Source: a virus. From it: DNA of 50,505 nucleotides. A model generated the notes under the pieces. That model did not search any database. It was not told where the DNA came from and saw only the letters and a program-made list of their open reading frames with translations. Numbering within the stretch: the first letter of the stretch is position 1; every line of letters starts with the position of its first letter. Location of the stretch: positions 1 through 50,505 of the IMG/VR virus record IMGVR_UViG_3300044640_000715; one strand, 5' to 3'. The position numbers were made by a program, and so were the translations under genes. This document shows, piece by piece, positions 1-50,505 of the stretch.

Positions 1-3000
1 CAAAAAAGAATTCGTAGTTTATCTAAAATTAATGATGTTAGTCCAGGTACTAGTTATAGAGGAAGTAGACACAAGGATTCTGAAAGAGATTCAGATGGTT
101 TTAGTTTACATGTTAAAACTAGAGACAATCATACTAAATTTTCTCCTTCTACTACACTTCAAATAGATTTTAATAGTGATATTAAAGAAGTATTTTATCT
201 TAATGCTTTAGGGGATAAAGTTATAGAAGATAGTTCAGGAACTTCTCATGATGTATTTAATCTTGCTGCAGATAATAAGATAGGAATCATGTCTCTTAAA
301 AATAATAAGATAATAAGTCCTTCTAATTTACCTTATGCTTATTTGTACAGAGAAAATAAGAATCCTTATTCTAACTTTAGATTAGATCCTTACTATAAAG
401 AAAGTAAAAATCCTCACTACTTTCCTAAGACTAATGTTGTTCCTCCTCAAACTTGTGAGATATTTAATGGAGATTCTTATATAAATCCTATTAGATATAC
501 TAATAGTATTTTTTATGAAAACAGAGTTAGATATAGAGTAGGACAAACTAGTGTTATGAACTATGTGGGTGCTTTTTTCTTAGCAGTAGCAGCAGTAGCA
601 ATATTATTTATTCCTGGAGTAGGGATAGCAGGTTCTATTGCTTTAGGTACTTTAGCTGCAGGTCTTGTAGGAGTAGCTACTTCTTTAGTTCTTTCAGGTA
701 TAGAACAAGATGCTTGGAATAAAGCTTATGATAGATTGTATAAAGAAGGACTTAGAGATACTATTTCTGATCATTATTTATTACATGATAGAGATACTGT
801 ATCTGGTTATGAAAGAGGTTTTTGGAAAAATCCTGAAGATGATGAAATACAATGGTTAGGAGATTGTGCTAACCTTTGGTTTGAGTCTTCAGTTAATATG
901 GGATTAAGACATGGTTCTTCAGATGGTACACCTGATTTTTTAGGGGCTCCTGGAGATGGAGAACCTGGTACTAGATTAGTAGAGTGGGAATGGGAATTTT
1001 TTGGTACTTACTCTGTAGGTTCAGGTAGCAGTGATGTTCCTCCTACAAGTACTCTAGATAATCACATGGTTAGAAAATTAACTTATTTTGATATAGAGAG
1101 AAAGAGTTCAAAAGCATATATAGGTTTACCTGCTGCAGAAATGTATCTCTTAAATCCTGATTACACAAGAAGAAACAAACAAAAATCTTTCTTTCATTTA
1201 GGATTAGAATATGATTGTTGTACTGATTGTGTTGAAACCTTTCCTCACAGATGGCACTGGTCAGAACAAGCTTTTCAAGAAGAGCTTACTGATAACTTTA
1301 GAATGTTCTTACCTAATAACTACAAAGATTTAGAAGGAGAGACAGGAAGAATTACAGATATATTTAGAGTACAAAATAACCTTTATGTGCATACTGAAGA
1401 AGGATTGTGGTACTGTCCTCAAACTTTCCAAGAAAGAGTAACAGCTGATGTCATTTCCTTCATAGGTACAGGAGAATATTTCTCTATTCCTCCTAGAAAA
1501 ATGGTTGATGATAACAACTCTTCTGCAGGTAATAAACATAAGTGGGCTAGAACCAAAACTAAGTTTGGAGTTTTATTTCCTTCTTATAAAGAAAAGAAAT
1601 GGTATTTATTTAATGGAGAGCAATTACAACCTATATCTGATAAAGGAAACTATTCTTGGTTTCTTCAGAATATGGATTTTAAAATGTTAAACCAATACTA
1701 TAATGCTAACTCTACAGAGTATCCATATAATAATAATCCTTCTAATCTTATTGGAATAGGTTATTTATCTACTTATGATACTGCTAAAGAAAGACTTATT
1801 ATTACTAAAAAAGATTTTGAGATAACTAACTTACCTACTTCTGACTATGAACTTTGTAGTGATGGTACTACAGTAACTTTATTTAGTAATATAAGTCAAA
1901 CTATAGGGGATAGAGAAAGTGATGGTTGGACTTATTTAGGTATAGAAAATTGTAGTTTAAAATTTATTAAGTCTCAAGAAGTTGAAACAACTATAACTAA
2001 TTCTATAAATATTTGGCATCCTCCTGTAACTCAAATTATACCTCTTGATCCTGAATGTGAAAACATAGTATCAGTTGCTATTTCTTTTACTATAGATGAC
2101 CCTGAAGAAACTCCTTCAACTTCTGTAACTGCAACTATAACAAACTGTCTTGGAGTAGAAAAAACAGCAACTAAAGATTTATCTTATGCTGTAGAAGGGG
2201 ATACAGGAACAGTTCTTTTACTTATTAATAGTTGTGTTATCTTAGGAGAAGATTATTCTAATATTGATATTACAATTGCAGATCCTGGAGTAACAATAGG
2301 AGACTATGTAGTAACTGCAGCTACCACTAATAATTGTTATACTACTTCAATTACTCCTGGATATTGGACTAAAGGAATAGAAGAAGAAATTTTTATTTCT
2401 TATCAAGATGTAATAGAATATGAACAAGGAACAGAATTTGAACTTTCTCCTGAAAACTTTGTAAATCATAGTTGGACTATGAGTTACTCTCTTAAAAGAC
2501 AAGAGTGGAGAAGTTGGCATCCTTATTTACCTGACTTCTACATGCATGTACAGAATAAGTTCTACTCTTGGAAGAATGGATTAAATCATTTATACAAACA
2601 CAATGTAGAAGGAAGTTACCAAACTTTTTATGGTATTAGATATCCTTTTATTGTAGAGTTTGTAGATAATCCTAGTGCTATTATTAATAAAGTATGGGAT
2701 AATGTTTTGTTTCAAAGTGAAGCTAAAGTATTTAATCCTGATGTACAAGACTATTATGATGTAAAAGATGTTACTTTTAATAAAGCAATTCTTTATAACA
2801 CTCATCAGATAAGTGGACTATTAAACTTAGTTCCTAAAGCAAATGGAAATTCAAACTATTTATTAGACCAAACTAAGAACAGTCTTATTGGAGATACTCC
2901 TTTAGATAGAAATGAAAGAGATTGGACTTTTAATAGTTTTAGAGATTTAAGAGATGATTATACTGTACCTATGTTTATGAAAGAAGCAAGTCTTTTGCAG

Positions 3001-3180
3001 TCTAATTATTACATAGATAAGATCATTAATCCTGCTGCTATTGACTATAATAAAGACTGGACTCAACTAGAAAGTTTCAGAGATAAGTTCTTGGTTGTAA
3101 GGTTAATATTTGATACATTTGCTGATAAGAAGCTTATTTTTAATTTTTCAGCTCTTGATAAAAAAATATCTGAAAGATAA
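1..3180 (+). CDS. Tail-tip (muzzle/nozzle-like) virion protein, 5'-truncated by window edge
   Basis: The frame is open from base 1. The first ATG in the window (289) is internal, because the codons before it read as ordinary protein with no stop. What is visible is therefore the last 1059 residues of a longer protein. Residues about 186-234 form a long hydrophobic alanine/glycine/valine-rich stretch. The middle part (about 390-560) has short beta-strand repeats ending in aromatic residues, of the kind seen in beta-propeller tail nozzle proteins (short strands such as LYVHTEEGLWYC and KKWYLFNGEQLQ). Residues about 670-790 look like an immunoglobulin-like beta sandwich. In crAss-like phages a large muzzle protein closes the tail and its gene lies just before the packaged cargo and RNA polymerase genes, which is the position here. 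The assignment rests on position and fold impression, not on a diagnostic motif. The stop is TAA. Confidence 0.55.
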   Translation, partial: QKRIRSLSKINDVSPGTSYRGSRHKDSERDSDGFSLHVKTRDNHTKFSPSTTLQIDFNSDIKEVFYLNALGDKVIEDSSGTSHDVFNLAADNKIGIMSLKNNKIISPSNLPYAYLYRENKNPYSNFRLDPYYKESKNPHYFPKTNVVPPQTCEIFNGDSYINPIRYTNSIFYENRVRYRVGQTSVMNYVGAFFLAVAAVAILFIPGVGIAGSIALGTLAAGLVGVATSLVLSGIEQDAWNKAYDRLYKEGLRDTISDHYLLHDRDTVSGYERGFWKNPEDDEIQWLGDCANLWFESSVNMGLRHGSSDGTPDFLGAPGDGEPGTRLVEWEWEFFGTYSVGSGSSDVPPTSTLDNHMVRKLTYFDIERKSSKAYIGLPAAEMYLLNPDYTRRNKQKSFFHLGLEYDCCTDCVETFPHRWHWSEQAFQEELTDNFRMFLPNNYKDLEGETGRITDIFRVQNNLYVHTEEGLWYCPQTFQERVTADVISFIGTGEYFSIPPRKMVDDNNSSAGNKHKWARTKTKFGVLFPSYKEKKWYLFNGEQLQPISDKGNYSWFLQNMDFKMLNQYYNANSTEYPYNNNPSNLIGIGYLSTYDTAKERLIITKKDFEITNLPTSDYELCSDGTTVTLFSNISQTIGDRESDGWTYLGIENCSLKFIKSQEVETTITNSINIWHPPVTQIIPLDPECENIVSVAISFTIDDPEETPSTSVTATITNCLGVEKTATKDLSYAVEGDTGTVLLLINSCVILGEDYSNIDITIADPGVTIGDYVVTAATTNNCYTTSITPGYWTKGIEEEIFISYQDVIEYEQGTEFELSPENFVNHSWTMSYSLKRQEWRSWHPYLPDFYMHVQNKFYSWKNGLNHLYKHNVEGSYQTFYGIRYPFIVEFVDNPSAIINKVWDNVLFQSEAKVFNPDVQDYYDVKDVTFNKAILYNTHQISGLLNLVPKANGNSNYLLDQTKNSLIGDTPLDRNERDWTFNSFRDLRDDYTVPMFMKEASLLQSNYYIDKIINPAAIDYNKDWTQLESFRDKFLVVRLIFDTFADKKLIFNFSALDKKISER

Positions 3181-3208
3181 AGTTCCACCTTTAATAAGTT
3201 AAAGAAAG

Positions 3209-6200
3209 ATGTTACAACCTAATAAAAAAAATAAGAAAGCTTCTGTAAATAAGAAGTACAGTAATGCTAAGAAAGGAGATTCTTTAGCTGAGGATGTTTT
3301 TGAAATCTTTGATCCTACAGGGATATCTTCTTATGATGATGTCTATAGAAGTTATAAAAAGAATGGACTACTTTCTTGGGAAACAGGATTAGAAGTTTTA
3401 GGAGCTCTTCCTATTATAGGTAAAGCAGGTAAAGGAATTAAGATTGCAAATACAACAAGTAAATACTTAAAAGCTTTAAGTAAAGTAAATAAAGTTACAT
3501 CAAAAGCTGAAAAAGTTGTACCCAAAATTTTAAAGTACGGAAAAGAAGTTGGAAAAACAATTCAACAAGGAAGTAAAGCAGGAAAAGGCAATCCCGTAGC
3601 AGTAGCAAGTATGGGAATAGGAATGGGAGCAGAGGCTTTTCAAAAAGCTACTAAAGTAGTTGAAAAGGTTACTAAAAAAGGAGTTAAAGAAATTATAAAA
3701 AAGGCTCCTGCAAATAAAAGAGTTATCAATGAAACAGTATCAACTATAAATACAGTTAATACTTTAAGTGATGTAGCAGGAGCTGTAAACAGAAAAGAAA
3801 CTCCTGTTGAATCAAAAAAACCTAAAGTAGTTTATTATAATACTAATCCTAAAAATGGAAAAGTAGAAAAACCTGGAGAGGAAGAAGGAGTACAATATGT
3901 ACCTATATCTAATTCAGTTCAGTTAGAAAAATGGAAAGCTCAGAACAATGTGCCTGTTACTTCAGATTTAAAAACTAAAGTAGCTAGAGGAGTTTTAGGA
4001 ACTGTGTTACCAGATCAGGCTGCTCAGTTTCTTTCTGCTATTGTAACTAAAGATAATAAGTTAGGACTTGAAGAATTAACTCCAGAGCAACAAGAAGCTT
4101 TAATTAAGAGTGTAAAGAATGCTCAAAAAAGAACAGGTAAAGATTCAGGAGGAACACAATACATTGATTACAGCCCTGAAGTTGAAAAAGCTTTTCAAGG
4201 AATGTCAGCAGGTAAGAAACAAATGATTTCTAGTGACCCTGATATACAAGCAGCTACTATATTAGGTAGAGTTTCTTATAAAAAGAATGCACTAGGAGAA
4301 ACAGAGATATATGATTCTTATGATTTTTCTAAAACAGATCCTGAAAAGGCAGATACTTTTTATAAAAAAGTTAGAGCTTATGCAGGAACAGCATTACCTG
4401 ATGATGGTAAAAAACCTAATTTAATTGGAAAAATACCTGGAGAAGAGCAAGAACTTGCTTATGGTACAGGAAAAAAAGGGATAGGAGATCCTCCTTTAGG
4501 ATTGTTTAAACCTTCAAATATTTTCCAAACAGATTATAAAACAAATAATCTTAGTACTGAAGATTATAATATGAAAAGAGCTTTAGAGCTTGGGTATATG
4601 CCAGATGAAACAGGACATTGGCCTTCAGTTGATTTTGAAACAGGTGAATGGCTTAAATCTAAAAAACATCCTACTAGAGGTATGGAGATAATGGCATATA
4701 CATTAAACCCTGAGTTACAAAAGAACTTAGATTTAATTGAAAATGAACAAGGGAATTTACAATATGTTTCTAAAAAATATGTTTTAGGTACTGATGCAGA
4801 AGGGGTAGATCCTAATAAAAGAAAACTATTTGATGAGTCTAGTTTAACTTCTAATGGTTTAGCTGATGTAGGTTTTAGTACAAGTAGTAAAAACTTTGGC
4901 TTAAATGCAGGTGTAGGATTTAATCCTGAAGACTTGTATGGAAGAGTAGGAGGTTCTTTTAATAAGAAAGGATTCAATGCTTCTGGAGAGTTTACTCAAA
5001 GACCTGAAGGAAACTATGGCCTTAATGCTAATGCAGGTTATGGTAATAAGAATATAAATGCTTCTTTAGGTTATTCTAAAACAAATGATAATGAGTTTGT
5101 TACAGGTAATGTAAGTGCAGGTTCAGATAAGTTAAGACTTATTATGGATTATTTAAAGAATGCAGAAGGAGATAGTATCAATACTAATCTTTCTTTTAAT
5201 AATGAAATTATGGGAGCTTCAGGAGAACCTGTAGGAACTTTAAATAGTTCTATAGGGGCAGGAGTAAATCCAGAAGATACTTTTATTTCAGGAGCCTTAG
5301 ACTATAGTACTAAAGCTTTTCAACAAGGAAAAGGGTTTAACTATAATGCAGGAGTTAACTACTCTGACTTAAGTGGACCTAATATTAATGCAGGTGTTAA
5401 ATACAGGTTTGCTAACGGAACTAATCAAGAAGGAATTATGAAATCAAAAATGAACCCTAGAAAAAGATATGCTAATGGCAGTAACTTAGGAGGCATAGGG
5501 GCTTCTAACTATATAGAGACTCCTGCTGAAACTATGAATGATTATGATATCATGTTAGCAAAAGCAAGTCAAGAATCTATGAGTAATCCTTGGTTACCTG
5601 TAGTATCTCTTGTTGGAGGTCTTGCTCAACAAGCTGTTGGAAGTCTTGCAGGTAAGTTAGGAAGTAAAAACATAGCAGGAAATACTGATGCAGTTACTGA
5701 ATCTAAAGGAGCAAGTTTAATTAAAAAAGGAATAAATACAGGAGGAGATATTGATGCTTCTTTAGGTGTAGGTGTTCAAGCTGCTATGGGAATGAACAAT
5801 GTTCAGCAAGATGTAGAAGTTGAAGACGGAGAAAGATATAAAACTCCTGCAGGTCAAACAGGAGAATTTAAAGGAGCTACTCATGAAGAAAATGGTATTC
5901 CTTTACAAGTAACTCAAGACCCTAATGCTAATCCTAAAGAAGGTCAAGCACCTGAAGGTACACAAATTTTTTCTGATAGACTTAAAGTAGGAGATAAAAC
6001 TATTGCTGAAAGAGAAGCTACAAGAGAAAGACAAACTGCTAATCTTGAAAAACAAGCTAGTCAACCTAATATAGATCAAGCTGTTAAGAATGCTATCAAA
6101 AGAAAGATGGCAGCTATTCAAAAAGAACAACAAATGGATTTAGCTTTCCAAGGTCAAGTTAATGAAATGCAACAAATGGCTGATATGGCTGTACAAGCTT

Positions 6201-7567
6201 TTGCTTTTGGTACAGCTATGGAAGGTATTCAAGATAATCCTATAGGAGACTCTATGAGATATGGTTATGGCACAGGTGCAAGAGGAATGAAGAAATATGC
6301 TGGAGGAACTCCTCCTGCAGGAATTGTATATGGTAAAGGATATGATGCATCTATGTTTAAAGATTTCTTTGATAAATACAATGAGTTAAATCCTGGAGGT
6401 GTAATGGATATGAAATACATTCAAGGAGATTTAGGTATTGATAGTAAGACTCCAAAATTTGGAGAAATTTTTGGTCCTACTACTTATAAAGCTTCACAAG
6501 ATTGGTTAGCTAAAAATAAAAATAAAGCACCTGATGGGTATGGACCTCAAAAAAGTACTCCTGGACAAGTAGCAGGATATTTTAATCTTCCTACTGGTTT
6601 TGATCCTACTTATACTCCTAGTGCAAGAAAAAAAGGAATGTCTCTTTTTGATACTACAGATCCTTTTGCTTTAAAAGGTGCAGGAGATGCTTGGGCAAAA
6701 CAAAATCCTTTACCTGCAGGAGTAATAGATCCTTCTGTACCTGATAGTATAGATTATCAATCAGAAAATTTTCCTAATTTTAAAGGTGAAGCTACTGCAG
6801 AAAAAGAAAAAGGTTCTGGTAAACTCAGAACTATTCTTGAACAAATGGGAGGGAATGCTCCTAGTATAGGAGACCTTACTAAACTTGCAGGTAACTATAT
6901 GGGTATGACTGCAGGAATGAAAGGTGCTTATGATCAAAGAGCTTCTGATGTCACTCAGACAAATCCATTTGCTAAAGCAGGAGAAGATGCTTTAAAAGCT
7001 CTTGAAGGTATGCAAGCAAGTATTGAAGGACAAAAAGCTCAGGCTTTAGTTAATAATACTACTCAACAAAGAACTGCTACTAAGTCAGCAAATAATAGTA
7101 CTAGAAGTGTTAATACAAAAAGAGCCATGAATTGGTTATATGATACTGCAGCTACAAGTGCTGCTAATGAAATTGTAAAAAATACTCAAGCTCAGATTGC
7201 TCAATTAGGTCAAACTAAAACAGGTATTCTTATGAATAGAGACCAGATGAAAGGTCAAGGAGAGTACCAAACTAATATGGCTAACATGGCTAGCAAAGAT
7301 GCTTTTACTACTGCTTTAACTCAAGGTAGACAAGATTTTGCTAAAGGTTTACAACAAATGGGAGCAGACTTTAACTCTATGAAAGAGAACAAGATGATTG
7401 AAAATCTTATGCAAAACTATGGTACTTATGTCACTGTAGATAAATCAGGAAAATTAACTAATAAAAATGCAGTTTCTACCAAGAAAGAAGAACAAATATT
7501 TTTAGGTCCAGATGGTAAGACCAAGTTTAAATTAGGTAAAGACAATAAATTAATTCAAGTAACATAA
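3209..7567 (+). CDS. Large virion/cargo protein with beta-barrel-like repeat region
   Basis: This 1452-aa protein starts 29 bases after the tail-tip gene. The lysine-rich N-terminus begins MLQPNKKNKK. It is followed by a segment with FDPTGISSYDDVYRSY and a glycine-rich hydrophobic patch (about 60-75). Residues about 551-734 are glycine- and asparagine-rich with alternating polar and hydrophobic residues, ending in NAGVKYRF, which looks like strands of an outer-membrane beta barrel. Residues about 870-935 carry a module I recognise from Bacteroidetes phage structural proteins (VEVEDGER, GATHEENGIPL, GTQIFSDRLKVG). The C-terminal third is glutamine-rich and probably helical. It lies between the tail-tip gene and the RNA polymerase gene, where crAss-like phages encode proteins packaged in the head and ejected with DNA. 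It is probably a virion protein, but its exact role is unknown. Confidence 0.6.
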   Translation: MLQPNKKNKKASVNKKYSNAKKGDSLAEDVFEIFDPTGISSYDDVYRSYKKNGLLSWETGLEVLGALPIIGKAGKGIKIANTTSKYLKALSKVNKVTSKAEKVVPKILKYGKEVGKTIQQGSKAGKGNPVAVASMGIGMGAEAFQKATKVVEKVTKKGVKEIIKKAPANKRVINETVSTINTVNTLSDVAGAVNRKETPVESKKPKVVYYNTNPKNGKVEKPGEEEGVQYVPISNSVQLEKWKAQNNVPVTSDLKTKVARGVLGTVLPDQAAQFLSAIVTKDNKLGLEELTPEQQEALIKSVKNAQKRTGKDSGGTQYIDYSPEVEKAFQGMSAGKKQMISSDPDIQAATILGRVSYKKNALGETEIYDSYDFSKTDPEKADTFYKKVRAYAGTALPDDGKKPNLIGKIPGEEQELAYGTGKKGIGDPPLGLFKPSNIFQTDYKTNNLSTEDYNMKRALELGYMPDETGHWPSVDFETGEWLKSKKHPTRGMEIMAYTLNPELQKNLDLIENEQGNLQYVSKKYVLGTDAEGVDPNKRKLFDESSLTSNGLADVGFSTSSKNFGLNAGVGFNPEDLYGRVGGSFNKKGFNASGEFTQRPEGNYGLNANAGYGNKNINASLGYSKTNDNEFVTGNVSAGSDKLRLIMDYLKNAEGDSINTNLSFNNEIMGASGEPVGTLNSSIGAGVNPEDTFISGALDYSTKAFQQGKGFNYNAGVNYSDLSGPNINAGVKYRFANGTNQEGIMKSKMNPRKRYANGSNLGGIGASNYIETPAETMNDYDIMLAKASQESMSNPWLPVVSLVGGLAQQAVGSLAGKLGSKNIAGNTDAVTESKGASLIKKGINTGGDIDASLGVGVQAAMGMNNVQQDVEVEDGERYKTPAGQTGEFKGATHEENGIPLQVTQDPNANPKEGQAPEGTQIFSDRLKVGDKTIAEREATRERQTANLEKQASQPNIDQAVKNAIKRKMAAIQKEQQMDLAFQGQVNEMQQMADMAVQAFAFGTAMEGIQDNPIGDSMRYGYGTGARGMKKYAGGTPPAGIVYGKGYDASMFKDFFDKYNELNPGGVMDMKYIQGDLGIDSKTPKFGEIFGPTTYKASQDWLAKNKNKAPDGYGPQKSTPGQVAGYFNLPTGFDPTYTPSARKKGMSLFDTTDPFALKGAGDAWAKQNPLPAGVIDPSVPDSIDYQSENFPNFKGEATAEKEKGSGKLRTILEQMGGNAPSIGDLTKLAGNYMGMTAGMKGAYDQRASDVTQTNPFAKAGEDALKALEGMQASIEGQKAQALVNNTTQQRTATKSANNSTRSVNTKRAMNWLYDTAATSAANEIVKNTQAQIAQLGQTKTGILMNRDQMKGQGEYQTNMANMASKDAFTTALTQGRQDFAKGLQQMGADFNSMKENKMIENLMQNYGTYVTVDKSGKLTNKNAVSTKKEEQIFLGPDGKTKFKLGKDNKLIQVT

Positions 7568-7569
7568 TC

Positions 7570-9639
7570 ATGGGACAGTTTTATAAAGGAACAGAAGCTA
7601 CTTTCTTAGATGATGCAATGTTTAAATTGCCTTATGAATTAATGGGGACAGTTATAGACAAGAAAGATAAACAAGTAGAAACTGCTATAGAATCTAATGA
7701 TGCCTTAAATGGTATGATTGAAAAGATAGCTGCTTTACAAGGAGTAGATGAAGAAAAGGCTAAATTAATTAGACAAGGGTACTCTTCTCAAATTGAGGAT
7801 ATTACTAATTCTATTTATAATGATGCTATGAATGCATCTTCTTACATACCTAAAATAAACAACCTTAAAAAGAAAATAGGATTAGATTGGACTTCAGGAG
7901 AAGTTGCTAAGATCCAAGGTAACAAAGCTAGCTATGATGCTTGGGAAGAAGAATTGAAAGCTAAAGTTAAAGCTAAACCTGATGAGTATGATGCAGACAT
8001 GGTTAAAAGATTAACTGCTGCTAAATTGGCTGAATTTAATCAAGCAGGGGGAACTAGTTATGATCCAACAGGAGATTATAAATCTATTAGTACTGAAGAT
8101 GCTTTAGGGCTTAAAAACTCTGCAGAGATTTTAAAAGAATTAATGGAAGGTTCTATTAAAGGGTATAATAAAAGTACTAGTTGGAATCAAGATAAAGGAG
8201 GATGGACTGTTAAAAGTGATACTGCTGAAGAATTTTATACTCCTGAACAATTACAAAATATGTGGGTTAACCACCTTAGTACTAATCCTGGAATAATTTC
8301 TGCTGTAAAACAAAGAAAAGATTTAGGTTATGCTCCTTATCAAGGTAGTTTTAATGACCAAGGAGCAGTTTCTTTTGATGAAGGTAGTTGGTTTAAAACT
8401 TCTATGGATCAACTGCAAGAAAAATATGGAGGACATAAAACTACAACAGGAGGAGGTTCTACTATGAATACTCTTGGTTATGCTATTGCTAAAGATGAAC
8501 ATGATACAGTAAACTTAACTACTGAAGTAGGAGGGGCTCTTACTAGTATAGCAGGTAGAGATAATAACCAATTTTATAGTGCATATACCTCTACTAAAAA
8601 TAATGAGAATCAAGCACTTACTAAAGGTCTACAAGCTTATGCTGACTTACACTATAAGTCAGATAAGAAAGATCCTACTGAAGCTGCTAATGATAGACTA
8701 GAACAATTTAGAACTAGTCCTAAAAACTATAAGATATATGAGCAAATTAGAAAAGGAGACTTTAGTCCTATTGCTAATACTCCTGTAGGTAGAGCTGCAC
8801 AAACTCAATATAAAAGAGCACAAGTAGATAGAGCTGCATTAAATTCTCAAATTGCTCAGTTTAGTAAAGACACAGGTTTAAGTTATTATAATATTACTAA
8901 TAGTCCTGAGACATTAAAAAAATGGAATGAGTTTTTAAGTAAGAATGCTAGTAAACCTGTAAACAGACAAATGACTTGGGAAGGTACTGGTATGACTGAT
9001 ATTCAGAAAAAAGCAGCAGCTAAAGAATTTTTCCAAGGAGGAAAACACATGGATGTACCTATTTACTTTGAACCTGGAACTAAAATTGGAGGTGTAAATG
9101 TAGGAGGTACTAATGGAGCTAAATTCAGTATTAATGACTTAATAAATAATGGTGTTATTAAAATGGTTAAGGTAGATACTCCTACAGGATATGCTGGAAA
9201 TACAGGAATTGCTACACAGTTTCAAGCTGTAAATGGAAATGAATATATTAACTTAGATACTTCTGAAAGAAACTTTACACCAATTTGGGGATACAATGAT
9301 AGTGATGACATTGAATTTGGTTTTGGAGTTACTATAGGTGGTAAAACTCACTTTGGAAGAGTAGAAGGAGTTAGTACAGAAATGACTAGAAAACTTAATT
9401 CTGGAGATAATGCTTTAAGATTTAAGACAACTGCTTACTTAGATAAGAATGCACGTAATGTAGAAAACTTTCCTATTCCTAATAGTAATTATGTATACCA
9501 CGGAAGAGCTGTTAAAAATAATGGTAAAATAATTTATCCTGCTGGAAGTGTAACAAGGACAGTTAATGGAAAAGCTAAAACAGTTTCTCTTAATGATCCT
9601 GGTCTACAAATTGAAGTAGGACACTTATTATTTGATTAA
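7570..9639 (+). CDS. Virion-associated protein of the crAss cargo region
   Basis: This 689-aa protein starts two bases after the preceding stop, so the two genes are surely co-transcribed. I recognise no enzymatic motif. The first 200 residues are predicted helical and charged, with coiled-coil character (for example TAIESNDALNGMIEKIAAL). The second half contains glycine/threonine-rich beta-type segments (GGVNVGGTNGAKFSINDL and similar). There is no signal peptide or membrane segment. Its position among the giant late genes points to a structural or ejected internal protein. The alternative, a chaperone for the neighbouring cargo proteins, cannot be excluded. The start at 7570 is supported by the tight spacing; the stop is TAA. 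Confidence 0.5.
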   Translation: MGQFYKGTEATFLDDAMFKLPYELMGTVIDKKDKQVETAIESNDALNGMIEKIAALQGVDEEKAKLIRQGYSSQIEDITNSIYNDAMNASSYIPKINNLKKKIGLDWTSGEVAKIQGNKASYDAWEEELKAKVKAKPDEYDADMVKRLTAAKLAEFNQAGGTSYDPTGDYKSISTEDALGLKNSAEILKELMEGSIKGYNKSTSWNQDKGGWTVKSDTAEEFYTPEQLQNMWVNHLSTNPGIISAVKQRKDLGYAPYQGSFNDQGAVSFDEGSWFKTSMDQLQEKYGGHKTTTGGGSTMNTLGYAIAKDEHDTVNLTTEVGGALTSIAGRDNNQFYSAYTSTKNNENQALTKGLQAYADLHYKSDKKDPTEAANDRLEQFRTSPKNYKIYEQIRKGDFSPIANTPVGRAAQTQYKRAQVDRAALNSQIAQFSKDTGLSYYNITNSPETLKKWNEFLSKNASKPVNRQMTWEGTGMTDIQKKAAAKEFFQGGKHMDVPIYFEPGTKIGGVNVGGTNGAKFSINDLINNGVIKMVKVDTPTGYAGNTGIATQFQAVNGNEYINLDTSERNFTPIWGYNDSDDIEFGFGVTIGGKTHFGRVEGVSTEMTRKLNSGDNALRFKTTAYLDKNARNVENFPIPNSNYVYHGRAVKNNGKIIYPAGSVTRTVNGKAKTVSLNDPGLQIEVGHLLFD

Positions 9640-9674
9640 ATACTATTATCTTTACATTTTAAAATCTTTTTAAC

Positions 9675-12600
9675 ATGCTTCAACCTAAGAAAAAAACTAG
9701 CAATGCTTTTGATAAAGCCTTTACCCAAGAAGCTTCAGGACAAGGGGCTCCTCAAGATTTTATTACACAAACTGCAGGTGGAAATTATAGTGTATCAGCA
9801 GAACAGTTAGAAGCTTCTAATCAAGGTTTTGCAGGAGACAGAGCTAGTAAACTTGCTTCTTTTTCTAGACAAAATGTTTTAGATAATGAAAAGTTTAAAC
9901 AGATTAAAAAAGAAAGAGAGGCTTACTTAGCTAAACCTCAAAATGATCTTGAAGAGTTACACAAACAAGTATTAAAGGATGATAAAAAGTTTGTAGACTT
10001 TAAAACAAAACTTAGAAACCTTGATAAACAAAAAGAAAGAAAGACTCAGATAGAAAATAAGTCAACAGATTTATGGGATGAGAATGGTCTTAATATTTTT
10101 GCACCTATCTGGAAATTAAGAGATGTTTTTGCAAGTGAGGAAAATAAATGGGGAAGATCAGATACAGAAGAAAAAGAACTAGCTGCTCTTAAACCTGCTA
10201 TTACAAAAACTCAGACTGAAATTAATAAAGAGATTACTCCTACTATTAAACTTCTTAATCAAAAACTTTGGGCAGAACAAACCCAAGATAAAATACAAAG
10301 AGATAAATTAGCAGGTACAATTTATAAAGACAGAAAAGCAGATGAAAAAAGAATGCAAAGCATGTCTTTTAAAGATTTGATGTCTAAAATATATCTTCCA
10401 GGTTCAGATACAAAACAAGACTCAGGTGAATTAGATGAGTTAGCTATTCTTAACTCAGCAATGAGAAAAAGACAAGAGACTATTAAATACACTGATGATT
10501 TCTTAAAAGGAAAAAACAATGTATGGGATGGTCTTAAAAACAAAGGATCAGACTTAATGACTTTAGGTTTGTATTCTTTTACAGAAGAGCTTGCTTACAA
10601 AACTCCTGTTATAAATAAGTTTAATAGACTTATTAATGAATTAGGAAATGAGAAAGCAGCTTTTGATTCTTTAACTTATGCTGAACAACAATTAATAAAA
10701 ACTAATGCAGTACATGATGACCTTAGACAAAATAAGGCTACTGCAGGTATGTTTGAAAAAGATGGAGTAGATTGGTATAGACATGCTGATGGTACTGCAG
10801 ACTCTCTTGTATTTATGGAACAAATGTTCTTTACTGGAGGTCCTACTGCACTTATTGAAAAAGGATTAATAGAGTCTACTTTAGGTAAGACTCTAACAAA
10901 AAGTGTATTAAAAAACACTGTTAGAAAATCTTTACAAAGAAAGATAGGTTTGTATGGTTTACAAAAAACAGCTCAACTTACAGGTGCAGTTCTTAGTTCT
11001 CCTTTATCTCCTGGTTCTGGAACAAATACTTTACAAGAACATAATGGAGGCATAGAAATAATAAAAGACAATGATGGAGAAAATAGATATCTTGTAAGAG
11101 ATGGTATTTTTAAAGCATATCAAAGAGACTATAACTATAAAAATTCTTTACTTGAAAAAGAGAAAGCAAAATTACAAGCTAAAGAAAATTTATCAGAAGA
11201 AGAAAAAGAAAGATTAGATCAAATAGAAAGTGACCAAGATCAACTAAATCAAGAGTTTAATACTTTAAGACCTAAGTCTTGGTTTGAAAGTGCTGCTTAT
11301 GGAACTTGGGAAACTGCTAAAGAAAACTTTATTGAATTAGCAGGAGGAGAAATAGCAGGAAAAGCATTAGGTAAAGTAGCAGGTTGGGCTGCAAAAACTG
11401 AAATAGGTAAGTTTGCTTTAAAGCCTACTCACCTTACTACAAAAGCTTACAAAGGAGTTTCAAACCTATACAAAGAAGGAGCAGAGAGATATACAAATTC
11501 TGTTGTAGGTAAGATTACTGGTAAAGCAGCTTACAGAACAGGTTCAAATAGAATTATACAAGGATTACCTGAAGAGATGTTTGAAGAAGTATTGTCTCAG
11601 TTAACTCCTTCAATTAATAGAGATTACTCTGAGCAATTAAAACAATTAAAAGATCCTTCTTTCTATGTAGATGTACTTGCTCAGACTGCAATGATGGGAG
11701 GAATGTTTACTACTGTAGGAGGAGTTTCTTCTGCAATTAACTGGAGACAAAATGGAAAAATGTATGATGCAAAAAGAAACATCATTAAAAAATATAAAGC
11801 CATTGACAAAGCAGTTACAGATGAAGATTTAGCAAACACTATTGTAATGAGTACTGCAGGTACCAATTACAGTATTGCTGACTATGATGCTAAGATAGAA
11901 GAACTAAGAGATAAAAAACAATTCAAAGCTGCAGATGAACTAGAACAAAAGAAATTTGTTAATATGGCAACTATTGCTATGCAAACAAATACTCTAGATC
12001 AATTTGAGATGACTTTAGATAACCTATTAAAAAGATCTCAGAGTTCTTTAGGGGAAGGTGGTATGTCTCCTGAAACTCTTCAAAACATTCAGTTAGCTAA
12101 AGAAAAGATTGAAAAGATAAAAAGTACTCATGAACAATATAAAGGTAGAACTAATGTAAATACTATAGTAGACCTAGCAAATAAAAAATTAGCTATAAAA
12201 CAAGGTCTTCAAAATATTTCTTCAGAGATAAGTACTCAAAGAGCTCTGGCTAATGAAGAACTAGAAACCTTAAGAAGCAATGCTCCTGATCATTTAAAAG
12301 ATGCTGACATTGATACTATCTTAAATGACAATCCTTTTACTCAAGAGGAGATGGAAGATGGTACTTTTGCTTTTGTAAAAAGTATTGATGAAGCTAATAG
12401 TCCTGCTATTCAAGCTTATATTAGATTGTTAGAGACTCAAGAAGAAATGAGATACTCTCACAGAGAAACTATGAAATTGTTTAATGAAGAGACAAGTTCT
12501 ACAAGAGAAGCAGAGTTACTTAAAAACCAAGAAGTTAAAAGAGCTATCAATAAACAAATTAGAGATAGTATTGAATTTGCAGAAGCTAATAATCTTTCTT

Positions 12601-15600
12601 CTCTTGGATTAGAAATAGATTCTAATGGTAAAGCTAGAATAGGAAAAGATTTTATTGAGCACACTTTTAATCGTGTTATTTCTACTCAAGGAGTAAAAGA
12701 AAAAGACTTTGAAGCTATCAAGCAAGACTACTTGAACATGGTTGAGATTCAAGAAGCTCAAAGAGCAATGCAAGCTAATAATCGTATTAACTCTTTATAT
12801 GATCAAGCTCAGATAGTAATTCAAGAGCAAAAACAAAAAAAGGCAGATAAAAAGAAAGCAGAAGAAGATGCTAAGTTAAATCCTATAGAAGGCACTCAAC
12901 TAAGATTGTTTGAAGAAGATAATGTAGAGATGGCTTCTCAGGAAGAGATTGAAGCTTATGAAGAAAATGTAGATACTGCTAGAGAAATTCTTTTAAGTCA
13001 TCCTGTCATTTTAGAAAATGATAAATACGATAATGACTATATTGAAAAAGTAGAAAGTAGTTTACCATTAATAGTAGATTTAGCTACCCAAGGTATGGGT
13101 ATGACTAGAGGACAGTTAAGAGAACAGTTTCCTCATTTATCTGATCCAGAAGCAGAGGCATTAGCTTTTGCTTTAAATCATAATATGACTCTTCCTGGTA
13201 AAAAAGAAACAGAAGAAGACAAACCTATTAACTCTTTAGAGACAGTAGCAGAAGGAATTCAAAATGCTCAATCTGATATTGAAAACATTATTAGTCCTGA
13301 AGGAGATTTTGATCCTGATGAAATAGTTATTGATGAAGAAGATACTTTATCTACTTTCCAATTAAACCCTGCTACAAATCTTACAGAAGATGCTCTTAAA
13401 GGTCTTAAGCAAGTTATTGGTAAAGTACATGAAGACCTTAAAAAACAATTTGGTAGAGAACCTTCTTTTAAAGAAATGGTATACCACTTTATTAAGTTTA
13501 CCAATAAAGTAAAAGCAGAGACTTTCTTTGATATGTATAGAGCTGGTTGGGAAGCAAATGGTTTTGCAGCTACTAACTATGATGATGTTTACAATGAAAT
13601 ATTTGAGCCTTCTAGAGATAGCATATTAGCTGCAGATTCTTTTATTGAAAGTATTTATGGTTCTCAAAACTCTTTTACAGAAACAGAAGATTCTTTAAGA
13701 GAAAACTCTCCTGTAGAATTAAGACAAGTAGAATCTAATCAAACTTCTATTAATAATTTTACTGAGAATAATGTTCCTATTAGAACTGAGAATGAAAATA
13801 GAATAACTAGTCCTGCTTTAAGATTAGGTTTTAATGCTATTAGATACGAAGAAGTAGAGATATTAGATGCTCAAGGTATTGGTACAGGTACATTTATTAG
13901 ACAAACAGTTATCACTGATAGTCTTAATGATGAGAACACTCAGATTGACTATAAGGATTTACTTAATCCTGACATGTATAATCCTGGAGACTCTGTCAAT
14001 GTAGGAGTAGCTCCTGAAGATTCTTGGTCTACTATTATGATTAATGTAGGAAGAGACCAACAGAATAAACCTATTCTAAAATCTTATGCAGATATCTTAA
14101 AAGAAAAAGAAGAAAAAGACCCTAACTACAGAAATACTGTTGAGTTTGTTGAGTCAGTGCCTATGTTTGCTTATGATAACAAAGGTACTCCTTTAGCTTA
14201 TATCCATGATTCTTCTTGGTATAATGAATGGAATGTAGCTGACCCTGCTAATGCAACAGGAGTTATAAATCCTAGAGGTATTACTTTAGCTCATAAACAA
14301 GCTATTGATGATGCTAGAGTAGCTGCAAGTAAGTTTAGACAATCAGTTTTTTCTAAACAGGTTTCTAAAATTAAAATAAAAGAAAAAACAGAAGGACCTT
14401 ATTATTCTATTGCTAATAAAGTTGACCCTAACACTGGAAAATTACTTCCACTATACACTATAGAAGAAGCTAATCCTGATTCTCATATTGTTACTCAAGG
14501 TAAACAAAATGTTTTAGAAAAAGGAAACAACATGGCTTTTGAAAATGAAAAAAGAGTCATAGTAAATAAAAATGAAATTGCTCAAAAGAAACAAGGAACT
14601 ACTTGGCACTTAAGAAGAATAGGTGTAGATGAACAAGGAAGAGAAACTTGGAGAGCTTTTAATGTTGTAAGATATCCTAAAGAAGAAGAACTAGAAACAA
14701 TTAAGTGGGCTTGGTCTGCATATTCTTTCTTTGACCATAAAGAAACTTTACAAGGTTCTAAGAAGTCAAAAATTATTCAAGAAGTAAGAAATGATTTTTT
14801 ACCTCCTGAATACCAATTAACTCCTGAACAAGCTAAAGAAATTATTAAAGACATTAAAGCTTTGACAGGGTATAATTTAATGAACTTTGAAGAAGCTTCT
14901 AGTTTCTTTAAATTGTTTATGCAACCTAGATCAGGAGATTCTAATGCTCAATTTGGTAGAACTTTATATACAGGTAACTTAAATACTTTTGCTCAACATA
15001 CTTCAAGAGATGGTTTACAGAAGAACTGTACTGTACCTATGATTGTAAATGGTAAAGTTGTTTCTACTAATAAAACTTATTCAGACTATTTAAAAACTAC
15101 ACTTAAGACAGATGTAAAATCTTTTAATGTGGGTACTGCAGATAAACCTGTATATGCTACTTCAATACAACCTAAGATTGTATTTGAATATGAAACAGGA
15201 ATGCCTGAACAAAATGCTGTAACTCAGACACAACAAAATAAAATAGAGGCAGAACAAATAAAAGAAGAAATTGCTAAAGTAGAATCTCCAGATGAGGTAA
15301 TACAAAAAGCTAATGACTTATTGTCTAAGTTAGGTTTTAGTACTCAGCAAATACAAGCAATGCCTGTAACAATGAATGGTGTAGAGCACTTAAGAAATAT
15401 CTTAAATACTACTCCAGGACTTTCTATAGCTCAAGAATCTCAACTATTAAACTTTACTGTTCAATACATTAATGCTCTTATTGATAGTGAATTTAAAGGT
15501 AAAGTTAATAAAGCATTGTTAATGAAGAAGTTACAAAATTCTTTTAAAGATATTGTAAGTCCTTCAATAGAAAACATAAATACAGTTTTAGAAAAAGTGG

Positions 15601-18600
15601 AAGCTTTACAAGCTGCTACTCCTAGCCCACAATTAGCAAACACTATAAATTCTTTAAAAGCAGCTTTACAAGCTTTAGAGAATTTAGAGAAAAACTGGAA
15701 TGTTGACAACATTAAAAAAGTATTAACTGTATCAGGATTACCTTATACAGGTCAAGTAGGTATCTTAGAGAAAGCTATTCAAGAAGTTTCTGAAACCTCT
15801 GACATATCTGAGAACAAAGAAGCAGTTGAAGAGCAAGAAGAGGAAGAAGAAGATTTATCATTAAGAGAAAAAACTTTTGATGATGCTGCTGCTTTGACTG
15901 AAAACTTTAAGACTAAGACTAGTTTCCGACAAAAAAGATTTATGTCTGGTATTACTAAAGTAGATAACCAAGGACAACCTGTTAAAGGATTCTTAGATCT
16001 TCCTCAGTACATGTCTTTCAATGAAATCTATGACTCTATTTATAGTTTATTAGGTTCAGGTGTTTACATTGAATCAGACTATAATACTATGAAAGCTAAA
16101 CTTCTTCAGATGTCTAATACACATCCTTGGATAAAAGAATTAATAGAGAAGTATGATAATGCAGATGAACAATTAAGAAAAGGTCTTGTATTAAACTATA
16201 GAAAACATGCTATCAACATGAAGTTCATGATGTATGATAACAGATCTAAAGACCCTAAACTTCAAGTTTATGATACTAATGCTAATGAAATCACTAGAGT
16301 TATTACCAATACTTGGGCTAATAATTTTACTACTTCACCTTTAGTTGTTTTAGACAAAGGACAGTATTCTATAAACAGGGATACTGCAATAAAATTATAT
16401 GATCAATACAAGTCTTGGGGTACAGAAGGGCACTTACAAGATGATCAAGTTATAAGAAATTGGTTATCTAATTTTGGTATAGATTTCTCAGATGAGTACT
16501 GGAGAGAATTAAAAGAAGTAGGGATGATGGATAAAGGAAAATACATTCCTTATAATTTATTGTTTTCTAGTCCTAATACTCCTATGGGATACTTAGGTAT
16601 TTACTTAGATAGAATAACTAATCCTCAAAATGTAAACTATATTCAAAACTTAAAATTTGAAGAGAATCCTAAAGCACATCCTTTTAAAGATATGTCTGGA
16701 GTTCTTAAAAACATTTCTAAAGGAGAAAGTAGATTTACTAATAGAACAACTAGTACTTCTTTTAGAGATGGACAAAAAAGTATTACAGGTATAACTAATC
16801 CTACCTATGTTACAAATAGAGTAGATGATTTGATTAGAAGTGCTATGTCTGAAGATAAGAAAATGATTTCTGATTTAAGAAATACTTCTATAGGTTCAGG
16901 TTCTACTATGTTAAAATTACTAATGGAATATCCTGATTTTGCAAAAAAATTAGAATTAAACCATTTAGGTATTACAGCCTTGAAACAGTATGGAAAGAAA
17001 GCAAATTCTTTTTCTTCTATCACTGACTTAAATATTGTAGACCATGAACTTACTAAACTAGGCTTCTTCCAAGACCAACAACAAGGAGAAGTTCCTGCTA
17101 CTTTTAAAGAAGGAGGATTTAGAATGAGAATGGCTAGAATGTTCTTGCCTACTATGTCAGATAAATCTCAAATGCTTGTTTTAAATACTGCAGTAATAGA
17201 CTTTATGAAAGAATCTAACTCTGCTTTTGAAACAGATAATGAAGGAGAACTTATCTTTACTGAAGACTTAAGAGAATTGTTGTACCAAAAATTGGTATTA
17301 CCTGAATTAAAAAGAATTTCTAACTTTCATAGAAGTGTAAAAGAAACTTCTGTAAAAGACTATGACAAAGCAGCACAAATCTTTAATATGATTCCTGCTT
17401 TAAATAATGTAAAAGACAAAGATGGGTATAGAATTATCCAACACTTAACTCAAAAATCTGTAGAAGATGTAGAGGCATTATTTAAAGAAGACCTTATCAA
17501 TGTTGTAGAAGATGTAATGCACAGTTTAGCTCAACAGAAAGTAGAAGCTTTTGATTCTTTTGTAGAAAAAGATGCAGCAGGCAATATTACAAAAGTTAAT
17601 TTCTTAGACAGTGCTTACTTAGCTTCTAATCCTGCTAATGTAACTATAGAAGAAAGATTAAAACACGCAGCTTATGACTTTGTTTTAAACTCTGTATTAA
17701 CTAATGCAGACACTTTCTCAACTATAGCAGGAGACCCAGCTTTCTTTTCACAAGACAAAAACTTTGAAAAAGATACTCCTCCTTATGCTATGAGTAGTGA
17801 TGCTGCTTATATGAAACTTGCTAAGAAACAAGGAGTAAATATTGGTAAAAGGTTAGCTTATCTTTCTGCTCCTGGAACTACTTTAGCTGATTCTAAAGAT
17901 GCTAAATACAAACAAGTATTCTTAAAAGATGACAAAGGTATTTCTCAAAATAGCAAGTACCTTATTTCTTTATATGAAGGTAAAGAAAGATTGAAAGAAT
18001 CTTTTATGGGAAGTACTGTATCAGATATGATTGACAAGTATCCTACTTTAACTCCTGCTAGTCAAGCTGTAGTAAGAAAAGGACTACAAGATTTATTTCC
18101 TTCTATTGGAGATTACTTTGATATTGATACTACTGATGCTCAAGAGTATACTACAGTAAAAGAACATATTGGAATCCTTTACAATCAAGAAAGACTTTCT
18201 GAAGATGATTACAAAAGAATCTTAGACAAAGTAGAAAGAGGAGATACTCTAGCTTATGAAGATATAAAATTAGTTATGCAGCCTATTAAACCTGTATATA
18301 CTGGTCAAACTTTAGATTCTGAAAAAGATATGTCAAGACCTATTTATATTAAGTCTTCTTCTTTTCCTTTAATCAAAGAACTTACTGCAGGTTTGCAAAT
18401 TGACAACTTGAGAGTTGCTTTAGAAAACTTAGAAAAACCTGCAGACCAAGGAGGGTATGGAATGCCTGTAAGAGCTTCTTATCAGTCTGCTAATAAGGTA
18501 GGTGCTGTAATAGATGCTAATACTGTAGACCCTTTAAATCCACAAAGTCTTCAGAACATTGAAGCAGCCATGGTTGAACTAGATAGAAATAATTTTAGAA

Positions 18601-21600
18601 TTCAACAGGATGTACCTTTTAAATCTGACAAGAAGAAAGAGGATAAGATATCTATGGGAACTCAAATCTTTAAATTATTATTTGGAGATGGGATTTTAGA
18701 CATAGAAGGTTTTGAATATAAAGGTAAAACTTACAAAGGGGAAAAATTATATGATGAATATAATGCTACTTTCCAGGCTCTTGTAGAAAGTAAAAAACAA
18801 CAGTTGTATACTGAACTTGGATTAGATTCTACAGGTACTCCTATTAATGAAACTGAAACAATTTTAAAAGTTCAGAATTTATTACAGAAAGAAGCTCTTG
18901 AAAGAAACTACCCTTTAAAAGATATTAAAGGACTTGAATTAAAAACTCTTTATGATACCCAAGGTAATCCATATTATGAGTTTAATATTCCATTGTGGTT
19001 ATCTACAAACAGTAATAGATACGAATCTTTATTGAATGCTATTGTTAGTAATAGATTAGTTAAACACAAGATTCCTGGAAACTCATTTGTAGCTGCTTCT
19101 GAAAATGGATTTGGATTTAAAGAAAACCTTGAAGGTATAGACCAATCCAGAATTATCTTTATGGATGATTATGATGGAAAAGAACTTAAAGGAGTACTTC
19201 ATGCAGAGGCTGATGAAAATGGTGTAAGACAATTTAAAAAAGCTCAAGTATTTGTACCTTCTAAATTCAAAGATAGTCAAGGTAAGTTAGTAGACTTGTT
19301 TGCTAAAAATGAAAAAGGAGAGAACATTTATATTGAGAAAAGAGAGAATGGTACTTGGAGATTAAAAGATGGAGTAATAGATCCTGAGTTATTAGCTCAG
19401 TTTAGTTTTAGAACTCCTACCTCTTCACATGTATCTGCATCTACTATTGAGATAGCTGGTATCCTTCCTCCTGAAAGTGGAGACTTAATGATTGTACCTA
19501 AAAACTTTACTAAACAAAAAGGTCTTGACTTTGATGTTGATAAAGAAAATGTATATCAATTACACCATATTACTGATTATAAAACAGGTAAAGTTGAAGT
19601 TTTTTCTGAAAAACATAAAGAAAAGACTTTAAAGGAAATACAAAAAGTTTTAGACAAACTAGAATTACAAAGAATAAAACTTCAAAGAAATCTTTTACCT
19701 GAAGAAGCTGCAGAGTTACTAGGTCAGTATGGAGCTTTAGAAGGAGAAGGTAGAATTGATTTAGCTAAATTCTTTGGAGAAGATTTATTACAAGAGGTTT
19801 TAAATGATGAGGCATCTCAGAAAGAAAAATATGCTAACATAGAAGCTAAGTTAACTCAAAAACTTCTTGAGAATGACTTTATTAGAATACACTCTGCTGT
19901 ATTTAATAATCCTAATCCTGAAGTACAAAAGAAAATCAACAAGGTTCTTTCTATGGATTTTGCTAGAGAACAGGCTGACTTGATTGAAGAGTTAACAGAA
20001 GAAAGCAAAGTACGTCAATTAGAATTAGAACTGACTGAAGAAGGAGTTTCTGCTCCAGAGGCTAAAGGACTTGCACCTAGAGCAAATAATAACTTCACTA
20101 TTCTTTCTGATGACTATCAGAAAAATAAAATGGGATTAGGAGCTGCAGGTAAAATGGCTATTGGAATCTATTCTAACTATGTTACTCTACACTCTTTGAT
20201 TCAGCAGACTAGAAGACCTATTAGAATGGTAGGGGAATATGATCCTGTTTCAAAAAAATATGAACCTAAAGAAATAAATATTGGAGGTCAGGTTTCTAAA
20301 GGTGTATTAGGTTTAGTAAATACTTTAGATGGTTCTAGAAGTATTGCAGAAGCTTTTGCTGAAAGACAGAATACAGCTACAGATAATGAGAAAGAACAAA
20401 TCTTAGGTAGAGTAAATATTAGTTCTCATACTATTGGTGTAGACTCTTTATTGACTTTATTAGGGTATGATAAAACTTCTTATATTGATGACCAAAATAA
20501 TAGAAAAGACTTGTCTTTATCTTATGCTATTCTTTCACAACCTATTATAAAAGAGTATGTAGAAGAATTACAAAAATCAAGAGGAGTAACCGCTGAGTAT
20601 AATCCTAATGCAGAGCAAGAGATTATAGAAAAACTATTTGCTAAGTATCAGACTGGAACAAAATTTGAAGATATTTCAAGTGATATTCTTACAGGAAACA
20701 ACTTAATAGATGGAATAAGAAAAAGTGGTTTAAATGGAGATGTACAAGTTGCAGCTTTAAAATTATTTACAGAATTAAATGACTATGCTAAAAACATGGC
20801 TAAAGTTCAAAGTGTAGTAGGTCTAAGACAATTAGATAAATCTATTTTTGAAACTCATTTAAGATACGAAGATTTAGAAAACTTAGGTAAGAACAAATCT
20901 TTTGAAAACATCTCTTCCTTAATTGGAGATTTTATTCCTGTTGAAGAAAATCTTATTAAACCTGAAGGATACCAAGTAATAGGCAGTTTCTTTGTAAAAC
21001 CTACAACTCCTCAAGGTAGTATTGTAGTTAATAGTTTAAAAGCAGCTAAAACATTGTGGGCAGATTTCTTCCCTTATGATGATCCTTACTTGAAAAAAGT
21101 AATGGAGTCTGTGTTTATTTCTTCAGGTGTACCTACAGATAGTAAATTTAAACAAGTAGAGGCTTTCCAGGATGTATTTGATGAAGTTAAAAAATACCTT
21201 AACTCTTGGAATAAGTTTGGAATCTTTGAAGGTACAGCTACTTCTGAAAGACAAAGACTATTTATAGACACTAATACAAATATGTCTTTAGCTAATTACT
21301 TAAATAGTAATTCTAGAGAGGCTCTTATTGCAGCTAATAAATTATTAAACAGGTTTACTTATGAAGTTCAAACTGATGGAAGACCTTCTTTAATTAAGTT
21401 TAACAATACAATTAGTGATGACTTGAATGAGAAATACCTTTATAACACATTTGCAGAAATGATTATAAATGATTCTCCTTTGCCTGATTTTAATGGTCAA
21501 CCTTTTTCTACTAGATTATTGGCTCAAGAGTTGATTACCTATTCTTTTATAGAAGGAGGAGTTCAAGAAGCTACTCAATTTATTAAGTATGTACCTTTAG

Positions 21601-23063
21601 AGTATTTGGAAGAAGTTGGAATAAAAGAAGAAGGTAAGTTTGTTTCTACTGCTTCTTTGTTACAAAGATTAAATACTAAGAGAAACCCTGAATTATTTAA
21701 ACATCTTTTAGGAGATATAAATACTATACAAGGTAAGTCTTTATTTATAAAACAATACTTTCAACACAATCCTGAAAAGACTACTGTAATGACTCCTACT
21801 AAGTTAGGATTAACAGATGAAGAAATAAGAGAAGCAGATACAATTGCTCTAGTAGGTAAAGATTTTTATCCTGATTTCTTTCATGTAAAAATCAAAACCT
21901 ATTCTAAATTAAAACAGCATAAGTATGACTTATTCCAACATTTGGGATCAGGTCAGTATGTAAAAGTACCTGTTTTAGGAACTACAGGTATGAATGAATA
22001 CCAAGCAGGATATAATAAAGTTAACTCAGTGTTTACTAAACAAAAAGAAGCTCCTAAATCAGAAGTAAGAACTGAGAAAAGTGGTCAACCTACTTTATCA
22101 GGAACTACAGGAACTCTTATTTCAAATAATGTTACTGCTGCTAGTGTAATAGAAAGTATTGCCAATTCTACTAATAAGAATATGGAACGATACAAGTTTT
22201 TAGCTAAAGCATTACTGCCTTTTGTATCTCCTAGTTTAAAAATTACAACTGGAAATAGTGTTGAAGTGTATGGTGCACCTGTTGCAGGATTCTATGATGA
22301 GCAAAAAGATTACATTTTTATGGACCTTGCTTATGCTTCAGGTAAAAAAGGTAAAGAAATAGGACTTTTCATGCATGAATTAGTACATGCCTTGTCTGTT
22401 AGAGAGTTGAAAAAATACTATACTGCTGATGAAAATGGTTTCTTCACTGTATTAGATCCTTCAGCTCCTCCTCATGTAGTTGCTTTAGATGATATCTGGA
22501 AACAAGCTATAGCTTCTTTGGACCCTAAAGAGGTTAGTTCAATGAAAGATAAGATAACTCTTCTTAGACAAAAGAAACAAGTTAACTTTACTAACAGAGA
22601 TACAGAATTAAACTATGCAGGTATAGATATTTTTGAGTTCTTGTCTTTAGCTATGGAATCAGAGGTTTTCCAAAAACACCTTTCTGAAATACCTTACAAT
22701 AATGGACCATTGACTTTACTACAAAAATTTGCAGAAATTTTAAAAGACCTTATTAGAACTATCAGCCCAGACATTAAAGAAGACTCTTTAGCTGAAGCTA
22801 CTCTAAATACAGTTTTAGATTTCTTAGAAACAGAAAGAGCTATTTCAGAAGAAATGCCTAACTTTGAGGACTTTGATTCAGAAATCTCTGAAGAAGAAAG
22901 AAACTTACTAGAACAATTTGAACTAGATAGGGAAGAAATGGAAAGTCAAGGTTTCTCTGAAGATATAGATTTATCTCAAGATTCTTCAGAAGAAGCAGAA
23001 GAAAATTTATTACCTGTTGCAGAAGAAGAAGAATTACCTTGTAATGGAGGTTTAGCAATATAA
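9675..23063 (+). CDS. Giant virion RNA polymerase (DFDVD active site) with C-terminal zincin metalloprotease motif
   Basis: This 4462-aa protein contains G-L-D-F-D-V-D-K at residues 3283-3290, so the metal-binding aspartates are D3285, D3287 and D3289. This is the DxDxD signature of crAss-like virion RNA polymerases, the DFDID enzyme of phage phi14:2 that is ejected to transcribe early genes. About 39 residues upstream is R-T-P-T-S-S-H (3246-3252), resembling the conserved R-x-P-x-L-H that precedes the catalytic loop in bacterial beta prime. Near the C-terminus MHELVHALS gives a gluzincin-type HExxH (H4234, E4235, H4238), suggesting a metalloprotease domain that might process virion proteins. 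The N-terminal 1800 residues are mostly charged and helical, and the tail is acidic. At about twice the length of phi14:2 gp66 it looks like a fusion of polymerase with ejected-protein and protease parts. The basic N-terminus MLQPKKK resembles that of the 1452-aa protein. The polymerase call is firm; domain borders are not. Confidence 0.88.
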   Translation: MLQPKKKTSNAFDKAFTQEASGQGAPQDFITQTAGGNYSVSAEQLEASNQGFAGDRASKLASFSRQNVLDNEKFKQIKKEREAYLAKPQNDLEELHKQVLKDDKKFVDFKTKLRNLDKQKERKTQIENKSTDLWDENGLNIFAPIWKLRDVFASEENKWGRSDTEEKELAALKPAITKTQTEINKEITPTIKLLNQKLWAEQTQDKIQRDKLAGTIYKDRKADEKRMQSMSFKDLMSKIYLPGSDTKQDSGELDELAILNSAMRKRQETIKYTDDFLKGKNNVWDGLKNKGSDLMTLGLYSFTEELAYKTPVINKFNRLINELGNEKAAFDSLTYAEQQLIKTNAVHDDLRQNKATAGMFEKDGVDWYRHADGTADSLVFMEQMFFTGGPTALIEKGLIESTLGKTLTKSVLKNTVRKSLQRKIGLYGLQKTAQLTGAVLSSPLSPGSGTNTLQEHNGGIEIIKDNDGENRYLVRDGIFKAYQRDYNYKNSLLEKEKAKLQAKENLSEEEKERLDQIESDQDQLNQEFNTLRPKSWFESAAYGTWETAKENFIELAGGEIAGKALGKVAGWAAKTEIGKFALKPTHLTTKAYKGVSNLYKEGAERYTNSVVGKITGKAAYRTGSNRIIQGLPEEMFEEVLSQLTPSINRDYSEQLKQLKDPSFYVDVLAQTAMMGGMFTTVGGVSSAINWRQNGKMYDAKRNIIKKYKAIDKAVTDEDLANTIVMSTAGTNYSIADYDAKIEELRDKKQFKAADELEQKKFVNMATIAMQTNTLDQFEMTLDNLLKRSQSSLGEGGMSPETLQNIQLAKEKIEKIKSTHEQYKGRTNVNTIVDLANKKLAIKQGLQNISSEISTQRALANEELETLRSNAPDHLKDADIDTILNDNPFTQEEMEDGTFAFVKSIDEANSPAIQAYIRLLETQEEMRYSHRETMKLFNEETSSTREAELLKNQEVKRAINKQIRDSIEFAEANNLSSLGLEIDSNGKARIGKDFIEHTFNRVISTQGVKEKDFEAIKQDYLNMVEIQEAQRAMQANNRINSLYDQAQIVIQEQKQKKADKKKAEEDAKLNPIEGTQLRLFEEDNVEMASQEEIEAYEENVDTAREILLSHPVILENDKYDNDYIEKVESSLPLIVDLATQGMGMTRGQLREQFPHLSDPEAEALAFALNHNMTLPGKKETEEDKPINSLETVAEGIQNAQSDIENIISPEGDFDPDEIVIDEEDTLSTFQLNPATNLTEDALKGLKQVIGKVHEDLKKQFGREPSFKEMVYHFIKFTNKVKAETFFDMYRAGWEANGFAATNYDDVYNEIFEPSRDSILAADSFIESIYGSQNSFTETEDSLRENSPVELRQVESNQTSINNFTENNVPIRTENENRITSPALRLGFNAIRYEEVEILDAQGIGTGTFIRQTVITDSLNDENTQIDYKDLLNPDMYNPGDSVNVGVAPEDSWSTIMINVGRDQQNKPILKSYADILKEKEEKDPNYRNTVEFVESVPMFAYDNKGTPLAYIHDSSWYNEWNVADPANATGVINPRGITLAHKQAIDDARVAASKFRQSVFSKQVSKIKIKEKTEGPYYSIANKVDPNTGKLLPLYTIEEANPDSHIVTQGKQNVLEKGNNMAFENEKRVIVNKNEIAQKKQGTTWHLRRIGVDEQGRETWRAFNVVRYPKEEELETIKWAWSAYSFFDHKETLQGSKKSKIIQEVRNDFLPPEYQLTPEQAKEIIKDIKALTGYNLMNFEEASSFFKLFMQPRSGDSNAQFGRTLYTGNLNTFAQHTSRDGLQKNCTVPMIVNGKVVSTNKTYSDYLKTTLKTDVKSFNVGTADKPVYATSIQPKIVFEYETGMPEQNAVTQTQQNKIEAEQIKEEIAKVESPDEVIQKANDLLSKLGFSTQQIQAMPVTMNGVEHLRNILNTTPGLSIAQESQLLNFTVQYINALIDSEFKGKVNKALLMKKLQNSFKDIVSPSIENINTVLEKVEALQAATPSPQLANTINSLKAALQALENLEKNWNVDNIKKVLTVSGLPYTGQVGILEKAIQEVSETSDISENKEAVEEQEEEEEDLSLREKTFDDAAALTENFKTKTSFRQKRFMSGITKVDNQGQPVKGFLDLPQYMSFNEIYDSIYSLLGSGVYIESDYNTMKAKLLQMSNTHPWIKELIEKYDNADEQLRKGLVLNYRKHAINMKFMMYDNRSKDPKLQVYDTNANEITRVITNTWANNFTTSPLVVLDKGQYSINRDTAIKLYDQYKSWGTEGHLQDDQVIRNWLSNFGIDFSDEYWRELKEVGMMDKGKYIPYNLLFSSPNTPMGYLGIYLDRITNPQNVNYIQNLKFEENPKAHPFKDMSGVLKNISKGESRFTNRTTSTSFRDGQKSITGITNPTYVTNRVDDLIRSAMSEDKKMISDLRNTSIGSGSTMLKLLMEYPDFAKKLELNHLGITALKQYGKKANSFSSITDLNIVDHELTKLGFFQDQQQGEVPATFKEGGFRMRMARMFLPTMSDKSQMLVLNTAVIDFMKESNSAFETDNEGELIFTEDLRELLYQKLVLPELKRISNFHRSVKETSVKDYDKAAQIFNMIPALNNVKDKDGYRIIQHLTQKSVEDVEALFKEDLINVVEDVMHSLAQQKVEAFDSFVEKDAAGNITKVNFLDSAYLASNPANVTIEERLKHAAYDFVLNSVLTNADTFSTIAGDPAFFSQDKNFEKDTPPYAMSSDAAYMKLAKKQGVNIGKRLAYLSAPGTTLADSKDAKYKQVFLKDDKGISQNSKYLISLYEGKERLKESFMGSTVSDMIDKYPTLTPASQAVVRKGLQDLFPSIGDYFDIDTTDAQEYTTVKEHIGILYNQERLSEDDYKRILDKVERGDTLAYEDIKLVMQPIKPVYTGQTLDSEKDMSRPIYIKSSSFPLIKELTAGLQIDNLRVALENLEKPADQGGYGMPVRASYQSANKVGAVIDANTVDPLNPQSLQNIEAAMVELDRNNFRIQQDVPFKSDKKKEDKISMGTQIFKLLFGDGILDIEGFEYKGKTYKGEKLYDEYNATFQALVESKKQQLYTELGLDSTGTPINETETILKVQNLLQKEALERNYPLKDIKGLELKTLYDTQGNPYYEFNIPLWLSTNSNRYESLLNAIVSNRLVKHKIPGNSFVAASENGFGFKENLEGIDQSRIIFMDDYDGKELKGVLHAEADENGVRQFKKAQVFVPSKFKDSQGKLVDLFAKNEKGENIYIEKRENGTWRLKDGVIDPELLAQFSFRTPTSSHVSASTIEIAGILPPESGDLMIVPKNFTKQKGLDFDVDKENVYQLHHITDYKTGKVEVFSEKHKEKTLKEIQKVLDKLELQRIKLQRNLLPEEAAELLGQYGALEGEGRIDLAKFFGEDLLQEVLNDEASQKEKYANIEAKLTQKLLENDFIRIHSAVFNNPNPEVQKKINKVLSMDFAREQADLIEELTEESKVRQLELELTEEGVSAPEAKGLAPRANNNFTILSDDYQKNKMGLGAAGKMAIGIYSNYVTLHSLIQQTRRPIRMVGEYDPVSKKYEPKEINIGGQVSKGVLGLVNTLDGSRSIAEAFAERQNTATDNEKEQILGRVNISSHTIGVDSLLTLLGYDKTSYIDDQNNRKDLSLSYAILSQPIIKEYVEELQKSRGVTAEYNPNAEQEIIEKLFAKYQTGTKFEDISSDILTGNNLIDGIRKSGLNGDVQVAALKLFTELNDYAKNMAKVQSVVGLRQLDKSIFETHLRYEDLENLGKNKSFENISSLIGDFIPVEENLIKPEGYQVIGSFFVKPTTPQGSIVVNSLKAAKTLWADFFPYDDPYLKKVMESVFISSGVPTDSKFKQVEAFQDVFDEVKKYLNSWNKFGIFEGTATSERQRLFIDTNTNMSLANYLNSNSREALIAANKLLNRFTYEVQTDGRPSLIKFNNTISDDLNEKYLYNTFAEMIINDSPLPDFNGQPFSTRLLAQELITYSFIEGGVQEATQFIKYVPLEYLEEVGIKEEGKFVSTASLLQRLNTKRNPELFKHLLGDINTIQGKSLFIKQYFQHNPEKTTVMTPTKLGLTDEEIREADTIALVGKDFYPDFFHVKIKTYSKLKQHKYDLFQHLGSGQYVKVPVLGTTGMNEYQAGYNKVNSVFTKQKEAPKSEVRTEKSGQPTLSGTTGTLISNNVTAASVIESIANSTNKNMERYKFLAKALLPFVSPSLKITTGNSVEVYGAPVAGFYDEQKDYIFMDLAYASGKKGKEIGLFMHELVHALSVRELKKYYTADENGFFTVLDPSAPPHVVALDDIWKQAIASLDPKEVSSMKDKITLLRQKKQVNFTNRDTELNYAGIDIFEFLSLAMESEVFQKHLSEIPYNNGPLTLLQKFAEILKDLIRTISPDIKEDSLAEATLNTVLDFLETERAISEEMPNFEDFDSEISEEERNLLEQFELDREEMESQGFSEDIDLSQDSSEEAEENLLPVAEEEELPCNGGLAI

Positions 23064-23066
23064 GAT

Positions 23067-26000
23067 ATGGACAACTGTAGATTACCTTATAAAGAGTCAA
23101 AATTAAATGCTCTTAATAAACTAGAAGAAAAAGGATTAATTGTAGGTACAAGAATTTTACCTCTTGATAAAAGAGATGAATTTCAAGCTTACCATGCTAA
23201 AGAATTAAGAATAGCTAACTCTGCTTATAATCTTTCTTTGACTTCTTTGTACACTATTGAGTCAAATACTGTAGGGGATGATTTTAAAGGTAGATACGAA
23301 AAGAAAATAACTGAAAGAGTTGAACCTATTGATGCAGCTTTTGCAGAAATAGATAAAAGAAGAAAACAGTTAGGGATTTATGAAGATCAAATTTCTTATG
23401 CAGAATACAAAAAGAAATTAAGAGAGCAAAATGAAAACCTAAAAGAAGAACAACTTTTAGCTGACACAGGTACTTATGAATATCAAGGAGAAGTATACGC
23501 ATCTCAAGAAGATGTAGATGCTGCTAGAAGACAGGATCAGAGTACTTTCTTTATGCCTACTACTAATTATAACCCTACTAATTATGGCAGTGTCATATCT
23601 TTTAAAAAGAATGTATTAAGCAAAATTGAAAAAAGACTTAATGACATTAACAGTTTAAGAAGAACTGTAAAAAACAGTGCTCTTAAAAAAGAAGCTCAAG
23701 AACTTCAAGATTTAAAAGATAGAGTAACAGAACAGATTAAAAACTTAGAAACTGATCCTGACATTTTTGACAGGACTATGCAAGTCTTTTATAAAGATTT
23801 AAGTTTTATTAAGAGTCTTGTTGCTAATCCTACTATGGAGAATTTGGATTTAGCTGAATATCATTTATCTTACTTTGAAACTATTACTGATTACAGTTCT
23901 CAAAATCCTGATAATACTTTAGTAGATACTTCTGATTACACTGCTATTGAACCTGAAGTAAAAGAGTTATTAGACAAAATGACAAGAACAGTCAAAGAGT
24001 TGAAAACAGATATTAATCAAGCTAAAAAAGAATATTTACTTGAAGTAATTGAACAGACTCCTGAACTTAAAAAGATGTTTAGTAATAACTCTACAGAAGA
24101 AATTAGAGATATTATTAATGCTTTTGAAGGAGACATAGATAAAGTAAGCATGATATTCTTAAGTGCAGACTTAAATTTTTCAGGACCTCAAGACATTCTT
24201 GGACAACTTATTGTAGACATCTTAAAAGAAGCTAAGTATAAAAATAAAGCTCAATCTAAAGACCATGCTCAAAAAATTAATGATACAGAAGCAGATGCTA
24301 GAAAAGCTTTACTTGGTTTAGGTAAAGGTATTACTTATTTTAGTAGAATCCCTTGGTTAGGAAAATTCTTCTCTGATGTAAGTTATGATATGTTCTATCA
24401 AAAAACTGCTAGGGGGTCTAAAACAGGTAGATTAATTGGTAAATACTCTCATTCTTGGTTTAAGACTTTAAATAGTTTCATTGGTTCTAACATGAAAGCT
24501 ATAGAGAAAGCTATCACTAATCAAAGTGAGTCAGAACTAAACAATGCTTTAGTAAATAAGTACAGTTGGTTAAATCAGAATACAGATTTTGTAGATTTAA
24601 CTAGACTTCCAGAGATAATTAGCAATCCAGCTTTTGCACAATACTCTAGTTATTTTAATCCTGCAGATGCAGATGCTTACAAACAAAAACTTATAGCTAC
24701 TATAGGTCAATATGAATACAACAGATTAGTAATTCAACAAACTCTTTTAATAGAGGATTTTAATCAAAAGATATCCAATGAGTTAGCAGCTATTATGAAT
24801 GCTAACAATGTTACTTCTCCTGCTAATTTACCCTTAAATATTATTGATCACTTTAACATCTTCACTAAAAGACACAGTCCTTTTGAGTTTATGCAATCTC
24901 ATAACACAGGACAAGAAGGTAGAGTGGATTATTTTGTAGGACAACAGGGAAATCAATATCAATCTTATCTTAATTACAACACTCATATTCCTAAAAAAGA
25001 AGTTGAAAAATATGACCCTGTGTCAGGAATTACTTTTACTGAAGACTCAGGTTTTTACGATAAAGACTTTTCTCAGATTGAATCTGATCCTGCACTTCTT
25101 AAATTTTGGGAAACTGTCAGTGATGCTGTAGAATGGATGAACTCTAAGTTAAGTGACTCTAATACTTCTTTAAGTCATAATTCCTTGTTAGCAATGGAGA
25201 AATCTCTTGTAGGAGATGTTCTTTTAAATAAAAATGTAGGGATACTTAAAAAGTTTATGCCTTTGTTAAGAGCAACTGCAGATACTTTTAAAGGTTTATT
25301 TTCTCAGAATGTAAGAAACACTAGTGTAGACCAATCAGATTACATTAGCAAAGGTATTATTAAGACTATTGAAGAGCCTGTAAATAAAAATATGAAGATA
25401 ATTGAAATGAAATTATCTACTATTTTAGGAGTTTCTGTTTCTCCTAAGACTGTAATAGATTTACAAACTGCTCCTAATTCGGTAATTGATATTTTTGAAA
25501 AAACTATAGGTAAAAATCGTTCTCAAATTATGCAAGAATATGGTACTTCTGTACCTGTATCTATACTTAGAGAGCATATTACTCATCAAGTTATCCAAGA
25601 ACAGACTTTTAATTTACCTGTAATGTTAAGAGCTTATCTTGATGCTACTTCTACCTATGCAGCACAAAAAGAAAGTTTACCTAAAATAAATATCTTAAAA
25701 GGTATTTATGAAGATAAGGTTAAACATCAACCTGCAGATCAAGAAAATAGTCAAGTAAACCAAGCTATCAGAAATAACAGAACTAAAAAAGGTATTGAAA
25801 ATAAAAGAGTCAATAGTCAGACAAGAATGAACTATTGGATAAACAAGTCTGTAAAAGGTTCTGAAGATAAAAAGTATTGGTTAAAACTAGGAAAAAACTA
25901 CACTAAAGGAGAAGCTGACTTTAAAAAAGAAGCTGAAATATACTTAGCAAGTTTAAATAATAGATTAAATAATACTACAGAACCAGGAGAAATAGAAGCT

Positions 26001-28040
26001 ATCCAAGCAGAAATTGCAGATATCCAAAATGTTTTAGACAATATTGGACAGTTTTATACTGCAGCAGCTATCTATGATGCTCTTATTAATAGATGGGCTA
26101 TTTTATTAGGACTTGGTTGGAATGTAAAAGCTCAGGTAATGAACAGAATGCAGGGAGTTTGGTCTTCTCTTGTTCATGATACAGGAAGATATTGGAAAGA
26201 AGGAAATATATATGCTGCTAATTCTTTTGTAAATAGAAAAGGTTTAAGATATATTCCTGGAATGACTACCTATAAACATGAAGTTAGAAAAGTAAAATTA
26301 CTTGTAGAAAAACTAGGTGTAATTCAAGATGCTACTAATGAATTAGATAGAGCTAAAGGAGATTCTGGTCTTAGAGGTATTGCTAAAAAAGTTAATCCTT
26401 TTTACCTTACTGAATATGTAGAGTGGCATAACCAGGTTCCTCAGATTTTAGCTATGTTAATGGATCAAAGTATAGAACATCCTACTTTATTAGATGAACA
26501 TGGCAATCCTTTAAGAATTCCTGTATTTAATGGGAATACTCAAAAAGTAAAATTACAAGATGGAAGTATGTACACTATAGAATATGGTCTACCTGCTTTT
26601 AATGTAAAAAATGGACAATTAGTTTTAAAACCTGAAATGACATCAGACAGTAATAAAGATGTTTCAGACAATAATAAAGCTACTTGGGAAAACTTTTCAA
26701 CTGAAGAAGCATCTTCTATTACTAAAAAGATAGATACTACTTTAGCTTTGCTTAATGGAGACTACAGAAGTGATTCTAATACTGTAATTAAACAAGCTCC
26801 ATTAGGAAGAAGTTTAATGGGTTTTAAAACTTGGATAGCTACTAACATATATACAAGATTTGCATCTAATCAAAGTAATATAAACCTAGGGTTAAAAGAT
26901 TTTGATGGTGCTTATACAGGCTCTCTAAAATCTAATAAAACTGGTATTGCAGGAGCTACTTTAATGTCAGTAGGTATTGGAGTAGGAGTACTTGCTTCAG
27001 GTGGTACTTTAGGTTTAATAGGAGGTGGATTATCTGTTATAGGTATGTCAGGATATGCTGCAAGACAAGCTTACCTAAGAAGAAAATCTATGCAGGAAGA
27101 CTCTAAAGCTTTAAAACAAATGGCAGCAGCTATACAAGGTATAGTTAAAAAATCTGTAGGAGTTCCTATAAATTTTGTATCAGGTAAAAACATTATAAAA
27201 GCTCATACTTTTAATGAATTAGACATTTCAGAAAAAGAGAAACAAAATTTAAGATTCTTAGTTAATGAAGCTACTTTGCTTTTAACTACTTTCTTATCTG
27301 TTGTATTAGTAAAAAGTTTATTTGGAGGAGATGATGAAGAAGAAGAATCTAAAACTATAGATGGGAAACATCCTAATCCTTATTACTATCAAGATCAGGC
27401 TGCTGATGATGACAAGTCTACTCTTTTTCTTTTAGAAAATACTTTAACAGATTTAATTAACTCAGGGTCTCTTTTCTATAATTCAGGAGAGTTATACAAC
27501 TCTACTTTTAGCTCTGCTTCTATAGAAGGTTGGTCTAATAAAATAGGTAAAATTGGAGAACAAGTAATTAAAGTTGTATTTAAAGGAGAAGAAGATGTTC
27601 TTGAAACTGGTATTAATAAAGGACATTCTAGAATAGGAGTATCAATCTCTAAAGCAATTGTTCCTGGTTTAATTACCAATAGTATTTTTGAAGACAAAGA
27701 AGATGATGATGAAGGATTTATAAAAAATACTTTAGATCTTGCAAATTATGGTAACTATATGGAAAAAGATTTGAAAAATAATCAAATTATAGATACTTGG
27801 TATGATACAGATTTTAAGATAGATAAAAGAGAAGCAAAGAATGCTAGAAAAGAATTTAAAAGAGAAAGAAAAGAGTATTGGGAAAAAGAATTTGATTTCA
27901 ATAATCTAGACCCAATAAGTAAAAAAATTGTTGAAGACAGAATTACAACTATTATTAATAAAGAGTTAGAAATACAAAATCCTATGCCAAATAGAGCTTT
28001 GTATGATGAAAACCAAAAAAGAATAAATGATGGCAACTAA
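23067..28040 (+). CDS. Large late virion protein with C-terminal hydrophobic segments, probably ejected
   Basis: This 1657-aa protein begins three bases after the RNA polymerase stop. The N-terminal 350 residues are highly charged with coiled-coil character. The middle is helical without a motif I recognise. Residues about 1293-1330 form a glycine-rich hydrophobic hairpin-like stretch (TLMSVGIGVGVLASGGTLG), and about 1400-1422 a second hydrophobic helix (LLLTTFLSVVLVKSLFGG) followed by an acidic patch. The C-terminus is strongly charged. Such hydrophobic segments in an otherwise soluble late protein fit an internal head protein that is ejected and inserts into the host envelope, but that is inference. 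The position next to the polymerase gene matches the block of giant genes in crAss-like phages. The stop is TAA, and the gene overlaps the start of the next small gene. Confidence 0.55.
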   Translation: MDNCRLPYKESKLNALNKLEEKGLIVGTRILPLDKRDEFQAYHAKELRIANSAYNLSLTSLYTIESNTVGDDFKGRYEKKITERVEPIDAAFAEIDKRRKQLGIYEDQISYAEYKKKLREQNENLKEEQLLADTGTYEYQGEVYASQEDVDAARRQDQSTFFMPTTNYNPTNYGSVISFKKNVLSKIEKRLNDINSLRRTVKNSALKKEAQELQDLKDRVTEQIKNLETDPDIFDRTMQVFYKDLSFIKSLVANPTMENLDLAEYHLSYFETITDYSSQNPDNTLVDTSDYTAIEPEVKELLDKMTRTVKELKTDINQAKKEYLLEVIEQTPELKKMFSNNSTEEIRDIINAFEGDIDKVSMIFLSADLNFSGPQDILGQLIVDILKEAKYKNKAQSKDHAQKINDTEADARKALLGLGKGITYFSRIPWLGKFFSDVSYDMFYQKTARGSKTGRLIGKYSHSWFKTLNSFIGSNMKAIEKAITNQSESELNNALVNKYSWLNQNTDFVDLTRLPEIISNPAFAQYSSYFNPADADAYKQKLIATIGQYEYNRLVIQQTLLIEDFNQKISNELAAIMNANNVTSPANLPLNIIDHFNIFTKRHSPFEFMQSHNTGQEGRVDYFVGQQGNQYQSYLNYNTHIPKKEVEKYDPVSGITFTEDSGFYDKDFSQIESDPALLKFWETVSDAVEWMNSKLSDSNTSLSHNSLLAMEKSLVGDVLLNKNVGILKKFMPLLRATADTFKGLFSQNVRNTSVDQSDYISKGIIKTIEEPVNKNMKIIEMKLSTILGVSVSPKTVIDLQTAPNSVIDIFEKTIGKNRSQIMQEYGTSVPVSILREHITHQVIQEQTFNLPVMLRAYLDATSTYAAQKESLPKINILKGIYEDKVKHQPADQENSQVNQAIRNNRTKKGIENKRVNSQTRMNYWINKSVKGSEDKKYWLKLGKNYTKGEADFKKEAEIYLASLNNRLNNTTEPGEIEAIQAEIADIQNVLDNIGQFYTAAAIYDALINRWAILLGLGWNVKAQVMNRMQGVWSSLVHDTGRYWKEGNIYAANSFVNRKGLRYIPGMTTYKHEVRKVKLLVEKLGVIQDATNELDRAKGDSGLRGIAKKVNPFYLTEYVEWHNQVPQILAMLMDQSIEHPTLLDEHGNPLRIPVFNGNTQKVKLQDGSMYTIEYGLPAFNVKNGQLVLKPEMTSDSNKDVSDNNKATWENFSTEEASSITKKIDTTLALLNGDYRSDSNTVIKQAPLGRSLMGFKTWIATNIYTRFASNQSNINLGLKDFDGAYTGSLKSNKTGIAGATLMSVGIGVGVLASGGTLGLIGGGLSVIGMSGYAARQAYLRRKSMQEDSKALKQMAAAIQGIVKKSVGVPINFVSGKNIIKAHTFNELDISEKEKQNLRFLVNEATLLLTTFLSVVLVKSLFGGDDEEEESKTIDGKHPNPYYYQDQAADDDKSTLFLLENTLTDLINSGSLFYNSGELYNSTFSSASIEGWSNKIGKIGEQVIKVVFKGEEDVLETGINKGHSRIGVSISKAIVPGLITNSIFEDKEDDDEGFIKNTLDLANYGNYMEKDLKNNQIIDTWYDTDFKIDKREAKNARKEFKRERKEYWEKEFDFNNLDPISKKIVEDRITTIINKELEIQNPMPNRALYDENQKRINDGN

Positions 28041-28197
28041 AAAACACCCAGGATTTAAAGCAGTACAATCTAGTATTGCTTCTAAACAAGGAGTATCTCA
28101 AAAAGCAGCAGGAGCAATTCTTGCTTCTGCTACTAGAAATGCTTCACCTGCTGCAAAAGCAAAAAACCCAAACCTTAAGAAGGTAAAAGGCAAGTAA
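28027..28197 (+). CDS. Small basic alanine/lysine-rich phage peptide
   Basis: This 56-residue frame starts ATG-ATG at 28027/28030, inside the end of the 1657-aa gene, and ends in tandem TAA stops at 28195-28200. The product is basic, with KKHPGFKAV near the N-terminus, an alanine-rich helix (SQKAAGAILASATRN) and a lysine/alanine tail (NPNLKKVKGK). I recall similar short sequences in many tailed phages, often among late genes, usually annotated as hypothetical or structural. The overlap with the preceding gene, the clean composition and the double stop support it as real. A nucleic-acid-binding virion peptide is plausible from charge alone. The second ATG (28030) may be the true start, giving 55 residues. 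Confidence 0.7.
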   Translation: MMATKKHPGFKAVQSSIASKQGVSQKAAGAILASATRNASPAAKAKNPNLKKVKGK

Positions 28198-28216
28198 TAA
28201 TTAAATCCACCTTATT

Positions 28217-29107
28217 ATGCAACGTCTAGTATTAAAGAACTATGAAATCACAGCTCTAAATTTACCTTTTGTAAAAACTAAGAGGTATAGATTGAAAGGA
28301 GAAAAATTAGAAAAGTTGCTAAAATTAAGAGAAGAGCAAAGCAATGTAGGAAGATTATTCTTTGACATTGAAACTTCTCCTAATATAGTATATACTTGGA
28401 GAGCAGGTTGGAATATCACCATAACTCCTGAAAGTATTATAGAAGAAAGAAGAATCATCTGTATCTCTTATAAGTGGGAAGGTAAAGACAAAGTACACAG
28501 ACTCACCTGGGATGAGAACCAAGATGACAAGAAAATGCTTGTTTCTTTTATTAATATAGCTAATACTGCTGATGAACTTATAGCTCATAATGGAGACAGA
28601 TTTGACATCAAATGGATTAGAACTAGATGCATCTTTCATAGAATACCTATGTTTCCTCAATATAGGACTCTTGATACTTTAAAAAAAGCAAAGTCAGGCT
28701 TTTACTTTAACTCTAATAAGTTAGACTATATTGCTAAATTCCTTAATGTAGGGGCTAAGATGGAAACAGGTGGTTATGATCTTTGGAAAAGAGTAATGGA
28801 CAATGACCTTGAGGCTTTAAATACTATGGGAGAATATTGTGACCAAGATGTTATAGTATTAGAAGCTGTCTACCAAGAAATGAAATGCTACTTCAAACAA
28901 AATACACATGAAGGAGTTTTAGAAGGAAGATTTAAGTTTAGTTGTCCTTCTTGTAGTTCTACTAAAGTAGAGTATTTAAAACTAAATACTACTCCTATGG
29001 GAGCCATCAGAAGGCTTATGAATTGTAATATATGCAATCATACCTATGAGGTAAGTAATGCTTCCTATGTTCTTTATCTAAAGTTTCTTTCAAAGAATTT
29101 TCTGTAA
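28217..29107 (+). CDS. DEDDy 3'-5' exonuclease (RNase H-like) with C-terminal zinc ribbon
   Basis: This 296-aa protein shows the three exonuclease motifs of the DnaQ superfamily: LFFDIET with D50 and E52, AHNGDRFD with D130, and Y207-x3-D211 in the third motif, which marks the DEDDy branch. Residues about 243-273 contain two CxxC pairs (C243/C246 and C270/C273), a probable zinc ribbon for binding nucleic acid. Such enzymes degrade single-stranded DNA or proofread. It is the last gene on the late strand and the only recognisable DNA-processing enzyme there. The DNA polymerase on the other strand already has its own exonuclease domain, so this one may serve repair, host DNA breakdown or end processing. 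The family call is firm; the substrate is unknown. Confidence 0.85.
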   Translation: MQRLVLKNYEITALNLPFVKTKRYRLKGEKLEKLLKLREEQSNVGRLFFDIETSPNIVYTWRAGWNITITPESIIEERRIICISYKWEGKDKVHRLTWDENQDDKKMLVSFINIANTADELIAHNGDRFDIKWIRTRCIFHRIPMFPQYRTLDTLKKAKSGFYFNSNKLDYIAKFLNVGAKMETGGYDLWKRVMDNDLEALNTMGEYCDQDVIVLEAVYQEMKCYFKQNTHEGVLEGRFKFSCPSCSSTKVEYLKLNTTPMGAIRRLMNCNICNHTYEVSNASYVLYLKFLSKNFL

Positions 29108-29121
29108 TGAAAAAAAAGAAA

Positions 29122-29147
29122 TAGAGTGAGGCTTTGCTTTGACTCTA
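29122..29147. terminator. Weak hairpin at end of late operon
   Basis: TAGAGT and ACTCTA form a 6-bp inverted repeat around a 14-base loop, 15 bases past the exonuclease stop. It may assist the stronger hairpin just downstream. Alone it would be weak. Confidence 0.35.
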
Positions 29148-29153
29148 ATACAA

Positions 29154-29179
29154 AAAGTAAGGGAATTACCCCTTACTTT
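29154..29179. terminator. Bidirectional terminator between convergent arms
   Basis: AAAGTAAGGG and CCCTTACTTT form a perfect 10-bp stem with a 6-base loop. Runs of A upstream and T-rich sequence on both sides allow termination in either direction. It sits between the last plus-strand gene and the last minus-strand gene, the expected place for a shared terminator of the two transcriptional arms. Confidence 0.8.
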
Positions 29180-29186
29180 GTATCAT

Positions 29187-29528
29187 TTAAGGATATTCAT
29201 AATGTAAGTCATGTAAGAAGTACTTATCCCTTTTATCTAAGGTTGCAACTAATGGGAGCATCTTTGCATATCCTGGTGTTACATTACAGTATTTAGATAT
29301 TCGTAAACAAGTTGATAAATGCTCTTCTACATAAGCCATTTCTTTAGTTCTCTTTTTGCTTATAACAAATTCACTGCTAACAGGTTGAAGATACACTTCT
29401 ACTGTCTCTCCACAATCTAAGTGCACATAGACTGCAGATTCTATAAGAATAGTATCTTCAAGCAACTCATTTAATTCCCATTTTGGGAACAGAGGTAAAG
29501 ACAACACATCTTCAGGTTTCATATTCAT
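29187..29528 (-). CDS. Hypothetical protein, last gene of the minus-strand arm
   Basis: I do not recognise this protein. The frame could start at 29561, but that ATG lies in the loop of a 15-bp hairpin, so the internal start MNMKPEDV at 29528 (113 aa) is more likely. The product is soluble and slightly acidic, with several leucine-rich helical stretches and a C-terminal aromatic cluster (KYFLHDLHYEYP). It is separated from the MazG-like gene by the terminator-like hairpin, so it may be transcribed only by read-through. Confidence 0.6.
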   Translation of the reverse strand: MNMKPEDVLSLPLFPKWELNELLEDTILIESAVYVHLDCGETVEVYLQPVSSEFVISKKRTKEMAYVEEHLSTCLRISKYCNVTPGYAKMLPLVATLDKRDKYFLHDLHYEYP

Positions 29529-29542
29529 AATGAAATAGATAA

Positions 29543-29580
29543 AAAATGTCAAGTATTCCATACAAAATACTTGACATTTT
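29543..29580 (-). terminator. Perfect 15-bp hairpin followed by T tract
   Basis: AAAATGTCAAGTATT (29543-29557) and AATACTTGACATTTT (29566-29580) are exact inverted repeats around an 8-base loop. Read on the minus strand the stem is followed by TTTTTT, as in an intrinsic terminator. It lies right after the MazG-like gene. The loop contains the upstream ATG of the next frame, which argues for the downstream start of that gene. Confidence 0.75.
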
Positions 29581-29586
29581 AGTTAA

Positions 29587-30168
29587 TTACTCTTTCTCTA
29601 ATTCAACTCTTTCAGCTTCTAAGTCTCGGTTTTGAGCAGCTTCTTCAGTGAATTTTTCAGGGTATCTTACTCTTAACTTATCAATGTTATTAGTAAGTAA
29701 TTGGAAGTAATCCAAACCATACCAACTTGCAATATTAGAAAAGATTGCTAACTGCACTACAGGTGCAGCAAAGAAGTTTTCTACAGGAGATAAGTAAGTA
29801 GTTAATACAGCAGTCAATAAAGCTTCTGATTTTAACTCTGAAGTTAAAGCTTTTTCACTAAATAAACCTTCTTTTTCAAGATCTGCAACTTCTTGTACAA
29901 CTTTTGAAAAATCTTCTTCTAAAGGAATACTAAAGAATCTACATTTATTTATAATGTACCAAGAGATATCTGCTAACTCTTCTCCCAAGTTAACTACATC
30001 CATAGGTTTATTATAAGCCAATAGTTTCTTGAAAATGTCTAAAGCTTCTCCAATCTCAGTGATAACACCAAGATTCATGTGTCTTTCATTTTCATACTCT
30101 CCTGGTAAGTCTGGGCAGGTTCTAGCTGCTAATCCTTGGTATTCAAGAATTGTTTGAATTTTACTCAT
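29587..30168 (-). CDS. MazG-like nucleoside triphosphate pyrophosphohydrolase
   Basis: This 193-aa protein has the all-alpha NTP pyrophosphohydrolase signature: ITEIGEALDIFKK with E38-x2-E41, then NLGEELADISWYII with E64-x2-D67, the four acidic residues that bind magnesium. Enzymes of this superfamily hydrolyse (d)NTPs to monophosphates. Phage members clean or remodel the nucleotide pool, and some act on the alarmone ppGpp. The C-terminal 90 residues beyond the core are helical and not recognised. The gene follows a 72-aa gene by one base and ends at a strong terminator, so it closes a minus-strand operon. The superfamily is clear; the substrate is not. Confidence 0.82.
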   Translation of the reverse strand: MSKIQTILEYQGLAARTCPDLPGEYENERHMNLGVITEIGEALDIFKKLLAYNKPMDVVNLGEELADISWYIINKCRFFSIPLEEDFSKVVQEVADLEKEGLFSEKALTSELKSEALLTAVLTTYLSPVENFFAAPVVQLAIFSNIASWYGLDYFQLLTNNIDKLRVRYPEKFTEEAAQNRDLEAERVELEKE

Positions 30169-30169
30169 T

Positions 30170-30388
30170 TTAATAAATTTTAAGTTTTTTAAGTTTTTTA
30201 TTTAACTTAGGTTTTTCTTCATCTGAAATACTATCAAAATAACAATCATACTCTTGAAATCCATAATAGTATTTACCAATTTCTTCAAGTACTTTCATCA
30301 TTCCATGACCTTCAGCTTGTTCTTTAGAATTACCTAAATTACACAATTCTTTGGCTTGAGCTTTAAGCTCTTTTACAATGTTTGCCAT
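30170..30388 (-). CDS. Small hypothetical protein
   Basis: This 72-aa charged, helical protein has no motif I recognise. The N-terminal half is rich in lysine and glutamate (KELKAQAKELCNLGNSKEQA) and the C-terminus is lysine-rich. It sits two bases after the GroES-like gene and one base before the MazG-like gene, so it is clearly part of that operon. Confidence 0.65.
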   Translation of the reverse strand: MANIVKELKAQAKELCNLGNSKEQAEGHGMMKVLEEIGKYYYGFQEYDCYFDSISDEEKPKLNKKLKKLKIY

Positions 30389-30390
30389 AA

Positions 30391-30699
30391 TTAGTCATTT
30401 TCAGTAGCTATAATATCATCATACCATACTACAGTATGAGCTGTAGCTTTAAGAACTTCTCCATTAGGAGCTTTGTCAACTTCAATCATTTTGAAGCCAT
30501 CAAAAGTCACATGTTCACTAAAAATAGGTACATCACCTACTTGAACATGCCCTTCTCCTGTTGGGCACTCATTACCCATTTGAAGGACTTTAAAAGTTAC
30601 TGTTAAATTTTGCTCTTTACTTTTTTCAGTTAGAATAATTTTAGTATCTTTTTTTATACTAGTTTGTTCTACTAGAACTCTTTTACCAATGATTTTCAT
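30391..30699 (-). CDS. GroES-like co-chaperonin (Cpn10 family)
   Basis: This 102-aa protein matches the GroES plan: the N-terminal strand MKIIGKRVLVEQ, a lysine-rich segment where the mobile loop would be (KKDTKIILTEKSKEQN), a central VGD (QVGDVPIFSEH) corresponding to the conserved VGD of co-chaperonins, and a final strand before DIIA (VVWYDDIIATEND) like the ESDILA end of GroES. The length is typical of Cpn10. Phage co-chaperonins such as T4 gp31 replace GroES on host GroEL to fold capsid proteins. That would suit a phage with very large virion proteins. It follows an intergenic region with a promoter-like element. Sequence similarity is modest, so the call rests on order of strands and the two motifs. 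Confidence 0.65.
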   Translation of the reverse strand: MKIIGKRVLVEQTSIKKDTKIILTEKSKEQNLTVTFKVLQMGNECPTGEGHVQVGDVPIFSEHVTFDGFKMIEVDKAPNGEVLKATAHTVVWYDDIIATEND

Positions 30700-30712
30700 C
30701 TTTTTAAATTTA

Positions 30713-30728
30713 TTTGTTTACAAATATA
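30713..30728 (-). promoter_or_regulatory. Bacteroidetes-type -7 element overlapping a palindrome
   Basis: On the minus strand TATATTTG (30728-30721) fits the Bacteroidetes -7 consensus TAnnTTTG, about 22 bases before the GroES-like start codon. It overlaps the inverted repeat TTTGT-TT-ACAAA (30713-30724), which could be an operator. I see no convincing -33 TTTG, so promoter activity is only suggested. Confidence 0.4.
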
Positions 30729-30745
30729 AAGAAAAATATTAACCT

Positions 30746-31591
30746 TTAGAAAATATATCTGATACTCTCTAAAGGAAAATATTTACTGTATAACACTTGA
30801 AAATCATTTATAAGCTTTTGCTTAAAATGTCTTTCATATCTAATATTATCTGCTGCATACTCAGAATCTTTAGCTTCTTGAATCAGAGGTTGCCACAGAT
30901 AATAGTTGACTTCAGAGTTATTTCTTTCAGCTTGCATCTTATTGTAAGTCACAAAGATACACTCAGATTTAAATTCTAATCCTTTAAGTTGTTGAAACAA
31001 TTCTTCATAGTCTTCTAGCCAAGTAGGATAGTAAACTATAGGACTAAAATTTATGTGCACCTCCATTTTTGTTTGGAGTACAGGTATCATAGCAATCCTA
31101 TCAGCTATGCTGTCAGTATTGGGTTCTAAGATACTTGAGATCTTTTGAGGCATAAGACTTACTCTTATCCTGTGCTTTCCAGGTGTCAAGTTATACTTGA
31201 CTATTGGAAATTTAGTAGGGTATTTAGTAGCAAAAGTAGTCTTAAGCTTAGGGCTATTGTTGAAAAAATCCATCACTAACTGCCAATCATAGTGTTTATG
31301 ATGCAAAGATACATCAGTACTACAACCTATGTCTACACAATAGTAAGTGTCATCTACTTGATTTGGCACTTTAGGCCAAGGTTTAGTCTCAACCCAAGAC
31401 TGGATAGAGGACAAAATTTCATCTGTATTCTCATTAATGTAGACTTTATCATGGTTATACCTAGCCACATAACAATAAGATTTCATACACCCTCCTAAAC
31501 AGCCATAGATAAAGTTAGGAGCAATAGCATCACTGCTCCTACCATTATCTCTAGTGACTAAAGTTTTAGTCTTCTGTCTTTTGATTTGCAT
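30746..31591 (-). CDS. SPL-family radical SAM protein (spore photoproduct lyase-like)
   Basis: This 281-aa protein carries a cysteine cluster near the N-terminus, C31-x3-C35-x4-C40 in IYGCLGGCMKSYCYVARYNH, where SPL enzymes bind the 4Fe-4S cluster. Later segments match the family well: IRVSLMPQ, LEPNTDSIADRIAMIP and VHINFSPIVYYPTWLEDYEE. SPL enzymes use S-adenosylmethionine to reverse the thymine spore photoproduct. Phage homologues may repair or modify DNA in another way. The spacing of the last two cysteines (x4) differs from the CX3CX2C of characterised SPL. The gene is in the operon with the small acidic genes upstream and lies before the GroES-like gene. The family call is firm and the reaction open. 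Confidence 0.82.
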   Translation of the reverse strand: MQIKRQKTKTLVTRDNGRSSDAIAPNFIYGCLGGCMKSYCYVARYNHDKVYINENTDEILSSIQSWVETKPWPKVPNQVDDTYYCVDIGCSTDVSLHHKHYDWQLVMDFFNNSPKLKTTFATKYPTKFPIVKYNLTPGKHRIRVSLMPQKISSILEPNTDSIADRIAMIPVLQTKMEVHINFSPIVYYPTWLEDYEELFQQLKGLEFKSECIFVTYNKMQAERNNSEVNYYLWQPLIQEAKDSEYAADNIRYERHFKQKLINDFQVLYSKYFPLESIRYIF

Positions 31592-31776
31592 TACTGGTCT
31601 AATCCTACTAAATCACAGATATCATTGTAACAAAGTTGAACTTCATGAGATTCTGAACCTCCTCCTTCTATCTCATCTTGACATAAAAAAAGAAAGTCTA
31701 GTATTTCAGAAGAATGCTGAGGATGATTTGTTCTAACTTCTTTAGCCCATACAGCTAATTCTTGTAAACTAGTCAT
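31591..31776 (-). CDS. Small hypothetical protein
   Basis: This 61-aa acidic protein (MTSLQELAVWAKEVRTNH at the start) has no recognised motif. Its start overlaps the previous gene's TAG stop in ATGACTAG, and its stop abuts the SPL-like gene start (TAATG), so all three genes are translationally coupled. Confidence 0.6.
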   Translation of the reverse strand: MTSLQELAVWAKEVRTNHPQHSSEILDFLFLCQDEIEGGGSESHEVQLCYNDICDLVGLDQ

Positions 31777-32008
31777 TTTCTTCTTGTTCTGAATCTATAA
31801 CATTAAACATTCCAGTAATTTCTTTCTCTGAATCAGAGTAGGTATAAAACTCTCCAAAATCAGTACTATCTAAGCCTTCATGTATGGCTTTGATGTCTCT
31901 GTGAGTCAATTCATGACCCTCAATCTCTGTTCTTTTCTTAGTTAACTTATCATATTTACTAAAAAATACACTGACATTTAATTGTCCTACTTTAATTTTT
32001 TGACCCAT
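31769..32008 (-). CDS. Small acidic hypothetical protein
   Basis: This 79-aa protein starts with a beta-rich segment (KIKVGQLNVSVFFSKYDK) and ends in an acidic tail (EEND). No family is recognised. It ends with TAG, one of only two TAG stops among the intact genes of the window, inside the overlap with the next gene. It follows the Xre regulator gene by four bases. Confidence 0.6.
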   Translation of the reverse strand: MGQKIKVGQLNVSVFFSKYDKLTKKRTEIEGHELTHRDIKAIHEGLDSTDFGEFYTYSDSEKEITGMFNVIDSEQEEND

Positions 32009-32012
32009 AAGG

Positions 32013-32297
32013 TTAACCGTTTTTAGGTGGAAATAAATCAGAGATTTCTAAATCTAAAGCTTGTGCAATAGCATCTAAAATATTTACAGAAGGATTTGTT
32101 ACTGCAGTTTCTATTTGACTAATAGTAGCACCAGACACTAAATCTCCTGTCATAAAACTTAACTGTGCTTGAGTAAAGTTCTTAGCAACTCTTTCTTTAC
32201 GAATAATACTACCTATGTATTCTAAAAGAGTCACTTCTGTTTCTACAGGAGTAAGGACTTCTTTTAAAATGATGTAGTTTCCATTGAGACTTCTCAT
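32013..32297 (-). CDS. Xre-family transcriptional regulator (HTH_3)
   Basis: This 94-aa protein has the lambda-Cro/Xre helix-turn-helix fold over residues about 25-88: IGSIIRKERVAKNFTQAQLS (helix 1 and 2), then SGATISQIETAVTNPSVNIL (recognition helix and turn), then IAQALDLEISDLF. It binds DNA, probably as a dimer, to control phage or host genes. It shares a four-base ATGA overlap with the upstream gene. Its extra N-terminal 24 residues are unusual for a minimal Xre protein. The target is unknown; the palindrome at 30713-30724 is a conceivable site. Confidence 0.85.
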   Translation of the reverse strand: MRSLNGNYIILKEVLTPVETEVTLLEYIGSIIRKERVAKNFTQAQLSFMTGDLVSGATISQIETAVTNPSVNILDAIAQALDLEISDLFPPKNG

Positions 32298-32650
32298 AAA
32301 TCTAATTCTTTTAAGATTAATTTTTCTTTGATACTTGCTTCACATAGAATCAAGTAGTTAATTAAGTCTCCTATCTTTTCATTGACTGTTTCTTCTTTAG
32401 GCAAGTTTCCTTGCTCTATGTCATTCAGCATATCTAGAAAAGATACGTAGTGTTTAGCAGCAAATCCCCACAAAGCTTTTTCCTGTGTAGTATTTAATAC
32501 TCTAGCAGCTACTCTAAAATTGTGTAAAGGGTCATTATTTCTTCTGTACTCTTTACCTTTAATAACAAGAGTTGCACCTATAGCATTTAATCTTTGTTCA
32601 ACGATTTCTTCAAAACCCTCTGGACTTAATATGTTTTCTGTTTCTTCCAT
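32294..32650 (-). CDS. DUF6378-like / nucleotide-associated all-alpha protein
   Basis: This 118-aa helical protein has the pattern KGKEYRRNNDPLHNFRVAA, then AKHYVSFLDMLN, then EKIGDLINYLILCEASI. This resembles phage proteins of the DUF6378/DUF1599 type, which are related to or mimic MazG-like all-alpha pyrophosphohydrolases and often accompany nucleotide-metabolism genes. I cannot see a full set of metal ligands, so enzymatic activity is uncertain. It overlaps the Xre gene by ATGA and starts 31 bases after the preceding stop, beyond a GC-rich hairpin. Confidence 0.5.
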   Translation of the reverse strand: MEETENILSPEGFEEIVEQRLNAIGATLVIKGKEYRRNNDPLHNFRVAARVLNTTQEKALWGFAAKHYVSFLDMLNDIEQGNLPKEETVNEKIGDLINYLILCEASIKEKLILKELDL

Positions 32651-32675
32651 GTCTCAGGCATTAATGAAAACTTAA

Positions 32676-32691
32676 GGGGGATTACTCCCCC
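32676..32691 (-). terminator. GC-rich hairpin containing a stop codon in its loop
   Basis: GGGGGA and TCCCCC form a 6-bp stem with the loop TTAC. The TAA stop of the 215-aa gene lies in the loop. On the minus strand it is followed by TTAAGTTTTC, a modest T tract, so it may be a weak intrinsic terminator or an RNA-stabilising structure. Confidence 0.5.
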
Positions 32692-33329
32692 AAAGGTTTC
32701 CAAGTGTTAAAAAATTCTTCCTCTTTACTAGGAGGAAGGTCATACTCCCAAGAACCTTTTAAAAAGTCCTTGTCTTCTAAAACTACGTCAAAGACTTCTT
32801 TGATTTTGAGTTGAAACTCTCTTCTAGCATACACTGTTCTAGCAAATACATGCCTAGCTGCTGCTTTGTTTTCATCTCCAAAGTAATCTTGGATTTCTTT
32901 TTTAGTATACATCTTGCTATACTTGCCTTTTAGAAACTTTTCATAAGTATCTCCCATAGAAGGAGGAAAAGCTAATACAATCATTTGCTTTCTACTGTGA
33001 GCTTCCATTATAGCATCATAAGCATAGTCTGTTACATAATACTCTTGATGCTTTACCCAATCCATAAAGTTTTGGTATAAATCAGTTCTTACTAATTTGT
33101 CTACTAGAATAAAGATATTCTTTTGACCTTCTAGGTAAGAACCTTCTAAGAGTGTATCATGAACACCAAAAGCCAATTTAAAGATTAAGTTTAACTTAGT
33201 CTTTAGAGTAGGCCCATAGTAATTGAGAGCAGGAACTAAATACTTTAAAGTTTTATTAGAGTACAATTTCCCAATCTCAATTTCCATACCTGATTCTGCT
33301 ATTTTAGACAATACCATCCCAATCAACAA
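32682..33329 (-). CDS. Conserved-type hypothetical protein of the replication arm
   Basis: This 215-aa mixed-fold protein has no motif I recognise. It contains a hydrophobic central strand (KQMIVLAFPPS) and a C-terminal charged helix before an acidic end (PPSKEEEFFNTW). It overlaps the Cas4/RecB-like nuclease gene by 26 bases from the first ATG. Starts at 33317 or 33287 are alternatives, and the last would remove the overlap. The proximity to two nucleases suggests a role in DNA processing, but this is only association. Confidence 0.6.
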   Translation of the reverse strand: MLIGMVLSKIAESGMEIEIGKLYSNKTLKYLVPALNYYGPTLKTKLNLIFKLAFGVHDTLLEGSYLEGQKNIFILVDKLVRTDLYQNFMDWVKHQEYYVTDYAYDAIMEAHSRKQMIVLAFPPSMGDTYEKFLKGKYSKMYTKKEIQDYFGDENKAAARHVFARTVYARREFQLKIKEVFDVVLEDKDFLKGSWEYDLPPSKEEEFFNTWKPLGE

Positions 33330-34470
33330 CTAATGGTTTTAAACCTGCTTCTTGAATTTCTCTTTCTTCACTAAAACCATTCTCAGAATGATAAATGTAA
33401 AGGTCTAAGAGTTGTTCAAAGCCTTTGATTTCATATTGAATAATAGCACTTGCCATACCATCTCCATTAAACATGTCTGTTTCATGAAGGGAAATAGCTC
33501 TTCTACCAAATCTGCCTATGCCAAGAAGGCTGTCAGCAACTATAAAATTCAAAGGTTTTCCTTGATATGTAGTAGATTCTACTACAAATTGGAAAGGTTT
33601 AATAACATCAGAGCCTTCAGGGACTGCAAAATGTTTTTGTAGTGCAAGAGTATACCAAGCAGCTTGAATGTCATATCTTCTAGATTTAATACTAGATGTA
33701 AAATGATAAGTATTACCATGCATAGTTTTCAAATCTGCACCTGTAATAGAAATAATTTTACCTTCTTCAGTTCTTTCAACAAATACAATATCTAACAAAG
33801 CCTTACATTCTACTCCTCTATACTCAAAGTATATTGGAAACTGATAATACACTGTAATATCAGGTAAGTTTGAATAAATATGTCTGTCAAAGAATCCTGC
33901 AGTTCTAGGATTATTCTGCAAGGAAGAAACAACATCTGCAATAAGATTGGCTTGAGTAGTACTGATTACAGTTTTACCCAAAGCTTTAGCCATATCTATA
34001 AAATACTCAGAACCTTGTTCTGTAATATTCTTAAGTTTAGCATCAGCACCCCATCTTGGTTGCCATCCTGTTTTTTCACAAGCATCTAAAATATAAGCTC
34101 CCCAATGAGCAAGTTCTCCTACAAACTCGTAAAATGGGGTAACAGGCAGAGATTCATCTGCTGTTATAACTTCTAAGCTTTCAGCATAATCTTGCAATAC
34201 ATCTTCATATACAAGTTTCAATATCTCTATAATAGCATCAGAAGGTAATTTACTTACCTCTGAGATATAATGAGAGTTACTGAAATCCTCTACTGAAGAG
34301 GTTAATATTTGATCTACTGCAGAACCTATTAGAAAGTGTTCTGCAGAAGAATCAAACTCTTTGTTGAAAGAAGACAAATCTCCTAACAACAGTTTTAATT
34401 TAGACTGACCTAATGCATCAGATTCATAGTACTCTTGTACTTCTTCTTTTGTGGCTACAATTACTGGCAT
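33304..34470 (-). CDS. PD-(D/E)XK nuclease (RecB/Cas4/exonuclease VIII-like)
   Basis: This 388-aa protein has the core of RecB-type nucleases in its second half: KALLDIVF with D227, then GADLKTM with D246-x-K248, followed by a helix with Q269 in YDIQAAWYTLAL, matching the QxxxY motif of Cas4/RecB relatives. The N-terminal segment FLIGSAVDQIL is the usual G-S/T-A-x-(H/D) helix of this group. Such enzymes resect DNA ends for recombination or degrade host DNA. Together with the nearby Sak4-like ATPase, SSB-like protein and resolvase-like nuclease it would complete a recombination set. It overlaps the resolvase-like gene by 10 bases. The fold call is strong. Confidence 0.82.
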   Translation of the reverse strand: MPVIVATKEEVQEYYESDALGQSKLKLLLGDLSSFNKEFDSSAEHFLIGSAVDQILTSSVEDFSNSHYISEVSKLPSDAIIEILKLVYEDVLQDYAESLEVITADESLPVTPFYEFVGELAHWGAYILDACEKTGWQPRWGADAKLKNITEQGSEYFIDMAKALGKTVISTTQANLIADVVSSLQNNPRTAGFFDRHIYSNLPDITVYYQFPIYFEYRGVECKALLDIVFVERTEEGKIISITGADLKTMHGNTYHFTSSIKSRRYDIQAAWYTLALQKHFAVPEGSDVIKPFQFVVESTTYQGKPLNFIVADSLLGIGRFGRRAISLHETDMFNGDGMASAIIQYEIKGFEQLLDLYIYHSENGFSEEREIQEAGLKPLVVDWDGIV

Positions 34471-34973
34471 GTTACATACTGTTTAATGATTACTTCTTCT
34501 TTGAAATGGTCTAAAGTCATTCCTACTATAGTCTTAAATTCAGAATCTAAGTCAAACTTAAAGTCTTTCATCATAGAATACTGTAAGTTAGGACTTATAC
34601 TTCTAAATACATCAAACTGTATCATAGACATATAAACCATTTCCATGTCTGGAGTTCTTCTTGCTCCAGGCTTACCTTGCTTGTAATGAAACAATATACA
34701 AGGTCTTTTAGAAACTTCATCTTCAGGGGGAAACATTGCAGCAATAGAGGTGGACATCATAAATAATTCCTTCCCAGGATTCATGTTCTTTTGTACACCT
34801 GCTTTAATTTGCACATTAAAAGGAATATACAACAAGTCAATCTTTGCATTGTCATGTTTTTTACTTCCAAATCGGGCAGTTTCACAGAAATTAAAACCTA
34901 ATTCTCTAAAGAATTTGGCATAGTATCTTTCTGCAGTACTACCCTTTCTTTTGTTTGTGGCTCCAATTCCCAT
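34461..34973 (-). CDS. Holliday-junction-resolvase-like PD-(D/E)XK nuclease
   Basis: This 170-aa protein begins RKGSTAERYYAKFFRELGF, as archaeal-type Hjc resolvases do (basic residue, G, then E15 in the first helix). It continues with RFGSKKHDNAKIDLL, where D46 is the likely metal ligand, and VQIKAG, with Q55-x-K57 in place of the usual E-x-K. Such nucleases cut branched DNA before packaging. Gln instead of Glu occurs in some family branches. It is followed by the Cas4/RecB-like gene with a 10-base overlap, and it starts 42 bases after the five-gene ubiquitin-like block. A structure-selective role is inferred; a simple DNA endonuclease is the alternative. Confidence 0.7.
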   Translation of the reverse strand: MGIGATNKRKGSTAERYYAKFFRELGFNFCETARFGSKKHDNAKIDLLYIPFNVQIKAGVQKNMNPGKELFMMSTSIAAMFPPEDEVSKRPCILFHYKQGKPGARRTPDMEMVYMSMIQFDVFRSISPNLQYSMMKDFKFDLDSEFKTIVGMTLDHFKEEVIIKQYVTCQ

Positions 34974-35015
34974 ATAAGATTTTTAAGGATTATTAATAAA
35001 AACTTAAATACCTTA

Positions 35016-35879
35016 CTAGTTCTGTAAATCATCAACTAATCTCCATGTGTCTCTTTCTGCTAAAATAGTAGAATTGATCACTGCAGTTTCTATATGGGTA
35101 GTTCTCTGCTGGGCTATGTAGTTTTCCATTTCTTCTCTTCTCTCTTCTCTTAGAAGTTCTTCTATATTAATAGAAGCACCTGCATCAAATAGCAAAGCTT
35201 CTTCTTCTAAAGAAAGAGTTTCAGAAATAGGGGCAATTATTACTCTCTTTTGTTCTTCAGGATAGTCCTCGTTTCCTGTATAGATAAAATTAGGTAATAC
35301 TGCTTTCATGTACATATCTAGTTGATTAATTGAACTAGTTTTCTTGACTTCAAATAGTCTTGTAAAGGTATTTCTTTCAATTTCTTGAGAGGTAACTAAT
35401 CTGACCTCTATACCTTTTTGATAACAAGACAGTAATATTTCTTTTTGAAGTCTTCTGTCTAGAGCTTTTAAATTTGGGTTAGTAAAAAAAGAAGTAGAAT
35501 AAAATAAAACGTAATTATTGTAGGAGAAGTTTTCATATCTCTCATCATGAGATACAAATTTGTTTTCTTTACTTGCTAACATAAGTAAAGGATTATACAG
35601 TGCATCATATATAGCACCTTTAACAAAATAAAGAGTATTGGAATTAACTGATATTTTCAGAGGTGTTAAAGATTCTTCTAAACCCATTTTTATATTATTC
35701 AAGGTATTGCTTTTAGGAATAGCCTCATAAAAATTAGGTTTAGAGAAATAGTGGTCTCCATCTATTGCATGACTTAAATACACTGCATAAATTGGAAGAT
35801 AAGGACAAAGATCAGGCATAGTTAAATTAAACCTGTCTAATGGTCTCCCTCCATATCTATCATAACTTGTAATTCTCAT
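35016..35879 (-). CDS. Unknown protein coupled to the E1-like gene
   Basis: This 287-aa protein is not recognised. Its start overlaps the E1-like stop (ATGA-type), so it is translated together with the ubiquitin-like block and may be a fifth member. It contains several beta-strands (NYVLFYSTSFF, GIEVRLVTSQEI, KRVIIAPISE) and a C-terminal charged helix (EELLREERREEMENYIAQQR). There is a single prominent cysteine, in SCYQKG. It could be a substrate, adaptor or regulator. The stop is TAG, followed at once by TAA. Confidence 0.65.
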   Translation of the reverse strand: MRITSYDRYGGRPLDRFNLTMPDLCPYLPIYAVYLSHAIDGDHYFSKPNFYEAIPKSNTLNNIKMGLEESLTPLKISVNSNTLYFVKGAIYDALYNPLLMLASKENKFVSHDERYENFSYNNYVLFYSTSFFTNPNLKALDRRLQKEILLSCYQKGIEVRLVTSQEIERNTFTRLFEVKKTSSINQLDMYMKAVLPNFIYTGNEDYPEEQKRVIIAPISETLSLEEEALLFDAGASINIEELLREERREEMENYIAQQRTTHIETAVINSTILAERDTWRLVDDLQN

Positions 35880-36574
35880 ATCTCACTGTAAGTGTAGTTC
35901 ATAGGAACTACAAATTCATAGTAGAAAGGGACTTCTCTGATAGTCTCTTCTGCATAAGTGTTAGCGATATGATTAGTGAAAAATGCAGTCATAATAGAAC
36001 CTATCATTGCTGCAGTATGAGAAGTTTGCTTCATAGTACATGGAGCTTCTTCTACAACGCTGTCATCAAATAAATGTTCTGTTTTATACCTATTTGCATT
36101 TTCAGGAGTTACACAAAATACTTGTAATTGCTCTAACTCTAGTCTACCATCAATAAATAAAGGAGTAACACCTTCAGGAACAATTTCCCAAGACCTTCTC
36201 CATACTTCAAATAATGCATTTCTTGCTTCCATATTGTCAAAAGCAGAAAAACAAAACCAATGAGTAGGAGTGTTTATAGTAACAGGCTCTGCGTGAGTTC
36301 TTATATCCCTATTTGTTGAAAAACTATATACCATATTAGATACAGCAGATACTTTAGATCTACCTAAATCTTTTTCAGTAAATAATTGTCCACCTAAATT
36401 GTGGTCTTCCACTAAGTCAAAGTCATAAATGTTAACTTTATATCCTATCCGAGACAGGAAAAAAGCTAACCAACTGCCTATACCACCTGCTCCACCAACA
36501 AGAGTAGTAACTCCTTCTTCTTGAGGAAACCAAGCAGCATCTTTAAATCTTGAATTTTGTAGATTCTGTGCCAT
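35876..36574 (-). CDS. ThiF/E1-like adenylyltransferase
   Basis: This 232-aa protein has the Rossmann nucleotide loop GGAGGIGSW (residues 28-34), the downstream DFDLVEDHNLGGQ where E1-family proteins have D-x5-N-x3-Q (D53, N59, Q63), IDGRLELEQ, and a candidate catalytic cysteine C179 in EEAPCTMKQTSH, matching the conserved C-T of E1/MoeB/ThiF enzymes. These enzymes adenylate the C-terminus of a ubiquitin-like protein and often form a thioester. No zinc CxxC pairs are visible. It overlaps the JAB gene by 32 bases and the unknown downstream gene by four. With a Ubl, an E2-like protein and a JAB gene upstream, it is most likely the E1 of a small conjugation system. A MoeB/ThiF sulfur-transfer role is less likely, because no MoaD/ThiS-type gene is present. 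Confidence 0.85.
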   Translation of the reverse strand: MAQNLQNSRFKDAAWFPQEEGVTTLVGGAGGIGSWLAFFLSRIGYKVNIYDFDLVEDHNLGGQLFTEKDLGRSKVSAVSNMVYSFSTNRDIRTHAEPVTINTPTHWFCFSAFDNMEARNALFEVWRRSWEIVPEGVTPLFIDGRLELEQLQVFCVTPENANRYKTEHLFDDSVVEEAPCTMKQTSHTAAMIGSIMTAFFTNHIANTYAEETIREVPFYYEFVVPMNYTYSEI

Positions 36575-37757
36575 CTTCCATGAATTTTATTACCATATTT
36601 TCTATGGTGGTTACACTTGGTTTAATAAAAGGATACATTATTACATGTTCATCTAATAAGTCAACAACTTCTCCTGAATACTGTACAAACTCTTCTGAAG
36701 TAGCCTTTGGAAAATACTTATTAAATGACTTAGCATAATTTGTAATTACACTTTTAGCTATCTCTTGAGGAGTCATAGGCACTTCTTGTAAAAGTTCTAT
36801 AATATCTTCTAAAGTATCATTGTGTTCTAGTCTTAAATTAGACACATTGAATAAGTCCATACATAAGTTTTGGATATCTTCTTCGTGTTCAATTAATCCA
36901 TATCCTTGCATAGGCGTATCCCAGTCATCAAATAAAGTCCTTTGATTATAGTTGTTTTTACTGTAGAGAGAATTTTGACTATAGTCTTGAAATTTTTTGG
37001 AGCTGTTTGGATCTGTATGGGCTCCCTTAGTCCAGGCATTTGGAGTATAGCTGGTTGGTAAATAATTATTCCTGGGAGCTACAGGTTTAGGTTTCATAAT
37101 CTCTTTTACCTGATTTGCAAAATCTTCATCAACAGTAATAGAAACTAATGGAGACTGTATATCACAATCATACATAAATAGTTTCTTACTATCAACTACA
37201 AAGTCTTGCTCTTCAATAATGTAACTATGACCCTTCACATTCATAGCTGTAAAAGGAACCTGTTTAATACTTTGTTTAGCTTCTCCAATAAAAGCAACTT
37301 TAGCAGTAAAATCCATAAAGTTGTTTACAATAAGAGAAAGATAAAAGTTATGGCTAGGTGCATTATCATTTAATTCTGCTAGGTCTGTACCTGAGAAAAA
37401 TACTGCCATAGTATTATGGCTATGGATATGCCCTAATTTCCAAGTGCATCTTTCATCAAAATCTGCATCTATAAAATCTATAAATCTTTCATCAAGATTG
37501 TACTCAGTATAGGCTTGAGAACCCATATCTAGAGGAAGTATAGTTTTAAGAGTAATGACAAAATTTTCAGGATCTTCTATATTACCCTCTGTAGTATAGA
37601 ATAGAGCTCCTGACCACTCTACTTTAGAAATTAACTTGCACAGATATTGTATCTGATTCAGCACCATTTCTGGCATTATCACTTTGACTAAGGAGGTTAG
37701 CTGCACTTTTGGTAATTGCGGCTTTGTAAATTTGATATTCGAGTTCTCTAAGGACAT
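36543..37757 (-). CDS. JAB/JAMM metalloprotease (deubiquitinase-like)
   Basis: This 404-aa protein has a complete JAMM motif: E47 in KVEWSGALFY, then H112-S113-H114, seven residues, S122-x2-D125 in HIHSHNTMAVFFSGTDLAEL. This is the zinc site of isopeptidases that remove or mature ubiquitin-like proteins. The JAB domain occupies about residues 22-170. The remaining 230 residues are not recognised; they include a proline/asparagine-rich linker (about 225-270) and a helical C-terminal part. The start at 37757 lies 134 bases inside the E2-like gene. A later start (37676) would remove the first strand of the domain, so the long overlap seems real. In its operon it would process the Ubl precursor or cleave conjugates. 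Confidence 0.88.
   Translation of the reverse strand: MSLENSNIKFTKPQLPKVQLTSLVKVIMPEMVLNQIQYLCKLISKVEWSGALFYTTEGNIEDPENFVITLKTILPLDMGSQAYTEYNLDERFIDFIDADFDERCTWKLGHIHSHNTMAVFFSGTDLAELNDNAPSHNFYLSLIVNNFMDFTAKVAFIGEAKQSIKQVPFTAMNVKGHSYIIEEQDFVVDSKKLFMYDCDIQSPLVSITVDEDFANQVKEIMKPKPVAPRNNYLPTSYTPNAWTKGAHTDPNSSKKFQDYSQNSLYSKNNYNQRTLFDDWDTPMQGYGLIEHEEDIQNLCMDLFNVSNLRLEHNDTLEDIIELLQEVPMTPQEIAKSVITNYAKSFNKYFPKATSEEFVQYSGEVVDLLDEHVIMYPFIKPSVTTIENMVIKFMEDGTESTKFKI
37624..37757 (-). other. 134-base two-frame overlap between E2-like and JAB genes
   Basis: The last 44 codons of the E2-like gene and the first 44 codons of the JAB gene share this stretch in different frames. The JAB share includes the first strand and helix of the domain with the metal-ligand glutamate region nearby, so neither end looks dispensable. 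It is the longest same-strand overlap in the window. Confidence 0.7.
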
Positions 37758-38829
37758 AATTTAAAAATTTAGGATAAACAATAAAATTGTCAAGATCATT
37801 CTCGACATTTCTTTTTTGGGGGGCATCAAGGATTCTGCTAGGGTAATATTTAGTATTACCAAACTTAGTATACTTAGAAGTAAAATTCTTTGGTCTTGCT
37901 TCTCTAGAAACATTTAAAGGCATTTCTAAGTAATTTTCATATTTATTAGGAACTCTAGTGACTAATATACTTCTACGGTCAAGATGAATAAAGTTCAGTA
38001 TTTGTTCTTTTATAAAAAGATTACTTTTTTCATTAGCTACTATTTTGTATCTACCTTCATCTACATAGAAATCTACATTTAAAGGTATTTTATGATGCAA
38101 TATCTTGTCTACTAATTTATCACCCAAAGAAGAAGAAAAAGAAAGTACTCTTTTAGACAAAGCATTATCAATATTTTCCATTCTAATATGAGGAACACCT
38201 TCTAAAGATTCCCAGTGCATCATAGTATCTACACAAAATAAATACAATTCATATCTATTTATGTCCCACTCTGTACACTCTATTTCAGCTAACATTCTAC
38301 TTACATCAGTATCATTACCAATACAAAAAGTACCTAATTTTAATGGTGCATCTACCCAATCACTTTTACTAGGTAAATGGCTGTGTAAATAACCTGCAGC
38401 TTCTTCTTTAAGAGTTAATTTACCTCTTGTACCCAAAGGTCTTAAAGGATATAACTTACTATTAGAATAAGAAAATGTATGAACTACAATAAGGTCTTTT
38501 ATAGTGTGAGATTTCCTATTAGAATTAGTAATAACTATTTCAGGATAAATTACTTTAAAGAAAGGTTCAAACAAGGTTCTATCATCTACTTTTCTAAAAC
38601 CTAAAGAAACATTTGCTTTGTATTTGTTGTAAAATAACTCTGTAATTTCTACAAACTGCTCAATACAGTCTTCTAAATCATCTTCATAAATATTAAAAGA
38701 TAAATACTTACGAAATACAAATTCAATAACAGGTCTTTGTCTATGAATCCCTACATTTTCAGCATTAAGTAAATAACGCTGTATTAGACTTGAAGGTCTG
38801 AATACAATAGTTTCATCAATACTATGCAT
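37624..38829 (-). CDS. E2/UBC-like conjugating enzyme candidate
   Basis: In this 401-aa protein residues about 88-205 read like an E2 fold: strands FFKVIYPEIVI and IVVHTFSY, LYPLRPLGT where E2 enzymes have Y-P-x-x-P-P, YLHSHLPS (H149, H151) at the HPN position, GTFCIG with C169 at the active-site G-x-I-C-L, then a tryptophan-containing helix (AEIECTEWDINRYELY). The long N- and C-terminal extensions are not recognised. E2-like proteins carry the activated modifier as a thioester to a target. The position between a Ubl gene and JAB and E1 genes is exactly that of E2 genes in Bil and related operons. The HSH could instead hint at a degenerate JAB domain, but it lacks the downstream S-x2-D. Confidence 0.62.
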   Translation of the reverse strand: MHSIDETIVFRPSSLIQRYLLNAENVGIHRQRPVIEFVFRKYLSFNIYEDDLEDCIEQFVEITELFYNKYKANVSLGFRKVDDRTLFEPFFKVIYPEIVITNSNRKSHTIKDLIVVHTFSYSNSKLYPLRPLGTRGKLTLKEEAAGYLHSHLPSKSDWVDAPLKLGTFCIGNDTDVSRMLAEIECTEWDINRYELYLFCVDTMMHWESLEGVPHIRMENIDNALSKRVLSFSSSLGDKLVDKILHHKIPLNVDFYVDEGRYKIVANEKSNLFIKEQILNFIHLDRRSILVTRVPNKYENYLEMPLNVSREARPKNFTSKYTKFGNTKYYPSRILDAPQKRNVENDLDNFIVYPKFLNYVLRELEYQIYKAAITKSAANLLSQSDNARNGAESDTISVQVNF

Positions 38830-38843
38830 AATTTAAAAATTAA

Positions 38844-38871
38844 AAAGGGCTTGGTATTTCACAAGCCCTTT
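38844..38871 (-). terminator. Intrinsic terminator between Ubl gene and enzyme genes
   Basis: AAAGGGCTTG and CAAGCCCTTT form a perfect 10-bp stem with an 8-base loop. On the minus strand it is followed by TTAATTTTT. It lies just after the Ubl-like gene stop and 15 bases before the E2-like start, so it probably lowers transcription of the downstream enzyme genes relative to the Ubl. Confidence 0.85.
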
Positions 38872-38879
38872 GGTTAATA

Positions 38880-39485
38880 TTAATAACCTAATTCTCTAGC
38901 TTCTCTAGCCAAATCATCTTCTTCTGTACTAGTCTTAGGAAGATAACCTTTAGCTTCTTTACCTAATTTCTTCAAAGCTTTGTCAGCTTTGTCAAAATTA
39001 TCATAGTTGTATAAAGGAGCAATAGTGTTTCTAGCTTGAAGTACACGAGTAACATCATCAGCTTCTTCTACAGCTACAGATTTAACTTCAGCTCTAGCTT
39101 GTTGCATTTCTGCTGCAATGATGCTGTTGTATAAATCTTCTAATACAGAAGTAGCTAACTGAGTCATGTTTCTGCCTTCAACAACAAAACAACCTTTCTT
39201 ATCAGGATTTTGTTTAGTAAACTCTTTGATAGCTTCAAAAAGAATTTTTCTATCAGAACCTGATTTAGTTTGTTTAGGTCTCAAGAATAATCTGAAGTCA
39301 CTTGAAGGCAATACTGCTAAATCATTAACAAGGTCTGTCTTGTTAACATTCTCTGCTGCCATTAAAGAAGACAAGTCAAAACCTGCATTTCTTACTAAAG
39401 GTTGCAATTCTCCCCAAGTTGTTACATCAGTGCTAATTTTCTGTGTGTTACCACCTCTAGTGGCATAAATAGTGATTTCTCTCAT
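38880..39485 (-). CDS. Ubiquitin-like beta-grasp protein with helical C-terminal extension
   Basis: Residues 1-71 of this 201-aa protein have beta-grasp character like PRTRC protein C and other prokaryotic ubiquitin-like proteins: strand REITIYATRGG, strand QKISTDV, the TTWGELQPLVRNAG helix after a V-T-T-W-G-E turn, VNKTDLVNDLAVLPSSD, and final strand FRLFLRPK. The remaining 130 residues are mostly helical and charged, ending EARELGY. There is no C-terminal Gly-Gly. If it is a modifier it would need cleavage, and G76 in QTKSG just after the domain is a possible new end. Alternatively it is a scaffold or is conjugated in another way. It is followed by a strong terminator and then E2-like, JAB and E1-like genes. 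Confidence 0.65.
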   Translation of the reverse strand: MREITIYATRGGNTQKISTDVTTWGELQPLVRNAGFDLSSLMAAENVNKTDLVNDLAVLPSSDFRLFLRPKQTKSGSDRKILFEAIKEFTKQNPDKKGCFVVEGRNMTQLATSVLEDLYNSIIAAEMQQARAEVKSVAVEEADDVTRVLQARNTIAPLYNYDNFDKADKALKKLGKEAKGYLPKTSTEEDDLAREARELGY

Positions 39486-39503
39486 GAGATTTTAAATTTA
39501 AAA

Positions 39504-40097
39504 TTACCAGTTAATTATTTTTTTTCTAAGTTTCTTTAATATGACATTAATATGGTCTAAGTTGACATATTTGCCTTTAAAGATGTAATTGTAATCTACA
39601 CTTGTTGGGATACCTTGGATGCTGTCATCTGTGTATCTTAGCACATTAAAAATAGATCTTCCAGGTAGATTAGCTGTAAATCTTTGTGCTTCTGTTGTGG
39701 GCATAACCCAAATGCAAGAATTTGTTTTTGCAATAAAATAGATAACCTTTTTAATGAAGGGTTCCCAATGTTCTGTATGGTCTGTGTCTGCACCTTGTGT
39801 TAAGGAAATGGGTAGCCTAAATACGCCCTCTATATCTTTAGGGGCTAAGTCTAATTGCTTAAATCTACCTACAATCACTACTCTGATACTATACACAGGC
39901 ATAGAAAAAACCCTGAAGACTTCATCAGCTTCAGGGTAATATTTCTCTTGGGGTAATACTTCATTCTTAAAGTAAAGAAAAGCATCTGTATTAAATTCAT
40001 TCATAAGAGGTTTCCATGAATGATGAATATGTTTAAAGTTCACCTCGTAAAATCTTTTAAAAATTGATAAAAATATTGCTTGTCTTTTGCTATACAA
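39504..40097 (-). CDS. Uracil-DNA-glycosylase-fold protein, catalytic motifs apparently lost
   Basis: The 197-aa sequence follows the family 1 UDG plan: an early W-K-P-L (HHSWKPLM), the strand IRVVIVG at residues 71-77 where UDG has VVILGQDPYH, a GVFRLPIS segment matching GLAFSV, then HTEHWEPFIKKVIYFI and SCIWVMPTTEAQ, matching the GWE-x-FT and LWG-x-x-A-Q region. But the catalytic GQDPYH is replaced by GRFKQLDL, and the HPSPLS loop is not evident. It is therefore probably an inactive glycosylase. crAss-like phages are known to carry UDG-family genes in the replication block, and the poxvirus D4 UDG is a polymerase processivity subunit. A similar structural role is possible. It overlaps the primase gene by 58 bases. 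Confidence 0.68.
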   Translation of the reverse strand: MYSKRQAIFLSIFKRFYEVNFKHIHHSWKPLMNEFNTDAFLYFKNEVLPQEKYYPEADEVFRVFSMPVYSIRVVIVGRFKQLDLAPKDIEGVFRLPISLTQGADTDHTEHWEPFIKKVIYFIAKTNSCIWVMPTTEAQRFTANLPGRSIFNVLRYTDDSIQGIPTSVDYNYIFKGKYVNLDHINVILKKLRKKIINW

Positions 40098-41086
40098 TCA
40101 GAAGGGTCTTTAATTCCCACTTCTAATCCTCTTTCAGGAAGCCATAAATTCTTTGCTTTACATGGAACAATGTTATTGATATGTAATTTGATCTTTTCAG
40201 AAGCTGTAATACCAGCCTGGTCATTATCAAACCAGACAATGATGTTTTCAAAATGATTAACCAATCTGTTTATGATAGTATCATTTGGTATCATACCTTC
40301 ATTCTGAAACCATATTACATTCTTACCACTGTTCTTCAGCACTCTATAATCCTTATAAGCCTTTGTAATTATTAATTCTTTACCATACGTCAACAATGAA
40401 GTAATTCCACCTATATCATTCTTTGTACAATTAGTAAGGAATCTTTGTTTACCTGTTCTCATAGGGAAATAAAGCTTTTTTCTTGCTTCAGGAAAATCAT
40501 TATAACTATATGCCAAATCATGGCAATCAGATATAATGTGACCTGCTCTTGTATTTAAAGCATAAAACTTTTTGACAGGAAAAACTTTATCTTCTATCAA
40601 ATCCTTCTTCTTAATGTCATACTGCTTCCAATAATCTCTGTCAGCAATACTAAAAGGTCTACTTTCAATTAGGATTTTGACTTTGGGTTTAGCCTCTTTA
40701 ACTATCCCTGTATTATTTACTATAGGTCTTGATATTTCTTTCCCTTTAATTAAAGAGTTATAGATAAATTCAAGGGTCAAATAGAAATTAGGAAGATTAA
40801 AATAAACTGTTACCATATCAAAACAATCCATATTGGAAAGCTTAATACCTTTAACAACATTAGAATTAGCAAAATCTATGAATCTAAGTTTTTCCATGTG
40901 GTATTCAAACCAACACCCTGGAGTCCTATCCTTTCTTAAAGGAGAGTGAACAAGGTCAAATTCAACAGGAATAAATCCAAAAACTAATTTGAATATCTCT
41001 TCTTGTGAAACTAATTGTAAGATGCTTTCTTTACTAATAAAACCTCTTCTATCTAAGTTATCTGTATTAAATTGATATGGGCTCAT
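40040..41086 (-). CDS. DnaG-like DNA primase with TOPRIM domain
   Basis: This 348-aa protein has the TOPRIM core at residues about 236-300: ELIITKAYKDYRVL (normally the catalytic glutamate strand), WFQNEGM, then IIVWFDNDQAG with D287 and D289. The N-terminal part HSPLRKDRTPGCWFEYH resembles the S-P-x-R-x-D-x-x-P-S segment of DnaG-type zinc-binding domains, but the zinc cysteines are missing. The first TOPRIM acidic residue is replaced by lysine (K242), a variant I have seen in phages of Bacteroidetes. It makes RNA primers for replication. It is next to the SSB-like gene and upstream of the UDG-like gene. The family call is good, and activity despite the changes is likely but not shown. Confidence 0.78.
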   Translation of the reverse strand: MSPYQFNTDNLDRRGFISKESILQLVSQEEIFKLVFGFIPVEFDLVHSPLRKDRTPGCWFEYHMEKLRFIDFANSNVVKGIKLSNMDCFDMVTVYFNLPNFYLTLEFIYNSLIKGKEISRPIVNNTGIVKEAKPKVKILIESRPFSIADRDYWKQYDIKKKDLIEDKVFPVKKFYALNTRAGHIISDCHDLAYSYNDFPEARKKLYFPMRTGKQRFLTNCTKNDIGGITSLLTYGKELIITKAYKDYRVLKNSGKNVIWFQNEGMIPNDTIINRLVNHFENIIVWFDNDQAGITASEKIKLHINNIVPCKAKNLWLPERGLEVGIKDPSDCIAKDKQYFYQFLKDFTR

Positions 41087-41111
41087 AATAGAAGAGGATT
41101 AAATTAATTTA

Positions 41112-41885
41112 TTACCAGTTACCTGCAGCATTACCTGCTACTGATGCTACTCCCATTGGGGAAGCTGCAGCAGAAGCTTGACCTAATACTTGTTGAGTAC
41201 CTTTGTTACCTGTCATGAAGTTAGCATCTCTTTCAAAAGGATGTTTCTGTCCATTAGAGTTCTCATAAGATAAAGAACCATCTTCAGCTCTTTTCTCAAC
41301 CCAAACTCCAGGTTGTGCAGGAACAATGAAATAACCACCCTTCATGTTCTTAGGCAAAGTAGGATAAGTTTTATCATTCATAGTTCCATCTTGTTTCTTA
41401 CCAAAATTCCATTGGTACTCTAAGAACAAGTCAAGAGGTTTGTTGTTATAACCCATAGGTAATAAAGAACAAATTCTTGTTGCATAGTCAGCAAAGCCAG
41501 TTACAGGGTTAATAAATGCAGCTTTAAGTGCTTCTTCAGTTACACCTACTGATTTTAAGTAGTGAGTTACTGTAGCATTTTGCTGATTTACTAGAGTGTT
41601 AAAACCTGCAATATACTCTGCAGAAGCTTTATCTGTAATCTCAGCATTGTTTTTATCAACAACACGATTTACAGGATTAATCCACTCTTTGTAACTTCTA
41701 TCTCCTACTTTCAATTCAATTTCAATAGCCTCTCTTGGCTCTTGTCCTTCTTTAGCAACATTAGGAGAATAAGCAAATTTTGCTAATGTAGCAACACCAA
41801 AGTTACCACCAAATCTTGCTCCACTTTTGGTTTTCAATGATTCATCTGAATCTGATACAAATCCGTATCCTTGTAATTGTGACAT
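41112..41885 (-). CDS. Probable single-stranded-DNA-binding protein
   Basis: This 257-aa soluble protein shows mixed beta strands (EAIEIELKVGDRSYKEWI, GGYFIVPAQPGVWVEKR) and a flexible alanine/glycine-rich C-terminal tail ending in tryptophan. It resembles proteins annotated as SSB or unknown in the replication block of crAss-like phages, and lies directly between the primase and a Sak4-like ATPase, as phage SSB genes often do. The acidic C-terminal tip of bacterial SSB is absent. I cannot confirm an OB fold by eye. The alternative is an unknown replication protein. Confidence 0.45.
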   Translation of the reverse strand: MSQLQGYGFVSDSDESLKTKSGARFGGNFGVATLAKFAYSPNVAKEGQEPREAIEIELKVGDRSYKEWINPVNRVVDKNNAEITDKASAEYIAGFNTLVNQQNATVTHYLKSVGVTEEALKAAFINPVTGFADYATRICSLLPMGYNNKPLDLFLEYQWNFGKKQDGTMNDKTYPTLPKNMKGGYFIVPAQPGVWVEKRAEDGSLSYENSNGQKHPFERDANFMTGNKGTQQVLGQASAAASPMGVASVAGNAAGNW

Positions 41886-41918
41886 AACTAGTCTTCTTTT
41901 ATTTAATTAAACAATTTA

Positions 41919-42218
41919 TTAACTCCAATTTTCAACTGGTTCAGGAGCATGTGCTTCTTCTTCTATAGCATCAAATAGTAAAGGTTGATTTGTAACTTCT
42001 TCTACTTGTGCTTGAGGAGCTTCAGTTTCATTCAAATCATTTACCAATTCAAAAACTGGTGCATGAAATTTTCTGATTTTAAGACCTGCAGCTTGTAAAA
42101 CTTTAGTCATTTGAGACTCTTTCAAGCCATAGTGTTGAGCTAAAGCAGTTTTTTTCATACCTGCATTAACTTGTTCTGTCAATACTGACAAAGTAATTTG
42201 AATTTTTTCTTGTGACAT
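41919..42218 (-). CDS. Small HTH-type DNA-binding protein with acidic tail
   Basis: In this 99-aa protein residues about 13-50 form a likely helix-turn-helix (EQVNAGMKKTALAQHYGLKE then SQMTKVLQAAGLKI). The second half is acidic and proline-rich (EEVTNQ, EEEAHAPEPVENWS). It could be a regulator or a replication accessory factor. It sits 33 bases upstream of the SSB-like gene in the same operon. Confidence 0.6.
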   Translation of the reverse strand: MSQEKIQITLSVLTEQVNAGMKKTALAQHYGLKESQMTKVLQAAGLKIRKFHAPVFELVNDLNETEAPQAQVEEVTNQPLLFDAIEEEAHAPEPVENWS

Positions 42219-42234
42219 TTTTTCTAATGTTTAA

Positions 42235-42423
42235 TTAAATTTTAACTTTTTTTGGTCTACCTGGTTTTTTCTTAATAGGTGCATCTTTTAAAGTAAGAGT
42301 AAGAGTAGCTTCTTCTTCTTGTCTAGGAGCATCTTTTCTTAATAAAGCTAGGCTAACAATAGTAACAAGGCTTCCTATTATAACTCCTATTACAGAAGCT
42401 ATAAGCAATAATCCATTATCCAT
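42235..42423 (-). CDS. Small membrane protein with AT-hook-like tail
   Basis: This 62-aa peptide has one membrane helix at residues about 4-27 (LLLIASVIGVIIGSLVTIVS), then a charged linker, then KKKPGRPKKVK at the C-terminus. The G-R-P core flanked by lysines is the AT-hook signature that binds the minor groove of AT-rich DNA. The start overlaps the Sak4-like stop by eight bases, so it is translated with it. It might tether phage DNA or the replication complex to the inner membrane. The positive tail would lie in the cytoplasm. The function is inferred from the two motifs only. Confidence 0.72.
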   Translation of the reverse strand: MDNGLLLIASVIGVIIGSLVTIVSLALLRKDAPRQEEEATLTLTLKDAPIKKKPGRPKKVKI

Positions 42424-43126
42424 AATATTCAGCGATTTTATCAGTTACATACCCTAAATCATTTGGAATGAATTGTTTATCAAACATACCAATAGGTGAT
42501 TTAGCTGAAGAATATTGCTCATTCTCATTAGTTAAGAACTCTTTTACAGCTTTCTTTTCAGTAGCATCATATCTACTAATACCAATAAGAGTAACATCTA
42601 CTTTACCCTCTACAGTCAAATACTCATCTACCATCTTACCTGTAGATTTATACTTCATGTAGATTCTACCATCAGGGCCTGCAACACTGTCACCATGAGC
42701 TAAGATGATTACATTTTTACCTGCAGCATCTAGTTTCTCAATAGCGTCAAATATTTTACCCATCATAAAACCAATTTGTTTAGGGGCATCCCAACCTTTT
42801 GCTAAAGCATTAGCCATATACCAATTCTGCATTACATAGTTTGAATCATCCCACACAATGTTTTTGTATGGACTGTTTACTAAGTTTAAAAAGATGGTTT
42901 CTATGTCTTTTGCGTTATCAGTGATTACTCTTCTGCCTGATTTTAAATCAGCTGCAGTAGTAATAGGATAAGCTGCTCCACTTCCTCTAAAAGGAAGAGG
43001 TTTAGAAGTAACTGAAATCAAATACGTTTCTTCTGGATTTAAACCTTTGATTCCCAATTCAGGAATCTGTCCTATACTGGTGGACTTACCAAACCCACTT
43101 GGGGCTAATACTAGCACTTTTGCCAT
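42416..43126 (-). CDS. Sak4-like RecA-family ATPase (AAA_24 type)
   Basis: This 236-aa protein has Walker A APSGFGKST at residues 8-16, an early R-x-F/S-x-x-G-like region, NIVWDDSNYVM as a Walker B-like strand, and NVIILAHGDS, a RecA-type polar motif. Phage proteins of this group (Sak4, AAA_24) bind single-stranded DNA and stimulate annealing and recombination. They are often encoded next to SSB, as here with one small gene between. It is followed, with overlap, by the small membrane/AT-hook gene. The ATPase fold is certain; Sak4 function is likely. Confidence 0.75.
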   Translation of the reverse strand: MAKVLVLAPSGFGKSTSIGQIPELGIKGLNPEETYLISVTSKPLPFRGSGAAYPITTAADLKSGRRVITDNAKDIETIFLNLVNSPYKNIVWDDSNYVMQNWYMANALAKGWDAPKQIGFMMGKIFDAIEKLDAAGKNVIILAHGDSVAGPDGRIYMKYKSTGKMVDEYLTVEGKVDVTLIGISRYDATEKKAVKEFLTNENEQYSSAKSPIGMFDKQFIPNDLGYVTDKIAEYYG

Positions 43127-43135
43127 TTTGTAATT

Positions 43136-44398
43136 TTAAATAGTTAAAGGTTCAAACTTCTTAACATCACCATACATGTTGACTCTAAAGTGTTGAGGAC
43201 AAACACAATGCCTAGACTCAACTAAATGTATAGTTCTCATAAAAGGATATAAAAGAGATTTATCAGGTCTTCTAATTGCCTTACCAAAATGCTTAGACAA
43301 GTTAAACTTGTCATCATTTGGATTAAACATAGTGAAGATGTAATTACTATCCTCGCTAAGATTACCTGTCTCTTTGATATCATCAGATTGTGGAAACAAT
43401 CTGTCATCATCAAATTGCCTTCTTCCAATGTCACTTAGTGCTCTATTAAGGTGGATAATGTGCACAAAAGTAAAATTGCAAGTGTTTCTAAACTCTACAG
43501 CATATTCTGAGAATTTATCTACAGTTTCTTTCATTTTGAAACCTCTCTCAGGAAGTAGCTTTCTTAAGTGGTCAGTAATGATAATAACATACTTAGCAGG
43601 ATTATTAGGTCTATAACCAATCATTCTCTGAAAGGTTACCCCATCCTTGACAGTAGTTCTATACAGAAACTCACCATTTTCTTTAGCATACTCAATGAGA
43701 TAATTTCTAACTCCAGTAGGATTGTCTTTGATTTCCAAAAACTTAATTAATCCCTTAGAAACTTTTTCTCCCTTGTCATTGTATTCTCCAAAAAGAGGGA
43801 CTATCCTGTTTCTATAAACATTCTTGATTTGATCAAGCAATTCATTTGAAACTTTGATAACTTCTTTAGGATCATCAGGGTTTGTAGTATCATATTCTAA
43901 CTCGCCTTTTAGGAAAGCGGAGGATAAAGATACAACATTTTTTTGCTTATAAGTCTTTCCAGTAGGTAAATTTATTTCATAAATACCATAATCTGAGTTC
44001 AGAAAATGGGCTACAAAATCAAACTCTTTACTTACTCTATCAATCTCATAAGAATTGTAGATAAACTCAACATCAATTAACTTTCTATTTAACTGTTCAT
44101 ACTCTAAATTAAGAGAATGTCTAGTGTCAACATCAGTTACTGTTTCAAGTCTAGTGGCTAAAACTTCCATAGAAGCTTTAATTTTGGCATTATGGTCCAA
44201 TACATAGATGGCAGGTTCTATACAAAAACCTACATCTACTAAAGTTGACTTCCCTCCCTTTGGGGCAGCACCAACAGTGTAGATTCTTCCTCTTTGGATT
44301 CCATTAATTGCCTGTGAGATAGTCTTAAGGCCCTCCCCCATAGGAAGACCTTTATTACTACCTTTTTGACCTGCTTCAAATGCTGCTCTAAAATTCAT
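43136..44398 (-). CDS. DnaB-type replicative helicase (SF4)
   Basis: This 420-aa protein contains the RecA-like ATPase core: Walker A GAAPKGGKST at residues 43-52, a Walker B strand YVIIITDHLRKLL, and the DnaB-like NFTFVHIIHLNRALSD followed by DDIKETGNLSEDSNYIFTM, the conserved region with S/G-x-x-E/D before the final strand. The DnaB N-terminal domain is absent, so it is a short, helicase-core-only version. It unwinds DNA at the fork and probably interacts with the TOPRIM primase four genes downstream. The start overlaps the preceding 180-aa gene by TAATG, suggesting the two proteins work together. Confidence 0.82.
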   Translation of the reverse strand: MNFRAAFEAGQKGSNKGLPMGEGLKTISQAINGIQRGRIYTVGAAPKGGKSTLVDVGFCIEPAIYVLDHNAKIKASMEVLATRLETVTDVDTRHSLNLEYEQLNRKLIDVEFIYNSYEIDRVSKEFDFVAHFLNSDYGIYEINLPTGKTYKQKNVVSLSSAFLKGELEYDTTNPDDPKEVIKVSNELLDQIKNVYRNRIVPLFGEYNDKGEKVSKGLIKFLEIKDNPTGVRNYLIEYAKENGEFLYRTTVKDGVTFQRMIGYRPNNPAKYVIIITDHLRKLLPERGFKMKETVDKFSEYAVEFRNTCNFTFVHIIHLNRALSDIGRRQFDDDRLFPQSDDIKETGNLSEDSNYIFTMFNPNDDKFNLSKHFGKAIRRPDKSLLYPFMRTIHLVESRHCVCPQHFRVNMYGDVKKFEPLTI

Positions 44399-44940
44399 TA
44401 TTGCATCATTGAAGTTATGTCAGCAGTATTATTGCTAGAGGTATCAGAAATTGCTTCCTTATACTTTTCTACCCAGCCCAATAATGCTGAAGTTCTGTCT
44501 CTTCCCACTCCTTTACTAATAAAGTAATGAGAACTAATAATATACTCTGCACTAGACAAGCTTCTAAAATACATCTTTGTTGCTCCGATAACTTCCTCTT
44601 TTCTCACATCAGGATTATCAGCAAAGAATGCCTTCATTCTTGTAATACAGTCTTTATTAGACCCTTTTCTCTTTGGATTTACTCTTTTAAACTCTTCATT
44701 CCATTCCATAACCCAATCCCATTTACTTTGGTTTTCTCCTATAAATAGAGGAACATGCCAAATAACTTCTCTGTTATCATCAATACCAAGAATGTTTGTT
44801 ACATTCATTCTTTGTACTAATAAAGGGGGAGTATAAGATGGTCTACAATTAAAGAAAATAGACAAAAGATAAGCAAGACCATCATCTACAGGTATTGCAT
44901 ATTGTGCAAGTACTGACTTAATTTGTGGATTTATTTCCAT
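44398..44940 (-). CDS. Hypothetical partner of the DnaB-type helicase
   Basis: This 180-aa protein has a helical C-terminal half with NPKRKGSNKDCITRMKAFF, then EVIGATKMYFRSL and YFISKG, a pattern I recall in replication modules of Bacteroidetes phages. The gene is coupled to the helicase by a one-base TAATG overlap. A helicase loader or replisome organiser is a reasonable guess by position, but no diagnostic motif is present. Confidence 0.6.
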   Translation of the reverse strand: MEINPQIKSVLAQYAIPVDDGLAYLLSIFFNCRPSYTPPLLVQRMNVTNILGIDDNREVIWHVPLFIGENQSKWDWVMEWNEEFKRVNPKRKGSNKDCITRMKAFFADNPDVRKEEVIGATKMYFRSLSSAEYIISSHYFISKGVGRDRTSALLGWVEKYKEAISDTSSNNTADITSMMQ

Positions 44941-45142
44941 TCTTTTTCTTTTTTAAAGATTTAACAAATTCAGTAATTTCTTTTACTTCTTCTAGTTTGA
45001 AACTCTGATTAAAACTCTGTAAGACCATAACTCTATCCACAGTACACACAGCACTTGGATTGGTTATCTCTTTAACATCTTCTTTGGCTACTTGTTTAAA
45101 TTTACCTAAGCCAAGATACTTGTAGATAGCTACTACACTCAT
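44918..45142 (-). CDS. Small hypothetical protein
   Basis: This 74-aa protein with a lysine-rich C-terminus (KSLKKKKNGNKSTN) has no recognised motif. It is linked by ATGA overlap to the SF2 helicase upstream and by a 23-base overlap to the following gene. Confidence 0.6.
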   Translation of the reverse strand: MSVVAIYKYLGLGKFKQVAKEDVKEITNPSAVCTVDRVMVLQSFNQSFKLEEVKEITEFVKSLKKKKNGNKSTN

Positions 45143-46407
45143 TCAAATCTGCTTTTAAGGTTAGTGAATCTGATATACTCAATTTTTGATTGGTCTAGAT
45201 TTTCAATAGCATTTTCAAGCCATTTTTCATCTTGTGTTCCTTCAGAAACTAAGATATAAAGATGAGCTTCATGCCCTGGTCTAAACCTAATTAACCTACC
45301 AATTCTTTGAACCAAATCTTTCTCCTTAGAATTAAGCTGACCAATAATACCTGAATCAACTCCAGGAAAGTTATGTCCTTCATTTACAGCTTTTACACAA
45401 GATAACCTGTTGATTTCTTCTGCTTTAAAAGCATCATAAGCTACATTACCTGACTTAGAATGATAAAATGTAGGACAAACTTGTTCAGCTTGTTCTATGT
45501 TACCACAAAAAATGATAGTTCTATCATCTTCAGGAATAACCTTATTTAGCAAGTATTTAATAACTGCAGTTTTAGAAGGTAACTTATAGATAAACTGCAT
45601 TCTACCTAATATTGCAAATTTCATTTTGGCTTTGCCTTGAGGTGAAGAGTCTGACATACAAGATTGTATCCTCTTAGTCCAATAAGAATAAGTACTAAAC
45701 TCTGTAGTCATAAAAGGATTAGTTTTGTTGCCTCCCTTAATGTTTTTTGTTACATTATCTAAAGGAATAGTAACAACAGTAATCTTATATGGAGCTACAA
45801 AACCTAATCTAACTGCTTGATCTAAAGTTAATTCATAAACAAGTTTAATACCTAACTGAATAAGTATTTCTACTTTAGTTAAGTTTTCAGGAGGAGTTGC
45901 AGTAAGTAACACAGTTCTCTTTACTTTATTGTTTAAGAAGAACTCAGAAGACAACTCTGTAATGTTATGACCTTCATCAAGAATAGCTAACTCAAAATCT
46001 TTTTCAGATATTTTAGAAGCAGAAGCATAGCACAATCTTGTAGTCTCTTCCCACAAGCTATTTGCATTCCATTTCTTAAACTCTTCTGCCCAATTTTCAT
46101 CTCTAAGCTTTTCAGTGGGTACTAATAAAGCAGTATCAGAAAAGAAAGGTTCACAGTAATATTTAGCTAATTCTACTGCTACTCTTGACTTACCTGAACC
46201 TGTAGCCATAGCTACCATTCCTCCATTATTATCAATGACAGCTTGTATAGCTTCATTCTGGACCTTTTCTCTAACTTTATTTACAAATTCAGTAACAGCA
46301 AGAGGTTCAGTAATATTCTCTCTTAAAGCTTCTATTTTGTCAATATAGGTCAGAATTGATTTTGGGTTTTGGAAGAGTACCTCTAACTCTCTAAAATACT
46401 TTCTCAT
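45139..46407 (-). CDS. SF2 (DEAD/DEAH-like) helicase
   Basis: This 422-aa protein shows the helicase motifs in order: motif I ATGSGKS (68-74), motif Ia-like ALLVPTEKLRDEN, motif II DEGH (144-147), motif III LLTAT (168-172), motif V-like NEGHNFPG and motif VI QRIGRLIRF. This is the pattern of Rad3/UvsW/RecG-type DNA helicases of superfamily 2. A single core and no accessory domains suggest a compact phage branch-migration or unwinding enzyme for recombination-dependent replication. crAss-like phages typically encode an SNF2/SF2 helicase in this module. It has ATGA overlaps on both sides. Confidence 0.87.
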   Translation of the reverse strand: MRKYFRELEVLFQNPKSILTYIDKIEALRENITEPLAVTEFVNKVREKVQNEAIQAVIDNNGGMVAMATGSGKSRVAVELAKYYCEPFFSDTALLVPTEKLRDENWAEEFKKWNANSLWEETTRLCYASASKISEKDFELAILDEGHNITELSSEFFLNNKVKRTVLLTATPPENLTKVEILIQLGIKLVYELTLDQAVRLGFVAPYKITVVTIPLDNVTKNIKGGNKTNPFMTTEFSTYSYWTKRIQSCMSDSSPQGKAKMKFAILGRMQFIYKLPSKTAVIKYLLNKVIPEDDRTIIFCGNIEQAEQVCPTFYHSKSGNVAYDAFKAEEINRLSCVKAVNEGHNFPGVDSGIIGQLNSKEKDLVQRIGRLIRFRPGHEAHLYILVSEGTQDEKWLENAIENLDQSKIEYIRFTNLKSRFE

Positions 46408-46670
46408 GCTAAATACGGTTTTTCATATCCTATACATAGGACAATTGAAGTTAATTTTTGTGTGACTCCTTTCTTTTCAAAGTCCTGTTCTAATTTTCTA
46501 AACAAACTATTAGTGTTACTTTTAAGAATAACTAAAGGAATAGCTTCCATTTCATAGCAATCTTGTAATACTTGTTCTTCTGGAGCATTATCAAATATTG
46601 CAAGAGGAGTGTGTAAGTAAAACTGAAAGATTTCTGTGTAATGTATAGGTGTTTTACTTGTTTGAGACAT
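46404..46670 (-). CDS. Small hypothetical protein
   Basis: This 88-aa mixed protein (HYTEIFQFYLHTPLAIFDN in the N-terminal part) is not recognised. It ends with TGA inside the ATG of the helicase gene and overlaps the previous gene by 17 bases. Confidence 0.6.
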   Translation of the reverse strand: MSQTSKTPIHYTEIFQFYLHTPLAIFDNAPEEQVLQDCYEMEAIPLVILKSNTNSLFRKLEQDFEKKGVTQKLTSIVLCIGYEKPYLA

Positions 46671-46860
46671 AATCCATCATTTCTTGAAGTTTTTTGAGAA
46701 CTACAGGTAGCTCATCTTTATCTATATAGTAAGCATTTGTTGTATTTGTAAGGTCTCCTTCTGAAAAATAAATTTCAATTCCATTAAATTCTGGATTTGG
46801 TTGTATCTCTAAGATTTGATCACAATGATTGTGAATTTTAGTTGTTATCCAAGTTTTCAT
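46654..46860 (-). CDS. Small hypothetical protein
   Basis: This 68-aa beta-rich protein (ITTKIHNHCDQILEIQPN) with a C-terminal helix is not recognised. It is coupled to the previous gene by ATGA. Confidence 0.6.
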   Translation of the reverse strand: MKTWITTKIHNHCDQILEIQPNPEFNGIEIYFSEGDLTNTTNAYYIDKDELPVVLKKLQEMMDYVSNK

Positions 46861-47381
46861 AATTCTTTTTCTTGCTTATAGATTTCTAATAGTTCTTTTG
46901 CCGAGTGTCTAAAATATAATTTAGCATTGTCATATCTAATCCTGTTCGCTACCCACGCTGCAAATTCAATAGCAAATTCTTCTTCTTTCTGTCCTATTTC
47001 TTTAGTTTGTTCTAATTCAGAAATATATCTTAATACACTAATAGGTACTCTTAAATAATCTTCTTCAGCATTAGTTTTGTAGTATGATAAATCTTTAACT
47101 TCTTCAAGCGTTTCTTGTTTCATCACATCTAACATAGCTAAATTATATTTTAATTGTAAAGGAATCATTTTTTCAACAAATGATTCTTGTTTAGGTTCTT
47201 CTTTTAGAATTATGCCATAAACAGTACTTCTAGATAATCTTGTAGTATATTCTGCTAACGTTATTTTCTCTTCAAACCAAGAATACTGGTAATTTTTTCT
47301 ATCCCAGCCATCTGGGTCTAGTACTTTAGTATTTGGAAATTGTTTCTGCCATTCTTCAGATGTTTTAAGTTCTTCTTTCAT
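46857..47381 (-). CDS. Hypothetical protein of phage early region
   Basis: This 174-aa protein begins with LKTSEEWQKQFPNTKVLDPD and GWDRKNYQYSWFEEKITLAE, a pattern common in short early proteins of Bacteroidetes phages with no known function. The C-terminal half is helical. It overlaps the zinc-knuckle peptide gene by ATGA. Confidence 0.6.
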   Translation of the reverse strand: MKEELKTSEEWQKQFPNTKVLDPDGWDRKNYQYSWFEEKITLAEYTTRLSRSTVYGIILKEEPKQESFVEKMIPLQLKYNLAMLDVMKQETLEEVKDLSYYKTNAEEDYLRVPISVLRYISELEQTKEIGQKEEEFAIEFAAWVANRIRYDNAKLYFRHSAKELLEIYKQEKEL

Positions 47382-47485
47382 AATAACACTGTTACTTTAA
47401 TTACTGGACAACTTAGCTTGTGGTTTCCATTTTTTAATCCACAATATTGACATTTAGTAGTTTCCTTTTGTTTAGTTTTTGCCAT
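47378..47485 (-). CDS. 35-aa zinc-knuckle-like peptide
   Basis: This small gene starts 12 bases after the DNA polymerase stop and ends in TGA within the start codon of the next gene (ATGA overlap), the standard junction in this arm. Its sequence contains C12-x2-C15-x6-H22-x3-C26 in KCQYCGLKNGNHKLSC, close to the CCHC zinc knuckle that binds single-stranded nucleic acid. The N-terminus is lysine-rich (MAKTKQKETTK). Without it the 117-base space would be the largest gap in the operon. It may be an RNA- or ssDNA-binding accessory peptide. Confidence 0.7.
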   Translation of the reverse strand: MAKTKQKETTKCQYCGLKNGNHKLSCPVIKVTVLL

Positions 47486-47497
47486 TTTCTTATCATA

Positions 47498-49384
47498 TTA
47501 ATGACATTCTGCATAGTTTTTGCCAAAATCTATACTAATGCCTAATGGAACATTTAATTTTAAATAAAAATTAGTCTTTTGAATAGCTAAATTTAGTTTC
47601 TCTTTGACAATTTGTTCTGTACCTTTCTCTAGACTAAACCCTATCTCATCATGATATTGTAAGTTAATAACAATTCCTTGTTCTCTTACACTTCTGATGT
47701 GGGTATCAAAACAATAGACTCCTGTACCTTGATTTAGAGTACTGAATCTATCTTTTGGTTGTCTTAATGAATACCAGAATCCACTTACAGGATTATACAA
47801 CCACATTTGACCTCTGACTTCTTTATAGACAGTATCATTAGTGACTTGTTTTACAGATTTATTTCTTTCCCAATAGATTTTATGTAGCAAGCTTGCTTCT
47901 TCTAAAGACATACCAGTAGTCAATGCTATCTTTGGTGGTCCTGCTCCATAAATTCCTGAGAAATTAACTACTTTGGCCTTTGTTCTAACCTTCTTGTAAG
48001 ATGTACCTTGCTCTCCATGTGTGGTTTCAAAAAGTTTATGCTGTTCTACTTGTTTAGTAGTAAGCATACCTGATAGTACAGCAATGTCAAGATGTGGGTC
48101 AAACCCAGGTACTCTCATTGCTTTTACATATTCAGGATCGTAAAAATACATGTAGTGTTGCTTAGTAGTGTCTTCCAATGAACTCATATCACTACCACAA
48201 AAGAGATGGTTATCATCAGGTGCTATAATAGCTCCTCTGATTTCCTTACCATAAGGTTTATCTACACTTGGAAGGTTAGTTACAGGCTTTTTATGTTTAA
48301 ATCTGAGAGTATTAGTAAAACCAGCTATCTGAGCTTGCATTTTACCTTCTGCATTAGAGCATTCTAAGAATCCTTCTAATACACCTATTCTATGCTGAAG
48401 CATAAATAGACCTTTAAGATTCTCCAATACAGGATATCTTTCAGCTAGTACCAAAATATTAGGACAAAGCTTTTTATCTTTATCTTGTATCTGAGGTATA
48501 GCTCTAATATCTCCTGCTTTATTAGGAGTATGATTAAATACAGTTGGTGTCCAACCTAGACTAAATAACCAAGCTTTAAGTTGAGAAATAGAAGATGGGT
48601 TAGGTTGTTCACTAGATTTTACAATAGTAATTTCTCCTTTAAAATCAGCTTCTAAATCATTCTCAGCAAGTAATTCTAACCAAGCTTGTCCTGCTTTAGT
48701 TAGTTCTCCTTTAACTGTGTACATTTTGCTTGGCTGTGTTTTAACAGTATACTTATTTATTCTTGGCATAGCCTGTGCGAGACTATTCTTTCTCTCTTCA
48801 ACAAGGTTATTTAAAGTTGAAAGAGTTTTCTTACAATATTCTCTATCAATAGTTAGAGGATTTGCTTCTTGCTCTGCTGCACAGTCTAGTTTCCAAGTAA
48901 GATATGCCATTATTCTATGGTAATCTTTGTCTTCATATATCTCTTTAAGATAAGAGATAAAGTTTCCAAAAAGAATACTATTTATAATGACATCTGTCTT
49001 ACATCTATGAATATAGTCATTAGTGCTTAGATTCTCCCAATCTTTAATGATTGGTTTAGCTACACCTATTTCATCTCCCCAAGATTCGAGACCATGCTCT
49101 TTTCTTTCAGGATACAAATACCAAGACAAAGCTAAAGTATCTATTACAGAGCCTGTATGCTTGTAACCTGTAAGCTTTTCAATAGCAGGAAAGTCATACC
49201 TTTTGATATTATGACCTACTAGCATACTTTGGTTACTTAAGAAGTTAGCCAATTCCAAAGGATTTGTAATGATAGTTTCTTCTATCATTTGGTTATCTTC
49301 ATAGGTATGTGCCACAAGACAATGTAATCTAGTCAGAGATTCTAACAAACCATCTGTTTCAATATCAAATATTGTATATCTCAT
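47498..49384 (-). CDS. Family A DNA polymerase with 3'-5' exonuclease domain
   Basis: In this 628-aa protein the N-terminal exonuclease motifs are FDIET (D7, E9), GHNIKRYDF (D64) and H126-x4-D131. The polymerase domain carries motif A SDMSSLED (D399), motif B R467-x3-K471-x7-YG in RTKAKVVNFSGIYGAG, and motif C YHDE (H578-D579-E580). The layout and size resemble T7-type replicative polymerases. It replicates the phage genome together with the DnaB-type helicase, primase and SSB. The thumb region has no obvious thioredoxin-binding loop, so another processivity factor (perhaps the UDG-fold protein) may be used. It overlaps the upstream membrane peptide gene by 20 bases. Many crAss-like phages have either family A or family B polymerases. 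Confidence 0.92.
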   Translation of the reverse strand: MRYTIFDIETDGLLESLTRLHCLVAHTYEDNQMIEETIITNPLELANFLSNQSMLVGHNIKRYDFPAIEKLTGYKHTGSVIDTLALSWYLYPERKEHGLESWGDEIGVAKPIIKDWENLSTNDYIHRCKTDVIINSILFGNFISYLKEIYEDKDYHRIMAYLTWKLDCAAEQEANPLTIDREYCKKTLSTLNNLVEERKNSLAQAMPRINKYTVKTQPSKMYTVKGELTKAGQAWLELLAENDLEADFKGEITIVKSSEQPNPSSISQLKAWLFSLGWTPTVFNHTPNKAGDIRAIPQIQDKDKKLCPNILVLAERYPVLENLKGLFMLQHRIGVLEGFLECSNAEGKMQAQIAGFTNTLRFKHKKPVTNLPSVDKPYGKEIRGAIIAPDDNHLFCGSDMSSLEDTTKQHYMYFYDPEYVKAMRVPGFDPHLDIAVLSGMLTTKQVEQHKLFETTHGEQGTSYKKVRTKAKVVNFSGIYGAGPPKIALTTGMSLEEASLLHKIYWERNKSVKQVTNDTVYKEVRGQMWLYNPVSGFWYSLRQPKDRFSTLNQGTGVYCFDTHIRSVREQGIVINLQYHDEIGFSLEKGTEQIVKEKLNLAIQKTNFYLKLNVPLGISIDFGKNYAECH

Positions 49385-49595
49385 CTTTTCTTTTAAAGAT
49401 TAACAAGGATAATAAGAATAGAATAATACAAGGTTCAAGAATTACAAATAAAATAATATTCAATTCTTCATAAGTACATCCTAATTTATTTGCATAAAAC
49501 AGGATACAATCACAACACCAATTAAAGAAACCATTTGTGGTTCTTTGAGCTAACAAGTTGCTGTATAATTCTGAGGCAGTTTCAAATCTCTTCAT
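49365..49595 (-). CDS. Small membrane protein
   Basis: This 76-aa peptide has one strong membrane helix near the C-terminus (residues about 47-66, ILFVILEPCIILFLLSLLIF) followed by a basic KRK. A cysteine pair (WCCDC) lies before it. It is upstream of the DNA polymerase with a 20-base overlap. The function is unknown; a membrane anchor for replication or a superinfection factor would be guesses. Confidence 0.6.
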   Translation of the reverse strand: MKRFETASELYSNLLAQRTTNGFFNWCCDCILFYANKLGCTYEELNIILFVILEPCIILFLLSLLIFKRKDEIYNI

Positions 49596-49606
49596 GATAA
49601 TAATTT

Positions 49607-50008
49607 TTAAAAATTAAACAAATTTCTTTCTTCCATTTCTTCAATGGCTTTTTCTACCATAGGTTTAACTAAGTATTTACCTAGGATTTCTCTAGCTCTA
49701 TCTCTTCTTTCATCAACAGTAAGCATATACTGATTAACAAGAGCTAATTCAACTCTTTCTTGCATAACAAGTAACTTGTTTGCTGCATCCATAGCAGAGT
49801 TATCATTAACTTTCTCTTCTAATCTAAATACTACTTCAATAAATCTCTCAAACTTAACCTTTCCATTTTTGAGAAAAGATTTTATAGACCCAAAAAAGTA
49901 TTTCTGAGTTTCTAAGAATTCTATTTTTTCTATGATGATTTGAAGAAGAACTATAAATTGAAGATTAGTATCATCAATTTTCTTTTTAAGGTCTTCACTC
50001 TCTGACAT
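49607..50008 (-). CDS. Hypothetical coiled-coil protein
   Basis: This 133-aa, very charged, helical protein (SESEDLKKKIDDTNLQF, EKVNDNSAMDAANKLLVMQE) has coiled-coil potential along most of its length. No family is recognised. It overlaps the OB-fold-like gene by 14 bases. Confidence 0.6.
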   Translation of the reverse strand: MSESEDLKKKIDDTNLQFIVLLQIIIEKIEFLETQKYFFGSIKSFLKNGKVKFERFIEVVFRLEEKVNDNSAMDAANKLLVMQERVELALVNQYMLTVDERRDRAREILGKYLVKPMVEKAIEEMEERNLFNF

Positions 50009-50291
50009 AATCTATTTCATTAATGAAAAGATTATTATAAGTTCTACCACCCTTTTCAGAGCCAATGAATACAAATCCAACTTGTACTTCATCTCCTTTA
50101 AGAATGCCTAATTTCTCTATTCTTGCAATAACAGAATCTCTTACTTCGAAGTAAGCTCTTTGTTCATCTTCTGTAAAAATAGTTACTAAACTTCTCTTTT
50201 TTGTAGGTTTACCTTCTACTGAAATTAATTCAGGTTTACTCATTCCTTGGAAATAACCTGTTAAATACGTGATCTTTTTTCGATTACTCAT
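49995..50291 (-). CDS. DUF3127-like OB-fold protein
   Basis: This 98-aa protein fits the pattern of DUF3127 proteins found in Bacteroidetes and their phages: a glycine-containing first strand (YLTGYFQGM), KKRSLVTIFTEDEQRAYFEV, then LGILKGDEVQVGFVFIG with the GD-x-V-x-V-x-F core, and a final NLFINEIDYV. These are predicted OB folds that may bind ssDNA. A replication role fits its place between the SF1 helicase and the polymerase. Sequence similarity is modest. Confidence 0.55.
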   Translation of the reverse strand: MSNRKKITYLTGYFQGMSKPELISVEGKPTKKRSLVTIFTEDEQRAYFEVRDSVIARIEKLGILKGDEVQVGFVFIGSEKGGRTYNNLFINEIDYVRE

Positions 50292-50294
50292 AGT

Positions 50295-50504
50295 TTAAAC
50301 ATTATATAAAATTAATAAATCACTTGCTCTTGTTACTCCTGTGTAGAATAACCTTTGTTTCTCTTCTGAATTAGAGTTGTATCTAATGTCTCTTACATTA
50401 ACTACTGCAGTTTTATAGGTAGAACCTTGACTTTTATGTACAGTTAATGCATGATTATATTTGGAGTCTACAAAAGTATCTAAAAACTTATTTCTAGTTT
50501 CAAA
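50295..50504 (-). CDS. SF1-type (Dda/RecD/Pif1-like) helicase, C-terminal fragment
   Basis: The frame is open from the right edge to TAA at 50295 and gives the last 69 residues of a helicase. NHALTVHKSQGSTYKTAVV is the UvrD_C_2-type motif V (T-x-H-K-x-Q-G) and RLFYTGVTRASDLLIL is motif VI (Y-x-x-x-T-R-A). These are diagnostic for RecD/Dda-like 5'-3' helicases. The N-terminal part lies outside the window. It is the first recognisable gene of the minus-strand replication arm here. Confidence 0.88.
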   Translation of the reverse strand, partial: FETRNKFLDTFVDSKYNHALTVHKSQGSTYKTAVVNVRDIRYNSNSEEKQRLFYTGVTRASDLLILYNV

Positions 50505-50505
50505 A

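Follow-up and report, generated by a model that had tools for sequence, protein, structure and literature searches.

A predicted C-terminal zincin domain in a giant crAss-like RNA polymerase protein, homologous to the zincin of N4-type virion polymerases

A single phage protein of 4462 residues carries both the catalytic motif of an RNA polymerase and the HExxH motif of a metalloprotease. The ORF lies at 9675..23063 on the plus strand of the window, the whole stretch of DNA analysed, a virus record 50,505 bases long that is probably a genome fragment, since the window edge truncates the first ORF. The ORF begins with ATG, has no internal stops, and contains DFDVD (residues 3285-3289) and HELVH (residues 4234-4238) in one reading frame, exactly at the positions given in a sequence-only reading of the window. 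Judged by homologous sequences, neither motif is due to chance, because the colinear ORFs of FpV4 and FPSV-S29 (4287 and 4419 aa, respectively) align DYDID and HEVIH to DFDVD and HELVH, and because one PHROG family (16227, 'virion structural protein', length 4401) spans residues 71-4392 of the ORF (E=0).

The giant ORF and its neighbourhood

Upstream of the ORF, and also on the plus strand, are a muzzle (tail) protein ORF that is cut at the window edge (1..3180; PF25731, E 3e-13, and PF25729) and two cargo ORFs of 1452 aa (3209..7567; PHROG 15413) and 689 aa (7570..9639; PHROG 14670), which are read as occupying the crAss gp45 and gp46 positions from their location only. Downstream, beginning 3 bases past the polymerase ORF, a gp49-like cargo ORF of 1657 aa (23067..28040, plus strand) is matched by hhalign to crAss gp49 and to the Suoliviridae gp49-like proteins (82.5% and 73.8%, respectively). 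A DNA polymerase exonuclease-subunit-like gene (28217-29107; PHROG 403, E 2e-60) is the last long plus-strand gene before the strand switch.

The ORF product comprises an N-terminal module (residues 1-2080; 9675..15914), which ends near an acidic linker (residues 2031-2070), a virion RNA polymerase of the two-barrel type (residues ~2085-4023; 15927..21743), a zincin domain (residues ~4149-4393; 22119..22853) and an acidic, poorly conserved C-terminal tail (residues 4391-4462; 22845..23060), all encoded on the plus strand. A Pfam scan of the N-terminal module gave no match above the cut-off. Its identification as a fused gp47 was rejected for want of a secure profile match, the best (60% over 92 columns) being obtained with one set-up and not reproduced with other segments, and a second motif of the polymerase kind, DFDPD at residue 1211, falls where conservation is poor and is not the active site.

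Among cultured phages, the closest relatives are the Flavobacterium phages FpV4, Fpv3 and FPSV (Fipvunavirus), whose 'structural protein' of 4.3-4.4 kaa is colinear with the window protein over its full length, has the motifs at equal positions and stands among the same neighbours (a muzzle-position ORF, two cargo ORFs and a gp49-like ORF). The proteins nevertheless differ, with ~37-38% identity over the whole length, DYDID in place of DFDVD and HEVIH in place of HELVH. The NCBI taxonomy gives Fipvunavirus no Crassvirales label, and its phages belong to none of the five groups in Yutin et al. (2021; PMC7886860); that study noted one gut genome that clusters with Fpv3 and likewise falls in none of the five crAss-like families. 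The layout of the window is common to the Fpv-type phages and to most of the related environmental phages.

A crAss-like polymerase with a predicted C-terminal zincin

Profile matches and the predicted fold identify residues ~2085-4020 as a virion RNA polymerase of the crAss-like two-barrel type. They map onto the crAss001 gp50-type polymerases and the Suoliviridae giant polymerase (hhalign, up to 99.4%), and a 34-sequence profile of residues 2790-3900 finds the phi14:2 polymerase among the solved structures (PDB 6VR4, E 7.4e-81), all other solved structures scoring E 1 or worse. Structure prediction by segments, which had been proposed as a check, bears out the relationship to the phi14:2 polymerase. 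An AlphaFold2 model of 1111 residues (pLDDT 82.8, pTM 0.82) is matched by Foldseek to 6VR4 (E 8e-30, TM 0.61) and then, weakly, to cellular and poxviral multi-subunit polymerases, and it aligns along 6VR4, a comparison that took in the putative two double-psi barrels of the chain as a whole rather than barrel by barrel. The DFDVD sequence (19527..19541, plus strand) is the catalytic DxDxD motif of the beta'-like barrel, and D3285, D3287, D3289 and K3290 are invariant in a 9-row alignment.

The phi14:2 protein gp66 (PDB 6VR4; gp077 in KC821624) has the homologous polymerase core and the DxDxD motif and likewise adjoins a gp49-like cargo gene, but is a stand-alone protein of 2180 aa. The statement that the crAss polymerase studied so far is about half the size of the present ORF thus applies to this protein but needs qualifying in view of the Suoliviridae giants cr55_1, cr10_1 and cr4_1 (4551, 4460 and 4491 aa, respectively), in which the DxDxD of a homologous polymerase is found at about the same residue as in the window; crAss-like RNA polymerase genes encode up to ~6000 aa according to a review (PMC10136315). 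Neither the 4462-aa size nor the polymerase-zincin fusion is unusual or unique to the window's phage. As for the proposed joining of a virion RNA polymerase to a metalloprotease, there is good support for both polymerase and zincin, whereas packaging of the 4462-aa protein in the virion is what we infer from its homologues: the phi14:2 polymerase is a virion protein by mass spectrometry (record annotation), as are the crAss001 homologues (PMC10172136), and the Fpv homologue is annotated 'structural protein'.

Within the zincin domain, HELVH (22374..22388, plus strand) provides the predicted zinc ligands H4234 and H4238 and the predicted catalytic residue E4235 on one helix, and E4321 (22635..22637, plus strand) is the predicted third ligand, on a second helix. 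As modelled by AlphaFold2 (pLDDT 81, mostly >90 in the core), the domain contains three strands, the HELVH helix and a later conserved helix that bears E4321; alignment and model together give the arrangement typical of gluzincins, with HExxH in one helix and the downstream Glu ligand in another. When the zincin is compared alone the structural match is modest, yet dominated by zincins. In VIA-align the best score is for a protein of the lethal-factor type (Z 6.9), followed by Spartan (6.0), PPEP-2 (5.7) and the N4 vRNAP (4.9), and the rows at Z>=4 are mostly HExxH proteins, N4 vRNAP included; Foldseek returned nothing at E <= 0.001. On alignment and model, HELVH with E4321 is a predicted zincin site in the C-terminal domain.

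The conservation of this site was assessed in relatives collected by a viral-contig scan with an alignment of the polymerase core, and the resulting survey leans towards the window's kin because the best 80 of the 436 relatives found among the candidates were kept. Single-sequence scans of viral contigs gave no relatives, whereas alignment queries of viral contigs did find them; a scan of genome contigs found none. A homologous zincin domain is present in 70 of 81 polymerase ORFs (the best 80 of 436 loci plus the window), in most of them roughly 750-1100 residues past DxDxD and in a few farther. Since the loci were fetched by the polymerase motif, conservation of the zincin is not a selection effect. 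Among 64 non-redundant zincin domains the top conserved columns are H4238 and E4235 (both 100%), F4322 (98%), E4321 (94%), Y4314 and H4234 (both 89%). The position of E4321 is occupied by Glu in 66 of the 70 relatives and by Asp in the other 4; the full site reads HExxH with Glu in 60 and HExxH with Asp in 3, and carries Glu or Lys instead of the first His in 7. HExxH with Glu or Asp is therefore kept in 63 while the remaining domain drops to 12-30% identity, and the metal site is, on this sequence evidence, under strong selection. The seven EExxH or KExxH variants (L042, L055, L058, L059, L067, L068 and L081) fall at five places in the polymerase tree, beside intact relatives, when the tree is read by eye (the automated minimum, which ignores unlabelled rows, is 2). 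One phage carries the zincin twice, in neighbouring giant ORFs (L094 2-6517 and 6521-18193; E 2e-24 and 5e-47, respectively).

The HExxH motif is short and arises by chance in long proteins, and the window's domain hits no zincin family in plain scans against Pfam and NCBIfam; a chance origin of HELVH can nonetheless be practically dismissed, as it is refuted by the conservation of the zinc site and by homology to N4. The SprT-like family is weakly matched by 32 of 57 relatives (best E 6e-5). PHROG 2206, 'virion RNA polymerase', is matched by the C-terminal part of the window ORF alone (E 4e-8) and by 37 of the 57 relatives, and when the last 553 residues were searched by tblastn in 50,697 phage records, the hits beyond the FpV group were nearly all N4-type polymerases, albeit with insignificant E-values. 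In hhalign the window-type zincin matches that of N4 at 97.5% (E 5e-12, score 86, as against at most 16 for 30 column shuffles and 16 for the reversed profile); because these profiles had been trimmed around HExxH, the hhalign score may be inflated, whereas the PHROG and tblastn results come from sequence not so cut. Furthermore, a profile built from crAss-like loci only found 12 of 12 N4-type proteins (1e-7 to 1e-16) and 0 reversed sequences, and the zincin profile matched, among solved structures, 9SFN chain G (E 2e-14), PhiM1 gp48 (8VB2, E 8e-9) and the N4 vRNAP (11FW, E 5e-8). By these profile comparisons the window zincin is homologous to the zincin of N4-type virion RNA polymerases.

The N4-type vRNAP (Schitoviridae gp50) resembles the window protein in being a giant virion polymerase with the homologous zincin (MPTase) C-terminal to the polymerase (PMC5512222), but its polymerase is T7-like and single-subunit, and an additional domain, C2, of ~1100 residues is present towards its C-terminus (PMC12633501). 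The window polymerase, being of the two-barrel type, is not a member of the N4-type vRNAPs. In the profile search the zincin is also common to the tetrameric PhiM1 ejection protein gp48 (8VB2) and the 9SFN internal virion protein, which differ from the window protein in their size (1263-1337 residues) and in being annotated ejection or internal virion proteins, not RNA polymerases. Both 8VB2 and 9SFN chain G have HExxH and a downstream Glu at the zincin-profile match. PhiM1 gp48 belongs to a T7-like ejectosome (PMC11440229), and the main text of that paper does not contain the words protease or peptidase. The presence of zincins on ejected proteins was first noted for N4, in 2017.

A gene boundary that moves around the zincin

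In every layout the zincin lies at the polymerase/gp49 junction, and the gene boundary is found after it (the window and the FpV group), before it (phi14:2 and Suoliviridae) or not at all (15 loci). Polymerase, zincin and gp49-like module form one ORF in 15 of 69 loci, with the gp49-like module in another ORF in 53. In phi14:2 the zincin is found at residue 245 (HEIMH) of gp076 (L118/L119; KC821624 40997-45262; E 1e-20), the next gene past the polymerase; gp076 and the polymerase are both annotated as virion proteins confirmed by MS/MS, gp076 being listed only as 'structural protein'. The homologue of the window-type zincin in Suoliviridae cr55 and cr4 is, unlike that of the window, also in the next gene and not in the polymerase ORF.

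A second zincin class (HEAFH/HEAYH) is C-terminal in crAss001 gp47 (L013 19983-27008, residue 2157) and present in L016, L018 and L019. The Suoliviridae giants differ from the window in carrying this class (HEAFH) upstream of the polymerase, as do 8 surveyed loci, and no ORF with both classes was found among the surveyed loci. Homology between the window zincin and the HEAFH zincin of crAss001 gp47 was rejected (6.5% probability, the reversed control being equally high). A remote common origin of the two classes is possible, because the Suoliviridae gp49-side zincin matches both (94.8% to gp47 and 97.8% to N4). Since crAss001 gp49 contains no HExxH at all, the function of the zincin may in that phage be dispensable or taken over by the gp47 zincin. 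The giant cargo ORFs of cr4_1 (L019 14172-33060) have TAG in frame 38 and 18 times, with TAA and TGA absent, and the TAG codons are apparently read through as an amino acid.

Possible roles of the zincin

Self-processing has been proposed for N4-type proteins (Iyer et al., 2017), and the sequence-only reading similarly suggested that the protease could free the polymerase or neighbouring cargo: the zincin would cleave the chain that carries it, either inside the head or once ejected, and release the polymerase from the N-terminal module or from gp49-like cargo. Its constant place at the polymerase/gp49 junction is in keeping with this, as are the 15 loci in which it stands between the other modules of a single ORF and the cleavage before packaging of P1 DdrB, which has a related type of domain (PMC5512222). 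The zincin of phi14:2 and Suoliviridae, however, is not on the polymerase chain; the N4 vRNAP, which also has a homologous zincin, enters the particle uncut (PMC5512222), and no degradation was noted for the recombinant full-length N4 protein (PMC12633501). In addition, the first zinc His is lost in 7 of 70 relatives and is broken in 3 of the 15 fully fused loci (L055, L059 and L068), where release would be most needed. We therefore do not favour self-processing and regard it as rather unlikely. The notion that the protease is needed only with gp49 in the same ORF was likewise unsupported, broken sites being if anything more frequent in long-tailed ORFs (6 of 35, versus 1 of 34; Fisher p 0.11). 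It is also unlikely, in our estimation, that the zincin is a structural or regulatory fold, which would serve packaging or restrain the polymerase in the manner of the N4 C-terminal region, with proteolysis not its main role. The N4 C-terminal region does lower transcription in vitro (PMC12633501), the zincin-containing region of N4 is needed for encapsidation (PMC12633501; PMC5512222), and EExxH and KExxH variants occur at several places in the tree, but the retention of the complete site in 63 of 70 otherwise strongly diverged domains speaks against this role and for strong selection on the metal site.

On balance, we lean towards a delivered protease. The ORF product would be a giant ejected cargo protein made up of the N-terminal module, the crAss-type two-barrel polymerase, which would transcribe early genes after phage entry, and the C-terminal zincin. 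The latter would be a module tied to ejected proteins, not to polymerases as such, acting as a protease on a host or ejection-complex protein during or after ejection, and its presence on one chain with the polymerase would mainly secure its co-packaging and co-delivery. This explanation is favoured because the domain occurs with two unrelated polymerases, without any polymerase, and on predicted or known ejected proteins; a co-ejected protease active during or after entry fits better than the freeing of the polymerase. More tentatively, and with distinctly less confidence, podovirus ejection cargo may generally include one zincin family, which would have been fused on separate occasions with two unrelated polymerases and with ejection proteins that are not polymerases; among crAss-like phages it would mark a polyprotein-like junction with a moving gene boundary, and its constant ejection would be explained by a putative common target in the envelope or cytoplasm of the host.

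Both N4-type polymerase-zincin fusions and giant crAss-like polymerases are already known kinds of protein, and what appears to be new is the zincin at the polymerase/gp49 junction while the gene boundary shifts around it. No description of a zincin in crAss-like polymerase cargo was found in the freely accessible text of the literature searched. The finding implies that two different injected polymerases, the crAss-like two-barrel enzyme and the T7-type enzyme of N4, share the same extra domain. Its presence on a crAss-like polymerase, or on the neighbour of that polymerase in phi14:2, gives the search for the substrate another, unrelated system, and phi14:2 has both a polymerase crystal structure and a laboratory host. 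The natural variants, in which the zincin is split off, fused or deprived of its first zinc His, would separate self-cleavage from action on another protein.

Follow-up and report, generated by a model that had tools for sequence, protein, structure and literature searches.

A predicted ubiquitin-like conjugation cassette in an exchangeable slot among the replication genes of crAss-like phages

Complete operons for the conjugation of ubiquitin-like proteins (Ubls) are known from bacterial defence, where bilABCD (Bil) interferes with phage assembly, and from plasmids, in the form of the PRTRC modules. The human gut holds few viruses more abundant than the crAss-like phages, which are common in aquatic settings too and carry many genes of unknown function. 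In the Bil system, BilA has two tandem Ubl domains, BilB bears a CEHH motif with Glu, His and His after the Cys, and BilD is a pseudodimer of an inactive and an active adenylation domain with an additional Cys domain (PMC11354881). In the lambda-type TAPI/TAPK pair, a JAB protein accompanies a phage-encoded Ubl that has a conserved Gly (PMC1779556).

The window analyzed here is a stretch of 50,505 nt (IMG/VR record IMGVR_UViG_3300044640_000715) for which a preliminary description had proposed the replication arm of a crAss-like phage, containing a Ubl-E2-JAB-E1 cassette joined by a fifth, coupled gene. Five co-directional, tightly packed open reading frames were found where that description had placed them (39485-35016, minus strand; Table 1), and their assignment was supported by conservation, synteny, profile searches (for E1 and JAB) and structure prediction. 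The 3′ end of the E2 gene overlaps the 5′ end of the JAB gene by 134 nt (37624..37757, minus strand) in different frames; the overlap exceeds 4 nt in 76 of 83 loci and the relative frame is always identical. Programmed frameshifting was considered and set aside, since inheritance of the overlap explains the constant frame.

Table 1 Features of the cassette and of its borders in the 50,505-nt window.
Feature	Position	Strand	Basis or remark
DNA primase, upstream slot border	40040..41086	-	PHROG 12622, E 4e-90
Uracil-DNA glycosylase (UDG)-like gene	39504..40097	-	NCBIfam UDG, E 1.6e-7
Ubl precursor, 201 aa	38880..39485	-	Beta-grasp residues 1-76 and helical tail 77-201; PHROG 15560
Lys74-Ser75-Gly76, predicted mature C terminus and JAB cleavage site	39258..39266	-	Residue conservation, short lineages, stand-alone tails
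C-terminal tail of Ubl precursor	38883..39257	-	First domain homologous to a stand-alone protein of rIIAB-type sister phages
Probable E2 conjugating enzyme, 401 aa	37624..38829	-	AlphaFold2 model; PHROG 15310
E2 H149-S-H151 motif	38377..38385	-	Conservation in 68 relatives
E2 candidate catalytic Cys169	38323..38325	-	68/68
JAB/JAMM metalloprotease, 404 aa	36543..37757	-	Prok-JAB, PADLOC JAB, HHalign to PRTRC protein A
JAMM motif H112-S-H114-x7-S122-x2-D125	37383..37424	-	Matching Glu47 at 37617-37619
E1-like adenylating enzyme, ThiF fold, 232 aa, single domain	35876..36574	-	PF00899; PHROG 15670, E 1.5e-85
E1 candidate catalytic Cys179	36038..36040	-	62/62
Fifth gene, 287 aa	35016..35879	-	Start overlaps E1 stop; PHROG 15446, E 3.4e-7
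RusA/PDDEXK-type nuclease, downstream border	34461..34973	-	PHROG 15993; RusA-like PHROG 244, E 6e-5
Exonuclease VIII-like	33304..34470	-	PHROG 412, E 6e-26

The block stays together, contrary to a refuting condition set in the preliminary description: practically all relatives of sufficient length carry these genes in unchanged order, including crAss001, DAC15, Fpv1 and more than 100 metagenomic (IMG/VR) loci. All five genes are under purifying selection (median dN/dS 0.15-0.42), which together with the recurring order makes the cassette more than a chance arrangement. The Ubl and E1 core is conserved to about the same degree as the primase, and the E2 and the fifth protein evolve fast. The proposed crAss-like identity was confirmed through relatives, the window itself being a fragment: the crAss major capsid protein was present in all 23 tested genomes of relatives; 15 of 15 cassette-bearing IMG/VR genomes carry it, as do crAss001 and Fpv1. 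The only bacterial copies found in our search were on two Spirochaetia-labelled MAG contigs. The solitary ThiF of Xanthomonas and Erwinia jumbo phages was set aside, being in a different context with no adjoining E2, JAB or Ubl. Culturable phages carry the cassette as gp75-gp79 (crAss001), gp87-gp91 (DAC15) and in the gp52-gp58 region (Fpv1). The open papers searched contained no account of the whole system, although individual parts had been annotated earlier: crAss001 gp76 as ThiF and gp77 as a metalloprotease, and a protein of a bajarodcaudo virus as 'E1 enzyme family'.

The Ubl had no Pfam, NCBIfam or PDB-sequence match in any of 60 members, and its identity rests firmly on structure prediction. 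The AlphaFold2 model (pLDDT about 96 over the core) contains one beta-grasp domain (strands 2-8 and 13-19, helix 24-33, strands 41-45 and 64-70) followed by helices, and Foldseek matched it with probability 1.00 to ubiquitin (TM 0.72 to 2fcm), SUMO, NEDD8 and ISG15, so that both methods agree with the beta-grasp fold first suggested from the sequence. The domain ends in a nearly invariant motif (Lys74 in 62, Ser75 in 61 and Gly76 in all of 64 sequences). Some lineages stop one residue past Gly76 and others carry an added tail domain; the four short lineages terminate in KSG-K, KSG-K, KSG-I and KSG-NEKKH. The tail also exists as a separate protein: 20 of 20 stand-alone tail proteins align from position 79-80 of the Ubl HMM, a reverse search with their profile matched 61 Ubl proteins, and at the boundary the crAss001 Ubl reads KSG-A-MSRAEAYNAIK where a stand-alone protein begins MKRNDLYKFIK. 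Because short Ubls end just past Gly76 and separate tail genes begin almost exactly there, we predict this residue to be the site of JAB cleavage.

The assignment of the E2 is of moderate strength. No Pfam, NCBIfam or PDB-sequence match was obtained for any of 63 members, but the AlphaFold2 model (pLDDT 88.3, pTM 0.82) presents a helix, a four-stranded meander, the HSH motif, the Cys and further helices, which is the order of elements of a UBC-like fold. UEV/RWD structures were enriched among the Foldseek matches in the PDB, none of which was significant (best E 0.09, TM at most about 0.4). The E2-like sequence pattern proposed at first was upheld in part: the HSH and FC elements are conserved, with His151, Ser150 and Cys169 invariant in 68 relatives and His149 present in 57 (replaced by Gln in nine), whereas YP-x-x-P occurs in only one of the 68 and is consequently regarded as a chance match. 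Cys169 lies a median of 17 residues past His151, and across the 68 sequences no His is conserved after it, the conserved one standing before the Cys.

The JAB protein was recognized by Prok-JAB (E 0.006 in the protein search, 3.9e-5 in the genome search) and by the PADLOC JAB model (E 3.4e-4), and the JAMM signature read from the window is complete and virtually invariant, its two His, Ser and Asp being present in 69 of 69 relatives and Glu47 in 68. The ThiF/E1 assignment was likewise secured by PF00899 (E 3.8e-15) and by conservation of the candidate catalytic Cys as well as of the adenylation-site residues Arg9 (61/62), Asp53, Lys74 and Asp113 (62/62 each). The site is not fully standard, since the phage E1 has NxGGQ (Gly/Ser/Ala-Gly) where PRTRC ThiF has Arg after the conserved Asn (NxGRQ). 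The fifth protein has no known domain, shows a mean identity of 31%, against 63% for E1, and gave no profile match to PRTRC E or F; its gene never occurred without that of E1 in the primase-anchored set. Its one match in the PDB, to the substrate-binding protein 2hpg (E 9.5e-5 over 57 residues), was judged unreliable.

That depositors named the E1 a thiamine biosynthesis protein, and that it is ThiF-like, would suit a sulfur-carrier pathway of the ThiS/ThiF or Urm1 kind, in which the Ubl would bring sulfur to a tRNA, a cofactor or a peptide. We consider this extremely improbable: the NCBIfam ThiF score (54.3 bits) is far under the equivalog cut-off of 159 and all other ThiF equivalog cut-offs are also missed, the foremost structural matches of the Ubl are ubiquitin and SUMO, the company of a UBC-like protein and a JAB within one block is more in keeping with conjugation, and no thiamine or tRNA-thiolation gene was noticed among the open reading frames read.

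The comparison with Bil made in the preliminary description holds for gene order, which is that of bilABCD, and for the prediction that JAB must process the Ubl; it fails for the tandem Ubls, the CEHH motif and the domain set of BilD, the phage having a single Ubl, an E2 without CEHH and a single-domain E1. A weapon or immunity device that tags virion proteins of competing phages, as the shared order might suggest, therefore appears quite improbable, the more so as the sequence match is no better than generic E1 and JAB signals (PADLOC BilD reached an E of only 8.6e-4 and ranked below generic E1-E2 models) and a virulent phage would need a way to leave its own particles untouched. Components of defence systems are often copied by phages, and the JAB, whose activity is predicted, could act on foreign conjugates. 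It is nevertheless very improbable that the cassette is a mere decoy or antagonist of host Bil-type systems, with JAB stripping host Ubl or the Ubl competing for host E1, for example, as intact active sites in all four proteins, evolving as one unit, exceed what a decoy needs.

On balance, and without great assurance, we lean to the view that the cassette is a self-contained system for attaching Ubl and removing it again during the replicative phase, probably in aid of host takeover or counter-defence. Weighing against it are the absence of family matches for the Ubl and the E2, the weak structural hits of the E2 and the departure of the E1 from a standard adenylation site. The chemical steps of such a pathway, like its targets, its purpose and the part of the fifth gene, are inferred without biochemistry. 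JAB would cut the Ubl precursor after Gly76, freeing the tail as a protein of its own and leaving the modifier in mature form; E1 would adenylate Gly76 and probably hold the modifier as a thioester on Cys179, from which it would move to Cys169 of the E2. The E2, with the fifth protein as a likely specificity factor, would then join the modifier to target proteins, and JAB could take it off again. The cassette is presumed to be made alongside the replication genes, in the middle phase; in crAss001, replication genes are switched on at 10-30 min, earlier than virion genes, as timed per gene class (PMC8375218).

The position of the cassette bears on its purpose. Sampling through the primase, for which one alignment mixing all lineages was too divergent for scanning, revealed between the primase and UDG/exonuclease a slot occupied by the Ubl cassette in 136 loci, rIIA/rIIB in 19, an ATP-grasp/amidoligase set in nine and a MoxR-VWA-like set in one, with two loci empty and two modules together in none. 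The UDG-like gene is upstream of the cassette in the window and downstream of it in Steigviridae. On the primase tree the state of the slot changed about 15 times. Replacement of the cassette by rIIAB was first seen as one case in 34 genomes and held under primase-anchored sampling; neither rIIAB nor the amidoligase set was found elsewhere in the genome in 26 cassette-bearing genomes. This exchangeability, newly observed here, favours host takeover or counter-defence as the likely role, because the slot is common to rIIAB and the peptide-ligation set, although modules may share a slot without sharing a purpose.

The same machinery could instead regulate the phage's own replication or assembly proteins, as a replisome switch or in control of virion maturation, for example, and both the place of the cassette within the replication operon, with primase on one side and recombination nucleases on the other, and the primase-like conservation of E1 and the Ubl core would be in line with this. 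Such targets seem unlikely to us, given that close relatives lack the cassette though their replication genes are the same, and that unrelated modules have taken its place time and again, which would not be expected of a regulator of core proteins. Moreover, neither the virion atlas of crAss001 nor its genome paper mentions gp75-gp79 in the main text. Returning to host takeover or counter-defence, a more specific proposal can be put forward only tentatively, as possible: that a virus-encoded ubiquitin-type pathway tags host proteins in the replicative phase with a modifier born fused to a phage protein, and that the slot, in which rIIAB, the peptide-ligation set and the MoxR-VWA module stand in for each other, is devoted to countering the host, its modules being alternative and exchangeable responses to host defence. 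A conserved conjugation operon in lytic phages would show a virus using this chemistry, and five crAss genes of unknown function become a pathway whose catalytic residues are named and which lends itself to testing in culturable phages. The slot pattern also offers a direct way to ask about the roles of rIIAB and the peptide-ligation sets, and would point to new counter-defence modules.

Among known systems, the phi14:2-type amidoligase/ATP-grasp peptide-ligation sets and T4 rIIA/rIIB share the slot in sister crAss-like phages and are unrelated to the Ubl cassette in proteins and chemistry. TAPI/TAPK are tail assembly genes without E1 or E2, and Bil acts against phage whereas this cassette is carried by phage. 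PRTRC, found on plasmids and ICEs, has a near-identical order (Ubl C, F, E2 B, JAB A, ThiF). Its ThiF is homologous to the phage E1 (HHalign probability 99.1, E 1e-18) and its protein A to the phage JAB over the JAMM region (probability 93-94, E about 1e-7); PRTRC C ends in GAKG or GTKG, both Ubls thus sharing a conserved Lys-(Ser)-Gly C-terminal motif. The phage E1 scored 30.6 bits against TIGR03736 (PRTRC ThiF; cut-off 144.75), which makes it kin to PRTRC and not a member. Kinship of the whole system is not claimed, since HHalign gave no signal between Ubl and PRTRC C or E2 and PRTRC B (probability <1, whole or core-trimmed, local or global) with the shallow PRTRC profiles of five sequences. 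PRTRC E, F and ParB are absent from the phage cluster, whose neighbours are primase, UDG and nucleases, and only the phage system has a long C-terminal extension of JAB, an E2 His before the Cys and a Ubl fused to a tail protein. The fusion partner, a small phage protein, has no known function and the cleavage is predicted only, but in eukaryotic ubiquitin-ribosomal protein fusions an N-terminal modifier is likewise fused to an otherwise independent protein, with the boundary at Gly76.

All five open reading frames of the proposed cassette were confirmed at the positions given in the preliminary description, as tightly packed, overlapping genes on the minus strand, flanked up- and downstream by genes for a primase, UDG, RusA-like and exonuclease VIII-like proteins, which bears out the replication-arm position of the preliminary description. 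Its ThiF/E1 and JAB calls also held, the window E1 matching PF00899 (E 3.8e-15) and the JAB protein carrying a complete JAMM motif. The source is a viral record of 50.5 kb, and the crAss major capsid protein was present in 23/23 tested relatives (sizes up to ~100 kb). Replication genes belong to the middle class in crAss001, coming on at 10-30 min, coinciding with shutdown of host transcription, with structural genes following at 30-60 min (PMC8375218). The cassette sits within this replication operon and its middle-phase expression is inferred from that position.

The window E1 matched 78 phage records, nearly all crAss-like, and the same five-gene order was found in crAss001 (gp79-gp75), DAC15, bajarodcaudo virus, Dulem virus 41 and Flavobacterium phage Fpv1. 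Among 80 loci kept from a viral-contig scan that gave 205 relatives, the strand and order of Ubl-E2-JAB-E1 were constant wherever the contig was long enough, as expected of a block conserved as a unit; the rare undetected genes corresponded to contig ends or intron-split genes. A coupled frame followed E1 in almost every locus, and the primase-anchored set held no fifth gene without E1. Purifying selection acts on each of the five genes (median dN/dS: E1 0.15, JAB 0.24, E2 0.38, fifth gene 0.40, Ubl 0.42). Mean identity was 59% for the Ubl core, 63% for E1 and 56% for primase, with E2 (33%) and the fifth protein (31%) diverging fast.

In 76 loci, which come from highly divergent phages, the E2 and JAB genes overlap by up to 287 nt, with the relative frame (+1) never varying; this is unusually long for a conserved overlap. 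Inserts interrupt the JAB gene in five loci (L003, L121, L183, L185 and L193); in Fpv1 the insert is an endonuclease gene on the opposite strand near the HSH codons, the JAB gene being intact in close relatives (L030, L031). Cassette genes also occurred on two Spirochaetia MAG contigs (L088, L089), which are probably of phage origin and were placed in a bacterial bin. A related ThiF-like gene stands alone in jumbo phages of Xanthomonas and Erwinia, with no Ubl, E2 or JAB beside it.

Coordinates of features in the window and in other loci
Feature	Source	Position	Remark
Cassette (Ubl, E2, JAB, E1, fifth gene)	window	39485-35016	minus strand
E2/JAB overlap	window	37624-37757	
Protein resembling a radical SAM, spore photoproduct lyase-like enzyme	window	30746-31591	C-x-G-x-C-x-x-x-Y-C-Y start; by eye only
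DUF2201 metallopeptidase/VWA and probable MoxR-like AAA ATPase slot	L190	10900-17418	between primase and UDG
JAB gene interrupted by insert	L003	5716-8008	
Solitary ThiF-like gene	L006	7947-8630	near topoisomerase genes

No member matched any E2 or Ubl family in sequence searches. The Ubl model was a high-confidence beta-grasp over residues 1-76, with Foldseek probability 1.00 to ubiquitin (2fcm, TM 0.72), SUMO, NEDD8 and ISG15, so that the predicted ubiquitin-like fold withstood this check and the model-based identity is considered firm. The E2 model was confident (pLDDT 88, pTM 0.82; helix, four strands, HSH, Cys, helices) but had no significant match in the PDB (best E 0.09). UEV/RWD chains made up 9/50 of the matches listed (Tsg101 UEV, Uev1a, Mms2, PfUev1a, CENP-O RWD); the proposed E2 fold is thus moderately supported, and this identity, also resting on a model, is considered probable.

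In non-redundant sets for each protein, the candidate E1 Cys179 proved invariant (62/62), as were Asp53, Lys74 and Asp113 (each 62/62; Arg9 61/62). Likewise, E2 Cys169, Ser150 and His151 (each 68/68), JAB His112, His114, Ser122 and Asp125 (each 69/69; Glu47 68/69) and Ubl Gly76 (64/64; Lys74 62/64, Ser75 61/64) were conserved. Steigviridae E1s (L004/L005 ThiF) bear a variable N-terminal extension, ~150 aa in crAss001, absent from the window E1.

Natural short Ubls in four lineages end KSG-K, KSG-K, KSG-I and KSG-NEKKH; the remaining lineages have a tail after Gly76. Cassette-free sister phages encode a separate small protein after primase, homologous to the first part of this tail. Against the Ubl profile, the alignment of every stand-alone protein (20/20) starts at position 79-80, immediately past Gly76, and in 16/20 it starts at residue 1-3 of the protein itself; the crAss001 fusion KSG-A-MSRAEAYNAIK matches the L167 stand-alone protein start to start. 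The domain boundary therefore coincides with the predicted cut. Ubiquitin-ribosomal protein fusions offer a parallel.

We propose that JAB would cut the Ubl precursor at Gly76, that E1 would adenylate Ubl, probably forming a thioester on Cys179, and that Ubl would move to E2 Cys169 and be conjugated to targets, the fifth protein likely serving as adaptor, before JAB takes it off again. The divergence pattern fits this mechanism because the modifier core and E1 are conserved, while E2 and the fifth protein, substrate-facing under this proposal, diverge fast.

The interval between primase and UDG holds rIIA and rIIB in cr116_1 and GGACT, ATP-grasp, COOH-NH2 ligase, GATase and amidoligase genes in the sister phage phi14:2. 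A primase-anchored scan scored this slot in 167 loci: Ubl cassette 136, rIIAB 19, amidoligase set 9, DUF2201/VWA with a probable MoxR-type ATPase 1 and empty 2 (L182, L184; primase, stand-alone tail protein, then UDG directly). Five assignments were made by inspection (L190, L115, L182, L184, L109), and the L190 MoxR-type ATPase was assigned by reading, without Pfam basis; this slot also contains two homing-endonuclease-like insertions. No slot held two sets (0/167), an exclusivity partly built in, since one locus holds one cassette. The informative evidence is rather repeated exchange and the genome-wide lack of alternatives: rII and COOH-NH2 ligase were not found elsewhere in 26 cassette-bearing genomes, and slot state needs 15 changes on a 79-row primase tree, well-supported branches forcing changes for Ubl (5), rII (3) and amidoligase (2), as with a Ubl locus within an rII clade. 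The tree was built by a quick method without bootstrap and has several long branches. T4 rIIAB counters RexAB exclusion. Because the slot is shared with rIIAB and the peptide-ligation set, we infer a role in host takeover or counter-defence.

Earlier annotations cover single genes (ThiF, metalloprotease, 'E1 enzyme family protein'). The open literature yielded no description of the system in Crassvirales, but an earlier account cannot be excluded, as subscription papers and preprints were largely not covered. PRTRC, the plasmid Ubl/E2/JAB/ThiF system, has homologous E1 (HHalign E 1e-18) and JAB (E 1e-7); however, PRTRC C and B showed no detectable kinship to the phage Ubl and E2, the phage E1 and JAB fell below the PRTRC NCBIfam cut-off where tested, and PRTRC partner genes are missing from the cassette. 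Of the suggested likeness to the bacterial antiphage Bil operon, only the Ubl-E2-JAB-E1 order stood, whereas the tandem Ubl, CEHH E2 and two-domain E1 of Bil (PMC11354881) are lacking in the cassette, which would work like the PRTRC and Bil systems but is not classed as a member of either.
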